A stretch of 64,000 nucleotides of DNA, taken from Romanomermis culicivorax (Eukaryota > Nematoda > Enoplea > Mermithida > Mermithidae). Made by a program: the position numbers and the translations under genes. Below, one piece after another: positions 1-64,000 of the stretch. The notes under the pieces are model-generated. The model ran no database searches. It saw nothing but the letters and a program-made list of their open reading frames with translations, and was not told where the DNA came from. The stretch's first letter is position 1. Each line of letters starts with the position of its first letter. The DNA lies in the NCBI GenBank assembly GCA_963922205.1, contig CAWUHX010000015.1:1922001-1986000 (forward strand), in the 5' to 3' direction.

Positions 1-5
1 CTGCT

Positions 6-105
6 NNNNNNNNNNNNNNNNNNNNNNNNNNNNNNNNNNNNNNNNNNNNNNNNNNNNNNNNNNNNNNNNNNNNNNNNNNNNNNNNNNNNNNNNNNNNNNN
101 NNNNN
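6..105. other. 100-N assembly gap
   Basis: Exactly 100 unknown bases follow the first five bases. The round size indicates a scaffold join of unknown length. The 3' exons of the minus-strand bZIP gene may lie in or beyond it. Confidence 0.99.
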
Positions 106-792
106 CATTTCAGACGGAATTTGAAAAACGAAGAACAAACACATGATCAAATATTTCAGATTTCAAAAATGCATCTTAGACTGGAATAATTTCCCGTTCT
201 GAAGAAAATATTTCAAAAAATTCCCCCAGTTCAAAAGGTTTTTCGACTTCTACGAATTGCAGCGTCGCAACAAAATTTTACAATCATATAAATTTCGAGA
301 ACAGTTCTAGCGGAGACTCAAGTTTTCTATACTATAGACCGACCAAAGATTGACATTATTTTTTACTATTAAATCATCAGAGGAAAAATTTGATGTCTAC
401 AATACCATGATCATATTGACAAAAAATTGTGCATTATTTATAAACCTTTTCAGTTTCGTCGAAATTCTCAAGCTTGGGAAAACAAGATTCTAAATTATCT
501 AATGTGTATGCAGCGAAAAGCTTATGAAACAAGTTTAATCTCGGCTGAGAATTTTTGAGCGGTTGGAATATCTTAATACGTCATCAAGTCCAATGATATA
601 TGATTTTTTAATTTGAAAAAATTCAAATTTTATAAGAAATTCACATTTGTGATAGAGGGAAAATTGTTTTCTCTACAAGATTTTGTCTCCACATAAATTA
701 TACAACGATGACTTTGTTGTGAGCCCAAGTTATTTTAAAAACCAATGATAAGGCATATAATGGAAACGACGCAAAACTTGGAGCATACTCAC
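106..792. other. Non-coding stretch below the last visible bZIP-gene exon
   Basis: AT-rich sequence with no open segment that joins in phase to the exon ending at 793. The transmembrane and lumenal exons expected for a CREB3-type protein are not seen here, so this is probably intron. Confidence 0.5.
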
Positions 793-1000
793 TGTCAACG
801 TGACACCACCAGAATGTGGGCCTTGCGCCGATTGGACTTGTTGCCTATGGCGATCGACTATAACCGCGGTAGAAGATCTGTTATCGTTGATCGTATCCCC
901 TTTCAACGTTTTGACTTCATTGACCAAGTCGGCGTTATTTTTCTCCAATGCTTCCAAACGCGAACGTAAATTGTCGTTTTCCGTTTGACAATGGCGTAAC
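793..1000 (-). CDS. crh-2: bZIP gene exon 7 (leucine zipper), last visible exon
   Basis: Acceptor TATTATAG, donor GTGAGT. It codes the rest of the zipper (Leu405 to Leu436, with heptad leucines at 415, 422, 429 and 436), then a hydrophilic His/Arg/Gln-rich tail ending in GGVTLT at the splice site. More exons must follow to the left. Confidence 0.88.
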
Positions 1001-4000
1001 CTATAATACAAAATGAAAAAAAATTTGAGAAAAAACAAACCAATTTTGACCTTAAAAATTGTTGAAAATGTCTCTAAAATTCAAGTTCAAGTCCTAAAAT
1101 GTCCATTTAAAAAATTTGACCTTTCTCACACTCTTTTTCGACTAATTTTCTAGAGTCTGAAAAATAGTGGGGCATGAAGAATCTAGTCCGATTTTCCTAA
1201 ATTCGAGTACATTGTCAGCCAATGCACGGGAAACATGATATGTAATAATCTGATCGGACACCATTTAGAAAGCGAATTTTCGCTTCTATTTCTATTGCAG
1301 TGAAATCAGACATGCGCGGCAAGAATTTTCCAGGGGGGAGGGTCCATGGACTTCTTCCCGGGAGGTAGGGGGTGGGTGAGCAAAAAAACAAAAAAAAGTT
1401 CTGCAAGCCTGTTTTTCATACAAAATATGCACAAAAATAAAAAAAACTGCCTTGGAAAAAGTTCATGGGGGTGTTTGACGATTTTTTTTTGGCCAGGGGG
1501 AGGGTGGCCAGGGTCACAGGTATGGGGTTTACCCATACCTGTAAGACCTTCCGACCAGTTGGGGGGGGGGGGGTAAATCCGAAATTTTGGGGGGGGGGGG
1601 TAGGAAAAAAGTCGAAATTTTTCCCCAAAAAGGCCAAAAAACATACACTTTTTGGCAAATTTTTTTAATTTTTTCCCAACTGGGGGTGGGGGTTGGGGGG
1701 GGGAAATGACTTTGGGTATAGGGTTGGCCGAGTTGGGGGGGGGGTCCCCCCCCAAACCCCCCCCCCCCCAAGTACAGGTATGGGTTTAACCCCCTCTACC
1801 CCCTATGTGCATGTATGAGTGAAAATGAAACTCAAATAAAAACTTTCAGGAAAATTCTTTTATGTAATTCGATGTTTAGAATTTCAAGGTCGAAAGCAAA
1901 ACAGACAATTTTAACAAAATGGTGAAAAACCCAAACCTTGTGAAAAACGAAGTGAAACTAAATGCAAGACTTTTCTTTTAGCTTTTTAGGAGCTAACTTC
2001 GGAGATTCGAAAAAATAGGCGAATTGAAGCGCAACGATTACAATATTAACATTTCTTTTCATTCGGTTTGTCTTCAACAATAGAAAACGAAAAAATCAGC
2101 TAGAGATCATCGATCTTATGCTTAGCTGGAACAAAACCGCGAGATTGATAAAATTAGAGACAAACAGAAAAGAAAAATTCAAAAAAATTCAATTTCACCA
2201 ACCCAAAAATTGATATGTCACTAGCAAAGAACTTTCGTAATTATCCAACAATTGCGGCTATATCAACCTGGCTGCATTTAAGAATTTTGCATGATTTTAT
2301 TTTTTGATTTTATGCTAGAAAAACAACGAAGGAGTGGAAATTACCCATGAAAAAAATTTACATGTGAAGTCATCTTCCAACTAAAAGCACATGTTTGGTT
2401 TAAAATCATTTGCTCAAAGCACGCCTGATTTTTCTCATAACTATTGAAGTTTATAAAATCGTGAAACGAAATCGAAATATATCCTTTTCGTAATTTTTAA
2501 TCTTGTTCTCCACAAAAAAAATCGAAACTTCGAAAATATAAGGACAATTTGTATGCTTACTTTCTTTCCAACGTGTCGATATATTCTTTGCGCCTCCTCC
2601 GGCTTTCTTGAGCCGATAACTGTAATATAAAATTAAAAATGCGTATATACAAAAAGTGGAAAAAGCTTGTTTCTCGGGTAAAGTAAATTTGAATCGGTCA
2701 TGTCTACGATTGAAAGACACGTGCAAAGTACTTATTCATAAGAAATTCTCTCGACGTCAAGATTTTTAGAATTGAATACAAATTTTAAATATTTGCTCAT
2801 TTAATTCTATGTTGCCTCTTCGTTTGGGATTTGGTTTATTTTTGATCACTGAACTGTAATTTTCACGGTTTAACAACCGTACATTCCAAGTACTCGTACA
2901 TCCATACATGTAACGGAGCTCCGAGGTCTGGGGGGGGGGGGAGTTTGGAGCACTTTTTTGGGGCCGGAGGTCAGTAATTCCCAAACTTTTGGGGGGAGGG
3001 GTCCCTGAAGGAAAAAAAATTCGATTTTTTCCATGAAAAATGTTCGAAAAACGGTTTGAAAAGTAATAATTTTTGTCTAAAAAATGATAAAATATGTACT
3101 TATGGCGCGAAGCGCCGAGAAAATTGACGTTTTTATCCAATTTTTGTTCAAAAATTGACATTTTTCATGGAAAAAATTACATTTTTCAGTATTTTTCCGA
3201 CTAAAACTATGGGGGTCCCTAGGGCTACCATATGGCTAGCCATAGGATTGGAAAATCCTGGGGGGAGAGTCGCCCAATGGCTAGCCATATGGTCGACGAT
3301 TTCTGGGGGGGGGGTTCCCATAGCACTCCCCCCAATTACATGTATGCGTACATCGACAAAGCCGAAAATTCAATACTATTCAAATCAGACTTTTTGCTGC
3401 ACTCCTCTATTCGCATCGCTCAGAAATGACCAAAAAAATTCTCCACCAAACTCATTTTTTCTGTTATGAATAAAAATAATCTTAAAAAATCTCAATAATT
3501 ACTACAGTAGTTTATTCAAACCACTATTTTTTCCACAACTCAAGTACTTTGAGAAATAAAATTTGGGACAAAGAAAAAAATTTGGGTATGATTCTCATTC
3601 AGGAAAGAAATTTTTTAGTGTTGATGAGAAAATTTCAAAATTTTCTCGTGTTTTAATTAAAAAACTATCTATAAGCTTTATCACATGACCTATAGAAATT
3701 TGAAGTGATAATATATAAAACATTAATAAAGCAGCTGTCACTTGAGACTACAATAGAAAGGTTTTAAAATAATATCTACGGAAAATGTGGAAAACACTTT
3801 TGGGTATGGTTCTCATGTAGAAAAAGTCTACGAGGAAAAAACCGAGGAAAAAACGGTACACGTAACAATACCCCGATCTGAGGGCGGTTTGGCGATTTTT
3901 TTGAAGCCGGGGGTCACTGCTTCCTCAAAATTTCAGGTGAGGGATTCCTGAGAGAAAAAATTCGATTTTTTCACCAAAAAGTCCAAAAAGCGGTACAAAA

Positions 4001-7000
4001 AATGGTAATTTTTGCGTTTATAAGGATGCGCTTATAAGACTGTTCTGTCCTGCATTGTAGTACTTCGTTATTTTACTTCAAGGACACGTGAATGCAACGC
4101 ATGAAAATGCATTATTTTTGTTCGAAGAATTTTTGAGACTCACTAGAGTCATTTCTTAACTGTTTTGTAAGAAATAATGCTCGATAATTGGCGTGCAGCG
4201 TCAAAAAATTAGAGGTTTCAGAATTCCAAAAGGCATCACAATGTAACTTTTTTCACCTTGATACATTTTTATTTTATCAATAATTAGTCCGTCAGTGAGG
4301 CGGGCGATCGCCTCCGCCCTTCCCTGGCTACGCCCTTGCATACAATAGAAAATTTGGTGTTCTTGCCGATCGCACTTACCTTATTTTTAATTTTTCGCCT
4401 AACCATTTTCAACGCTTCCTCCTCTTTTTTCGTCAACGGTAGAGTTTTTGGGATACTGTAACCCTCTTGCACCAATGTGCGTCTTTCTTCCGCCGATAAT
4501 ATCAATTGGCCGCAGCCTTTTACATTCTTGAAAATTGGGAAAATTTCTAAAAAGTAGATTACATGCAGATGGATCAGAGAAAACCAACCTGATTAGTGAT
4601 CAGCCGATGCCTCAAAGCTAGGTCTTGCATTTTCGATCGATGCTTATTCAAAGCAGAAACTGACGTCAGCAGAAGGGATGAATCGTAACTGCCATTGACG
4701 TTATTGAAAGCAAATTTACTCAAATTAAAATGATGATTCGAATTCTTTTCTGTTCGAACCTAAAATTCATGAAAAAATAAATCACAGAAATAGAAAATAA
4801 AACAGAACGACGTGAATCGAAAAAATAATAATTTGTTGAAAGTAACAAATGATTTTTAACCGATTAGGATGCTCACCGTACAAATGTAAGACAAAGGAGG
4901 CGGCGCAGGCGTCGGCGACGACGACGAATAATCGTCGCCAGCCGCCGACCACAATTCTTCACCGTCGTTCAACGAAGCGGAAGAAGATGAAGTTAAACAC
5001 GGCTCGTCGTAGATCGACGAACCGGAATTTGATTGGTCGGCCGTAACGACGACGACGTCATCCGTGACGAATGGACCGTTTTGTGAAGCGCTCAAAGACG
5101 ACGAATCTACAGAAAAATAGAAAAAAATTAAGAACCCACGTCTCAGATTGTAAAAACACAAAAAATTCGGTTTTTAAGTAGTATAAGTTCGCCTTTGACA
5201 ACGTTGGCTACCGAAAAATAATTTTTATAATGACTACTACCACCTCAAAATTTATCCAAAAAATATTTCTGAAAAGTCAGTCACGAGGATACTTTGAAAC
5301 CATAGGCGCAGAAAAGCAATGAATGCTGATTATTAGAATTATACACTTCAATAATCAAAACTATCATATTTTTCTGGGACACTTCACACGAAACTAAATT
5401 CATCACAGACTGCTACAAACTTCAAACTTTTTTTCTGTACTCGAACTAGCAATTTCATTTTCCTCAAATTATTCCAGCTGCTGAAAAATACTACAAACCA
5501 CGATTTTCCGTTTTCGTGACCAAAAATTACCGATTCATGGCTCAAAAAACACTCACACTTAATCTAGCAATTTCTCGATTTTGATTTCGATATTCAGAGA
5601 CACAACCATTTAGCACAAAATCCATTTACTGCTAATAAGCCCCAAATTTCATGTATGATGAAAATTCGATTTTTTAATATTTTTATTTTCGAGCTTATGA
5701 ATCTAAAATTTTGCTCGCTATACATTTCAGGAAAAATGTAGGGACGCATTTTTATCAGGAAGACTTTAATATTGTGCTAACATTCTAGTAAAACTTCCTC
5801 GTACACGATATTTGTAGTTACCGCTTTTCATAATGTACAAACTGCAAATTATACTACTATATGTGAAACAATTTGTTCCTCTATGCTGCTTATTGCTTAA
5901 TCAGCTTATGTAGCTTTTTCCGTTCAAAAGCTTTCATGGCAACAGCTAACAACGGAAAAACGTTCGGGATAGCTTATCAAAAGAAAAGTTTTTTTCCCAT
6001 TGATTTTCAAACGCAGAAAAACGTTATGCCGGCAGTCTACTACTGAAAAGTGCCAAAGTTTAGAGAAAAATTATTCATGTACATATATAAATACGCAAGC
6101 GAAGACTGGCGCCTTTTATTCTCGGTATAGAAACAACGTTCTAGAAAATCTGGTTTTTTCGTTCTGTTGAATACTGCACTACCCGAGAATGTAACCTTTT
6201 CATCAAAAAGACTGAATAAATGACCCTAAAACAATAAAAATAAACAAATTTTGGAGGGCTATTGTGTTTCTATTTGCTCAGAAGCCGCCGACCAAAACAA
6301 TACATCGATTTCTTTGTAGACATATGCACAATTTGAAATAGCATTTTGAACAAGGATTGGTTGTGATCCATCACCGAAATTAATTATCGAATATGTTCGT
6401 AACAAAAAACTCAAGTTTCGTTTTTACCGTTTAGTGTATACCTTCCCAGTAAAACAAGATGATATCGTAGTCAGGTCAGGGCAATGTGACCAATAACTTT
6501 CCGAGCCATGAGATCTTAAGAACATGTAGCATATGAATGGTTTACTCTTTCATTCCGAGAAGAACTTGAAGCAACAATGGCTCTTCAGATGAAAGCTTGA
6601 CAATAATAGTTGCGACTCAAGAACATTTATGTGCCACCAAAAATCTAGAATTTTACAGTACTACTTTTCAGGGTTTTTTTTCCGCACAGTGCGGACTTTT
6701 TTTGGGCTGTGCGGAAAAATTTTTGGGCATTTTTCGCACAGAACAGAAATTTTTTTGGGCGTTTCTACTGCTGGCATTGATGAAAAGGTGCATTTTGGTG
6801 CAATTTAGATGGCAAAAATCTCAAATGAAAATAATTTATAATATTAACTGCAACTAAGCTGAAGCACAGCCAAAAAGAAGTTTAGTTTGATTTCTCGGTT
6901 CCTTACTTGTTTCCATCAATCTTCTATGTCTCTGTTAGAGTGAGTAAAACTCGTCACTTTGTAGTGTGGATTGAAATTTTCATAGAATTTGCTGATTTTC

Positions 7001-10000
7001 CCACATTTGTCCACACATTTATTTAATACCATTATTTTTCTGGGGAAAATCTAAACCGAAAGTTGTACAAATTATCTCTATAATAAATTTTCCAACATTT
7101 TAGTAGCTCCTTTGTTCAAAAATTCTCTGGTGTGACGCATCGGAAGTTAAGCGTGCATGGTTTTCATGATTTGAAGTTCCTCGTCTCATTCATCAATTGG
7201 TTATCTTCAGGATTAGGTACGGATTTTGTTGAAAATTGAGATTTCATATTGATCTTCATGAATTCTTTCTCTCACTTGAAGTTTTCTGAACTTTGTGAAC
7301 GCAAATTTTGTCATTTGGAAACTACACGATTTTCGACCGAAAATGCAAACCTTTTATTTTAGAGATAAAGGTTGAAAAGACTCATTTTCCAGCATTCTAG
7401 AATATCAAATTCTAGAAATTGAATCAATTGAAAAATCAATCGAAATCTGTAAATCTTCAGCTCTAATCAAAGAACTGACAGCAGCAACTATTAATTTTGC
7501 TCAATCAATCTAAAATGATGTTTTTGAGCTAGAAAAACAGGTAATTTCTATGATTTTCTTAACAATCTATAATTTTCGCTCATCTCACACATTTTTCAAA
7601 TGATTTAAACTTCGAACGGAAAAAATTTTCGTGTACGGAAAAAATTTTGGGTCATTTCCGCACGGTATGGATGAAGGCGTGCGGAAAAAAACCCTGCTGC
7701 TTTCCTGTCCAGCCATATTTTTATTCACCCTAAATTTTGACTAGGAAAGCTTCCCCTAGGACCAAAAACTGAGCACAAAGTAATTACTGTTGTGTATGTG
7801 GAAAAAGAAAAGTTTATATCGATTCCTTATGATTATTTGCTCATACATACTCGATATTTTTTGACCCAACCCGAAAGGGGAAAAATTTCTCGAGTCGAGC
7901 TGACCCATTGTTCATAATACCATATTGCATTTGAAGTCGAAATTCAAAAATGCAAGTAACTTTTTGGTCCAACATGCTAAAAAATTGATACATTTTTCTG
8001 ACTATAGTCGTTTCGATCACGTTATTCCATTTATAACTCATAGAATTTTTCGCCATCATCAATTTAATTAATATGGAATATACGTGATGTGTTTTTAATC
8101 TCGAGTTGTAATTTTGCAGCAGTTAAGATATTTTTCATAATGTTTTCGAGATAATGTAAAAATTGATTTCAATTCTGACTGACAAATATATTTTTAATGT
8201 AATATAATAAGTTAATGTCATAAGGCTGATCATATTCTCAAGAAACACTTTTTTCACTGAAACACACATTTTCACTGAAATACAGCATTAAAAAGATGAT
8301 TCGTTTCAGGAATTAGCTCATAACTTATTGAGTTGCGTTGGCATTTTTATTGCTCATCAACTTCTATCTTTCGGCTATTGAAGTTTGTGATCCTGCCTTA
8401 CAAGGAGAGTTTACAGCTCACTCTTGAACTAATAATTGCTTCCGTTGAATCATGTTCGGCTTCCTGAATGTTTATTTCATTTTTTGTATAATTCTGATAT
8501 CAATGCTTATCCCGATCACAAAACTGTTAGTGAATGATAGTTTTGCTGTGAAACTTGTGTTGTGAGTAAACTACAGTAAGAAGGGTGATAAGCGGAGAAA
8601 ATAAGAAAAGTTTCCTAACTGCACTGAATTTCTAGAAATGTATCTGTAGTCTCCAACCAGAAAGAACTTCAGTCATTGGTCAAGCACTGATCTGAAATAC
8701 TGTGAAATCAACTGTCAGAAGCATCGATACTGTTTTGTTTATGGAATAGCTCCAATAATGAAATTTCCGAATCACCGACCATCCCCATAATGTAAAAGAA
8801 GTTCAACAAACATCAGTGTTTTCTTCACGACCCCTTTTGCATTGTGCGAAAAATACCAAAAAAGTTATGCACGCTGCCAAGTACACCAAAAAGCAAAAAA
8901 AGACTGACAAACATTGTTTTTTATCAGATCACGGAGTTTGATTAGCAATGGAGAACATGCTGCAGCCTGCTGGTGTGAGAAAAGTGGAAAATTATACAAT
9001 TTATGTGTGGGAGTTAGAACTATGAACATACTTCATTATTCTTAACTGGTGTTCTCGGGAGCCGACTTGATATTTTTACTGTCTGACCAGACCCGACCTA
9101 ATACACGCTTATTGATCATGATCATACATGTAACGGGGCCCCGACGTCTGGGGGGGAGGTCGGGCGACCTTTTTGGGGCCGGGCATACATGTAATTGGAG
9201 GGAGTGCTATAGGAACCCAACCCCCAAACCGTCGGTCATATGACTAGCGATTGGGCGAACACCAAGATTTTAAAATCATGTGGATAGCCATATGGTAGTC
9301 ATAGGGATCCCCATACTTTTGGTCGGAAAAATACTGGAAAATGTCAATTTTTTTGATTAAACATGTCAATTTTTGGAGAAAAACTGGTCAAAAACGTCAA
9401 TTTTATCGGCGCCTCGCGCCATGAATACATTTTTATGGTTTTTAGGCAGAAATTACTAATTTTTTCAACAGTTTTTCGGACTATTCTGGTGAAAAAATCT
9501 AATTTTTTCCCCTCACAGAATCCCTTAAAATTTAGGCTCAGTGACGGTCGGCCCCAAAAAAGTCGCCCGATCCCTCAGACCTCGGGGCCCCGTTACATGT
9601 ATAAGGCCGTGATTCACTGATTCCTCAAAATTTTAGGGGAGAGGTGTATGAAGGAAAAAAAATTCAATTTTTTCCACCAAAAAATCATAAAAACAGTTTA
9701 AAAATAGTAATTTTTTGTCTAAAAAACCGTAAAACTGTATTTTTTCCACTATTTTTTGTTCAGAGATTGACATTTTTCATCAAAAAACTGAAATTTTTTA
9801 GTATTTTTCCGTCTAAAAATATGGGGGTCCCTATGACTAGCATATGGCTAGACATAGGATTGGAAAATCCTGGATGGCTAGCCGATCCAGGATTTTCTGG
9901 CCGACGATCTGGTGGGGGTTCCTATAGCACTCTCCCCCCCCCCCAATAACGTGTATGAACATGATCAATAATCAAATGTAAAGTGTCAGAAAAATGAATC

Positions 10001-12335
10001 TGGATTTCCAACGAGACGTGTCTTCCTCCCCGTTCTTTCAAAAGATACACTTGAAAAGAAACCAAAACAGCACAGTGATGTGACTAACAGCGAATAGCGC
10101 GGAATAAGCAAGAAATGAATCCATCCATAATGTTTTTTTTTGGCACGCGTAAAACGATTATTTTCGAATTTCGTCATAATTAAGAATTTTTTAACATCTT
10201 CCCAACTTTTAAGGTAAAAATTTACCATGGTACGTATATAGTATACTAGATCGAAATGTACAATTTCGTAATTCGATAACGATGTTCAATATTCAAATAG
10301 AGTGGTGAGCATAGTCATCTTAGTGAGTTTTGAAAAATTATGATATCGACATTATTGAGTCTGAAATTTTTGTAAGAGTGCAAGAAACGAAAAGGGGTGG
10401 GAAATCAAGAAAATTGTGAAATTTTCCTATCTTTGGGGTACAGAATCCTTGAAAATTACAAACAGACCTATGGCAATGAGCTGATGTTTTCCGTTAGCAA
10501 GGCCGTGTTGTCAAGCAGCTAGAAAAACAAAAAAATCAACAATTTTTGTTGAACTCTAGCAGAATATATTTTCAAGGGTGCAAAAATTTAAATTACCAGG
10601 CAGTCAAGCAAGAAACTTAAAAATTTTTACCGGAATGAACTTCTGGTAACCTCAGGTTCTGGTAATATCATATAAATTTAATAATTTTATGCCGGATGAT
10701 ACCCTACGGCGTCCTAAAAGTGTAGACAATGTGACCCTTTGATTGCACAACCTATATTTCGATATGACAAAATTATTTAAATCTTGCTCCCTATTCGTAT
10801 TCGGTTATGCAAAAGAAGATATTGGAGGAATCAACCGATTTTTGAGCGGACTGGTGCCAGATGAATTAAAAGGATTTCTCCCATCAAAATTTTAAAGCCA
10901 CGGAAATTAAGCAATCTTTCCAACTAACTACTTGAAAGTTTTTTTGGAAAACGGTCTTTATTCGAAAGTGCGATTCTATCCAGACAAATCTCTAAGAATC
11001 CTTAGCTTTCAGTTGAAATACAAACATATTACGTTCGAAAATTTCAATTTTATGCATAAGAATACATATTTTGATTTGTCTTACTATTCGCCAAAATATA
11101 TTCGCCGGCGAAATATTGACCGTCGTCCGTAATGACGACTTCTTCTTCGTCACTTCTGCTGATAAGCGGTTTTGTGTCGAAAATTTTATTATCGTCGCGA
11201 CTATGGATAAAAATTTCACGACAACGATTAGGAAAACGCGATCGATTCTCATCCGATGAAGGAATTCGCCGATTTTGTGGGTTGGGCTCAACTGTTGTTG
11301 TCGCTATCGTGCTAACATCCGTCGATTCGATAAATAATTTTCTGTGATCTACACTATCGCCATCGATTTCGATATCGGGCGACGAATCGAATATTGGTTG
11401 GTAATCGTTCAAATCGAAAAAAGCGTTCGTGTCAACTAAATTTCTAGATTTAGGGGTCGAAGAAGTCTGCAAAATAGAAAAAACTTGTGCGTCGAATGTT
11501 TTTGTGTAAAAGAAACGAAATATAAGCGAAAATCATAAAAAATCATCATAGGCCCAAAATTTCGAAAAGGAAAAATTCATCGTATTCCATAAAATTGAAA
11601 TTCCAACTATATATTTCATTTACTCACATAAAACTTGGAATACTTCTGATTCGATTTTTTAGTTTTTTTCTAATCGTTTTTCTCAACTTTTTGAGAGTAA
11701 GGACGATGTTCGAAATAGACTTCTACAGTCTCACATGTAACGGAGCTTCAAGATTTGAGGGAGTAAAACATTTTTTTGTGGTTGGATTCATCAATTTTCC
11801 AAAATTGGACAGGGTTATTGGTGGAAAAAATTATATTTTTCAGCCTATCAAAAACCAGAAAAACAAGTATTTATGGCGTGAAGCAAAATTGAATTTTTGA
11901 CCGTTTTTTGTTCGAATATGACCATTCTCTACAAATAAAGACCTTTTTTAGTTTTTTTCGATCGAAAGCTAGGAGATATCCTACGGCTAGCTTATATCAG
12001 CCATATGATTGGCAGTCCTGAGAGAGTTCCCAGATCCCAGATTTCTTGAAGGTTCTTATGACACTCCTTCCAATTACATGTATGACTTCAGTCAACCCAT
12101 TTATTCATCCTACTTGATCAGCAACTAGATAGTTGTGAACTCTACTGGGCGGCGAAGAATAATCCAAATTTAAATCCAAAGATCCTTGAAAATAGGACAA
12201 ATTTGTGTTCGAAGATGAACCAACGACGTCGTAATAGAGGCCATTGCTGGGCAAACCTGGACTATGAGTATTGGATCGCAAAGCTTCGCTGATTAAGCAA
12301 TCTTTGAATATGTAATTTTTGGCGTCGTCTTCCAT
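793..12335 (-). CDS. crh-2: CREB3/OASIS-family bZIP transcription factor, crh-2-like (3' end missing)
   Basis: Exons on the minus strand: 12335-12114, 11466-11085, 5106-4877, 4759-4589, 4526-4380, 2619-2561, 1000-793. All junction phases agree, giving 473 residues without a stop. Residues 1-280 are acidic and Ser-rich, as in an activation region. The CREB3-specific stretch [19 protein letters not shown] precedes the basic region, and [15 protein letters not shown] matches the bZIP signature NxxSAxxSR (N383 to R391). A zipper follows with heptad positions Leu401, Cys408, Leu415, Leu422, Leu429 and Leu436. Family members bind CRE-like DNA and, in most animals, sit in the ER membrane until cleaved. 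The expected transmembrane helix is not visible; the last exon ends at a GTGAGT donor after Thr473, so the gene continues leftward. Start: ATG at 12333-12335. A nuclear role without a membrane anchor cannot be excluded. Confidence 0.88.
1340..1524. mobile_element. Element X of the G-tract pair, copy 1 (partial)
   Basis: G-rich repeat ending in CACAGGTATG, immediately left of element Y. The same X-then-Y order occurs at 14740-15186. The left end is not defined. No coding capacity; the apparent ORFs are readings of homopolymer runs. Confidence 0.5.
1534..1782. mobile_element. MITE with CATACCTGTA ends (element Y, copy 1)
   Basis: 249-bp element bounded by CATACCTGTA and its inverted copy TACAGGTATG, with internal G runs of 9 or more and a C run near the right end. 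The flanking 8 bases, GGGTTTAC and GGTTTAAC, match at 6 of 8, suggesting a decayed 8-bp target duplication of hAT type. A close copy lies at 14946-15186. Confidence 0.65.
2561..2619 (-). CDS. crh-2: bZIP gene exon 6 (basic DNA-binding region)
   Basis: A 59-base micro-exon between a TTACAG acceptor and a GTAAGC donor, reading [19 protein letters not shown] plus two bases of the next codon (Lys404). It holds the DNA-contacting Ala387, Ser390 and Arg391. It fits in phase with exons 5 and 7 and is easily missed by ORF-based prediction. Confidence 0.9.
2903..3346. mobile_element. hAT-like MITE, CATACATGTAA family, complete copy A
   Basis: 444-bp element with perfect 11-bp inverted ends CATACATGTAA / TTACATGTATG. 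It is flanked by the identical 8-mer CGTACATC at 2895-2902 and 3347-3354. An 8-bp target duplication points to hAT-type transposition. The inside is non-coding, with short palindromes (ATATGGCTAGCCATA type) and A/T runs. It lies in intron 5 of the bZIP gene. Confidence 0.85.
3854..4020. mobile_element. Truncated, diverged CATACATGTAA-family MITE fragment
   Basis: Begins GTACACGTAACA and follows the left half of copy A (G-rich block, then the TTCGATTTTTTC part), losing similarity near 4020. The right end is missing. Confidence 0.6.
4285..4345. mobile_element. Transposon-end-like GC-rich fragment
   Basis: A short GC-rich patch reading, on the minus strand, GGGCGTAGCCAGGGAAGG followed by an imperfect palindrome around GGCGATCGCC. 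The GGGCGTAGCCAGG motif is a frequent end of animal DNA transposons. It lies about 35 bases beyond the exon 5 donor. The family cannot be assigned. Confidence 0.35.
4380..4526 (-). CDS. crh-2: bZIP gene exon 5 (pre-basic region and start of basic region)
   Basis: 49 codons. It carries the conserved CREB3-family block from [19 protein letters not shown] through [10 protein letters not shown] and ends at GTAAGT in phase 0. The acceptor reads TTTTCAAG rather than TTTTCAG, but it is the only nearby AG that keeps the frame with exon 4. Confidence 0.88.
4589..4759 (-). CDS. crh-2: bZIP gene exon 4 (residues 279-335)
   Basis: Open from an ATTTTAG acceptor to a GTTGGT donor, exactly 57 codons, phase 0 at both ends. 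Its ATG-started open part is short, so it was found by following phase from the neighbouring exons. It codes an Asn/Ser-rich part and then a basic stretch ([16 protein letters not shown]). Confidence 0.72.
4877..5106 (-). CDS. crh-2: bZIP gene exon 3 (residues 202-278)
   Basis: Acceptor TTCTGTAG, donor GTGAGC, phase 1 in and 0 out. Low-complexity Ser, Asp and Pro stretches ([11 protein letters not shown] near the end). Local GC is clearly above the flanking introns. It is separated from exon 2 by an intron of 5978 bases. Confidence 0.8.
6669..7696. mobile_element. Non-autonomous hAT-like element, CAGGGTTTTTTTTCCGCAC ends
   Basis: 1028 bp. The left end reads CAGGGTTTTTTTTCCGCAC; the right end, reverse-complemented, reads CAGGGTTTTTTTCCGCAC. 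Sub-terminal GTGCGGA-type motifs recur inside both ends. Flanking 8-mers CTACTTTT and CTGCTTTC match at 6 of 8, consistent with an aged 8-bp hAT target duplication, and CAGGG is a common hAT terminus. No transposase reading frame survives. Confidence 0.7.
9123..9957. mobile_element. hAT-like MITE, CATACATGTAA family, outer copy B
   Basis: The left end CATACATGTAACGG and right end AATAACGTGTATG (one change from the family end) enclose a family copy split by a second copy at 9184-9602. Flanking 8-mers ATCATGAT and AACATGAT match at 7 of 8, so the outer insertion's target duplication is still readable. Confidence 0.8.
9184..9602. mobile_element. CATACATGTAA-family MITE nested in copy B, inverted
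   Basis: Runs from CATACATGTAATTGG to CCGTTACATGTAT, opposite in orientation to the host element. It splits the outer copy just after the GGGGCCGG block. Flanking GGGCCGGG and AGGCCGTG match at 6 of 8. Confidence 0.78.
11085..11466 (-). CDS. crh-2: bZIP gene exon 2 (residues 75-202)
   Basis: Acceptor TTTTGCAG, donor GTAAGA, leaving phase 1. It codes a polar, Asp/Ser-rich region with acidic clusters such as [14 protein letters not shown], as expected of an activation domain. The one leftover base pairs correctly with the two bases opening exon 3. Confidence 0.8.
11730..12084. mobile_element. CATACATGTAA-family MITE, copy D, in bZIP intron 1
   Basis: Diverged left end CTCACATGTAACGG and intact right end TTACATGTATG. 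Flanks TCTACAGT and ACTTCAGT match at 6 of 8. It fills more than half of the 647-base first intron and stops 29 bases from the exon 1 boundary. Confidence 0.72.
12114..12335 (-). CDS. crh-2: bZIP gene exon 1 (start codon, residues 1-74)
   Basis: Begins [14 protein letters not shown] and ends after Gln74 at a GTAGGA donor in phase 0. The segment is acidic and rich in Ser and Asn. A possible acceptor (GATTACAG) lies about 60 bases upstream of the ATG and could serve trans-splicing; this is inference. A CATACATGTAA-type MITE ends only 29 bases beyond the donor. Confidence 0.8.
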
Positions 12336-13095
12336 TCCTCGTCGAACAAATGAGAATTAGAAAGATAAGCGTTGATTGAAGAAGAAAATATGAAAAGCGA
12401 ATGCCTGTAATCAGATTTGGGCAATAAGATTAACGTACTGGTATCTCGACATTCTCAGTTGACCACATTATAATTTCGTCAACCAGTTGAGCTATAAAAC
12501 CAAAAACTTGAAAATCATTGAATAATTATCGAAAAAATTCTGACCGATGAGTAGAATCTATCCAAATTTAGACAGACAAACGACCAAAAACGTATTTAGC
12601 AACTAGCAAGAACTTCTGCGTTTGTTCTGGTATGTATATAAATCTTACGTCCCGTGTTTAATTCAACCAAGAAAACATATATTTTTATTTTAGTATGAGT
12701 TATAGTTGACAAGCTGAGTCTAAATGATGCTACTTTGTGAAGATTTATGGGCAATGGAAAACCTAGCTCTTATTCCGGTAGCATCTACATACTACTATTC
12801 AGCAGCTAGTACCCTTTTAACATATGGCTCGTGGAACATCTGCAATAAAGATCTAAATAAAGTCCTGCAGACTAAAGTTACTCCTTTTTTCCATAAAATT
12901 ATTTGTAATTACGGATTTCTAATCCAATTCCAATCTAAGATAAAATGTATATATGCCGCTGAATTTTTTTGATATCTGTTTTGTTATGCTTTAGGTCATT
13001 TGAAACCGATCTCTTTTGATGTATTAACATGACCATCTAAACTTAAAATTTGAAAAATTAAATTTTTTCCCGTTTCTGGTAAATTACTAGCTGCG
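12336..13095. other. Upstream region of the bZIP gene
   Basis: Presumed 5' UTR and promoter of the minus-strand bZIP gene. No TATA box or conserved motif could be fixed by eye. Short plus-strand ORFs here show no family resemblance. Confidence 0.4.
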
Positions 13096-13428
13096 CATAC
13101 ATGCAACTGGGGGAAGTGCCATAGGAAACCCCTTGAAATCGTCGGCCCTATAGCTAGACATTAAGTGATCCCACCACACGACTAACCAATCATTGGCTAG
13201 TCATAGGGACCTCCATGCTTTTGATCGGAAAAATACAAGAAAATGTTAATTTCTCGATGAAAAATGATCATTTTTGAACAAAAAATAGTCAAAAATGTTT
13301 ACTTTATCGGCCGTTTGCGTGATGAATACATTTTTTCTGTACGGACCCATAAAATTTTGGGAAATCGGTGAGCCTCAGCTCCAAAAAAATGCTTAACCCC
13401 TAAACCTTGATCCTCCGTTACATGTATG
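13096..13428. mobile_element. CATACATGTAA-family MITE, copy E, inverted
   Basis: Starts CATACATGCAACTGG and ends CCGTTACATGTATG, with the body in reverse orientation to copy A. The flanking 8-mers do not match, so the target duplication is lost or the edges have decayed. Confidence 0.7.
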
Positions 13429-14639
13429 AGGTCTAGAATGTTTAAAAAAGCTCAAGAAATGATAAATAAAGCATTTGTCAACATTTTTGAACGGAGAAAT
13501 GATGTGGGAAAATCGCGAAAAATATTCCGACTTCTTTCGCGAATAAGTGAAACAGGTCCATGCGAAAAAGAATAATTACGATTAATCATTGATGGTTGCC
13601 GAAAAATAAGTTGAAAAAATGCATTTTTCGACGCTTTGAAAGCAGCAAAATCAAGATTTATTTTTCCATTTCTTCTCCAAAACTCGAAAAATTGGGTGTT
13701 AAAAGTCAAAAAATGACGCGAACAGAATGAAATACAAGAAAACGGCTAAATTTTACAAGTCGGTTCCCTTCCAAATTATTGTCCAAAGGCATTTTTGGAC
13801 TCCTCAAGATGCCGACTATCCAGATCAGTTCGAAAATCCAGACGCTCATGGCATTCAAGAACTCATTTACATAAAATCTGCACACATCTCACATAGTACT
13901 TGCCACTACAGAAAAATCCTACCTACTTCAAGAATCGAACTTGGTCCAACAGCCTAAGGATTTAATGCGTTTACCACTACACAATGTCACCAGAAATTAT
14001 AAACACTATATTCCTTTAAGACCCTTGATACTATTTTAACTAACAACTTCATTTGGAAGAGCCTCAACAGTATCTTTACATGTATCTCACCAAAGAAACA
14101 AATAATTTCAGCGTACGATAGTGAATCTTGCATAATTATCTTTTTTTCAACATGACGCTGCAATATTTCAATATCACTGACGCGGATCGAATAAAATACA
14201 AGAAAACTAGTTTGCGATGATTTTTTCGATAAATTTAAGCAAATTATCGATTTTAGAGTGAGCAACCAAAAATTTATCTGTGCAACCAAAATTTTTCCCC
14301 ATTTTGCACATTGCAACCTGGCCTGTGCAAAAAAAGTGATGAATGAGAAGAAATTCTGAATATTCTCTGTTAATTCAGTCAGATTCGGATTCAAAACTTT
14401 TTGTGTTTGATTGATTCAAATAGCAAAATCGATATCGTTGGTAACGGTACAATGTTTCGACCGAAAATTTTCACGATTTTCGACTTTATTTTCTCTAGCC
14501 TTCCTCACATTGTTGTTAAGGTAAAGTGGGGTGACTTTGATCAGAGTATAGCATTTGATAACTATTTGAGATCACCAGGTTATTTTAGCTCTGTAGACAA
14601 CCCCTGCTGTGGGTTTAACGTTAACTTTTTATCAAACTT
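13429..14639. other. Intergenic, no gene seen apart from a tRNA-like relic
   Basis: AT-rich. It contains the tRNA-like segment at 13918-13985 and GTGCAACCAAAA-type motifs near 14270-14330 that could be transposon sub-terminal repeats. ORFs here have no recognisable domain. Confidence 0.4.
13918..13985 (-). repeat. tRNA-derived relic (box A and box B), SINE or pseudo-tRNA
   Basis: The minus strand has GTGTAGTGGTAAACGC (D-arm/box A-like) and, 26 bases on, CAAG-TTCGATT-CTTG, a T-arm with a 7-base loop. The acceptor halves do not pair, so it is not a working tRNA. A tRNA-derived SINE head or a decayed tRNA gene are the options. Confidence 0.45.
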
Positions 14640-14739
14640 TTGACATAAAACTTTTCCGCAGTTTTCAGTATATGTTTCTAGTAGAAAAAATTTTTTGTGC
14701 CATTGGCACAAATTTTTTTGGGCTCTTGTGCCAATTGGC

Positions 14740-14943
14740 ACGAACGTTCGTGCACAAAAAAACGCTGCCTTGGATTGGATGGAGGGGGGCAGAAAAAAAC
14801 CGGAAATTTTACCAAAAAAGGCCAAAACAGGCACTTTTTTTCAATTTTTTCTAATTTTACCAAGTTTGGAGCGGGTGTTGAGGATAGGGTTGGCCAAGTT
14901 GGGGGGGTCCTTAACACCCCTCACCTCCCCAATTACAGGTATG
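14740..14943. mobile_element. Element X of the G-tract pair, copy 2 (partial)
   Basis: Ends CCCCAATTACAGGTATG two bases before element Y. It contains a GGTTGGCCAAGTTGGGGGGG block that also closes element Y, showing that X and Y are related. The left edge is uncertain. Confidence 0.5.
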
Positions 14944-14945
14944 CC

Positions 14946-15186
14946 CATACCTGTAAGACCTCCGACCAGTTGGGGGGGGGGGGGGTAAATCCGAAATTTT
15001 GGGGGGGGGTAGGAAAAAGTCGAAATTTTTCCCAAAAAAGGCCAAAAAACATACACTTTTTGGCAAATTTTTTTAATTTTTTCTCAACTGGGGGGGGGGG
15101 TTGGGGGGGGAAATGATTTTGGGTATAGGGTTGGCCGAGTTGGGGGGGTCCCCCCCCCCAACCCCCCCCCCCCAAGTACAGGTATG
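14946..15186. mobile_element. MITE with CATACCTGTA ends (element Y, copy 2)
   Basis: 241-bp copy of the element at 1534-1782, with ends CATACCTGTA and TACAGGTATG. Long G runs (12 and 10) sit near each end and C runs near the right end. No coding content. Confidence 0.7.
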
Positions 15187-15616
15187 CATGCATGCTCACA
15201 TGCAATCATGCATTTTTAATGGTCATTATTTCCATCCTCTATTTGAACTACAGTAACTTGGTCCCAGACATCAAACATTGACGGGACACGAGCCTACTCC
15301 ACGCTTCTGTCTTTAGTCGTTTTAGTTGGAAGACCGTGGAATAGTTTTTTTCCGTGCGCAATAGCAATTTTTTCCATGTATAGACAAGATCGCAAAATCC
15401 ATCTTAAGGAGATGTACTAACGTGTCAGAAAAAAACACTTGGTCAAATACTATCAAATTTGGGCCATAGCCCATTTTTTCCAATAGAGACTCGAAAAGGA
15501 AAAGTGCTCATGCAAATAATGAATTACCTCTGTCAACGGATTTTCTGAATTTTTTTTGCATAGGCTCATTTGAAAATGAATGGACTATAGAATATATTCT
15601 AGGTATCACATCGTCT

Positions 15617-15916
15617 TCATTGCTTCAGGGAATTGAACATCCAAGAATCAATCAAGAGGGCTATCAAAAAAAGAGCGACTGACTCAAAAAAGTCTTCAAT
15701 ATCGAAGTTATAATAATCACTTTTCAGACACCGAGCTTCTGCCAATTTCTTTAACCCTTTCAGACATTCACACTGACGACGAAAGAGATTCATAGCATCG
15801 TAATTCACGCATAATTGGATTATTCTTCGCTCAATAAGGGATTCATTTTTTGTCTGCATGTCGACTTGAGATACTCCCAAAAGTGCTTTTACTTTCTTTA
15901 GTAAACGATCTTCCAT
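15617..15916 (-). CDS. Hypothetical 99-residue ORF
   Basis: ATG to TGA without introns. The product starts MEDRLLKKVKALLGV, is charged and probably helical in its first two thirds, and has a hydrophobic stretch near residues 73-91 (FFESVALFLIALLIDSW) that could be one membrane helix. I recognise no family. An in-frame stop lies shortly upstream of the ATG. Its surroundings are transposon-rich, so it may be a chance ORF or a relic. Confidence 0.25.
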   Translation of the reverse strand: MEDRLLKKVKALLGVSQVDMQTKNESLIERRIIQLCVNYDAMNLFRRQCECLKGLKKLAEARCLKSDYYNFDIEDFFESVALFLIALLIDSWMFNSLKQ

Positions 15917-16134
15917 GATGAAATTTTCTATTGGAAATATGGCTTAATTTCATATGAAGTCGAATACGATGACGGCTTGCTGATGCATGGCTTCATCTCC
16001 TTCCTCGACGATGTATTTCCACTTGACGACTTCTATGCTGAAAATAATCTATGTATGTACTGTTTTTGTAATGTCTGCTGACTGAATTATTGAGGCACAC
16101 CGAATTATTCCCAACATACAAAACCTATAGGCTC

Positions 16135-16209
16135 GGCCGGTCGAGTACCCGAACCTCGACTTTGCAACAAACCGTCCACCACGCTCTTACCAACTGAGTT
16201 GACACGGAG
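16135..16209 (-). repeat. tRNA-derived relic with strong box A and box B
   Basis: The minus strand reads AACTCAGTTGGTAAGAGC, a near-canonical tRNA D-arm/box A, then CGAGGTTCGGGTACTCG, a T-arm/box B with four of five stem pairs. Acceptor and anticodon stems do not form, so it is best read as the head of a tRNA-derived SINE or a pseudo-tRNA. Confidence 0.55.
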
Positions 16210-16369
16210 AGCACACTCATTACGTTTTCTGTAGCAATAGTTCGTAGTTCAGATCGCTACTTGATCAAGTATATTTATCCCGTTGTTCAGAACACGGTCC
16301 TTAACGCGGCGCTACCATTGTCCATTTTTTCGAAATGATCCCCAAGATGGAAAGTAATCCACCAGGCCA

Positions 16370-17700
16370 ATTTCTAAAGCTCAGGTTTAACTCGAGCTCG
16401 GTCTCAACTCCTGAACTTCAGGTTCAGCTAAACTCGACGTCAAGTTTCAACTTTCATGTTTTGATCTCGTGCTCGGTTAGCTAAACCTATCCGAGCTCGT
16501 TCATGTAACGAAGAAATTGTATTCTTTTTTTGTCATGCTAAAGGTGAACTATGATTTTGCTCACTGAAAATTGTTTGGAATTTTACCCTAACCAACCTTC
16601 TGGGGAACAAATAATGGAGAGAATCGGTTTGGACCATACGTGCACTCAAGGGGTACCATCGTTTAATGAAAACTAAGTATGATCCTGCAGCAAAGTGCAC
16701 TGTACCAAAAATGTAAGGTACCCTGAAAGGAGCGATTATACAAACCCAAGTGTGAAAATCAACAGGGTTTCTGCAAATTTTAAAAATGTAGAAATTGGCA
16801 ACAACATCCCCTGGAATCTCGGGAACTGTTGGTCTCAAATCGAGATATTTTTTTCATCGGTAAATTCTATTCCATCGATAAATTTTCGGTTATATGAAGT
16901 ATCACTCAATGCATTAAAGAGGGCAGTGTGTCAAACGTTTGCCTGTGAACCATGCTATTGCCATTCTGTCGGCATCAAAATTAGAATATACATAATTTCA
17001 CAAATATAGTATTGACGTTACTGTAAAAAATTGAAAGCCTAAAGGGAATAACCGAGCTTCATATGATTCGGAAACCCCGAATGACATGGACTCAAGTGTG
17101 GTGGAGAAAATTTCGCCTGTCTGAGCGTCCTGTACTTCTGGTTCGTGGATTCTGCACTATCTTTTTTGGCATATGGGTTCTCATGAACAATATTTTGTAT
17201 ATCTTCATTTTTAAATTTAAATAATCATGAGTGTGGTTCAGAAGGAAATTTAAAACTCAAAGTTTGGGTTACTATCGCCTCGTGCAGAGTAACCTGATTC
17301 AAATTTATTAATAAATTTATCGATGAAACACGAGCCTATGCACACCTAAAAATTACATAGATTTTGAGTTTAAAATTTTTTCAGATTTCGTGTGAATTTT
17401 TTCGCCAATTTTTGCATATCTTTCAAAATTTACAGAAACCCTGTTGATTTTAAAGCGCAGGTTTGTATGCTTATATGGCTCCATTAAGGGTATCCCACGT
17501 CTTTGATACAGTATACTTTGCTGTAGAATCAAAAAAAATTTTCCTTATACCATATGGTTCGGGTATATCAGTAGCTCGGACATTACCCCCTGGTTTAACT
17601 TATCACTGCGTTAAAATCGAGCTCGGATTTAAAAAATAGTCATCTTTCGCTGCAAGCAAGAACTGACGAGCTCGACTTCAACTCAAAATCGATTTAACTG
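16370..17700. mobile_element. Large foldback (inverted-repeat) element
   Basis: The arms are imperfect inverted repeats. The part at about 16685-16805 (with AATCAACAGGGTTTCTG) matches the reverse complement of about 17405-17540. Outside these, CGAGCTCGG-rich segments (16385-16520 and 17600-17700) also face each other. No transposase reading frame is visible. The outer ends are approximate. Confidence 0.55.
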
Positions 17701-19079
17701 CTGATTGCAAACGACCCGTGAATTCTGTGAGCATCTTTTTCCCGAGAACTATTTGAAAAAATGGACAAAGATAGAGCCATTGACAAAAACGGATTCGGTG
17801 ATGAAACGAAATTTTAAGTAATGCAGCTGCGAAGATCAGAATTTGTGAGAATGATAAAATTCTTCTGTAACATTCGATGCATCGTTTTCGAATGATCCAA
17901 GCGACTATAGGTCTGCCATTCATGCAGCATGAATTTTTATACTAAGCTCAGAACTTTCATATCTTATCATTCAATGTAGATTTTTATTGGCACTAATTGT
18001 GCCGCATGATTTCAGAAAATCGGAAATATCCAATCACGTGTTGTACAATAGAGTTGAAGGTTTTGACACTGTTGTAATATGCTAGGCAATGTTTTTTTGC
18101 ACTTCCTTATGGCTAACAATTAATTCCTCTGCATTACGCATATCTAATTTTCTTAGTTGTCACTGTCATAGGTCAATATATCAAAGGAAACGACTATACA
18201 TAATTGAAAAGTGAGTCCCACTGTCGGAGCTTCCACAGGAGCCTGTTACTTGGAACACCAGGATTTTTATAAAGGAAATTTATGATTACTATTCACAATG
18301 TCTGTCACGAAGATGAAGTATTAGACGACGGATTCGATATCCAGAAACAATTAATTTTATAAGTGTTAAGGCTATCACTGTTTGAGGTGGTACCAACAGG
18401 AACGAATGAATTTGAATTACACTTTTCAGTTGCAGGCTTCAAAAGTTATGCTCAGTTCTTTGATTTTTGCCTTGAGGGCGGCGGTCATTTTCTGTTTCTC
18501 TACTTATGCATAGCCTTATAATTATGCGTATAAATTTGCATAAGGCTTACCTTTTTTGTGTGAATCAAAATGAAAATAGATCGAGCAAATACTCAGTAGT
18601 CGAATTTCAAAAATTTGAACAAATAACCCAACCACAGTTGAGGCCATGGCTTAACTAGATGAACTTGCATTTTTTTGCTTCGCTCTAGAGACGAAATGGT
18701 TTCTCTCCGTTGAGTACCATTTCTGGACGCTTGAATAGGGTATATGCGTGAACGCCAATTTGTCAATAAAGTCCTCCCACGAGGGGATACGATTTCTGAA
18801 GCAGGTATAATTCAATGATTGAATTTTTTATAATACTCGGACAGTAACATGCACAGCGGCCTGCTGGGTTCCACCTTAACAAACGTTGCAGCAATCCACG
18901 TTTATCACTGAGCTCATGTTTACCTGAAAAAATATTGTCACCATTCTTGATTGCAATTATTTTGATCATCTGTGATTGAGTTCGAGAAATTTCAAGTAAT
19001 AATAGTGGAAAAGGGTGTTATTTTGTATTTTTACGATTTTATCATGCTCGACCGTATTCAACTATCACCTTCAATTTTT
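17701..19079. other. Intergenic, nothing recognised
   Basis: No ORF with domain-like features, RNA gene or clear repeat seen. Scattered short ORFs have no supporting splice or start context. Confidence 0.4.
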
Positions 19080-19450
19080 TGATAAAAAATTTTGATTGAC
19101 CCTTAGCAGATTCTTGCCGACCCCAGCAGGTTCTCTTCCCCACTATTGATCCAGGAGATGATGAATGAAAATGAGAAGGAAAAGAAGAGAAAGACGTCGT
19201 GAGAATGAAAATGATGCTTCAGTTCAACGGTTTTTCTGAAAAAAAGCATACACGATTTCAAAGAAGTAACAAAAACGTTTAAAAAAGCAGGCCAAGCGAT
19301 TATTTTCTCATATTTAACTAATTTAGATGTAAGAATTTTCTGGTTGGATGTTAGAAAACTTTTCTTTTTGAAATCAAGGAAGAAAAAAATTCGATTCCGC
19401 CTACTGTCGTGGCTGACCCCCCAGCAGAATTTTCATGGTGTACATCTATG
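19080..19450. repeat. Interspersed repeat with CCAGCAG motifs, copy 1
   Basis: About 370 bp related along its length to 63430-63780. Shared blocks include GACCCCAGCAG motifs, a purine-rich GATGAATGAAAATGAGAAGG-type stretch, GGTTGGATGTTAGA and a closing CAGAATTTTCATGGTGTA-type block. Family unknown; no terminal repeats defined. Confidence 0.55.
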
Positions 19451-20163
19451 GCGACAAGTATTCAAATTCTTTAAGTCGGTAGCTGTTGTGCATTAAGCCT
19501 ACTTCCATGTAGTACTATATCATTGACTTTGAGAATATAGAGTATGATTGATCCAATAGCGGTTGCCTAAAACTTCGATAGCTTTTTGAGGAATGGAGAA
19601 CGATCCATAATCGAGTCTTTAATGGAAAGCTGAACTGACCGTAAACGTGTGTAGTGAAATAAAAGTTGGAAAGGTTATTATTGACTGAAGCATTGGATCT
19701 GCAGTTGAGATGTCGAATGCACCATTGGTGTATAAGAAAGAGTTATTACAATTTGAAGTTGAATTTTGATTATTTAGTGTTTTTTGATTCAGTGCGTTAG
19801 AAAAATATTGAAACGTCTCTTTTGTCTTTGATCTTTTTTCCTCTCCACCATTCAGATGACAAATCAAAGGAACAAAAATCTAATTTTCTTTATATTTTGA
19901 GGGACAACAATTTACCTCAATAACCTTAATCCGATACAGCATGGCTATAAATCGAAACTAATCAGGGTGAATTTCTAATCATCAGCAGTTTATCGTATTC
20001 GTCACCAGATTTCAATTTGAAGGAATAATTGAAGATATGCGTTATTCGGCCTGAAATTTCCATACAGTGTTATAGCCTTTAACCTTGACGCCAGATTTAA
20101 GGTCAGTACGCCCTTATACTACTGCACCTGCTGCTTCAACTGCTTTTACAGAAATAAGGCCAT
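19451..20163. other. Upstream region of the chemoreceptor gene
   Basis: No supported exon. Presumed promoter and outron. ORFs on either strand are short and lack context. Confidence 0.35.
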
Positions 20164-20170
20164 CTTTTCA
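20164..20170 (+). promoter_or_regulatory. Splice acceptor just upstream of the receptor ATG
   Basis: TTTTCAG, the nematode 3' splice consensus, 24 bases before the ATG at 20195. With no convincing upstream exon it could be a spliced-leader trans-splice site or the acceptor of a 5' UTR intron. The choice is inference. Confidence 0.5.
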
Positions 20171-20194
20171 GAAGATTTCGTCGTGATTCTCGTC

Positions 20195-20791
20195 ATGGAC
20201 ACTCAATGGGAAATATATTTCGTTGCTAGTTCACATATGCTAATCGGTCTATGTTCAGCTTGCATGTACATCGTGTACTTGGTGAGCGTTTTCAACGACA
20301 AGTCTTTAATGGCGATACCATACTACAAAATCACGATCTTCATGAGCACTGCAGACATCGTACAACTATTGGGGGCTGGTTTCGTGCCCGGGCTATTCGT
20401 ACTTGCCCAAAGCACTGGGCCATTCTGGTTGAACAAAGTAATTGGTGGCGTGCTTTCTGGAGCATGGTTCGTCTATTCATTCTTTGTACACCTTATTGCC
20501 ATTAATCGATTTTGCTACATGTATTTGAGCCCGCAAACTGTTAAAAGAATTTTCAGTTCCAGAAACATTGCTATTATGGTGATCATCGGACACGTTTATG
20601 GACTTCTGTGGTTGATTGTGTTGCTAACTCCTTACTGTGATATAATGTTCGATCTGAAATATTTCTACTATGCTTATTCCGAACAGCGACTATCCAGAAT
20701 GGCAAGAAGTGTTGAAATCGTAATAGATGTGTTTACCGGATTCGCCCTTATATTCTGGTATTCACTTGTTCTGATGAAGCTAAAGCTGAAA
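20195..20791 (+). CDS. Chemoreceptor exon 1 (TM1-TM5)
   Basis: Starts MDTQWEIYFVASSHML and ends KLMLK-like at KLKLK before GTAATT. The reading continues open to a TAA at 20888, but the added 32 residues are not membrane-like, so splicing at 20791 is preferred. Confidence 0.75.
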
Positions 20792-22527
20792 GTAATTTCA
20801 TATTCATCAAATTTTGTGGTCAATTGTCTTCATTGGCAATTCAGTATATTAACAAATGTCAAAATAAGAGTAAATTCTGGAGTCGCATAACGAGCCTTCT
20901 TTACACAGAACTTTGCATAAAAGTGCAAAACAATGAAATTCTGTACTTGATCTAAGTAACAAAGAAAAGATATATATATACACTAGCATATAATAGAACT
21001 ATAGCATATTTTTCAATAAACAACCTATGTAAACGGCACTGTTTTTTGTATTTCACATAATGGTCTTGAATACAAACGAAAATTTCGACCGCATTTGAAC
21101 TCACGCAATTCTGGAAGAGCGCCTTTATCTTCATTTTAGACACTAAAAATGACAAAAAAAATTTAAAATGCCAAAATACTCCGAATTGTCGCAAATTTAT
21201 GCGATCTCTCATTTTCCATGTCATTCTTTAAATTTTAACTATACTACAAGACCATCATGAGATTGTCTCTTCTGAGCTCCTGCTTGTTCATGGAGATCTT
21301 GATTTGTGCCTTCAAGTCATTGGTCCATGAAACTTCGGTGTATACATTCAGCTGTAGAATAAGTTAAATATTAAAAGCATTGCTTTTCATGTCCCCGGAA
21401 GCTTATGAGGCCAACGGCATAGTTGAGCAGTCCAGCTCTTCATATTTTCTTTGAACTAATGACTTCGTGAAAGATTCCAGTGTATTCATACGAGAATTAT
21501 AGAATAAAATGACGAATTTATTTTTTAATTCGAGAAATAAACAGCGGTTTTGAAAACTTCGAGATAAAGTTTTTGAATTTACTACATCTATTTGAACGTC
21601 AAAAGCATCAAATTTTAGCTTGGTCAAACGCTGAAATGTGGAAATTTTCTCTGCGCTGTGCGCCGAGAATTTTTTAAAATATAACTGCAAGTACAAACGG
21701 TTTTGGGACGATCGCTTGTCCTGATAATAGTGATAATGAAAAAATAGTGATACGCGGAGACATTTTTGCAAAAAGTTCTCCATATGATACCGGGCTGTCT
21801 TTACACTTCAACAGATAAGCTTTCAAAGTTCACAAAAATTCAGAATTATACATTTTAGTCAGGAGCAGTATTGCAGTTTTCATGATGCTCTATCGAATAC
21901 AGGTTTTTCCAAAATGTGCGCTTCAGTGGCTGTACAAATTAGCAAAGTTTCGACATTTCACCCCATTTAAGCAAGTCTTAATGTGAACTAGGCGCATGCA
22001 AAAAGTTCATTTTCAAATGCGCTTCCGAATAGAAAAAATCCAAAGAAATCCATAGACATCGCAAGCCAGCATTTCTTTTTTCAAGTTCTTGTCCTAACTA
22101 CTGCAGTCAACCTAAAAAAGCCGGAAGTTTATGCAGGTTGTTCATGATTTGCAAGAACATTTTCATCACATAATGAGATTAAATTTTGACGTGATAGAAA
22201 AATTACTAATCTATTTTCAGCAATCATCAAATTAATCGTAATTCATTGAATTTTCTTCTCAAGAGTCATACAATAACGAATCAATCGATAGCATCAAGTA
22301 CGAAAAAACTTGAATACAAGGTGATATGGCAAGGGTCGATTCTATGTTTTATGACGTGCTTGGTAATATTTTCCTGGTTTGGGATTCCGCTAATCACGGA
22401 CAACGATGTGGTCACTCTTTGTACGAATTACGTGTGGCTAGGCAGCTCAGTTACGAATGTGGTCACGTATCTTATTTTCAACAAGTGGGTTATCCCTAAG
22501 TTTCAGGAAAAACGGACAACTGGCTAG
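20195..22527 (+). CDS. Nematode 7TM chemoreceptor (Srt/Srx-like), two exons
   Basis: Exon 1 (20195-20791) codes 199 residues with five hydrophobic helices at about 7-29, 43-67, 80-108, 123-145 and 173-195. An AINRF motif after helix 3 stands where DRY-like motifs occur. Exon 2 (22264-22527) adds helices 6 and 7 and a short basic tail, ending at TAG; 286 residues in all. A GTAATT donor after KLKLK (phase 0) joins a TTCTTCTCAAG acceptor. A better-looking TTTTCAG at 22214-22220 would put exon 2 out of frame unless another exon lies between. Such receptors sit in the ciliary or plasma membrane of sensory neurons; the ligand is unknown. The start is the ATG below the TTTTCAG, not the upstream in-frame GTG. 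It is somewhat shorter than usual for the family, and the exact family is uncertain. Confidence 0.72.
20792..22263 (+). other. Chemoreceptor intron
   Basis: 1472 bases. A 36-codon ORF at 21257-21367 (begins MRLSLLSSCLFME) is the only coding-like item, and it joins neither exon convincingly. No transposon with clear ends seen. Confidence 0.5.
22264..22527 (+). CDS. Chemoreceptor exon 2 (TM6-TM7 and tail)
   Basis: After SHTITNQSIASSTKKLEYK come two hydrophobic helices (VIWQGSILCFMTCLVIFSWF and LGSSVTNVVTYLIFNKWV) and a short tail ending in RTTG. Its hydropathy completes a seven-helix protein with exon 1. The open frame continues upstream to the TTTTCAG at 22220, so the true acceptor may be either site. 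Confidence 0.7.
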   Translation, partial: SHTITNQSIASSTKKLEYKVIWQGSILCFMTCLVIFSWFGIPLITDNDVVTLCTNYVWLGSSVTNVVTYLIFNKWVIPKFQEKRTTG

Positions 22528-24520
22528 ACTGTGATCATACTTACTATAGACCAGAGTTCCACTTATTGGCAATTTTTTCCAAATGAGCCTATGACGGCTC
22601 AAGATGCTTATGCAAATGAAAAACTTGCATGGTAGATCTAACCCCTTTTTAAAGCTGACTGTAGTAACCCTCGAAAATTTCTAATTTATGCTGCACGATG
22701 AAATCACTGTTTTTTCGTATTTCCGTCTAAATATTTCATCGAGGCTCATTTGAAGTTAGGTTGACTATATAGTACCATATTCAGTTCGCGACTTACCCGG
22801 AAAGACATCGTAAATACCTTTTTCAAGGTCACCATATTGATCACCTTCTTGTTGTCTTAAATCAATCTTGTCGTCATTCCTTGATCAATTCTACGCTCGA
22901 GAAAATTCGGATACTCATTTTTTCACTGTTTTGAAGTGCTAGGTCTGAAATTCTCACCCAATAGCCGAATGTAATTTTGTGCCTCAGATTTTTGAACAAT
23001 TTCGAACATTTAGGGTCACTGAGTGATTATATCGAAAAACTTGGTCTTAAAACAGGGTATTCCAACACAATTTTGAGAATTGTAGGCTACACATGTATTG
23101 AATCACAACATAAGATAGATATCTTGAACCATCTCACGAAGCTCTTTCTGAAATAGTCATGAGATAACGTCAAATAAAATTAAGAAAAATTTTCCAGTGT
23201 GTGAACCACTGTTTTTTCGTATTATCCCCTGTTCAATGTTCCACCGAGTTAAAAACTGATTTTTTCGACGTCCAAATAAAAAATTTGATAGACAGTAAAG
23301 AATCCACCAACTTCGCCTCGGATTCTAGCTGCACAACATTGTTTTGCTTGCTTCAAAAGTTTGAAAAAACAGTACAAAAGCTATCGTATCACAACATCCC
23401 TAGCACCTCGAAACATATCCATTTGTTTTGAAAATAGGATAGATGTTATGAAATCACACACTGATTCTTATAAGGTCATGGTTAATTGCTGATATGATAT
23501 AGTCTTACAGTGACTGTCAGATAGAGCAATAAAATAACCAAATTTTATTGTCTGTACGATTGGCGTCATTCTTTTCTATTTTACAATTGTGCAAAAAATT
23601 GCTAGGCAACGAGAAATTCGGAAATATTTTCTTCTAAAACACTGAAAAAAATTGCTCTTCAAATTTGAACTTTTGAGATATAACTATAATTTTGTGCTAT
23701 AAACTATCAATTATCCTTATACATGAAATTGCTGTAATGACAAGAAAATGAATCACAATATTTTGCAGAGCCTTGCGAGAATAATCAACGTGATTTCCTA
23801 CATCAATATAAAAAATTTATGAAGCATTGAAAAGCAATTCCACAATGTGATCTAGCGTGTGCGTAATCTTGAATTCTAATGCTTGAAATCTCAATATCAT
23901 GGGCATGCTTTCCCGTGCGTCGGAATCTTCATTTTGCTCTTACGTAAAATTTTGAATTCTAATGTGTGGCATTTTGATTATTTTTTGAAAAATTTTGAAA
24001 AATCCTTTGTTTTAATTGCACGAAATCTTTTTTTCGTCATCGTGAAAAATTTTAATTTTGTCTGCGTCGTGAATATTTGGAAATCATGTTCATCTTGATT
24101 GCTCACTTGGAATTTTGACTTGATTTTCTTGTCAACGTCATAAATTGTTATCAAAACTTGATTTATGATCTGCGTTTTTCAAACCTTCATCAAAAGTGTT
24201 GTAAAAATTTTCCAAGCTCAGCACAAATTTTGTTCTCAAATGCGACAAAAAATCAAGGGGCTTTCTTCGTATATTTGTTATATTTCAGAAAAATCAGGCA
24301 AAAATTTGTTTCGATTTTGTCCCCGAGAAACTGGAGGGTCGAGCCGACAATATCGACGTTGGTAGTAGTCAAGCCAATTCCACAAAGTTGATATAGAAAG
24401 AACGATTGAGGTATTTTTGAATAGTTGCTTGGCAAATATAGCAATAAAGTTTGAACTAAATCTGTACTCTTGATTTGGATCTTCGTTCAATAAACCATGG
24501 CTTTTTTGATGACTTTTACT
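22528..24520. other. Intergenic, nothing recognised
   Basis: AT-rich flank between the receptor and the foldback element. GAGCCTATG / ACTATAG-type words near 22580 and 22770 suggest an old MITE, but no ends can be fixed. Confidence 0.4.
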
Positions 24521-24615
24521 GGTCTATTCCCGAGTGAGCGGTTCCGAAGTGAGCGATTCTCAAATGAACGAATTCCCAAGTGTACGAATTCCCAATTGGG
24601 CAATCTCCTAACGAG
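24521..24615. repeat. Left-arm array of ~16-bp units
   Basis: About six diverged units around GAGCGATTCTCAAAT / GAACGAATTCCCAAG. They are the inverted form of the units at 26405-26555. Confidence 0.7.
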
Positions 24616-24841
24616 TGATCGAGAATGTAATAACACTTTCTTCATATTTTTCTCCTTTATCTTATATTTTTCTTTGTATGTATTTCTTTTTTCTTTCGTT
24701 TTCTGTGTGTATTATTTATGTTTTCGTTTTTTGTATGTTTTTACGTTTTCGTCTTTTGTCTCTGCTTTCTTTCATTTTTTCCTTTTTGTCATCTTATTTT
24801 TTTCTTTCTTTGCTCATGATACAACACAATACAAGAGGTCA

Positions 24842-24993
24842 TTTTGAATAACCGCAGTCCCCCGTATAATTCTTGCACAGTTCGGCATGCTTGAGTGTTT
24901 CATCGTTGTAAGTATGAAAATCTTCATAAAAAACATAAACAAAACAATGATGGAACAAACAAAACATCAAGAGAATGGAAACGCCAACAAAAA
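24842..24993 (-). other. Short ORF remnant in the foldback element
   Basis: The minus strand reads a hydrophobic stretch (FIFVGVSILLMFCLFHHCF) and then a polar tail ending ELCKNYTGDCGYSK with a stop. Composition looks coding-like, but the reading is cut on its upstream side by the Harbinger insertion. No family recognised; it may be part of a lost internal gene of the foldback element or chance. Confidence 0.25.
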
Positions 24994-25005
24994 TGAAGAC
25001 ATTAA

Positions 25006-25897
25006 GGCCCGTATGCCAGAAGGTGGAGCAGAATACTCCACGGAGTAGGCTAATCCGAGGAGTAGCCACTCCCCCGGAGTAAGCTAATCCACCGACTAGC
25101 TAGTCCTCGGATTACTCTAATCCACGGATTTTCTTTTTCGGCATTCCAAAAAGTGGAGTAGTGGCGGAGTTCGTAATCCGTGGATTAAACTGTGGAGTAG
25201 TGGCAAGAAAACAAGAAAGAAAGTCGTCACATTTTTCACAATGGATTTCTGCTGTTCATCATCGATTGATTGATTTTATTACTTTTCCCTGCAAGACCAC
25301 TTTATCGACTTAATCGGTTTTTTCTGCAAGACCACTTTGATGCTTTGCTTTTTGCTAATCTGCTTATATGAAACTTGTGCGATGAGCAACAAAAAAAGAG
25401 GTGATATTTTTCCTATCAAAATTGACACTTTCGGTTTATTAGATTGATATTGTAGTTGGAAGTCGAAATCACTATACATTTCGAATGGATCTGATCTTCG
25501 AAAAAGAACTCGTTTAATGTTGTTTGCATGCTCGTTTTCCTCGTCCAAACTTCTCAAAAAATTGATGAAATCAACAACTTCCATAGTTATAGTGTTGTAA
25601 ATCAGTCTTACTCCACCGAATACACCTGCCCGATGCAGGTTTAGGAAAAGACTTGAAAAAACGTTTTTTAGTCCACTGTTTACTCCACTCTTCTTTCTGG
25701 CGTGGCCGAAAAAAGATAAACCACTGATTACTCCGCTGTTTAATCCGTGAATTAGCCTACTCCGCTTTCTGGCATACCGATTTAATCTACTCTACTCTTC
25801 TCTTTACTCCTCCTGGAATGCCAACTGGAGATAATCCAGGAAATAATCCATCGTTTATTCCATGGAGTAGGCTAATCCACCTTAGGGCATACGGGCC
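25006..25897 (-). mobile_element. PIF/Harbinger deletion derivative, TAA target duplication
   Basis: 892 bp with ends GGCCCGTATGCC and GGCATACGGGCC, flanked by TAA at 25003-25005 and 25898-25900. A TWA 3-bp duplication is diagnostic for PIF/Harbinger. Sub-terminal GGAGTAGGCTAATCC-type words recur in both orientations. An internal minus-strand ORF (25279-25584) still resembles the N-terminal part of a Harbinger nuclease. Confidence 0.82.
25279..25584 (-). pseudogene. Harbinger transposase N-terminal remnant
   Basis: About 100 residues starting MEVVDFINFLRSLDEENE. The part RRSDPFEMYSDFDFQLQYQ matches the usual 'R-DPF-Y-D-DF-RYR' region ahead of the catalytic domain. The catalytic DDE part is absent, so the ORF cannot supply an active transposase. 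Confidence 0.55.
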
Positions 25898-26404
25898 TAA
25901 GAATAAGTGAAAATAGGAAGAAAGGCATTAGAAAAAGAAAAAAACATGAAAAAAGTGACAAGAAAGAAAAAACAACATAGAGAAAGCAGCAAGAAAGAAA
26001 AAATAATGTAAAAAAGGATAAAAACAGAAAGAATCAGGAGTGTAGAAAAATAAAAAGATGAAGAAGCAAAAGCAAAAAACTAAGATGAAAAGTAAATAAG
26101 AATGAAGAGAAAATCGCAAAGGATAAAATTAAATAGGAAATAGAGCGTGCCGAATTGTGGAAAAATTATATGGGAGACAATGCATATTAAAAATGACAAC
26201 TTGTAATATATTTTTTCATGAGCAAAGAAGAAAAAAGTAGATGACAAGAAAAAAGAAAATGAAAGAAAGCAGTGACAAAAGATGAAAACATAAAAACGTA
26301 CATAAATCAAAACATGAATAATTCACAGAGCCAAAAGAAAAAAGAAATACATACAAAGAAAAGAATAAGGTAAAGATGGAAAATATGAAAAAAGTGCTAT
26401 CACA

Positions 26405-26555
26405 CTCTCTATTGCTCGTTTGGGACCGCACAATTGGGAATTCGCTCATTTCGAAATTCGCTTAATTGGGAATCGCTCACAAAGGAATCGATCAATGGAA
26501 ATTTGCTCACTTGGGAATTCGCTCATTTGAGAATCGCTCACTTTGGAAATAGACC
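26405..26555. repeat. Right-arm array of ~16-bp units
   Basis: About nine diverged units around AATTCGCTCATTTGGG, with A/T changes mainly in the spacer part. Inverted relative to the left arm. Confidence 0.7.
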
Positions 26556-27112
26556 GTTGTGACCTGCTGCATCGATCGTTCTTTATGAATGGAATGAACT
26601 ATAGAAGTCTCAAGCAGATTTTCTAGACTGTTGCATTTCGGTGTTTCAAAGTAGCTTAAAATAATTTCCTTATATATTGTGCTTTTTCAAATGAGTAACA
26701 TAATGTTTATGCAAATAAAAAACCTGCCTGCGCCTTAGCCTAACAGTAAGTCCATATCTTCTTTTCCTCACTATTGTGAAATAGAGAAAATTTCAATTTT
26801 TGTTGCTTAATTGGCAAAGAAAAAACAATTTGTAGTCGCGGACACCTTTCTTTCGTAAGATTACTGTAGCAGAAACCAAAAACATGAGACAAAAGAATAT
26901 CAACGTACCTATTCCTCTCATTTTTCTCTTTTGCATTTTGAGCATTGCGCCAATGAAGCACACTTGTAAAATATTAAATCGCAGTACGACAAATTCCACG
27001 AAATCAGATCGGTCGACCCGCCACGCCCATCAAGTTTCAGCAGATGGTGCTTTTGGTGCTTTGCTTTTGCATGTGCTCGATATCTTCGGAACAGAAAGAA
27101 TTGAAGAGTATC
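26556..27112. other. Unique sequence left of the duplicated block
   Basis: Present once only. A 47-codon minus-strand ORF (26936-26793, MQKRKMRGIG then a hydrophobic stretch) could be a signal-anchor exon, but no partner exon was found. Confidence 0.35.
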
Positions 27113-29872
27113 AGCACAGAAAATCTCAATATGTCGATGCCAAATCAGCGAAATTTCATCAATTTTCCAAAATATGTTGCTGTGTTCTTCGTTTTATCAA
27201 TATTACATTGATAAATTTCCACAGATTTTACGGATTATTTATCCAATGCCCGTTTATTTCCAATATCTAGCTTTTCAAATAAATTACACTTCATAGGCAT
27301 ACGTTTGTTATTGTTTTTTTTTTTCAATAAATTGTTCTCCGATATTTCGTACACATGAAGGAGTTTTGTTTATTATTTTTGTTGTTTTTAACCAAAAAAG
27401 CGTCAGTTCAGGATCTCCTATGGCTATGTCTCATCTATAATTCATAACTTATTCTCGTTCCTTTTTTCGTGTGTTTTTTTGTGGGCAACGTCTGTCAAAT
27501 TTTTTGTGCATTGTGTTATTGTTATTGTACGGTTTAGAGACGTATTATGCTTTTAAATTTAAAATTGATAGAAAATAGTACTTTTGTCAAAACCTTTCAC
27601 ATTGAGCTTTTATTGTAAATTTTTTACTTATTAATTTGTTGAGGTTAGTTAAGTATGCTCACAAATTTTGAGTCCTATTCGTCAAATGTGGTTGAAGAAG
27701 ACCGTATGAAAATAAATAGTATTTGCCTTTTCATTTTTTATTTATTTATTCATTTATTTATTTTTTAGTTTCTTTTACTTTTCAGCTTTTTATAGCTTTT
27801 TATTTTTTAGTTTTTAAAGTTTTTTTCATATTTTGTTTTTTCATTTGGTTTTTATTTTTTATTATTTATGTATGATAGAAATAGGATTTTTTAGCAGCTT
27901 TCGAGAACAGAATTTAGATTATCTGGCATTGAGAATTTCTATCAATCGAGCCAATGTTCCATTGGTTGCACAGTAGCGTTTGTTTTGCCAAGTTTGAGCC
28001 GATTTTCAGATAAAAAGAGGCTTGAAACTTAAAAATGCATTCCTAGAAACGATGTCAAATGTTCACTATTTCCTGGAACAAATAATGAAGAATCGATTTG
28101 TTAGGCAATAAAATTATGCATAACTTTTGGTCAAATTTTAGAGCATTTGCTGTGAATGACATTGCAGGCGGATTGAAATTTGATCTCTAATATCCATGAA
28201 TATACGCGTTGCTACTACCTTGAGCTGTGTAGGTATGAAAACATAAAATTGTTAGTAATACTCGTGAAATAATTCCATCCAGTTTTACTTGATTACTCTT
28301 ACACTAAAGTACAGTAATTGTGCACTTGCATCAGTCTTCATATTGGTTTTTAGTGAGTTGTTCAGTTGAAGTAAATATCTTATCATTTGTTTACGTTAAG
28401 CTAATGGTTATAGATCTTTGATGAGATTCTATTTGGGAACACTGTAATAGAATTGTAAGGCTGTAAGCTTATTGCGTGAAAGTTACTGTATGTAAGGGTT
28501 TATAAACATATCAAATATTCAATCCGCTGAACAACAGGTAAAAAATGTTATTCTAGTTGCCATTCTATATGTTACTTTGGTTACTTTGAGAAGTCTCACG
28601 TAACAATGTTTTAACCGTCATTATGTGGTTGTGACCGGCTATTGCTGAAGAAAATAAAAAAGAAAATAGAAAGCATAAAGATAACCTACGAGAAGGTTTA
28701 AACAATATAAAGTGGTGGATGACACAAAACTTCAGGTGACCGCTTCTTTTTACTATTGTGAAAGCCATGAACAGTACATTTTCTTTGTTTTCGACATTTT
28801 CACACTATACGATAGACTTGCTTGCAATTTTAAAACTGTCCTAACAACTCAACTTTTCCGCTACAATCAGTAATATGTAAAAATTTCATTGTGCACAGCA
28901 GTGTTTCAACCAAAATATCGAAAGTAATGTTCATCTTTCTAGCTCAAAAATGAGAATTCATACCCAAAAAATCAGTATCAGCTTCTATTTGAACTAAATA
29001 TAATATTTATGCGCATTACGTTGATACTCGTTTTATCATCTATTGTTTGCTTTCGAAGGTATGAATCCAGTTTCTTCGTTTTCGATTACTGAATCAATAT
29101 CAGCCAAGACTCAAAATTTATTATTCATAATTTAATTTGCTGATAAAACATGTTCATAAGTTGCTACATATGAGAATGCTTCCTTCTATTCACAATTAAA
29201 ACGTTATCCGCACTAATGTAGGTCATTCATAATAAATCTAAAGAATGCAGAGTAGAGTGGGTCATAAAAGGTATCCAGGCAATGTATCGAAGTGCAGCAA
29301 CAAGCCAGTGGAGTTTCTTATGGAACATTGTCCATTTCTTTCTGTTAGAGTATGTTAGCGGATTCGAATTTCATAAACTTTAGATTTGACTTCAGATATC
29401 AGTCGATCTTCTCATCCTTTTCCTTCACGAATTTAACGCCTCTGGCAGTTGCACTTGGTAAATTTCGCTTGTTGGGTACATTCGTGTGGTTTTCAGCATC
29501 TTCGTTTTGAGGCCTAACAGAAATTTTGCGTCCGATTGATCCCTCTAGCACCAACGGATTTTCATAAAAGGTTTCTCCACTTCAGTGCGAGCATAAGACA
29601 AAAGCTGAGCAGCTCAAGCTTACTGTCTGCTTTTTTAAGACTTGCAGATTGAAAAATGACTAAAATAATCTCTTCAAAATCGTCTTCAAACTTTTTATCA
29701 TCACTGTAGAATTTTTTAGACAAAAATTATTATGAATTAGTTCAGTTTGCTTGCAAATTTTCATCTCTTAGCGGAAAATTACAAAAATATGGCGTAAGTG
29801 GTTGCCTAGCATGAAGGCATTATAAGCAAAAAGCAAACTTTGGCATGTTCGTTCCTCATCCAGCCGTAAAAT

Positions 29873-29935
29873 CCAATCTCATAGCCAATCTCACACAATT
29901 TGCCAATCTCATAGCCAATCTCACACAATTTTATT
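29873..29935. repeat. Short tandem repeat (~29-bp unit)
   Basis: Two units containing CCAATCTCATAGCCAATCTC. The same pair is present at 40115-40177 in copy 2. Confidence 0.6.
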
Positions 29936-30141
29936 TCTACATAAATTGCCATGATGTCGAATTACGTTTTGTTTTTGTTTTCGACATTTGTGATGTAGTT
30001 CCGCGGCTGCGAAACCCATATCGTGAAAAATATTCCTTTTTTAAGTGCTGTTTATAATTTGATTAATTTTTTTTCAGTTTTTTAATGCATTTAGTCTATT
30101 GCTGAGAAAAACAATGCTTCGATATTGTTTTCATTCAACTG

Positions 30142-30245
30142 GCACATGTAACAGCTCTTGGAGCTCGGGAACCGAAAAAGGTGTCTGGGAGTAGTCAGTA
30201 ATTTCTCACACTTGAGGTGTCTGTTTCGAAATTCTCTCCAAAAAA
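30142..30245. mobile_element. Decayed CATACATGTAA-family MITE fragment
   Basis: GCACATGTAACAGCTCTTGG onward follows the left part of the family (G-rich block, GTCAGTAATTTC, then a TCTCTCC block). The counterpart in copy 2 is at 40385-40488. Confidence 0.45.
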
Positions 30246-30653
30246 ATTGAATGATTTTGGGACGACAGGAATTCGTAGCACAAAAATTGTTGAGCTATGG
30301 TTTGCCTTTGTATAATTACTCGTAAATAGAAAAAAAAGATAGAAATTATCAAAATCCTCTCCACACAGCTTTTATAGAATGATTTTTCAATCGAAAAATG
30401 GTCAAAAGTTAGTTGAATAGGCTCACATATTTCTAGTATTTTGTAACACGTGGCTTTGAAGGAAACGGTAAAAATAGTGAAATGATACTTGCTTTCCACT
30501 TTCATTGTTTAGAAACATTCGAAGCAAGACAGACTATAGTTTTTTATCAAATTTATTTTTCTAGCCGTAGGATCCGAATACTCTGCTAGACACACGGTCG
30601 AAAATTTATGGGTGTTCTCAGGCCGGTTCAAGTGCTTTCAAACGTTTGCTTGA

Positions 30654-30904
30654 CTATAGTCTGTTTTTCTTGAAATGCTTCTAAATAATGAAAGTATAAA
30701 GCAAGTAGTATTTCAGATTTTCACGATTTGCTGATGAACAATATATCGTACAGGACTGGAAACTTGTGAGCATATTGACCTAACCTTTAACAATTTTTAG
30801 AGCAAAAGATTTTACAGAAAGAGCTCCATGTATGCATTTTTGACGACAGTACTGATTTGTGTCACTTTTCTATTTGGAAGCATTTTATAAAAAACAGACT
30901 ATAG
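30654..30904. mobile_element. MITE with CTATAGTCTGTTTTT ends
   Basis: 251 bp with perfect 15-bp inverted ends CTATAGTCTGTTTTT / AAAAACAGACTATAG. TA steps at both edges would fit a Tc1/mariner-type TA duplication, but this is not proven. Relatives occur at 32611, 50635, 61009 and 62011, and the duplicate at about 40894-41144. Confidence 0.75.
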
Positions 30905-32610
30905 ATGTAATTCTTCGCTCAGCTGTTTTGTGTCCGAAGAAAGCTATCCAAGAGCAGTTCCTCCACATATCCCATCATCCTTAAAAATTCATTCACTGGC
31001 CGTTTTTGACTACTTCTTCACTAAAAATGTTGAACTGAAATAAGGTGAACAAGTTCGAAGCCGTCGGAATAAGCTCGTCGTTGTTCTATCAAAGGGTTGT
31101 TCTATCTATCAAATTCTATTCTTCTGACCCGTGGTTCACTTTTCGTCAACTAGGGAGCTGTTTGTGTACAAGAGCAATTTTAACTTTATTTTCAAATTAT
31201 GCCAAAAATCCTAGGAAATCCATAGGCGACTGATTACCATGCATCATCAAGATTTTTTTCAAATAGTATTTCTGTGCTACTGCATTCTATATGAGAAAAA
31301 GACGTTTAAGTTTTCAGATAGCAAAGTTTTGAAGGGGTAGAGTTAGTGGGTAGAGATCGTGCTCCATTTAAGAGGTGTATATTCGTAAATGTAATTGCGA
31401 TTAACTTTTTTTTTATTGGCCATCTAATAAGTACTGGGCTTCATGCATGATACAAGTGTCAGTTTTGCAGTGAATCTATATTTATTATTCGACATCATGC
31501 ACTGACGACGATGATATTTAATTGGAAAATCAAATTTTTGGACATAATGCAGAAGTCTTGAGAAAATAGTCAATTTGTTTTGAAATAAAGAGTGCATTAG
31601 AAGTACTTTTTGGCTACAGTAAGCATATAATAAATTTGATTGCTTTTGTTTATGCCGCATTATTTGCATGAGCATATTTTTGCGTTCGAAGGTTTCTTTA
31701 ACAAAATGGAATTTAGACAAGAGCACACGGAGGCGGCAATAATGCATGTAAATGCGAGTGTGAAACGCTATGGAAATACCCTAGGCATACATGCTCTTGT
31801 GGGGCTTTATTCCGGCAGTTCTTTTCTGGGCGTCAGCAATCTGACCTTAACTTGAGCAGAATTCGAATTTTTTGAGCCAAAATTTTGTGACCGCTAACAA
31901 CCAGCAGACTTTTCATGTTGTGTATGATTCCCCTAATAAATTATCATCACATATTGTAGCACATTACTCCCCTGAAATCGACAGGATACCTACTTGTGTG
32001 ATGGATCGGGAGTCAAAAGCTGGTTCAAAAGCACAGCAAATGTTTCAAAATCTTTACCAGAGTTCCAAAAATGTGGCCACCCCATTGTTATAATTTTCGA
32101 AAGCGCAGCTTGCAGACAGAAAATCAACAACACGAAATGTAGAATTTCCCGATTCCTTTTAATTCTCTCTCATTGATTATTACAAGCCTGATTATTATCT
32201 ATTCTGGTTAATAATGATTGTTATAGTTGGGGGGCGGGTTATATCGAAGAGCTAGTTTTACTAGAATAAATACGGTTTCTGAGTGAGTCAAAATTATGCA
32301 ACTTTGTGTTAATTATTCGTTTTCGGTAAAGTACAATTATTTGATCAAAAACACAAGGCATAGTCGATTTTCGGGATAAAAATGTGAGCAAGTTTAACCA
32401 AACAAATTGACCTTTTCTCTCTCTAGACTTGATTGGAGAAAACCCAAATTTGGAGACAATTGAGCAGCTTTAGACCCAAAATTTTCGTTTTTCGTTAATT
32501 CCATGCCCATTATATTAGATGAGCCATATCATTCTCCCATCACTGTTGTATGTAGTAAATTGACGAGCTTGTTTCGGGAAGCAGAGGTCAGCAATAGGTT
32601 GTACTGAATG

Positions 32611-32858
32611 TATAGTCTGTTTTTTATAAAATGTTTGTAAACCGGTAAAATGACAGAAACTTGCACTGTTGCCAAAATTGTTCCCATCAAGTTTCAACGG
32701 TAGACTTTTTTCAAAAAAATGTTGAAGGCTATTCGAGTTAGCGCAAAAATTTTCAGTCCTGTGTGACATGTAGCTTAGCAGAAAATTGTTAAAATAAAAA
32801 ATAGTACTTGCTTTCCACTATTATTATTTACGAGCATTTCAAGAAGAACAGGCTATAG
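32611..32858. mobile_element. CTATAGTCTG-family MITE, second copy, inverted
   Basis: Runs from TATAGTCTGTTTTTTATAAA to CAAGAAGAACAGGCTATAG. Internal blocks such as AGTACTTGCTTTCCACTATT are shared with 62011-62257. The duplicate lies at about 42853-43100. Confidence 0.7.
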
Positions 32859-33842
32859 TAGTAATCAGCAGTAAATTTTCAGAGGGTTTCATATTATAGC
32901 ATGTACACAACCATAAATCAGAAAAGCCAAATCCCAACGAAGACCATTAGTTAGTGGTGTTCCATTCAATAAAAGATCTCCCGTAGAGGCTTTAGTCCAC
33001 GTATTTGGTCAAATGTGCTTTGTAATGTCACAATAAGCATCGTATCAGTCAGTATTTGCTGAAATGTGTCATTTTCTAATCATGCACACCTTTCCTCATT
33101 TTTTGAGCAAATTCAATAAATATTGAAAACTTCTGAATTCATGCTCACAAATTTTGTGTTCCGGAACGTAAACTATGCAGTTCATGTTATTTATAAGTGT
33201 TTACGCACGTTAAAATTAATCCAAACGTGTTTGCAAGTTGTAGCAAAATTAAAAATGTTGATCAGCAGCTTAGCGACATCAAACTTCTCATCATTCACAC
33301 TTTGACAATTTTTTCAACTAACGGCCAGAGTTTATTGTTTTGTAGGCATGGAAACAGCTTTATCGGAAAATATTCTTGTTACCCATCATTCTACGAATCT
33401 TAGTTTAGTCTTTGTCATGAAGCTCGTAAAATTGGATTCTGATGTAGAATTTGTTTTGTATAGAAAATACCACAAGAGATTGGAAGAGGTTAGCCCAGTA
33501 GTAGAAAGAAACGAATACTTTCAAATTTTAAATTTCAATTTTTCAAACATTTAATGGAGTCAGTTAAATCTGTTGTATGAACATAAGAAGACGTCAATTC
33601 TTATTAGTCTCTTCGTCAATCAGGAAAATTAATTTTTATGTTTTAGTTACCGTCGTTGTCCATGTTTTTTGTGTTTATTATTTTCCTTTATTTTTCTCTT
33701 TCTCTACGTTTTTGGATTAAAAAGGAGCCTGAAAGCGATGTGCAATTGTAAGAATTGATGAATTTTACTTATAACAGGCCGAAATATATTATTTGGGAAA
33801 AGCTCTGTCAGTAATTTGAAAGTGGCTATAGCTGAAGCCTGA

Positions 33843-34350
33843 CGTTTCTCTTTCTCCGTTTCTCCGTTTTTGTTTCTCTGTTTCTCTGTTTCTCTGTTTC
33901 TCTGTTTCTCTGTTTCTCTGTTTCTCTGTTTCTCTGTTTCTCTGTTTCTCTGTTTCTCTGTTTCTCTGTTTCTCTGTTTCTCTGTTTCTCTGTTTCTCTG
34001 TTTCTCTGTTTCTCTGTATCTCTGTTTCTCTGTTTCTGTTTCTCTTTTTCTGTTTCTCTGTTTCTGTTTCTCTGTTCCTGTTTCTCTGTTCCTCTGTTTC
34101 TGTTTCTCTGTTTCTCTGTTTCTGTTTCTCTGTTTCCGTTTCTCTGTTTCTGTTTCTCTGTTTCTGTTTCTGTTTCTCTGTTTCTCTGTTTCTGTTTTCT
34201 GTTTCTGTGTTTCTGTTTCTGTTTTTCTGTTTCTGTTTCACTGTTTCTGTTTCTCTGTTTCTGTTTTTCTGTTTCTGTTTCACTGTTTCTGTTTCTCTGT
34301 TTCTGTTTCTCTATTTCTCTGTTTCTGTTTCTCTGCTTCTGCTTCTGTTT
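33843..34350. repeat. TTTCTCTG microsatellite, long allele
   Basis: About 508 bases, first almost pure 8-bp TTTCTCTG units (about 33884-34036), then a mix of TTTCTG and TTTCTCTG. The long 'proteins' read through it (repeating Phe-Ser-Val-Cys on one strand, Arg-Asn-Glu-Lys-Gln on the other) are repeat translations, not genes. Confidence 0.95.
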
Positions 34351-34876
34351 TTATTTTTTCTTTCTGTTCCTGCTCGTGTTTTTTTCCGATTTTGTTTCGG
34401 CTTGTTATACGTTTTTTCTCTGTCATTTATCTTCTATTTTTTTCCGTTTCCACTTCCAACTTCAGTTTTAATTTTATATCTTTTTTTCGTATAAATCTTA
34501 CACAATTCATTGTATAATCAACCAAAGTTCTATGCAACTTATTTTGTAACTTGTGTGTCACATGCGCCCTTCTTCGCCCACTAAAAGTTGCCCCTAGAAT
34601 ACATTTTCATAATTTTCAACAGAAGAGAAAAACTTGACCAGTATGATGTTTGTTCATTGAAATTGCCTGCCAAACTTGGCGTTTTTTATCTTGGCCACGA
34701 TTTTGTGACAGAAAAAAACCGGTGCTCCGTTCGATGACGAATCTGGCTCCCTTGGCCGTACAACTTTATGGCTTTTGTGAAAGTCATTGTTGCATCAGCT
34801 TCAACGATTAGCCAATTTTTATTTTGAACTTTCGGAGAAATTTTCCCCGGAAATTTATCATCGTTTCGTAACTGTC

Positions 34877-36226
34877 ATGGAAAAGGACAGCGAGAACGAT
34901 GCATGTTTGGGCGAAAGTAGGAAAACTTCCGGAAATTCTTTCAAGCATTTTCCGCAAAAGCGATTAACGGTTCTTAGTTGCGGATTTTTTATTTTCTTTC
35001 TACTGTACATTTTTTGGATTACTTATTTGGACGTTACGACGAGTTTTTCTTTCCAATCGCTTTATACATTTATCACGCCGACGAATAATAATGATTGGAA
35101 TAATAATATCAAATTGTCGGATAAATATACTATGCAAATTATTTTTCAAAATGAAAGTTCGAAGAAATGGTCGACCGTCGTAGAGACGCCATTTCCAGAA
35201 TCCAGAGTTGAAAAAATTGAAGGTAAGGCACAAAACTGATATTCTGCCATATTTTTTGAATGCATCTTCTTTGCAGAGTTTAAAATTCTACCCATATTAG
35301 CAATAAACTTTTTAAAAGTAAAGGACCTGAGCTGCTCAATATTTTATTGGTGTGTATTCTCAAAATGGGATACAAATTTTTTAATGTGTTTAACGGTTAG
35401 ATTAAATACAACCTCTCATGCCCTAGTTTCCAGTCCGGCAAGCTCAAAGAGTTGTCAAATGAATGTCATGCAGATAATTCAGTAAGGAGTCTAACTTTGG
35501 AGTGAATCAAGAACGCATCACACAAATCTAGAGTTCCTGTCTTCCAGCAACAATTTTTCCTAAAAAACTATTGAACTTGTGGATATTTCAGTTTTCGGAG
35601 TGATAGATTTTCATCAGCAAAAAACTAACATAATGATACATAGTCCAACTTTGATTATAAGCGAGTAAGCGCTTCTTAGCGATTTTAGCGAGTATGGTGG
35701 TATCACAAATACAGTATCACAAATACGGTGTTTAATAAATTTTGATGTGATCAATTGTGCTATAAAAGGTTGGAAACCTCCAGCTGAGGTTTCATATGGA
35801 AAACTTTGATGGTCGGTGATGAAATTAGAATCTATCATTTTATAAGACTAGACAATTCTGAACTGCATCCTTTTATTTTTGTAATTAAATTAAAAACGGT
35901 ACTTTCAGAGAAATTTACAATTTTCAGAAAATGACATAGTACTTTATCTGAAATCGGTTGGCTATTAATCAAAAGCAAGTCTTTCGTAAATAATGATGTA
36001 GTTGGAGATTTCCTTATTTGCAGCTCTACTTTTCGGTGGTATATTCCTTAAAATTGTGGATTTTCTCGAAACCTTAAACTGCAAACTTCAATGGTTTTGT
36101 TTTCAGTTATGCCGCTCAGTCTGCAGATTCCGAAAACTAAAGAAAATCCGGCATATGACATTAAAAAGTACTTTTGCTACTGGAATATTCACAACTGTCC
36201 TTATCATTCCCTGAAGTTACCAAACT
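34877..36226 (+). pseudogene. Duplicate GT92 exons 1-2 (assembly copy)
   Basis: Exon 1 at 34877-35222 and exon 2 at 36107-36226 repeat 44864-45209 and 46091-46210. The few coding changes keep both open (for example Asn/Asp and Thr/Ser near the end of exon 1, Glu/Lys in exon 2). There are no downstream exons before the gap, so alone it would give a truncated protein. Most likely the other allele placed twice; a real partial gene duplication is the alternative. Confidence 0.85.
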
Positions 36227-37255
36227 GTATTGACATTAATTTTCATTTTGCAGATCTTGAGCCGGTTTCATCAATGTGGCTTAAGCTCCAGCTGAGCTGC
36301 AGTTTTAGCTATAGCTTAACTCTATATGTTATAACGTTGCCGTTAAGCTGCAGCTCAGCTGCAACTTAACTAATACACACTAAACATATCGAGAAGATTG
36401 AGCTGCAGCTGAGTTATTCTTGAAAGGCACTTATAGGTACGACCTAAAATAGTGTACCTCGATTTTTGACAGTCATTTGTGGTTGAAATATGGTCAGAAT
36501 TTGATTGACCTGCCCCAGATTTTCTTTGTTTCCCATGCCTTGCTTTTATGATTTACAAGCGCAAGTTCAAGAAAAACTGCATATTAGTAAAAAGTTGTAC
36601 TGTAGGAAAATTGATATTTCTTTTCTGGTAAAAAATTTGGAAAAATGTTGTACAGTAGGAAAATGGAATTTTTTCATGAGTCATTACACTTTGAGAAAAT
36701 GCGAGACCAAAACTTTTTTAGTTAGCAAAAGCAATTTTCTCACTCATTTCTCGTTGCATATATTCACATCATAATGGAAAATTTTACTACACCTATAATT
36801 TGGGTGGAATTATTTGAGATTGCATGTAAAGGTCGATCGAGTGCGACTGTCATTGTCCAACTTTTTTTGGCAAGCGACCGGATTGACGAGCCGGAGATGA
36901 AAGTGCCATATAAACATTCTGTAATTGTTGTATTGGTGCATACATCAGCAACAAAAAAATAATTGTTGTTGTTTTGGAAAATCTGAAATCACGAACAATT
37001 TCAAAGAAGATCCCAGTCCGATATGAAAAAGTAGATAATTTAAAACGGGACTCGTATGCACTAAGCTATAGTCAGCCTGTCTTAAAATACTCGTAAATCA
37101 TAGAACTGGAAAACAAATACTATCGCGTATTTTTATTTTCTGCTCAACAGCACGTCATTTGGATCTTACAATGTCAACCTGACTAACCTTTTGATGATTT
37201 TTGAATAAATAATTTTACAGTAAAGGATTTATGAAAACGATTTCTAAGATCGCAC

Positions 37256-37355
37256 NNNNNNNNNNNNNNNNNNNNNNNNNNNNNNNNNNNNNNNNNNNNN
37301 NNNNNNNNNNNNNNNNNNNNNNNNNNNNNNNNNNNNNNNNNNNNNNNNNNNNNNN
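37256..37355. other. 100-N assembly gap between the two copies
   Basis: Exactly 100 Ns. The right neighbour begins with AGCACAGAAAATCTC, the same word that opens copy 1 at 27113. Confidence 0.99.
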
Positions 37356-40300
37356 AGCACAGAAAATCTCAATATGTCGATGCCAAATCAGCAAAATTTA
37401 ATCAATTTTCCAAAATATGTTGCTGTGTTCCCCATTTTATCAATTTTACATTGATAAATTTCCACAGATTTTACGGATTATTTATCCAATGTCCGTTTAT
37501 TTCCAATGTCTAGCTTTTCAAATAAATTACACTTCATAGGCATACGTTTGTTATTGTTTTTTTTCAATAAATTGTTCTCCGATATTTCGTACACATGAAG
37601 GAGTTTTGTTTATCATTTTTGTTGTTTTTAACCAAAAAAGCGTCAGTTCAGGATCTCCTATGGCTATGTCTCATCTATAATTCATAACTTATTCTCGTTC
37701 CTTTTTTCGTGTGTTTTTTTGTGGGCAACGTCTGTCAAATTTTTTGTGCATTGTGTTATTGTTATTGTACGGTTTAGAGACGTATTATGCTTCTAAATTG
37801 AAAATTGATAGAAAATAGTACTTTTGTCAAAATCTTTCACATTGAGCTTTTATTATAAACTTTTTTACTTATTAATTTGTTGAGGTTAGTTAAGTAAGCT
37901 CACAAATTTTGAGTCCTATTCGTCAAATGTGGTTGAAGAAGACCGTATGAAAATAAATAGTATTTGCCTTTTCATTTTTTATTTATTTATTCATTTATTT
38001 ATTTTTTAGTTTCTTTTACTTTCCAGCTTTTTATAGCTTTTTATTTTTTAGTTTTTAAAGTTTTTTTTTCATATTTTGTTTTTTCATTTGGTTTTTATTT
38101 TTTTATTATTTATGTATGATGGAAATAGGATTTTTTAGCAGCTTTCGAGAACAGAATTTAGATTATCTGGCATTGAGAATTTCTATCAATCAAACCAATG
38201 TTCCATTGGTTGCACAGTAGCGTTTGTTTTGCCAAGTTTGAGCCGATTTTCAGATAAAAAGAGGCTTGAAACTTAAAAATGCATTTCTAGAAACGATGTC
38301 ATATGTTCACTATTTCCTGGAGCAAATAATGAAGAATCGATTTGTTAGGCAATAAAATTATGCATAACTTTTGGTCAAATTTCAGAGCATTTGCTGTGAA
38401 TGACATTGCAGGCGGATTGAAATTTGATCTCTAATATCCATGAATATACGCGTTGCTACTACCTTGAGCTGTGTAGGTATGAAAACATAAAATTGTTAGT
38501 AATACTCATGAAATAATTCCATCCAGTTTTACTTGATTACTCTTACACTAAAGTACAGTAATTGTGCACTTGCATCAGTCTTCATATTGGTTTTTAGTGA
38601 GTTGTTCAGTTGAAGTAAATATATTATCATTTGTTTACGTTAAGCTAATGGTTATAGATCTTTGATGTGATCCTATTTGGGAACACTGTAATAGAATTGT
38701 AAGGCTGTAAGCTTATTGCGTAAAAGTTACTGTATGTAAGGGTTTATAAACATATCAAATATTCAATCCGCTGAACAACAGGTAAAAAATGTTATTCTAG
38801 TTGCCATTCTATATGTTACTTTGGTTACTTTGAGAAGTCTCACGTAACAATGTTTTAACCGTCATTATGTGGTTGTGACCGGCTATTGCTGAAGAAAATA
38901 AAAAAGAAAATAGAAAGCATAAAGATAACCTACGAGAAGGTTTAAACAATATAAAGTGGTGGATGACACAAAACTTCAGGTGACCGCTTCTTTTTACTAT
39001 TGTGAAAGCCATGAACAGTACATTTTCTTTGTTTTCGACATTTTCACACTATACGATAGACTTGCTTGCAATTTTAAAACTGTTCTAACAACTCAACTTT
39101 TCCGCTACAATCAGTAATATGTAAAAATTTCATTGTGCACAGCAGTGTTTCAACCAAAATATCGAAAGTAATGTTCATCTTTCTAGCTCAAAAATGAGAA
39201 TTCATACCCAAAAAATCAGTATCAGCTTCTATTTGAACTAAATATAATATTTATGCGCATTACGTTGATACTCGTTTTATCATCTATTGTTTGCTTTCGA
39301 AGGTATGAATCCAGTTTCTTCGTTTTCGATTACTGAATCAATATCAGCCAAGACTCAAAATTTATTATTCATAATTTAATTTGCTGATAAAACATGTTCA
39401 TAAGTTGCTACATATGAGAATGCTTCCTTCTATTCACAATTAAAACGTTATCCGCACTAATGTAGGTCATTCATAATAAATTTAAAGAATGCAGAGTAGA
39501 GTGGGTCATAAAAGGTATCCAGGCAATGTATCGAAGTGCAGCAACAAGCCAGTGGAGTTTCTTATGGAACATTGTCCATTTCTTTCTGTTAGTGTATGTT
39601 AGCGGATTCGAATTTCATAAACTTTAGATTTGACTTCAGATATCAGTCGATCTTCTCATCCTTTTCCTTCACGAATTTAACGCCTCTGGCAGTTGCACTT
39701 GGTAAATTTCGCTTGTTGGGTACATTCGTGTGGTTTTCAGCATCTTCGTTTTGAGGCCTAACAGAAATTTTGCGTCCGATTGATCCCTCTAGCACCAACG
39801 GATTTTCATAAAAGGTTTCTCCACTTCAGTGCGAGCATAAGACAAAAGCTGAGCAGCTCAAGCTTACTGTCTGCTTTTTTAAGACTTGCAGATTGAAAAA
39901 TGACTAAAATAATCTCTTCAAAATCGTCTTCAAACTTTTTATCATCACTGTAGAATTTTTTAGACAAAAATTATTATGAATTAGTTCAGTTTGTTTGCAA
40001 ATTTTCATCTCTTGACGGAAAATTACAAAAATATGGCGTAAGTGGTTGCCTAGCATGAGGGCATTATAAGCAAAAAGCAAACTTTGGCATGTTCGTTTCT
40101 CATCCAGCCGTAAAATTCAATCTCATAGCCAATCTCACACAATTTGCCAATCTCATAGCCAATCTCACACAATTTTATTTCTACATAAATTGCCATGATG
40201 TCGAATTACGTTTTGTTTTTGTTTTCGACATTTGTGATGTAGTTCCGCGGCTGCGAAACCCATATCGTGAAAAATATTCCTTTTTTAAGTGCTGTTTATA

Positions 40301-43300
40301 ATTTGATTAATTTTTTTTCAGTTTTTTAATGCATTTAGTCTATTGCTGAGAAAAACAATGCTTCGATATTGTTTTCATTCAACTGGCACATGTAACAGCT
40401 CTTGGAGCTCGGGAACCGAAAAAGGTGTCTGGGAGTAGTCAGTAATTTCTCACACTTGAGGTGTCTGTTTCGAAATTCTCTCCAAAAAAATTGAATGATT
40501 TTGGGACGACAGGAATTCGTAGCACAAAAATTGTTGAGCTATGGTTTGCCTTTGTATAATTACTCGTAAATAAAAAAAAAGATAGAAATTATCAAAATCC
40601 TCTCCACACAGCTTTTATAGAATGATTTTTCAATCGAAAAATGGTCAAAAGTTAGTTAATAGGCTCACATATTTCTAGTATTTTGTAACACGTGGCTTTG
40701 AAGGAAACGGTAAAAATAATGAAATGATACTTGCTTTCCACTTTCATTGTTTAGAAACATTCGAAGCAAGACAGACTATAGTTTTTTATCAAATTTATTT
40801 TTCTAGCCGTAGGATCCGAATACTCTGCTAGACACACGGTCGAAAATTTATGGGTGTTCTCAGGCCGGTTCAAGTGCTTTCAAACGTTTGCTTGACTATA
40901 GTCTGTTTTTCTTGAAATGCTTCTAAATAATGAAAGTATAAAGCAAGTAGTATTTCAGATTTTCACGATTTGCTGATGAACAATATATCGTACAGGACTG
41001 GAAACTTGTGAGCATATTGACCTAACCTTTAACAATTTTTAGAGCAATAGATTTTACAGAAAGAGCTCCATGTATGCATTTTTGACGACAGTACTGATTT
41101 GTGTCACTTTTCTATTTGGAAGCATTTTATAAAAAACAGACTATAGATGTAATTCTTCGCTCAGCTGTTTTGTGTCCGAAGAAAGCTATCCAAGAGCAGT
41201 TCCTCCACATATCCCATCATCCTTAAAAATTCATTCACTGGCCGTTTTTGACTACTTCTTCACTAAAAATGTTGAACTGAAATAAGGTGAACAAGTTCGA
41301 AGCCGTCGGAATAAGCTCGTCGTTGTTCTATCAAAGGGTTGTTCTATCTATCAAATTCTATTCTTCTGACCCGTGGTTCACTTTTCGTCAACTAGGGAGC
41401 TGTTTGTGTACAAGAGCAATTTTAACTTTATTTTCAAATTATGCCAAAAATCCTAGGAAATCCATAGGCGACTGATTACCATGGATCATCAAGATTTTTT
41501 TCAAATAGTATTTCTGTGCTACTGCATTCTATATGAGAAAAAGACGTTTAAGTTTTCAGATAGCAAAGTTTTGAAGGGGTAGAGTTAGTGGGTAGAGATC
41601 GTGCTCCATTTAAGAGGTGTATATTCGTAAATGTAATTGCGATTAACTTTTTTTTTATTGGCCATCTAATAAGTACTGGGCTTCATGCATGATACAAGTG
41701 TCAGTTTTGCAGTGAATCTATATTTATTATTCGACATCATGCACTGACGACGATGATATTTAATTGGAAAATCAAATTTTTGGACATAATGCAGAAGTCT
41801 TGAGAAAATAGTCAATTTGTTTTGAAATAAAGAGTGCATTAGAAGTACTTTTTGGCTACAGTAAGCATATAATAAATTTGATTGCTTTTGTTTATGCCGC
41901 ATTATTTGCATGAGCATATTTTTGCGTTCGAAGGTTTCTTTAACAAAATGGAATTTAGACAAGAGCACACGGAGGCGGCAATAATGCATGTAAATGCGAG
42001 TGTGAAACGCTATGGAAATACCCTAGGCATACATGCTCTTGTGGGGCTTTATTCCGGCAGTTCTTTTCTGGGCGTCAGCAATCTGACCTTAACTTGAGCA
42101 GAATTCGAATTTTTTGAGCCAAAATTTTGTGACCGCTAACAACCAGCAGACTTTTCATGTTATGTATGATTCCCCTAATAAATTATCATCACATATTGTA
42201 GCACATTATTCCCCTGAAATCGACAGGATACCTACTTGTGTGATGGATCGGGAGTCAAAAGCTGGTTCAAAAGCACAGCAAATGTTTCAAAATCTTTACC
42301 AGAGTTCCAAAAATGTGGCCACCCCATTGTTATAATTTTCGAAAGCGCAGCTTGCAGACAGAAAATCAACAACACGAAATGTAGAATTTCCCGAATCCTT
42401 TTAATTCTCTCTCATTGATTATTACAAGCCTGATTATTATCTATTCTGGTTAATAATGATTGTTATAGTTGGGGGGCGGGTTATATCGAAGAGCCAGTTT
42501 TACTAGAATAAATACGGTTTCTGAGTGAGTCAAAATTAGGCAAATTTGTGTTAATTATTCGTTTTCGGTAAAGTACAATTATTTGATCAAAAACACAAGG
42601 CATAGTCGATTTTCGGGATAAAAATGTGAGCAAGTTTAACCAAACAAATTGACCTTTTCTCTCTCTAGACTTGATTGGAGAAAACCCAAATTTGGAGACA
42701 ATTGAGCAGCTTTTGACCCAAAATTTTCGTTTTTCGTTAATTCCATGCCCATTATATTAGATGAGCCATATCATCCTCCCATCACTGTTGTATGTAGTAA
42801 ATTGACGAGCTTGTTTCGGGAAGCAGAGGTCAGCAATAGGTTGTACTGAATGTATAGTCTGTTTTTTATAAAATGTTTGTAAACCGATAAAATGACAGAA
42901 ACTTGCACTGTCGCCAAAATTGTTCCTATCAAGTTTCAACGGTAGACTTTTTTCAAAAAAATGTTGAAGGCTAGTCGAGTTAGCGCAGAAATTTTCAGTC
43001 CTGTGTGACATGTAGCTCAGCAGAAAATTGTTAAAATAAAAAATAATACTTGCTTTCCACTATTATTATTTACGAGCATTTCAAGAAGAACAGGCTATAG
43101 TAGTAATCAGCAGTAAATTTTCAGAGGGTTTCATATTATAGCATGTACACAACCATAAATCAGAAAAGCCAAATCCCAACGAAGACCATTAGTTAGTAGT
43201 GTTCCATTCAATAAAAGATCTCCCGTAGAGGCTTTAGTCCACGTATTTGGTCAAATGTGCTTTGTAATGTCACAATAAACATCGTATCAGTCAGTATTTG

Positions 43301-44863
43301 CTGATATATTTCATTTTCTAATTATTCACACCTTTCCTCATTTTTTGGGCAAAGTCAATAAATATTGAAAACTTCTGAATTAATGTTCACAAATTTTGTG
43401 TTTCGAAACGTAAACTACGCAGTTCATGTTATTTATAAGTGTTTACGCACGTTAAAATTAATCCAAACGTGTTTGCAAGTTGTAGCAAAATTAAAAATGT
43501 TGATCAGCAGCTTAGCGACATCAAACTTCTCATCATTCACACTTTGACAATTTTTTCAACTAACGGCCAGAGTTTATTGTTTTGTAGGCATGGAAACAGC
43601 TTTATCGGAAAATATTCTTGTTACCCATCATTCTACGAATCTTAGTTTAGTCTTTGTCATGAAGCTCGTAAAATTGGATTCTGATGTAGAATTTGTTTTG
43701 TATAGAAAATACCACAAGAGATTGGAAGAGGATAGCCCAGTAGTAGAAAGAAACGAGCACTTTGGAATTTTAAAGTTCAATTTTTCAAACATTTAATGGA
43801 GTCAGTTAAATCTGTTGTATGAACATAAGAAGACTTAAATTCTTATTAGTCTCTTCTTCAATCAGGAAAATTAATTTTTAGGTTTTAGTTACCGTCGTTG
43901 TCCATGTTTTTTGTGTTTATTATTTTCCTTTCTTTTTCTCTTTCTCTACGTTTTTGGATTAAAAGGAGCCTGAAAGCGATGTGCAATTGTAAGAATTGAT
44001 GAATTTTACTTATAACAGGCCGAAATATATTATTTGGGAAAAGCTCTGTCAGTAATTTGAAAGTGGCTATAGTTGAAGCCTGACGTTTCTCTTTCTCCGT
44101 TTCTCCGTTTTTGTTTCTCTGTTTCTGTTTCTGTTTCTCTGTTTCTCTGTTTCTCTGTTCCTCTGTTTCTCTGTTTCTCTGTTTCTCTGTTTCTGTTTCT
44201 CTGTTTCTGTTTTTCTGTTTCTGTTTCACTGTTTCTGTTTCTCTGTTTCTGTTTTTCTGTTTCTGTTTCTCTGTTTCCGTTTCTCTGTTTCTGTTTCTCT
44301 ATTTCTCTGTTTCTGTTTCTCTGCTTCTGCTTCTGTTTTTATTTTTTCTTTCTGTTCCTGCTCGTGTTTTTTCCGATTTTGTTTCGGCTTGTTATACGTT
44401 TTTTCTCTGTCATTTATCTTCTATTTTTTTCCGTTTCCACTTCCAACTTCAGTTTTAATTTTATATCTTTTTTTCGTATAAATCTTACACAATTCATTGT
44501 ATAATCAACCAAAGTTCTATGCAACTTATTTTGTAACTTGTGTGTCACATGCGCCCTTCTTCGCCCACTAAAAGTTGCCCCTAGAATACATTTTCATAAT
44601 TTTCAACAGAAGAGAAAAACTTGACCAGTATGATGTTTGTTCATTGAAATTGCCTGCCAAACTTGGCGTTTTTTATCTTGGCCACGATTTTGTGACAGAA
44701 AAAAACCGGTGCTCCGTTCGATGACGAATCTGGCTCCCTTGGCCGTACAACTTTATGGCTTTTGTGAAAGTCATTGTTGCATCAGCTTCAACGATTAGCC
44801 AATTTTTATTTTGAACTTTCGGAGAAATTTTCCCCGGAAATTTATCATCGTTTCGTAACTGTC
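37356..44863. other. Upstream region of the GT92 gene
   Basis: 7.5 kb without a supported gene; it corresponds to 27113-34876. ORFs such as 43590-43796 have an ATG and a nearby TTTTGTAG acceptor, but the two alleles differ there by several amino-acid changes, which argues against selection. Two CTATAGTCTG MITEs and the microsatellite are the only structures. Confidence 0.5.
44085..44335. repeat. TTTCTCTG microsatellite, short allele
   Basis: About 251 bases, the counterpart of 33843-34350 with the pure 8-bp block mostly missing. It sits roughly 530 bases upstream of the GT92 start codon. Confidence 0.95.
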
Positions 44864-45209
44864 ATGGAAAAGGACAGCGAGAACGATGCATGTTTGGGCG
44901 AAAGTAGGAAAACTTCCGGAAATTCTTTCAAGCATTTTCCGCAAAAGCGATTAACGGTTCTTAGTTGCGGATTTTTTATTTTCTTTCTACTGTACATTTT
45001 TTGGATTACTTATTTGGACGTTACGACGAGTTTTTCTTTCCAATCGCTTTATACATTTATCACGCCGACGAATAACAATGATTGGAATGATAATATTAAA
45101 TTGTCGGATAAATATAGTATGCAAATTATTTTTCAAAACGAAAGTTCGAAGAAATGGTCGACCGTCGTAGAGACGCCATTTCCAGAATCCAGAGTTGAAA
45201 AAATTGAAG
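44864..45209 (+). CDS. GT92 exon 1 (cytosolic tail, signal anchor, start of stem)
   Basis: Start ATG at 44864. It codes MEKDSENDACLGESRK, then KRLTVLSCGFFIFFLLYIFW as the anchor. It ends after ...VEKIE plus one base at GTAAGG. An in-frame open stretch continues upstream without an ATG, so this ATG is the first usable start. Confidence 0.85.
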
Positions 45210-48200
45210 GTAAGGCACAAAACTGATATTCTGCCATATTTTTTGAATGCATCTTCTTTGCAGAGTTTAAAATTCTACCCATATTAGCAATAAACTTTTT
45301 AAAAGTAAAGGACCTGAGCTGCTCAATATTTTATTGGTGTGTATTCTCAAAATGGGATACAAATTTTTTAATGTGTTTAACGGTTAGATTAAATACAACC
45401 TCTCATGCCCTAGTTTCCAGTCCGGCAAGCTCAAAGAGTTGTCAAATGAATGTCATGCAGATAATTCAGTAAGGAGTCTAACTTTGGAGTGAATCAAGAA
45501 CGCATCACACAAATCTAGAGTTCCTGTCTTCCAGCAACAATTTTTCCTAAAAAACTATTGAACTTGTGGATATTTCAGTTTTCGGAGTGATAGATTTTCA
45601 TCAGCAAAAAACTAATATGATACATAGTCCAACTTTGATTATAAGCGAGTAAGCGCTTTTTAGCGATTTTAGCGAGTAAGGTGGTATCACAAATACAGTA
45701 TCACAAATACGGTGTTTAATAAATTTTGATGTGATCAATTGTGCTATAAAAGGTTGGAAACCTCCAGCTGAGGTTTCATATGGAAAACTTTGATGGTCGG
45801 TGATGAAATTAGAATCTATCATTTTATAAGACTAGACAATTCTGAACTGCATCCTTTTATTTTTGTAATTAAATTAAAAACGGTACTTTCAGAGAAATTT
45901 ACAATTTTCGGAAAATGACATAGTACTTTATCTGAAATCGGTTGGCTATTAATCAAAAGCAAGTCTTTCGTAAATAATGATGTAGTTGGAGATTTCCTTA
46001 TTTGCAGCTCTACTTTTCGGTGGTATATTCCTTAAAATTGTGGATTTTCTCGAAACCTTAAACTGCAAACTTCAATGGTTTTGTTTTCAGTTATGCCGCT
46101 CAGTCTGCAGATTCCGAAAACTAAAAAAAATCCGGCATATGACATTAAAAAGTACTTTTGCTACTGGAATATTCACAACTGTCCTTATCATTCCCTGAAG
46201 TTACCAAACTGTACTGACATTAATTTTCATTTTGCAGATCTTGAGCCGGTTTCATCAATGTGGCTTAAGCTCCAGCTGAGCTGCAGCTTTAGCTATAGCT
46301 TAACTCTATATGTTATAACGTTGCCGTTAAGCTGCAGCTCAGCTGCAACTTAACTAATACACACTAAACATATCGAGAAGATTGAGCTGCAGCTGAGTTA
46401 TTCTTGAAAGGCACTTATAGGTACGACCTAAAATAGTGTACCTCGATTTTTGACAGTCATTTGTGGTTGAAATATGGTCAGAATTTGATTGACCTGCCCC
46501 AGATTTTCTTTGTTTCCCATGCCTTGCTTTTATGATTTACAAGCGCAAGTTCAAGAAAAACTGCATATTAGTAAAAAGTTGTACTGTAGGAAAATTGATA
46601 TTTCTTTTCTGGTAAAAAATTTGGAAAAATGTTGTACAGTAGGAAAATGGAATTTTTTCATGAGTCATTACACTTTGAGAAAATGCGAGACCAAAACTTT
46701 TTTAGTTAGCAAAAGCAATTTTCTCACTCATTTCTCGTTGCATATATTCACATCATAATGGAAAATTTTACTACACCTATAATTTGGGTGGAATTATTTG
46801 AGATTGCATGTAAAGGTCGATCGAGTGCGACTGTCATTGTCCAACTTTTTTTGGCAAGCGACCGGATTGACGAGCCGGAGATGAAAGTGCCATATAAACA
46901 TTCTGTAATTGTTGTATTGGTGCATACATCAGCAACAAAAAAATAATTGTTGTTGTTTTGGAAAATCTGAAATCACGAACAATTTCAAAGAAGATCCCAG
47001 TCCGATATGAAAAAGTAGATAATTTAAAACGGGACTCGTATGCACTAAGCTATAGTCAGCCTGTCTTAAAATACTCGTAAATCATAGAACTGGAAAACAA
47101 ATACTATCGCGTATTTTTATTTTCTGCTCAACAGCACTTCATTTGGATCTTACAATGTCAACCTGACTAACCTTTTGATGATTTTTGAATAAATAATTTT
47201 ACAGTAAAGGATTTATGAAAACGATTTCTAAGATCGCACTTGAAGCATTTTATAAGAGATAGAATTTTTGTGATGATTAACTGCATAAACGAAATATACA
47301 TACTACAGTTACAGTAACATATTCAACGCGTGATTCAACTGAGATTGCTTAAATCAAAAGTACTGTGTTAAAATAAAATTATCAGTACTACTATAGTCCA
47401 TGCATTTTTAAATGAGATTTGAACAGTAGAGAATTATCCGGGCAGATGAAAACCATGTAATGCACATGGACGCTTTTTTCTCAAGTTGTAAGCCAACAGT
47501 GTCAATTTGCGGAAAATGTCCGCCTAAAAAACCTGTTTTTCCTAAAATTTTTCTCTATAACAAATCTGGGAAGTCCTATTTTGTATTTTTTGTATGTTCT
47601 GCCAAACTACCTGTTATATAAAAATTCAAATTCATGACAATACTCAACCAACTATTGGAAATTTTTGAGCAAAAAAATTTTACAGTCCCTGTTTAAAACA
47701 CTTCTAAAAATCAGTACGCATCTGTGTCATATTTTTCATTTTAGGAGCATTAAAAAAGCAGACAATAGGTTCTTTTTCTCTACCTGAGGATTTTTTGCTT
47801 TCCAAGACTCATATAGAAAAAAATGAGCTTTCTGCTGCTCCTTTTCCAAAATATTGCGTTTTTACACTCACTGTCGAAATCCGACTGGTTCTACAAAGTT
47901 TTATTCGTGTTTGATATTCCCAAGTGACAAATGGAATGTGATATAGCTTGAATAGAACGATGAAACTCAGGCCACATTTTTGATTGTCGACTGAAAATTA
48001 ATCCTTACATTCATAACATATCGAGTTGTTCCTTCATGAACCCGTTTAGACAAGAGGCTCTTGCTGGGAACAATTGCACCAACGACAACTGAACTACTGA
48101 AAGACTACTGAAGTTCAGTAGTCGAAAAATTCGGTTGCACCAATGCGTTTTCTACTGAACTATTCTAGCAGAAGTTCAGTAGTTCAATAAGCCTTTCTAA

Positions 48201-51200
48201 TAGTCGAAAAACGACTACTAAAAGCTCAGGTTGCACCAAAGATGTAGATGTTCAGTAGTTCAGTAATCGTTAACATTAGGTTTTCTAGTAGTCGAAAAAG
48301 ATTCTTGATGAATAGTAGTTAGAGTTAATTTTTGTCAATTTCAATAATTTCTTTCGAGTTGATAATGTTGTACAGTTGTAGTGATTATGAAGATAATGAT
48401 AATGTGGCAATTCCTCCTAAAAGCGACTCATTCGACCTCGCATTAATTTTGTTTGGGATGATCTCGTGTCTAGATTCAGAATCGATTGCACTATTATGGA
48501 TGATATACTCAATAAGATAGGACTAGAACAATGCTATGGCACTGATCGAAATCTTCTGCTCAGTCCCAAGGAAGTAACTTTTGGCCATTCGATTTTTTTG
48601 CTACCGTTATGTTTATGCAAATTGTTGGCGACGCTCACGGATCTCATAAGTCGATGATTTCGAGAAAAGTTAAAAAAAGTTACATAATTGTTAATTGACC
48701 ATTATTTTGACTCTTACATAGGAGCTGAACTTCAGTAACTTCATAAAACCCAAAGTTAGCGTCCCTGAAGTCTCAGAGCTGAAGCTGACTAAGTTTCAAC
48801 TTCAGCCAGCTTCAGCGCTGAAATTTTAGAACATTCATAAAACCGTCTCCAGTACATAAGTGTTGATCCCTACATTTAATTCTTAAAATGAGCCGGATGA
48901 GGGCACTATGCCTGACGATGACCCGGAATGGTTAGAAGCAGATTATACAGAAGGCAGGGAAGCCAGGGATGAAGAAGAAACTTGACGAAATAAAATCATT
49001 CTGAATCATTTTATGTAATATGGCACTTATTTTTCTGTAGCAATGATGCAGTAAGTAAATTGCAAATTTATTACCTATGTACAAACTACCAGGAAATAGG
49101 AGTAATAAAAAATAGACAAAAGTTTGAAAAAACGAAAAAAATGAACAGTCGTCCAAAGTAAAAAGATTTAGCAGACAATGTCCTGTTCCAAAATTAAAAA
49201 AAGAAAAACGTAAAATCAAAATATTCTGCAAAAAATTTCAAGTGCACATCAAATTCCAATATCTATTTCTACGGAACTACTACTAAAAATAACTACTGGA
49301 CTACTACTGAACTCCAAGAAAACCGATCCTTCTATTATTTTTCGGTGCAACCGAAAAATACTGGACTACTGAACTGCTACTGGTCCACTGAATTATTGAA
49401 TCACTTAACTACTGAACGTTGGTGCAAATGGCCCCTGAAGACTTTTTGCTTTCCAAGACTCATATAAAAGAAAATAAGCTTTCTGCTGCTCCTTTTGTAA
49501 TATTGTGTTTTTACACTCACTGCCGAAATCAAACTGATCCTACAAATCCCCAAGTGACAAATGGAATGCGATATAACTTGAATAAAACGATGAAACTCAA
49601 GCCACATTTTTAGTTGTCGACAAAAATTAATCCTTACATTCTTTACAGATCGAGTTGTTCCTTCATGAACCTCTTTAGACAAGAGGGTCTTGCGGAATTT
49701 ACATGCTCTCATGTCATCAGCTATATCAAAATAGGTCTGTAAGCCTCAGTTTTTCTTTTAAAATTCCCATTATTTTCTTTGGCTTCAAAATACCAAACTG
49801 ATTGCAATGGGATCAGCCTTCTTTAGTTCTCTTTCTACATTTTATACGGACCAAAACCATTTTCCTTGCTGTTTAACAGTTCAGGAGTAATTCTAACAGG
49901 CCTACCAAAGTTCTCGAATTCTAGTTGCAGCAAAATAAAACATATTGACCAGTTTTCGTTCAATTGTTTCCACGGCTATTTTTCTTGGATCTTTAAGCTT
50001 TTAAAATCTGTCAGAAAAGTATGGGGAAACAAGGTATTTCATAAGTCCCTCCAATCGACCAAGGATGAGCTAAAATGGGGTATTTCATACAAGAAACATA
50101 AACCTGATATTTGTATCAGTTAATATTACTGACAAATGGTATAGCATACAGGGTTAAGCTACATCTTAAGCTGCAGTTCTGCTGGAGCGTCTATGATGAA
50201 ACCGGTTGTTAAATTTTATAGCATTGCTTAATGGGAACCCAATGATTTTTGTATTTTCCTTGGAAAATTTCTGGTAAGGCTCAGAATGCAGGTGAATTTT
50301 TCATCTTAGAAAACTATTACTACTCACAGTTCAGTTTGTGTAGTTTTCGCTTATTGTGATGAAGTAAAAGTCGAAGCCGAAGGACATGGGCTTACTGTAA
50401 GTCAGTATTACACAAGGTATGATGTAGCCATGTGTACATACTTTAATTTAGCAGTAAATTATGGATTGGCCAAAGTACTATAATCCTCTTTTTCTAAATA
50501 AAACCTGTAGTGCAAAAAAATGCTCAGGCAGAAAAAATAACATAATTTCGCGTACAATTTTTTTCGCAATTTGACTGTGGAAGACTTGGGAAATGGATGT
50601 CCACGCGAATTGCAGTATATTCATCCATAGTTTTTGCAGTATGTTTTTTATTAAATGCTTCTAAATAACGAGTGCGAAAGCAAGTACTATTCCAATTTTT
50701 TACGATTTGATGCTGAGCCATATGTTACATCGGCCTGCAAATTCAAATAATATTTAGCGATCTTTTGAGTAAAAAATCTTACTGTAAAAACTTTGTGTAA
50801 ACGATTTTCAAGATAATACTGATTTTTGTCACTTTTTAATTTGGAAGAATTTAATAATAAATGCACTATATAAAATCATTTTTGTACGTTTTGAGTCTCA
50901 TTTTAAAATAAATGGACAATAGAAACTTTTGAAACGAGTTTTTGATCGACCTATAGTTAGTGTTTCACTCTTGCATCGGAATTCAGCCGATCAATGTTGA
51001 AATATTTGTGGAATAGATGCAGCCCGACATTACGGTCCAGGATGTGAAAGCGGTCAGTTTCTGGGGCCGGTTTCATCAAAGAGACTTAAGTAACAGTTGA
51101 GCTGCAGCTTAAGCTGTAGCTTAACTCTGTATGTTATATTATTGCCGTTAAGCAGCAGCTCAGCTGTAATTTAACTGAGACACACAAAACATATCGGGAA

Positions 51201-54200
51201 AGTTAAGCTGCAGCTGAACTGCACCTTAACGACAATGTTATTACATACACAGTTGAGTATCAGCTCAGCTGAAGCCTAATTTTCTCCATATGCTTTGTGT
51301 GCATGAGTTTTGCTACAGCTTAAGCTGCAGCTCAGCTGGAGCTTAAGTCTCTTTGATGAAACCGTCCCCTGGTCGCAGCAATAACAGGGTTTTCAGCTAA
51401 TGTTTTCGTAACATTTATGAAATTCATAGAATGATGAATTGTCAATATATCATCTTTGATAAATTACTGAGATCATGTAGGCAATTCTGAGTGATCGGTT
51501 AGGATAATTTGCTATCGATGTGCTATCAATTTTCGATATTTTCATATTTTCCTTTTCCATACAGATGATATGCCAGACGTCATCCAGTGGTATACTGTAC
51601 CCGAGCAATACGACAAGGACGACAAATGGTACTTATCCGTTATGTCGGCCTTCTACGACTACAGGATAGGAAAGGTCGTCGTCCTTTTAGCATCGGACGC
51701 TGCTTATCAGATCGAAAAAAATCCCGAATCCCAGCCTAAATTCACTTGCGTCTATTTCTACGATAATTTGACTTACACGGCTACTGTAGAAGGTTATTTC
51801 TACACTAGTTACATCTTCTATTGCCCAATGTTCAAGTTGAAACGTTTCAAACATGCCAAACGGATAAGCCGGGATCAAATACCCGAAGCCGTTAGTTTGA
51901 TTCGCAACGATACCTTCAATGAAGAAGTGATCAATTGGACGATTCCCGTTGTGAATTTATATCGAAGGAAAATTGATCGATTTTCGATGATCAGCGATCA
52001 AAACGGATCTTTGTCAATTCCAGTCGATAATGCTCGAAAATTGGCTATATGCGTCGGAATCATGTTCGGCTATCAACCGTGGTTGACCGTTTTGCAATTC
52101 ATAGAATTCCATAGGATGCAGGGAGTGGAGAAATTCCTCTTTTTCTACAGCAGCATGCACGAATCGATCAAAGAAATTTTCGAATGGTATAAAGTTAATG
52201 TACCGGGTTTGATCGAAACGATCTATTGGTTACCGCCGCATTTTACATGCGATCACGAGTACAGGTACGCATCATATGTAATCATATGATAACTAAAGAA
52301 TATACAAATTATGATCAATAAGTTTTGAACATTCAATATTTTTCAACAAACTTTTCAGACTTCATTCTCCTGCCATTTCTTACCTAATCGAAAGCTCGAC
52401 GAGAAAATTAAAAACACAATACCTCGCCCCTCGGCAACATTCCCACATAGAAACCAGTGGGGCAAATCTTGACCTCAGAAATGACAGGATATTTTGAGAC
52501 ACATGATGTAGAACAAAGCTTCTGATTGGTTTTTTTAAAGAATGTTTAGCCAAGTAGGATGATCAGCCATGTTGATTTTTTCAAGATTACATCGAATTCG
52601 AAGGTAGCAAATTTTTCAAGTGTATTCGTATGGAAGTGTACAGCAAAATCTAGCTATGAAAAATAACAAAAACAAGCCATGAACTCATCTTGGTGGTCTT
52701 CCTGCATCAGTGACCTGCTCTCATACACAAGAATTCTGTCGCTAGAATTCAGATACAAGACTTAGTTAAGTCTGTTAGTGCTCGAGGGCTCGGCTTTCAT
52801 CATCACAAAATGTCAAATGTGGCGAAAAAATCTTTGATACACATTTGACGAACTTCTCTCTGGGTCACTAAAAAAAGCTTTGACGTTTTCTTTTTTTTCA
52901 AGTTTAACGTTTTTTCTTTAACGTTTCTTTAGAGAGTTGTATGAATCGATTCAGATATACACTTTAGGCAAGCATAAATTTTTTTCACGCCAATGTCATT
53001 GCCAGTTTTTGGTGCAGTTATGAATGATGAAAGTTAGATGAACATTTTTACTGTCCTTACCAATTTTGCTTTCTGTCTTCAGAAAGGTCGTTTTTTGGTC
53101 CACATGCTGTATAAATTTCACTCAATTAGTCCAAAAAGTCAGAAGCCCTTGTCTCCTAGTAAGTTTAAACTGAAATCTCATCGAAGTATCGTGTGCAATT
53201 TTCAGATGTCAGCTATTGCGCGACAATTATTGCTCATACACTTTAATGCACAAGTACAAATACGTGGCGAATAGCGATTACGACGAATTGTTCTATCCGG
53301 CGTATATCGAAAATAAAACTTTACTCGACTTGTTGGACGAAATTGACGACGAAACTAGAGGAAGTTTCACATTCAGGTGAGCGAGGAGGCCACATAAATA
53401 AGAAGTGCCAGGCTTTAGCCTTTTATCTTATATAGGATTTATCTTTTACTGGTCTACTTCGCTGATTATTTTTTGAATTTTCAATGCGTTGCATTGAGGA
53501 TGATTTAGACTTAAGCTAATGAGTCCTAATTTCCATTGAATTATTGCAACTCCTACACAATGGCGGTTGCCATATTGATTGCTCGCAGTGTAATTGTCGA
53601 CCCGTTGACCAAATGGCGATCCGCTCTAAATTTGCCAATAGGGCGAGGAAATGGGACCTTTCTGATAGGAAATGGTCATTTTCCAACACAAATGCCAATG
53701 TTTTTGGTCCCTTGTGCCGTGGGTACAAATTTTAATTCGGAAGAATGTTCGTGACCCTCATTGCATTGGACTGAAACCTCTTACTTTTTTCTAATTAAGA
53801 TGGACCAAGTCAAACTTGGAAGATTATTACAGGAAACTTGGTTGTCAAAAAATCTAGTAAAATTATTTATTAAGTTGGTAAAATTGGGTCACTGCTTCAA
53901 GTTGTAATCGACTATCGGAAAGGTGAGTTTCAGTACCAACTGAGTAATTAACTTTAATTGGTGAATTGGATATTTTTATATTGATATGCATTGGATTGAA
54001 AATCGGCAATTCCCGCTCAGGAATAGCTTTTTCATGAGCTACTCTACACTACAAAAAGTGACAGAAAAAATTTTTACGCTCATTAATGGAACAAAACACG
54101 ATATCTTCGTGTACTAAAGATGTTTCAGAATCATTTCTTAAACACTAAATACGCAGATGAAAACCTAAAAAATTTATGTATACCCGCTTGTGTCCTCAGT

Positions 54201-57200
54201 GGTAGTTCTTTTACCTATTTTGCTATCATCCACCTTTGCTTCTTTTTTTTATGAAAGTCTTGATAAAATGAAATGCGAGATTTATGGTTTTACCTGAATT
54301 GAAAGATCAGATGAAGTCTTTTCCTAATTATAGAGTCCAATGGCAATTCCACAGAAGTTCAACTACTGCGAAAAAAATTTCACATTATCCACGTTAGGCA
54401 TTTGATTGACATTTATTTAACATTTTTGATGCTGCAAGATTTATTTTCACATTCGAAAAGTTGGTATTAGATCTTTGAACCGTGCAAAAACTAAATAGGA
54501 AAGTTTTTGCACATCCATCAAAATTTCTGCAGCATGCAATGATTACACTGACTTGTAACGGCGATAATTTTCACATGATCCGTTGCATCTAAACATTGTG
54601 CAATTTGTAAGGAAGAAAAAATTAAGTGACCGTTTTCATATTCCGTATAAGTTGTTTTAATGGCAATTCGATACTTCTGATTGGCCGACCAGAATCCGAT
54701 TTTGGTAAATTTTGCGGTGGCACATCATCACTGAAAAATGAAATGCTACTGTTGAAAACTGTTTTTTTTTAATTTTTATCATCAATGCATTTCCATTTGG
54801 CCTCTATACGCATCAAAAATTTTAGTCACAAGTTATTGAAGCTGATCTTCCTATTTCAAAATCGAGTGTTCCTTCAGTATAAGTTTAAGCCTGAAATAAT
54901 GCGGTTATCACCGTAGACCTTTTACACGAAGGCCTATAAAATTGGACCATAACCTTGCTAACTTCACCAAGGGTTTCAACTTTACTCCATTCATTTTGAA
55001 ATGATTGATTGGGCGGCCGGAGTTTGGGCAAATGCAGCCTTCTACAGATCATGAAATCAATTTCTATAATCTTGAAACGATTGAAAAGAGTTATCATCAA
55101 GGGTGTATCAGGAAGGAAAACTTTATACAATAGAGTCAACCAGCATTTCATAATTTGGAATAAAACTTTGGCTGCGACTTCGATGCATCACTGCATCGAT
55201 CATTTAAAGATCGATGGAGCATAGTTTATTTTTTTTACATCTTTCTCTTTGACATGTCCGGTAAAACAACTGCTTTCTTTGCTCTACCGAAGCTCTTTGT
55301 ATTTTCATCTTCGTTCAAAAGTGTCAGATGCTACGTTTCACAAAAAATTCAATTTCAGGGCCATCTATCATCAAATTTTATTGAAAGATACGCCCGAATG
55401 GAATCAAATTTCGGCCGACAACGCTTCGGACGTTGTCGGCACGTTTTTGCCACTATACCATTTTAGGAATGTCAGCACGATGGCTGGCCACTTCTATTCA
55501 CCAAAAACCATAACGAAACCCGAAACGGTGTTGAAGCGCTGGATTCATTTCGTCAGCAATCACATAAAAGGTGAGTCTAGCTCAGTAAGGAACTCCTGTT
55601 CAAGTTAACTGCTACTGAACGCTTTCTATAGTCATAAAAAACAAGAATAATTGCATTCTCCAAAATCTTTTACTGGATGTTCTTCCTGCAGAATTTCTCG
55701 CCAAAAAATTGAGAAAGTGTTTGTTGAATCAGCTAGCAAATTTCCGCTCCAAAATTGGAAAAATGTGAACTAACATTTGATGTCGCGCTTTTATTTTTGC
55801 AAGCGGTAAAAAATAGATGAGAACTGCAGAATACAAGCATAACGCTAAAGATATGGTTGCGTGCAAGCATACATCTAAAAAAGTGTGTTGGATACATAAT
55901 GTACTCGGTTTATAATTACTACAGTCAATCGTTCTCGAAATGCTTTCAAGTGATAAAAGTTGAGAAAGAGTCTATTTATTTGCAAACGAGCCTCGGAAAG
56001 CAAAACAATTTGAAGAAATCGGCGAGCAGGCAATAAACCTGCATCGTAGGCCAATCATCTTTTTTCTCGATTTGTTCACCTAACTGCTACAGTCAACTCG
56101 ATAAAAAAGGTGTCCGCGTACGCAGGTTGTTTATCGCTTACATGAACATCTTTCTGCGGGCCGAGGCTCATTTCTACCAGTAGACTATAGTTCACACTTT
56201 CACCATTTTCTACCGGAACATAATCTCGCATGAAACTGGAAATCCATGAGCCATATTTTGGAATATCCATATTTTGAATACAAAATTCCATTGTAAAACC
56301 TCCGTTTACCGATTTTTATGACAGAACTACCGTGTTTTTCCATACTAATCCAACACATTTTCCTGTTTACTCTATGCTTTATTACCAGCAAATCAAGTTC
56401 ATCGAACATATCTGATTAAGCTTATGTACATATTAAGGTAGAAATGGATTGCAGACAACGAAAGAGAAAAGCCTGGGGCCGGTTGAAATATTCGGGTTTA
56501 AGTCCGAGATCGCGATTATCTCCAGCAAAATAATCGCGAGCTCGCGATTTGCAGTTGCAATAACCTCGGGATGATCCCAACGTCGCGATTATCTCGAGCT
56601 CGAGATAATCGCGAGCTCGGACTTAAACCCGAGCTCGAGCAGTGCGGTTGCAATAAATTTTCTAGTCTAATTCTGATCGCGAAGTCAGTTTCAGTGGCAC
56701 ACAAAAGTTAATCCTCATCGGTAGTAGGTTTAAGTCCGAGAAATTTGTTGTTTTTTATGCTTGTCATAATGAATTTTCTACATAATCAACTAAATAATCA
56801 CCAAGCGAATCGGGTTGGATTTGTTCAACATTTTGAGAATAAATATTTGGTTTTGGCCTGTATCCAATGTTGCTAAAAATGGAATTCCAATTTTTCGAAT
56901 TCGAATTTTTCTTTTTCTAAATTGAGCTTTTCGCTTCCCGACGCTAATTTTTCTTGCTTTATAGAAACACTGTTTCATTCTAAAGGATCCACTTTTTGCC
57001 ACTTCGGCTCTTCAACCATCAAACCTAGGCTTCCCCATGAAACTTTCGATGAAACAGCGGCCAATTCAGATAAACTAGTATTTGATTACAGACATCCTCG
57101 GATCTCTTGGAATGCTGCTGGTGTTCTAAATTGGTTGGAGAATTTTCGGAAGGTAGACAAGAATCAGGCGGTACACCAACCGTTTTCCAAACCGCCTTTT

Positions 57201-59435
57201 TTCCTTTCTCATATCTTCTTTTGTTCGGCTCTTCACATTTTTCAATGTAATTCTTGTATCTTCCAGAGACCTATCGGATTTTGTGCAATGTCTTCGGCTC
57301 CGATTATATTCCAGACGAGGGGCCGGTTTCATCACAGAAACTTAAGCTATAGCTGAGCTGCAGCTTAAGCTGTAGCTTAACTATATATCATACCATTTCG
57401 TAAACATATCGAGGTTAGGATGCAGATGAGCTGTCCAAATCCAAAACTAATCGATATTTGAGACAAATTTCTCTCAAAAGTACTTCTTTTCTAGGTGTTC
57501 ACTTTGGAATGCGTTTTCTCCTTGAAACTACTCGAAATTTAAGCGGGAAAAAAGACATACGAACAGCAAACAGAAAAACAAACAATGTTGGACACAGTGT
57601 TTTTTCACCAACTTTTGTTTACTTTTCACTTCATGCGCTTAATATAATGTATTGGCGATGTTTCTTCCTAGAAGGTCGAGATAATTGCGAGCTCGGACTT
57701 AAACCTGAGCATCAGTTAATCTCGAGCTCGATTTTTTTATTGCAACCCGAGGAAGATGAAACTGAGCTCGCGATTAGCTAATTCTAAGCATTAACAACTT
57801 AATACCGAGCTCGCGACGATCCTCAGCATTAGTTATTGCAACCGGCCCCTGAACAATAACTCTTTGTTTTTAGCTACAGCCGGGAAAAATTCAACTTGGC
57901 ATAAAATTTTTTGACATGTTTGTTGTCATTTCGAATTCAGCCAGAATTATGTTTTTTCAAAACTTTTGAAAATGAGGCATAAATCAAAGAAGTGTAACGT
58001 TTTGCTCCGAAAATCTTTTTCACCAGTCTTTGAATTGCGAACGAATGTGAAATATTAATGGTAAATACGAGATTACAATATCATGTATGCTGAAAACCGG
58101 AACATGGTCCATTTAATTTAAAATGATAGACGCATCGAAAACCAAAACAATAAGTGCAATCCGATGCACGATTTTTAATCAATAAAAAACTTTATGCTGC
58201 GGAAAAATCTTTATTTTCTCCAAGATAATGGGTAAAGCCAAAGTCATTTAAAAATATCGTTCTTATCCACTGTCAACCGATTATTCACTGTCAACCGCTC
58301 ATCGACGAAAATTTTTTTTATTGATTACAGTAATAAGCTTACTATTTTTTCCCTATTTAACTTACTTTCATTGGATTGCTGCATCGATCATTTCAAAATA
58401 AAGTCAATTTCTCAAATGATCCTCGAAATGTGAAAAAACATGTTCAGACGAGTAATAAATCTGCAGCGTAAGCGAACAATTTTTTTCCACAAATCGACTA
58501 TAGCGAAGATGTCGATGCTCGACATACGCTGAAGGCCTGTGGATTTTTAAGGAAATTTGAAATAGTACAACTAGCAAATCCTTTGATACATTTTTCGATG
58601 AAAATTCTACAGTATGAGCTTCTCCTGAGGCATTAAGAAATGAGTTATAAATTTTTGTAGTTTTTAATTAAGAATCATTCTTCAACAACAAACCGCAGAT
58701 GCTGTAGTGAAATATTTTAAGGCGGGTTTTTTTCAGAACCCTCTCAAGATAGAGCATAGAGAAGTTGTTTGATGACAACAAGTAGGAGTTTATTCAACGC
58801 ACTGTACTGAATGCAAAGACGTCAAAATTCATCCCAACTCCTGAACCCATCTGAATTTCATGGACTTATTCTTCATCGTGAGTATGAAATATGGGTAGAC
58901 TTAGATTAAAAGCTGGAGGATGGGTCTATTCGATCTAAATAAACATCATCATATCATCCACAGATGTACAATAAAGTCTGTACAATAAAGTAAGATGAAG
59001 AGTCAAATTGTCACCTCTGAAATAATCCCGACTTCATTTTTTAAAATTTCCTCAGCATGCACATTAGTTACTTGTGGTTAATAGCTGCTCTTCTTGATCG
59101 AAATTTGAACAGAGAGGCGTCACCAGTCTTTCTGCGGTCGATGTTTGTTTCCTTTGAACCTAAATTTTTACGTAATGCGCATACGGATGTGAAATCGACA
59201 ACAAAATTTTACTCAATTTACAGGTACTGGTATATATCATTTGACGGAAAATGAAGGCTTCCTACGCCATTTCAAAGTGCGAACGTGGTGGGGCGGCTGG
59301 GCCGATAACGCCGACCAGGAGGTGAAATATCACATGGTAGATCCGCAAGTCGAAATCGGCAATTCGACATTAATTTATCTCATGGGTCAAATATCCGATG
59401 TTGCTGCTCAATGCAAGTTAGCGAAAACGAATTGA
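44864..59435 (+). CDS. GT92 (DUF23) glycosyltransferase, type II membrane protein
   Basis: Six exons: 44864-45209, 46091-46210, 51565-52264, 53206-53376, 55359-55570, 59224-59435. All phases fit and the total is 587 codons including TGA (586 residues). A basic N-tail is followed by one membrane helix at about 30-51, then a stem. The SAFYDYRIGKVVVLLAS block (about 183-199) is typical of nematode GT92 proteins. The GT92 domain runs from about 313 (LAICVGIMF..PWLTVLQFIEFHRMQG) to about 565, with DYDE at 413-416 in the place of the family's metal-binding DxD(E). Known members include C. elegans GALT-1, a Golgi beta-1,4-galactosyltransferase acting on core fucose. Galactosyl transfer here is inferred from family. 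The weakest join is the exon 2 donor (AACT|GTACTG), chosen because it keeps frame. Exons 1-2 also occur at 34877-36226. Confidence 0.88.
45210..46090 (+). other. GT92 intron 1
   Basis: 881 bases, duplicated at 35223-36106. No repeat or RNA gene seen. Confidence 0.7.
46091..46210 (+). CDS. GT92 exon 2
   Basis: Acceptor TTGTTTTCAG, 120 bases, with a Cys/Tyr-rich segment YFCYWNIHNCPYHSLK. Phase 1 in and 1 out. The donor after CCAAACT is weak; an alternative GT at ACAACT|GTCCTT is also in phase and would shorten the exon by 30 bases. Confidence 0.7.
46233..46398. mobile_element. Partial GGGCCGG/CTTAAG MITE beside GT92 exon 2
   Basis: Carries GAGCCGGTTTCATCAATG and many CAGCTGAGCTGCAG / GCTTAAGCT palindromes but lacks a complete right end. 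It starts about 22 bases past the exon 2 donor. The same piece is at 36249-36414 in copy 1. Confidence 0.6.
47783..48063. repeat. Direct repeat R1 left of the Harbinger element
   Basis: About 280 bp, largely matching 49435-49693 (shared CTTTCCAAGACTCATATA, CAAGTGACAAATGGAATG and GAGTTGTTCCTTCATGAACC), with small deletions in the right copy. Confidence 0.8.
48466..48657 (+). pseudogene. Harbinger transposase N-terminal remnant
   Basis: Reads RFRIDCTIMDDILNKIG and then TDRNLLLSPKEVTFGHSIF, matching the usual 'RFR-S---F--LL--I' and 'R---LSPEE' parts that precede the DDE domain of PIF/Harbinger nucleases. It runs into a stop at the point where the catalytic core should start. Confidence 0.55.
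48885..48987 (+). pseudogene. Likely transposase C-terminal acidic tail
   Basis: Reads NEPDEGTMPDDDPEWLEAD then YTEGREARDEEET and a stop. An acidic tail like this ends many Harbinger transposases. It is separated from the N-terminal remnant by non-coding sequence. Confidence 0.4.
49435..49693. repeat. Direct repeat R2 right of the Harbinger element
   Basis: About 260 bp, begins CTGAAGACTTTTTGCTTTCC directly at the element's right end. Counterpart of R1. Confidence 0.8.
50150..50212. mobile_element. Fragment of the CTTAAG MITE family
   Basis: AAGCTACATCTTAAGCTGCAG followed by GATGAAACCGGTT, the right-end part of the family seen complete at 51064. Confidence 0.5.
50635..50873. mobile_element. 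CTATAG-family MITE, diverged
   Basis: Opens GCAGTATGTTTTTTATTAAA and carries the internal GAAAGCAAGTACTATT block. The right end is TTTAATAATAAATGCACTATA. The ends have decayed. Confidence 0.5.
51064..51368. mobile_element. Complete CTTAAG-palindrome MITE, CTG target duplication
   Basis: 305 bp. The left end GGGCCGGTTTCATCAAAG extends to a 27-bp inverted terminal repeat with one mismatch, closing in CTTTGATGAAACCGTCCC. CTG flanks both sides (51061-51063 and 51369-51371, as CTG|GGGCC and TCCC|CTG). Nested GCAGCTTAAGCTG and CAGCTGAGCTGCAG palindromes fill it. The size, ends and CWG site suit a PIF/Harbinger-type MITE. It lies about 200 bases before GT92 exon 3. Confidence 0.8.
51565..52264 (+). 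CDS. GT92 exon 3 (stem and first half of the catalytic domain)
   Basis: Acceptor TTTCCATACAG, donor GTACGC after ..DHEY plus two bases. It contains the SAFYDYR block and the start of the GT92 domain (ICVGIMFGYQPWLTVLQFIE). GC content is clearly above the introns. Confidence 0.92.
52265..53205 (+). other. GT92 intron 3
   Basis: 941 bases; no feature recognised. Confidence 0.7.
53206..53376 (+). CDS. GT92 exon 4 (DYDE motif)
   Basis: Acceptor AATTTTCAG, donor GTGAGC. Reads CQLLRDNYCSYTLMHKYKYV then ANSDYDELFYP, the expected acidic sugar-nucleotide/metal motif of the family. Phase 2 in and 2 out. Confidence 0.92.
53377..55358 (+). other. GT92 intron 4
   Basis: 1982 bases. A GC-richer patch at 53560-53740 and another at 54890-55210 have short ORFs on both strands, but no family match and no phase-compatible splice sites. 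They may be old transposon pieces. Confidence 0.55.
55359..55570 (+). CDS. GT92 exon 5
   Basis: Acceptor AATTTCAG, donor GTGAGT. Codes AIYHQILLKDTPEWNQ to RWIHFVSNHIK, with the conserved 'K-PE-V--RWIH' part of the domain. Confidence 0.9.
55917..56110. repeat. Interspersed repeat with AACGAGCCTCGGAAAGC, copy 1
   Basis: Shares GCAAACGAGCCTCGGAAAGC-type, TGCATCGTAGGCC and CTCGATTTGTTC blocks with 61478-61615, and ends near a CTACAGTCAACT word. The ends may be ACAGTCAA-type inverted repeats. Confidence 0.5.
56477..57848. mobile_element. Foldback element with GGGCCGGTTG ends, CTG target duplication
   Basis: Perfect ends GGGCCGGTTG / CAACCGGCCC, flanked by CTG on both sides. Both arms are rich in CGAGCTCGGACTTAAAC and ATAATCGCGAGCTCG words in opposing orientation. 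About 1.37 kb. The interior (56760-57310) has short ORFs without a recognisable transposase, and a partial CTTAAG MITE is inserted at about 57320. Confidence 0.75.
57319..57435. mobile_element. Partial CTTAAG MITE nested in the foldback element
   Basis: Begins GGGGCCGGTTTCATCACAG and continues with CTTAAGCT and GAGCTGCAG palindromes. The right end is lost. Confidence 0.6.
59224..59435 (+). CDS. GT92 exon 6 (C-terminus and stop)
   Basis: Acceptor TTTACAG. Codes TGIYHLTENEGFLRHFKVR, the usual 'A-L-HYR'-like end of the domain, and about 50 more residues to TGA at 59433-59435. No close AATAAA signal seen. Confidence 0.9.
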
Positions 59436-60560
59436 AATATTATTGCATTCCACGCTCGGTTGTATGCCGACTGTTGTCAATTTTTCCAATTCTTTGCTCA
59501 TTCATTATCAAACGATAATTAATCAGTTGATGGAACGATTTTGGAAGTTTCATTTTTTTGTAGTTTGAACAATGCCCCTGCGGTAATATAGTATTTACGG
59601 GTTAAATGTACCCTTCCACTTGTTTTTTTGTGTCCTAGTTATTTTCGTGATATTTGCGTAAAATTTATATTTAGTTTACTCTTTCGGATTGAGCACTTGA
59701 TTTAAGCAGTAGCTAACAAATTTACGTTTTTCAGTTAAAATTCCAATATTGGACAAGTTATAGAGCATTCGATAGCCCGAACCGTGCTGAGTAATTCTAC
59801 ATTAGTCGTTCTTCACAATGTGTCTTATTCACACTAAAATTTGCGTAAAAGCAGCGTAGAATGTTAAATACACCTACTTCTGATCTCAGCAATTACAGTT
59901 CATACAAACATGCGAAAATCTAAATTTGATAGAGCACGTTAACGAAAATTATATGGAATTATATGGAAAAAGAGCACGTTAACATCTAAAAATTACATCA
60001 CTTGCTCATAAACTGATCTCGTGCCGTATATATCTAGAACTGTTCAAAATTTGCTGAAATTCAGGCGTGTTTATCTCGGAGTATGTTACTCGCGAGCGCC
60101 GGATCATATATGAATATTAAAGTTCTTAGAAATAACGTTTGATTGATTAACATAAAACAAGCATGTTTTTTGTTTATTTTTTCCTTTGTCGACTTATTCC
60201 CTTTTATATTCTTCTTATTTTGAGCCACTTTTTCTTCTTTTTATTTAATTTTTTCAGTTTGTGTCCTTATGTTCTTTTTTTACCTATTTTTTATTACTTC
60301 ATTTTACTTTTCGTTTCTTTATTATTTGTTTTTTCCTGCCTTTACTGCTTAATTATTTTATTCATTTCATTTTATTTGCTTATTTTATTTTTTTATTTAT
60401 TTCATTAATTTAATTTTTTTTGCTATTAAGCTCCATACAAAGAAATTTTAATCTGGAATCCTAAAATGATAATTTTGCGTGCACAATAAGAGACAATAAT
60501 GAAAATGCAACCGGCTGGTTCAAATTGTAAGAATTTCCTCTTAAAAATTAGGACTTTTTA
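59436..60560. other. 3' flank of GT92, pyrimidine-rich tract
   Basis: No gene. 60163-60420 is a T-rich tract whose hydrophobic ORF is a compositional artefact. Confidence 0.5.
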
Positions 60561-60564
60561 CTTT

Positions 60565-60730
60565 TCGCTATTGGGATTCGCTGTTTTGAGAATCACTGTT
60601 TTGAGACCTCGCTGTTTTGCGAATCACTGTAATGAGAATCGCTGTCTTGAGACTTCGCTATTTTGAGGAACGCTGTTTTGAGTCCCGCTATTTTGAATTT
60701 CGTTGTTGTGCGTTTCGCTGTATTGGGGAC
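60565..60730. repeat. Third array of ~16-bp units
   Basis: About ten diverged units around TTCGCTGTTTTGAGAA, related to the TCGCTCATTTGAGAAT units in the arms of the foldback element at 24521-26555. Probably one surviving arm of a relative. Confidence 0.65.
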
Positions 60731-61008
60731 AAGTCTCGAAAACAATTCTTCATTCGTGTTACTCTTCGATCCAAGTCAGCTCCGATGACGGCTTCAGATT
60801 AGTACATCGGTAGGTGATTAATTATCAGTCGATCGACTTTTTGAGCGTTTGCTTCGTTCTTGGAGATCGGAAATAGTGCAGGAAAAAATCAGCTGCAAAC
60901 AAAATAAATACAGTGTTTTTTTCGAAGTTGTGTTAGTGTTGAACCTACACCCAGTTGTAAAAGCCGATCCATACTTTTTTCGTCAAAATACAGGTGCAAA
61001 GATCGCAA

Positions 61009-61246
61009 GGTATATTATATTTTTCTTCAAATGCTTCTCAATATTGGAAGTAGAAAGCAAGCACTAGTTTTGACATTTTTATGAGCTAAACCATGAGTCT
61101 GAACATACGCAATCTCTAGATTAAACGGAGATATCTGAACATACGCAATCTCTAGATTAAACGATTTCCGTGAATGATTTTGACGATAATGATAATTGTT
61201 GCTAATTTCCAATCTTTGCAGGATTTCATAAAAAACAGGCTATACT
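61009..61246. mobile_element. CTATAG-family MITE, copy with internal tandem repeat
   Basis: Carries the GAAAGCAAGCACTAGTTTTG block and ends TTTCATAAAAAACAGGCTATA. It includes a short tandem duplication with ACATACGCAATCTCTAGATT twice (about 61103 and 61140). Confidence 0.6.
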
Positions 61247-61477
61247 AAAGGACCAAGTTTCAAAGCTGAGCAACTATTTGAGACTTTATGTAAAACAGTA
61301 CTGATCTCTGCCATTTTTTGACTCGGAAGCATTTCATAAAAATTGACTATAGATGACAAAATTTCTGATCGAATAATATTCTACACGCTCAATAAATAAC
61401 TATTGTGCGTTTTGAATACAACTCTTCGAATGAAATATAAGAAACGCAAGACGCACTATGCAAATTTTACTGCTATA

Positions 61478-61615
61478 GTCTATTCATTTTCAAACGAGCC
61501 TCGGAAAGCGAAATAATCCGTAGAAATTGTTGAGCAGACGTGCATCGTAGGCCGAAATCTTTTTTTCTCGATTTGTTCGCCCAACTGCAACAGTCAACTT
61601 GAGAAAAATACGTGT
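61478..61615. repeat. Interspersed repeat with AACGAGCCTCGGAAAGC, copy 2
   Basis: Counterpart of 55917-56110. Starts near CTATAGTCTATTCATTTTC and ends near CAACAGTCAACTTGAG. Confidence 0.5.
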
Positions 61616-62010
61616 GGGTTTACGCGGATCACTTTGTAATTGAATAAATCCATCTATTACAGTCTACCTTTGTGTATACGCATCATGGATTCTGGTCTTG
61701 ATCTTCTCAACCACCATTATTTTTCAATATTTTCACACGAATTCATTATTTTGATCAATTATTCACCGAAAAGTTGTTGCTCTATGATTATTTTCCTTAA
61801 AAAAATTGTTTGCCACTCTATATTTCATTTACTTTAAGGTGTAAATATGAATTATTTCTAAATCTGGGGCATGGAACGTTTACAAAGAATATTGATCACT
61901 TTTCATGACCATATGATCGGACTTTTTTGTGGAGCGTTTAACTGAACATGTTGACAAAAAATGAAAGCTCCCTCCCTCTCGCTCGCCCTGATTAAATTTG
62001 CAAAAGATCT

Positions 62011-62257
62011 ATAGACTGTTTTTTATAAAATGCTTGTAAAGTGAAAATTGAGAAAAATTAACTCTGTCGCTGAAATCGTTTGCACAAACTTTTGACTATG
62101 AAATTTTCTACTCAAAAAATGGATAAATTTGGTCGAGTTTGCCCATATGTTTTCAGCACTATGTGACCTACGGTTTGGCGGAAAATCTTAAAAATCGGTG
62201 ATAGTACTTGCTTTCCACTATTATTATTTAGGAACATTTCAAGAAAAACAGGCTATA
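62011..62257. mobile_element. CTATAG-family MITE, inverted copy
   Basis: From ATAGACTGTTTTTTATAAAA to CAAGAAAAACAGGCTATA, closely following 32611-32858. Confidence 0.7.
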
Positions 62258-62600
62258 ATTATTAAATTCGCTTCGGATGTTACGGTAGGTAGCAACAACC
62301 TGTGCATTTGAATCTCATGTTTTATACCCACAAAAGAATTTGTGAATTTGTGCTGAAGATGAATATTTTTTTTTACTTCTCCATTCACATCGTGTTTTGA
62401 CTCTACAGCCATGATAACAGAAATCCAAGTTTTCGTCAAGCATGGATTGTATTTTCCCAGTTTTCTAGAGCACGAGTTGATAACCATTTTTTAGGCCATC
62501 GAAATGGTTGTAGAGTTTAGGCGGGGTTTTATTTCACTCAGATAACAGCTATATAATGTATTTCAATACACACTTTCTGTTTCTGACGTGCTATCACTCA

Positions 62601-62803
62601 GGGCCATTTATACTTGCTTTTTCCGATGGAATCAAACGGAACGAAATGCAATCGACGGAACGCAGTTCCGTTGGAGGTTACGGACAGTCGTTTTCCGCAA
62701 AATTGCATTATACTTTCTGAGCGAAAATGGATTTTCAGGCTGGACGTTTCGAGCTGTAGACGATCTGTTCCGTTTCGTCGAAAAAGGCAAGTATAAATGG
62801 CCC
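62601..62803. mobile_element. 203-bp MITE with GGGCCATTTATACTTGC ends
   Basis: Inverted ends GGGCCATTTATACTTGC with the match continuing into CTTTTTC. The interior is an imperfect palindrome with CGGAACG-type words, which makes both strands read as similar ORFs. A 3-bp flank duplication is not clear. Confidence 0.75.
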
Positions 62804-63159
62804 TATACACATGACGTGCCCACGGATTATCCCGAACGTCGATTAGATTTAGCCTGACTCCTAGCAGAACTCATGATGCATCAATCTCGAAATAAATTAT
62901 CCCGATAAGTTCCTACCGTGCTTAACAGAATTTGCTTTTCTATAAGAATCAAGATGAATCAGAATTATGAAAATGAGTAATTATCGTGGATTGTGCAGCA
63001 AGAATCATCAATCGCACTAGTACAACTTCAGCTCAGAAGAACTCCGTGAAAGCCATGGTTATTTATATTCTGATTCACTAGTTTTTATGACTATAATGTT
63101 AAAATATTCTATGATTATTTCAAACAGATGCTCTGGGGAAAATGGCAGAAGTCTTATGC

Positions 63160-63325
63160 AAGAACATTGCTGTTAAGGTGCACCTTAACTTTCCAAAGAT
63201 ATTTTGAGCTATGAGTTGCTGCAGCTAAGCTGCACCTTAACGACAATGATGTAACATATAGAATTACGCTACAGCTTAAGCTGCAGCTCAGCTGGAGCTT
63301 AAGTCCTTTTGATGGAACTTGTCCC
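63160..63325. mobile_element. Partial CTTAAG MITE
   Basis: Contains AAGGTGCACCTTAAC and GCTACAGCTTAAGCTGCAG, and closes CTTAAGTCCTTTTGATGGAA with a decayed right end. The left end is missing. Confidence 0.55.
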
Positions 63326-63429
63326 TGCTGAGTTCGAGCCGTAAACCTTGAAAGAATTGTCTTATCCAATAAATTATCTAATCATCTATTGGATTCAGTA
63401 CCGTCCATATTATGCACGTGGGAGGTTCA

Positions 63430-63780
63430 GGGGGTATTAGCCCCCAGCAGATTTTGATTGACCCCCAGCAGAATTTTATTGACCCCCAGCAGATTTCACT
63501 CCCCATGCAATGATTGGAAAAATGATGAAGGAAAATGAGCAAGAGAGAAGAGAAAGTCGTTTCTAAACGAAGCATACTTGATTCCAAAGACGCAACATTA
63601 AACTTTAAAAGATGCTGTCCAAAGCAAATAATTTCATATATTTGACTCGTATAGGATGAAGAATATGCTGCTTGGATGTTAGATGACGTTTCTTTTCCTT
63701 ATCACGAATGAAAAGAAAATTTTCTATCCCACTCTCTGTACTGGCTGACCTTCAGAAGAATTTCTATGCTGTGAATGTAT
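63430..63780. repeat. Interspersed repeat with CCCCCAGCAG motifs, copy 2
   Basis: Three GACCCCCAGCAG-type words start it. The rest follows 19080-19450, including GCTTGGATGTTAGATGA and the closing CTGTGAATGTATGG block. Confidence 0.55.
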
Positions 63781-64000
63781 GGTACCATCTCCTTCTAACT
63801 ATTCTCTACGTACTACATACATACTTCCTTCTAACCGGAACCACTGAGATTCATTAGTTGCTATTGACAGTAATCCTGGTAATATTATGTAAATCAGACC
63901 CAGAGGTATACTACTGTCTCAAGTCGACTGAGTATGACATGATCAGAATTTCATAATTCATATGGCTGCAGGTTGTCCAAAAAATACGAGTATATTACTT

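Follow-up and report, generated by a model that had tools for sequence, protein, structure and literature searches.

The features of the window, a stretch of 64,000 nt on scaffold C15 (CAWUHX010000015.1) of Romanomermis culicivorax, are compiled in Table 1. A segment of about 10 kb is found twice on the same strand, and the two copies are separated by a run of N. A second run of N is located at the left edge of the window and is followed by a stretch that repeats the end of the contig before it. Three ORFs with similarity to the GT92 family (PF01697) are located to the right of copy 2, and a candidate for the initial coding exon of this GT92 gene is present in each copy. Hereafter, the contig between both gaps is called the middle contig.

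Table 1. Gaps, repeated contig ends and GT92-related features of the window. Positions count from the first base of the window; those preceded by C15 are scaffold positions.
Feature	Position	Strand	Description	Evidence
Second gap	6..105	.	100 N; left edge of middle contig
Second overlap	106..8308	+	left end of middle contig, repeats end of left-hand contig (C15 1914043-1921980)	96.0-97.3% identity
Copy 1	27113..37255	+	10,143 bp; rightmost part of the middle contig (37,150 bp; putatively one haplotype)	blastn and mafft against 37356-47239
Candidate orphan first coding exon of GT92 gene, copy 1	34877..35222	+	from ATG to the base that corresponds to the donor of copy 2; ORF 34781-35236
Gap	37256..37355	.	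exactly 100 N; read as fixed filler for a gap of unknown size
Copy 2	37356..47239	+	9,884 bp; left end of right-hand contig (putatively another haplotype)	blastn and mafft
Candidate first coding exon of GT92 gene, copy 2	44864..45209	+	ends at a GT donor in phase with the acceptor before 51565; ORF 44768-45223
GT92 exon	51565..52264	+	exon ends set by eye from splice sites; ORF 51495-52286	PF01697 profile 1-70, E 1.5e-11
ORF with GT92 match	53174..53377	+		profile 84-138, E 5.5e-7
ORF with weak GT92 match	55225..55605	+		profile 150-195, E 0.0061; its 16.6 bits fall short of the curated threshold of 23

The two ORFs harbouring the candidate first exons encode a hydrophobic stretch and show 98.7% protein identity, with 5 nucleotide differences of which 2 change an amino acid. 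Judged from the splice phase and from the sequence read by eye, the copy 2 ORF probably holds the GT92 gene's first coding exon, whereby a random pair of donor and acceptor would fit in phase with one chance in three. The three GT92-matching ORFs occur only once each in 304 kb of scaffold (tblastn) and lie entirely in the single-copy flank right of 47239. Hence a duplication of these ORFs themselves was rejected on the basis of Pfam and tblastn. Between the copy 1 first exon and the gap no GT92 match was obtained among the ORFs and queries tested. The first-pass annotation had considered any count of GT92 exons at this locus inflated. This applies at most to a partial 5’ model: copy 1 holds no more than an orphan first exon, so that an annotator would gain at most an extra 5’ fragment and no second catalytic domain. 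Using Pfam with E values up to 1, no family was assigned to ORFs 28568-28804, 31427-31780, 31851-32090, 34781-35236, 44768-45223 and 46710-46943, and ARAGORN with the bacterial code predicted no tRNA in the window. An open frame at 20033-20887 gives a match (E 5.6e-10) to PF10328, the Srx family of chemoreceptors in nematodes; two weak relatives of it (24-26% identity, tblastn) are located ~116 and 146 kb further to the right on the same scaffold.

Left of copy 1 the arms of an inverted repeat (24549-24891 and 26144-26480, 80% alike) belong to a dispersed element. Among the best 40 of 2,121 candidate places, positions 26000-27100 give at least 120 matching pieces in the genome of the worm itself, one of them being the query; these frequently come as pairs of arms in inverted orientation. 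The element at 24549-26480 resembles a DNA transposon of the foldback or terminal-inverted-repeat type. Outside the window, two elements of ~9.3 kb in opposite orientation (C15 2005889-2015190 and 2061969-2071263) are 93.5% alike and carry terminal direct repeats of about 900 bp with 97.1% and 98.8% identity, respectively; they are probably LTR retrotransposons.

The copies were compared using blastn and global alignment. They match on the same strand with 98.2% identity over 7,017 bp and 98.9% over 3,163 bp. The match opens at the first base after the gap and closes at the last base before it, so that the overlap of 10.1 kb is 0 bp away from the contig end on both sides. The coordinates given by the first-pass annotation thus proved exact to the base. 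It had also described the sequence beyond the outer edges as single-copy, and indeed, at E 1e-5, neither the 500 bp directly left of 27113 nor those directly right of 47239 have any match but themselves in 304 kb of scaffold. At greater distance, dispersed repeats are present on both sides.

The coincidence of the inner copy edges with the gap edges had been taken as the mark of an assembly artefact. It is not diagnostic. If two contigs overlap, the repeat necessarily starts where the second contig starts and stops where the first one stops. If instead the junction of a true tandem duplication was lost during assembly, the visible repeat has the same limits and the remaining unit is hidden in the gap. 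We therefore rejected the geometry as proof of an artefact, and since it is the same under both readings, evidence beyond geometry is required.

Such evidence comes from the second gap. We examined 200 kb of C15 around the window, i.e. 264 kb including the window, and 304 kb with another 40 kb added. The 264 kb contain two gaps, both of 100 N and 37 kb apart, and a head-to-tail overlap is found at both of them; the additional 40 kb are free of gaps. At the second gap the stretch of the left contig between 7,963 and 25 bases from its end reappears as bases 1-8,203 of the middle contig, in two blocks of 96.0% and 97.3% identity. This overlap of ~8 kb is thus 0 bp from the contig end on the side of the middle contig and 25 bp on the side of the left contig. 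With both gaps showing an overlap, the 37,150-bp middle contig overlaps both of its neighbours. It has the appearance expected of a contig from another haplotype that bridges two others. As the two gaps bound one and the same contig, they are not fully independent instances. Of the 716 gaps listed for the published assembly they represent two, both located on C15.

A self-comparison of the 264 kb (matches of at least 700 bp and 85% identity) yielded seven matches. Four of them constitute the two gap overlaps, two are direct pairs of ~900 bp that resemble LTRs, namely the terminal repeats of the two ~9.3-kb elements mentioned above, and one is an inverted pair of 8.3 kb formed by these elements with each other. 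A direct tandem duplication of this length and identity away from a gap was not found in the 264 kb. Shorter and less similar repeats do occur.

A real and recent tandem duplication with a unit of some 10 kb or more and a junction left unassembled in the gap would produce the identical visible overlap, which in every case has the left end of the second contig and the right end of the first as its limits. Moreover, tandem repeats near the read length (HiFi N50 12.6 kb, PMC10879605) could break contigs. Nevertheless we regard it as very unlikely, because two separate events 37 kb apart are needed, each with an unassembled junction. HiFi reads are expected to resolve copies that are 1-2% apart, which likewise counts against a tandem duplication, and so does a copy 1 first exon lacking the GT92 exons, provided that the gap does not conceal them. 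If genuine, the locus would present two recent tandem duplications of 8-10 kb or larger, both broken at the junction, and thereby a duplication hot spot with a truncated 5’ copy of the GT92 gene, an outcome that we likewise consider highly improbable.

The differences between the copies were analysed by global alignment. Over 9,880 columns copies 1 and 2 differ by 65 transitions and 34 transversions, together 99 substitutions, and by 11 indels. Nearly all of the difference in length is due to two indels of 84 and 169 bp within a simple-repeat array near 33.9-34.4 kb. The array consists of CTCTGTTT-like units (33844-34393 and 44085-44385) and differs by ~250 bp between the copies, as would be expected of a variable-number repeat between alleles. 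For the second overlap, mafft gave 7,929 columns with 179 substitutions, of which 120 are transitions and 59 transversions, as well as 34 indel events, one of them 224 bp long; this alignment included the unmatched last bases of the left contig. The ratio of transitions to transversions of ~2:1 at both overlaps would fit allelic divergence. The substitutions between copies 1 and 2 are strongly clustered, with a variance-to-mean ratio of 4.6 in bins of 500 bp, a value reached by none of 2,000 random placements. This seems to fit haplotypes whose ancestries differ along the stretch. Clustered divergence can also arise from gene conversion between paralogues or from uneven constraint.

As the reported QV is 54.97 (PMC10879605), a divergence of 1-2% is far above the reported error. 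Sequencing error was accordingly judged an improbable source of the differences, given substitution rates of 1.0% and 2.3% and the excess of transitions. The same numbers stand against a homotype false duplication, by which one haplotype is assembled twice owing to read errors. It should result in the same geometry, but its probability appears practically negligible to us.

The remaining evidence concerns the assembly as such. The sequence in hand presumably belongs to the published R. culicivorax v2 (PMC10879605), which comprises 359.1 Mb in 595 scaffolds with 716 gaps and 70.6 kb of N, that is about one gap per roughly 500 kb. According to its description, HiFi DNA was obtained from up to 10 individuals and amplified. 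Contigs were built from HiFi reads with NextDenovo, subjected to one round of purge_dups and scaffolded by RagTag using a hifiasm assembly as reference. The authors ascribe oversized HiFi assemblies to several individuals together with separated haplotypes and state that the k-mer spectrum of v2 shows “some remaining artefactual duplications”. Duplicated BUSCO Metazoa orthologs amount to 3.2% in v2 vs 0.2% in the earlier short-read version (PMC10879605). RagTag introduces a gap of 100 bp between neighbours by default, and inferred sizes of less than 1 bp are set to 100 bp as well (PMC9753292). Pooled HiFi DNA, a purging and RagTag pipeline and a default gap of 100 bp together predict the structure seen here. 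With amplified DNA from up to 10 worms, half coverage is not a sharp prediction.

DNA from several individuals would also allow for a duplication polymorphism, with two copies in some of the pooled worms and one in others. This again needs the same coincidence at both gaps, and we judge it extremely unlikely. The proposal of the first-pass annotation that overlapping contig ends from different haplotypes were joined by a gap of fixed size is well supported, both by the matching pattern at the second gap and by the published assembly method. On the sequence at hand, the duplication is almost certainly a haplotype-overlap artefact of a known kind, that is a single locus written twice.

The following course of events appears most likely. 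The reads would stem from a pool of at most ten worms, the species being sexual. A first contig would have tracked one haplotype as far right as 37255. Its successor, derived from another haplotype, would start ~10 kb further left in true position and continue to the right, so that copies 1 and 2 would be alleles; the two haplotypes may come from different worms. We infer that the overlap was left untrimmed by purging. The scaffolder, ordering both contigs along the reference assembly, would then have put 100 N between them, by which the shared 10 kb were printed twice. The published pipeline suggests RagTag as the writer of the gap at 37256-37355. The same process would apply to the left end of the middle contig, and the real locus would be smaller than assembled by about 10 kb.

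Under the artefact interpretation, the middle contig repeats its neighbours over 18,346 of its 37,150 bases (106-8308 and 27113-37255). The locus would serve as a worked example of a known error type in a publicly available genome, and the opposite end of the middle contig would provide another. Should overlaps be hidden at many of the 716 gaps, local duplications and partial gene models near gaps should be distrusted. The error itself is ordinary, and its main use is a warning for gene counting.

Two classes of errors in the literature resemble our case. The heterotype false duplications of Ko et al. 2022 (PMC9516828), as described there, are allelic copies on one scaffold with a gap between them and may cause false partial gene copies. 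An assembly gap between the copies, 100 N at 37256-37355, is likewise present here. The signs given in that description are half depth, discordant reads and one-copy k-mers, whereas for pooled worms an exact half depth is not expected.

The duplicated overlapping contigs described by Kelley and Salzberg 2010 (PMC2864568) are nearby contigs aligning at their ends, with heterozygous sequence split between them and other sequence at their opposite ends. Contig ends overlap in this manner at both of our gaps (10.1 kb and about 8 kb). In their ideal case the alignment extends to within 10 bp of the contig ends, as reported for 11,113 of 13,576 cases in chimpanzee. Here it does so on both sides of the gap at 37256-37355 and on one of two sides of the gap at 6-105. 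Their cases were judged by mate pairs, in contrast to the comparison of sequence alone used here, and our overlaps of 8-10 kb come from long-read contigs. Finally, the runs of 100 N resemble the unknown gaps which RagTag is described to place between adjacent query sequences (PMC9753292).
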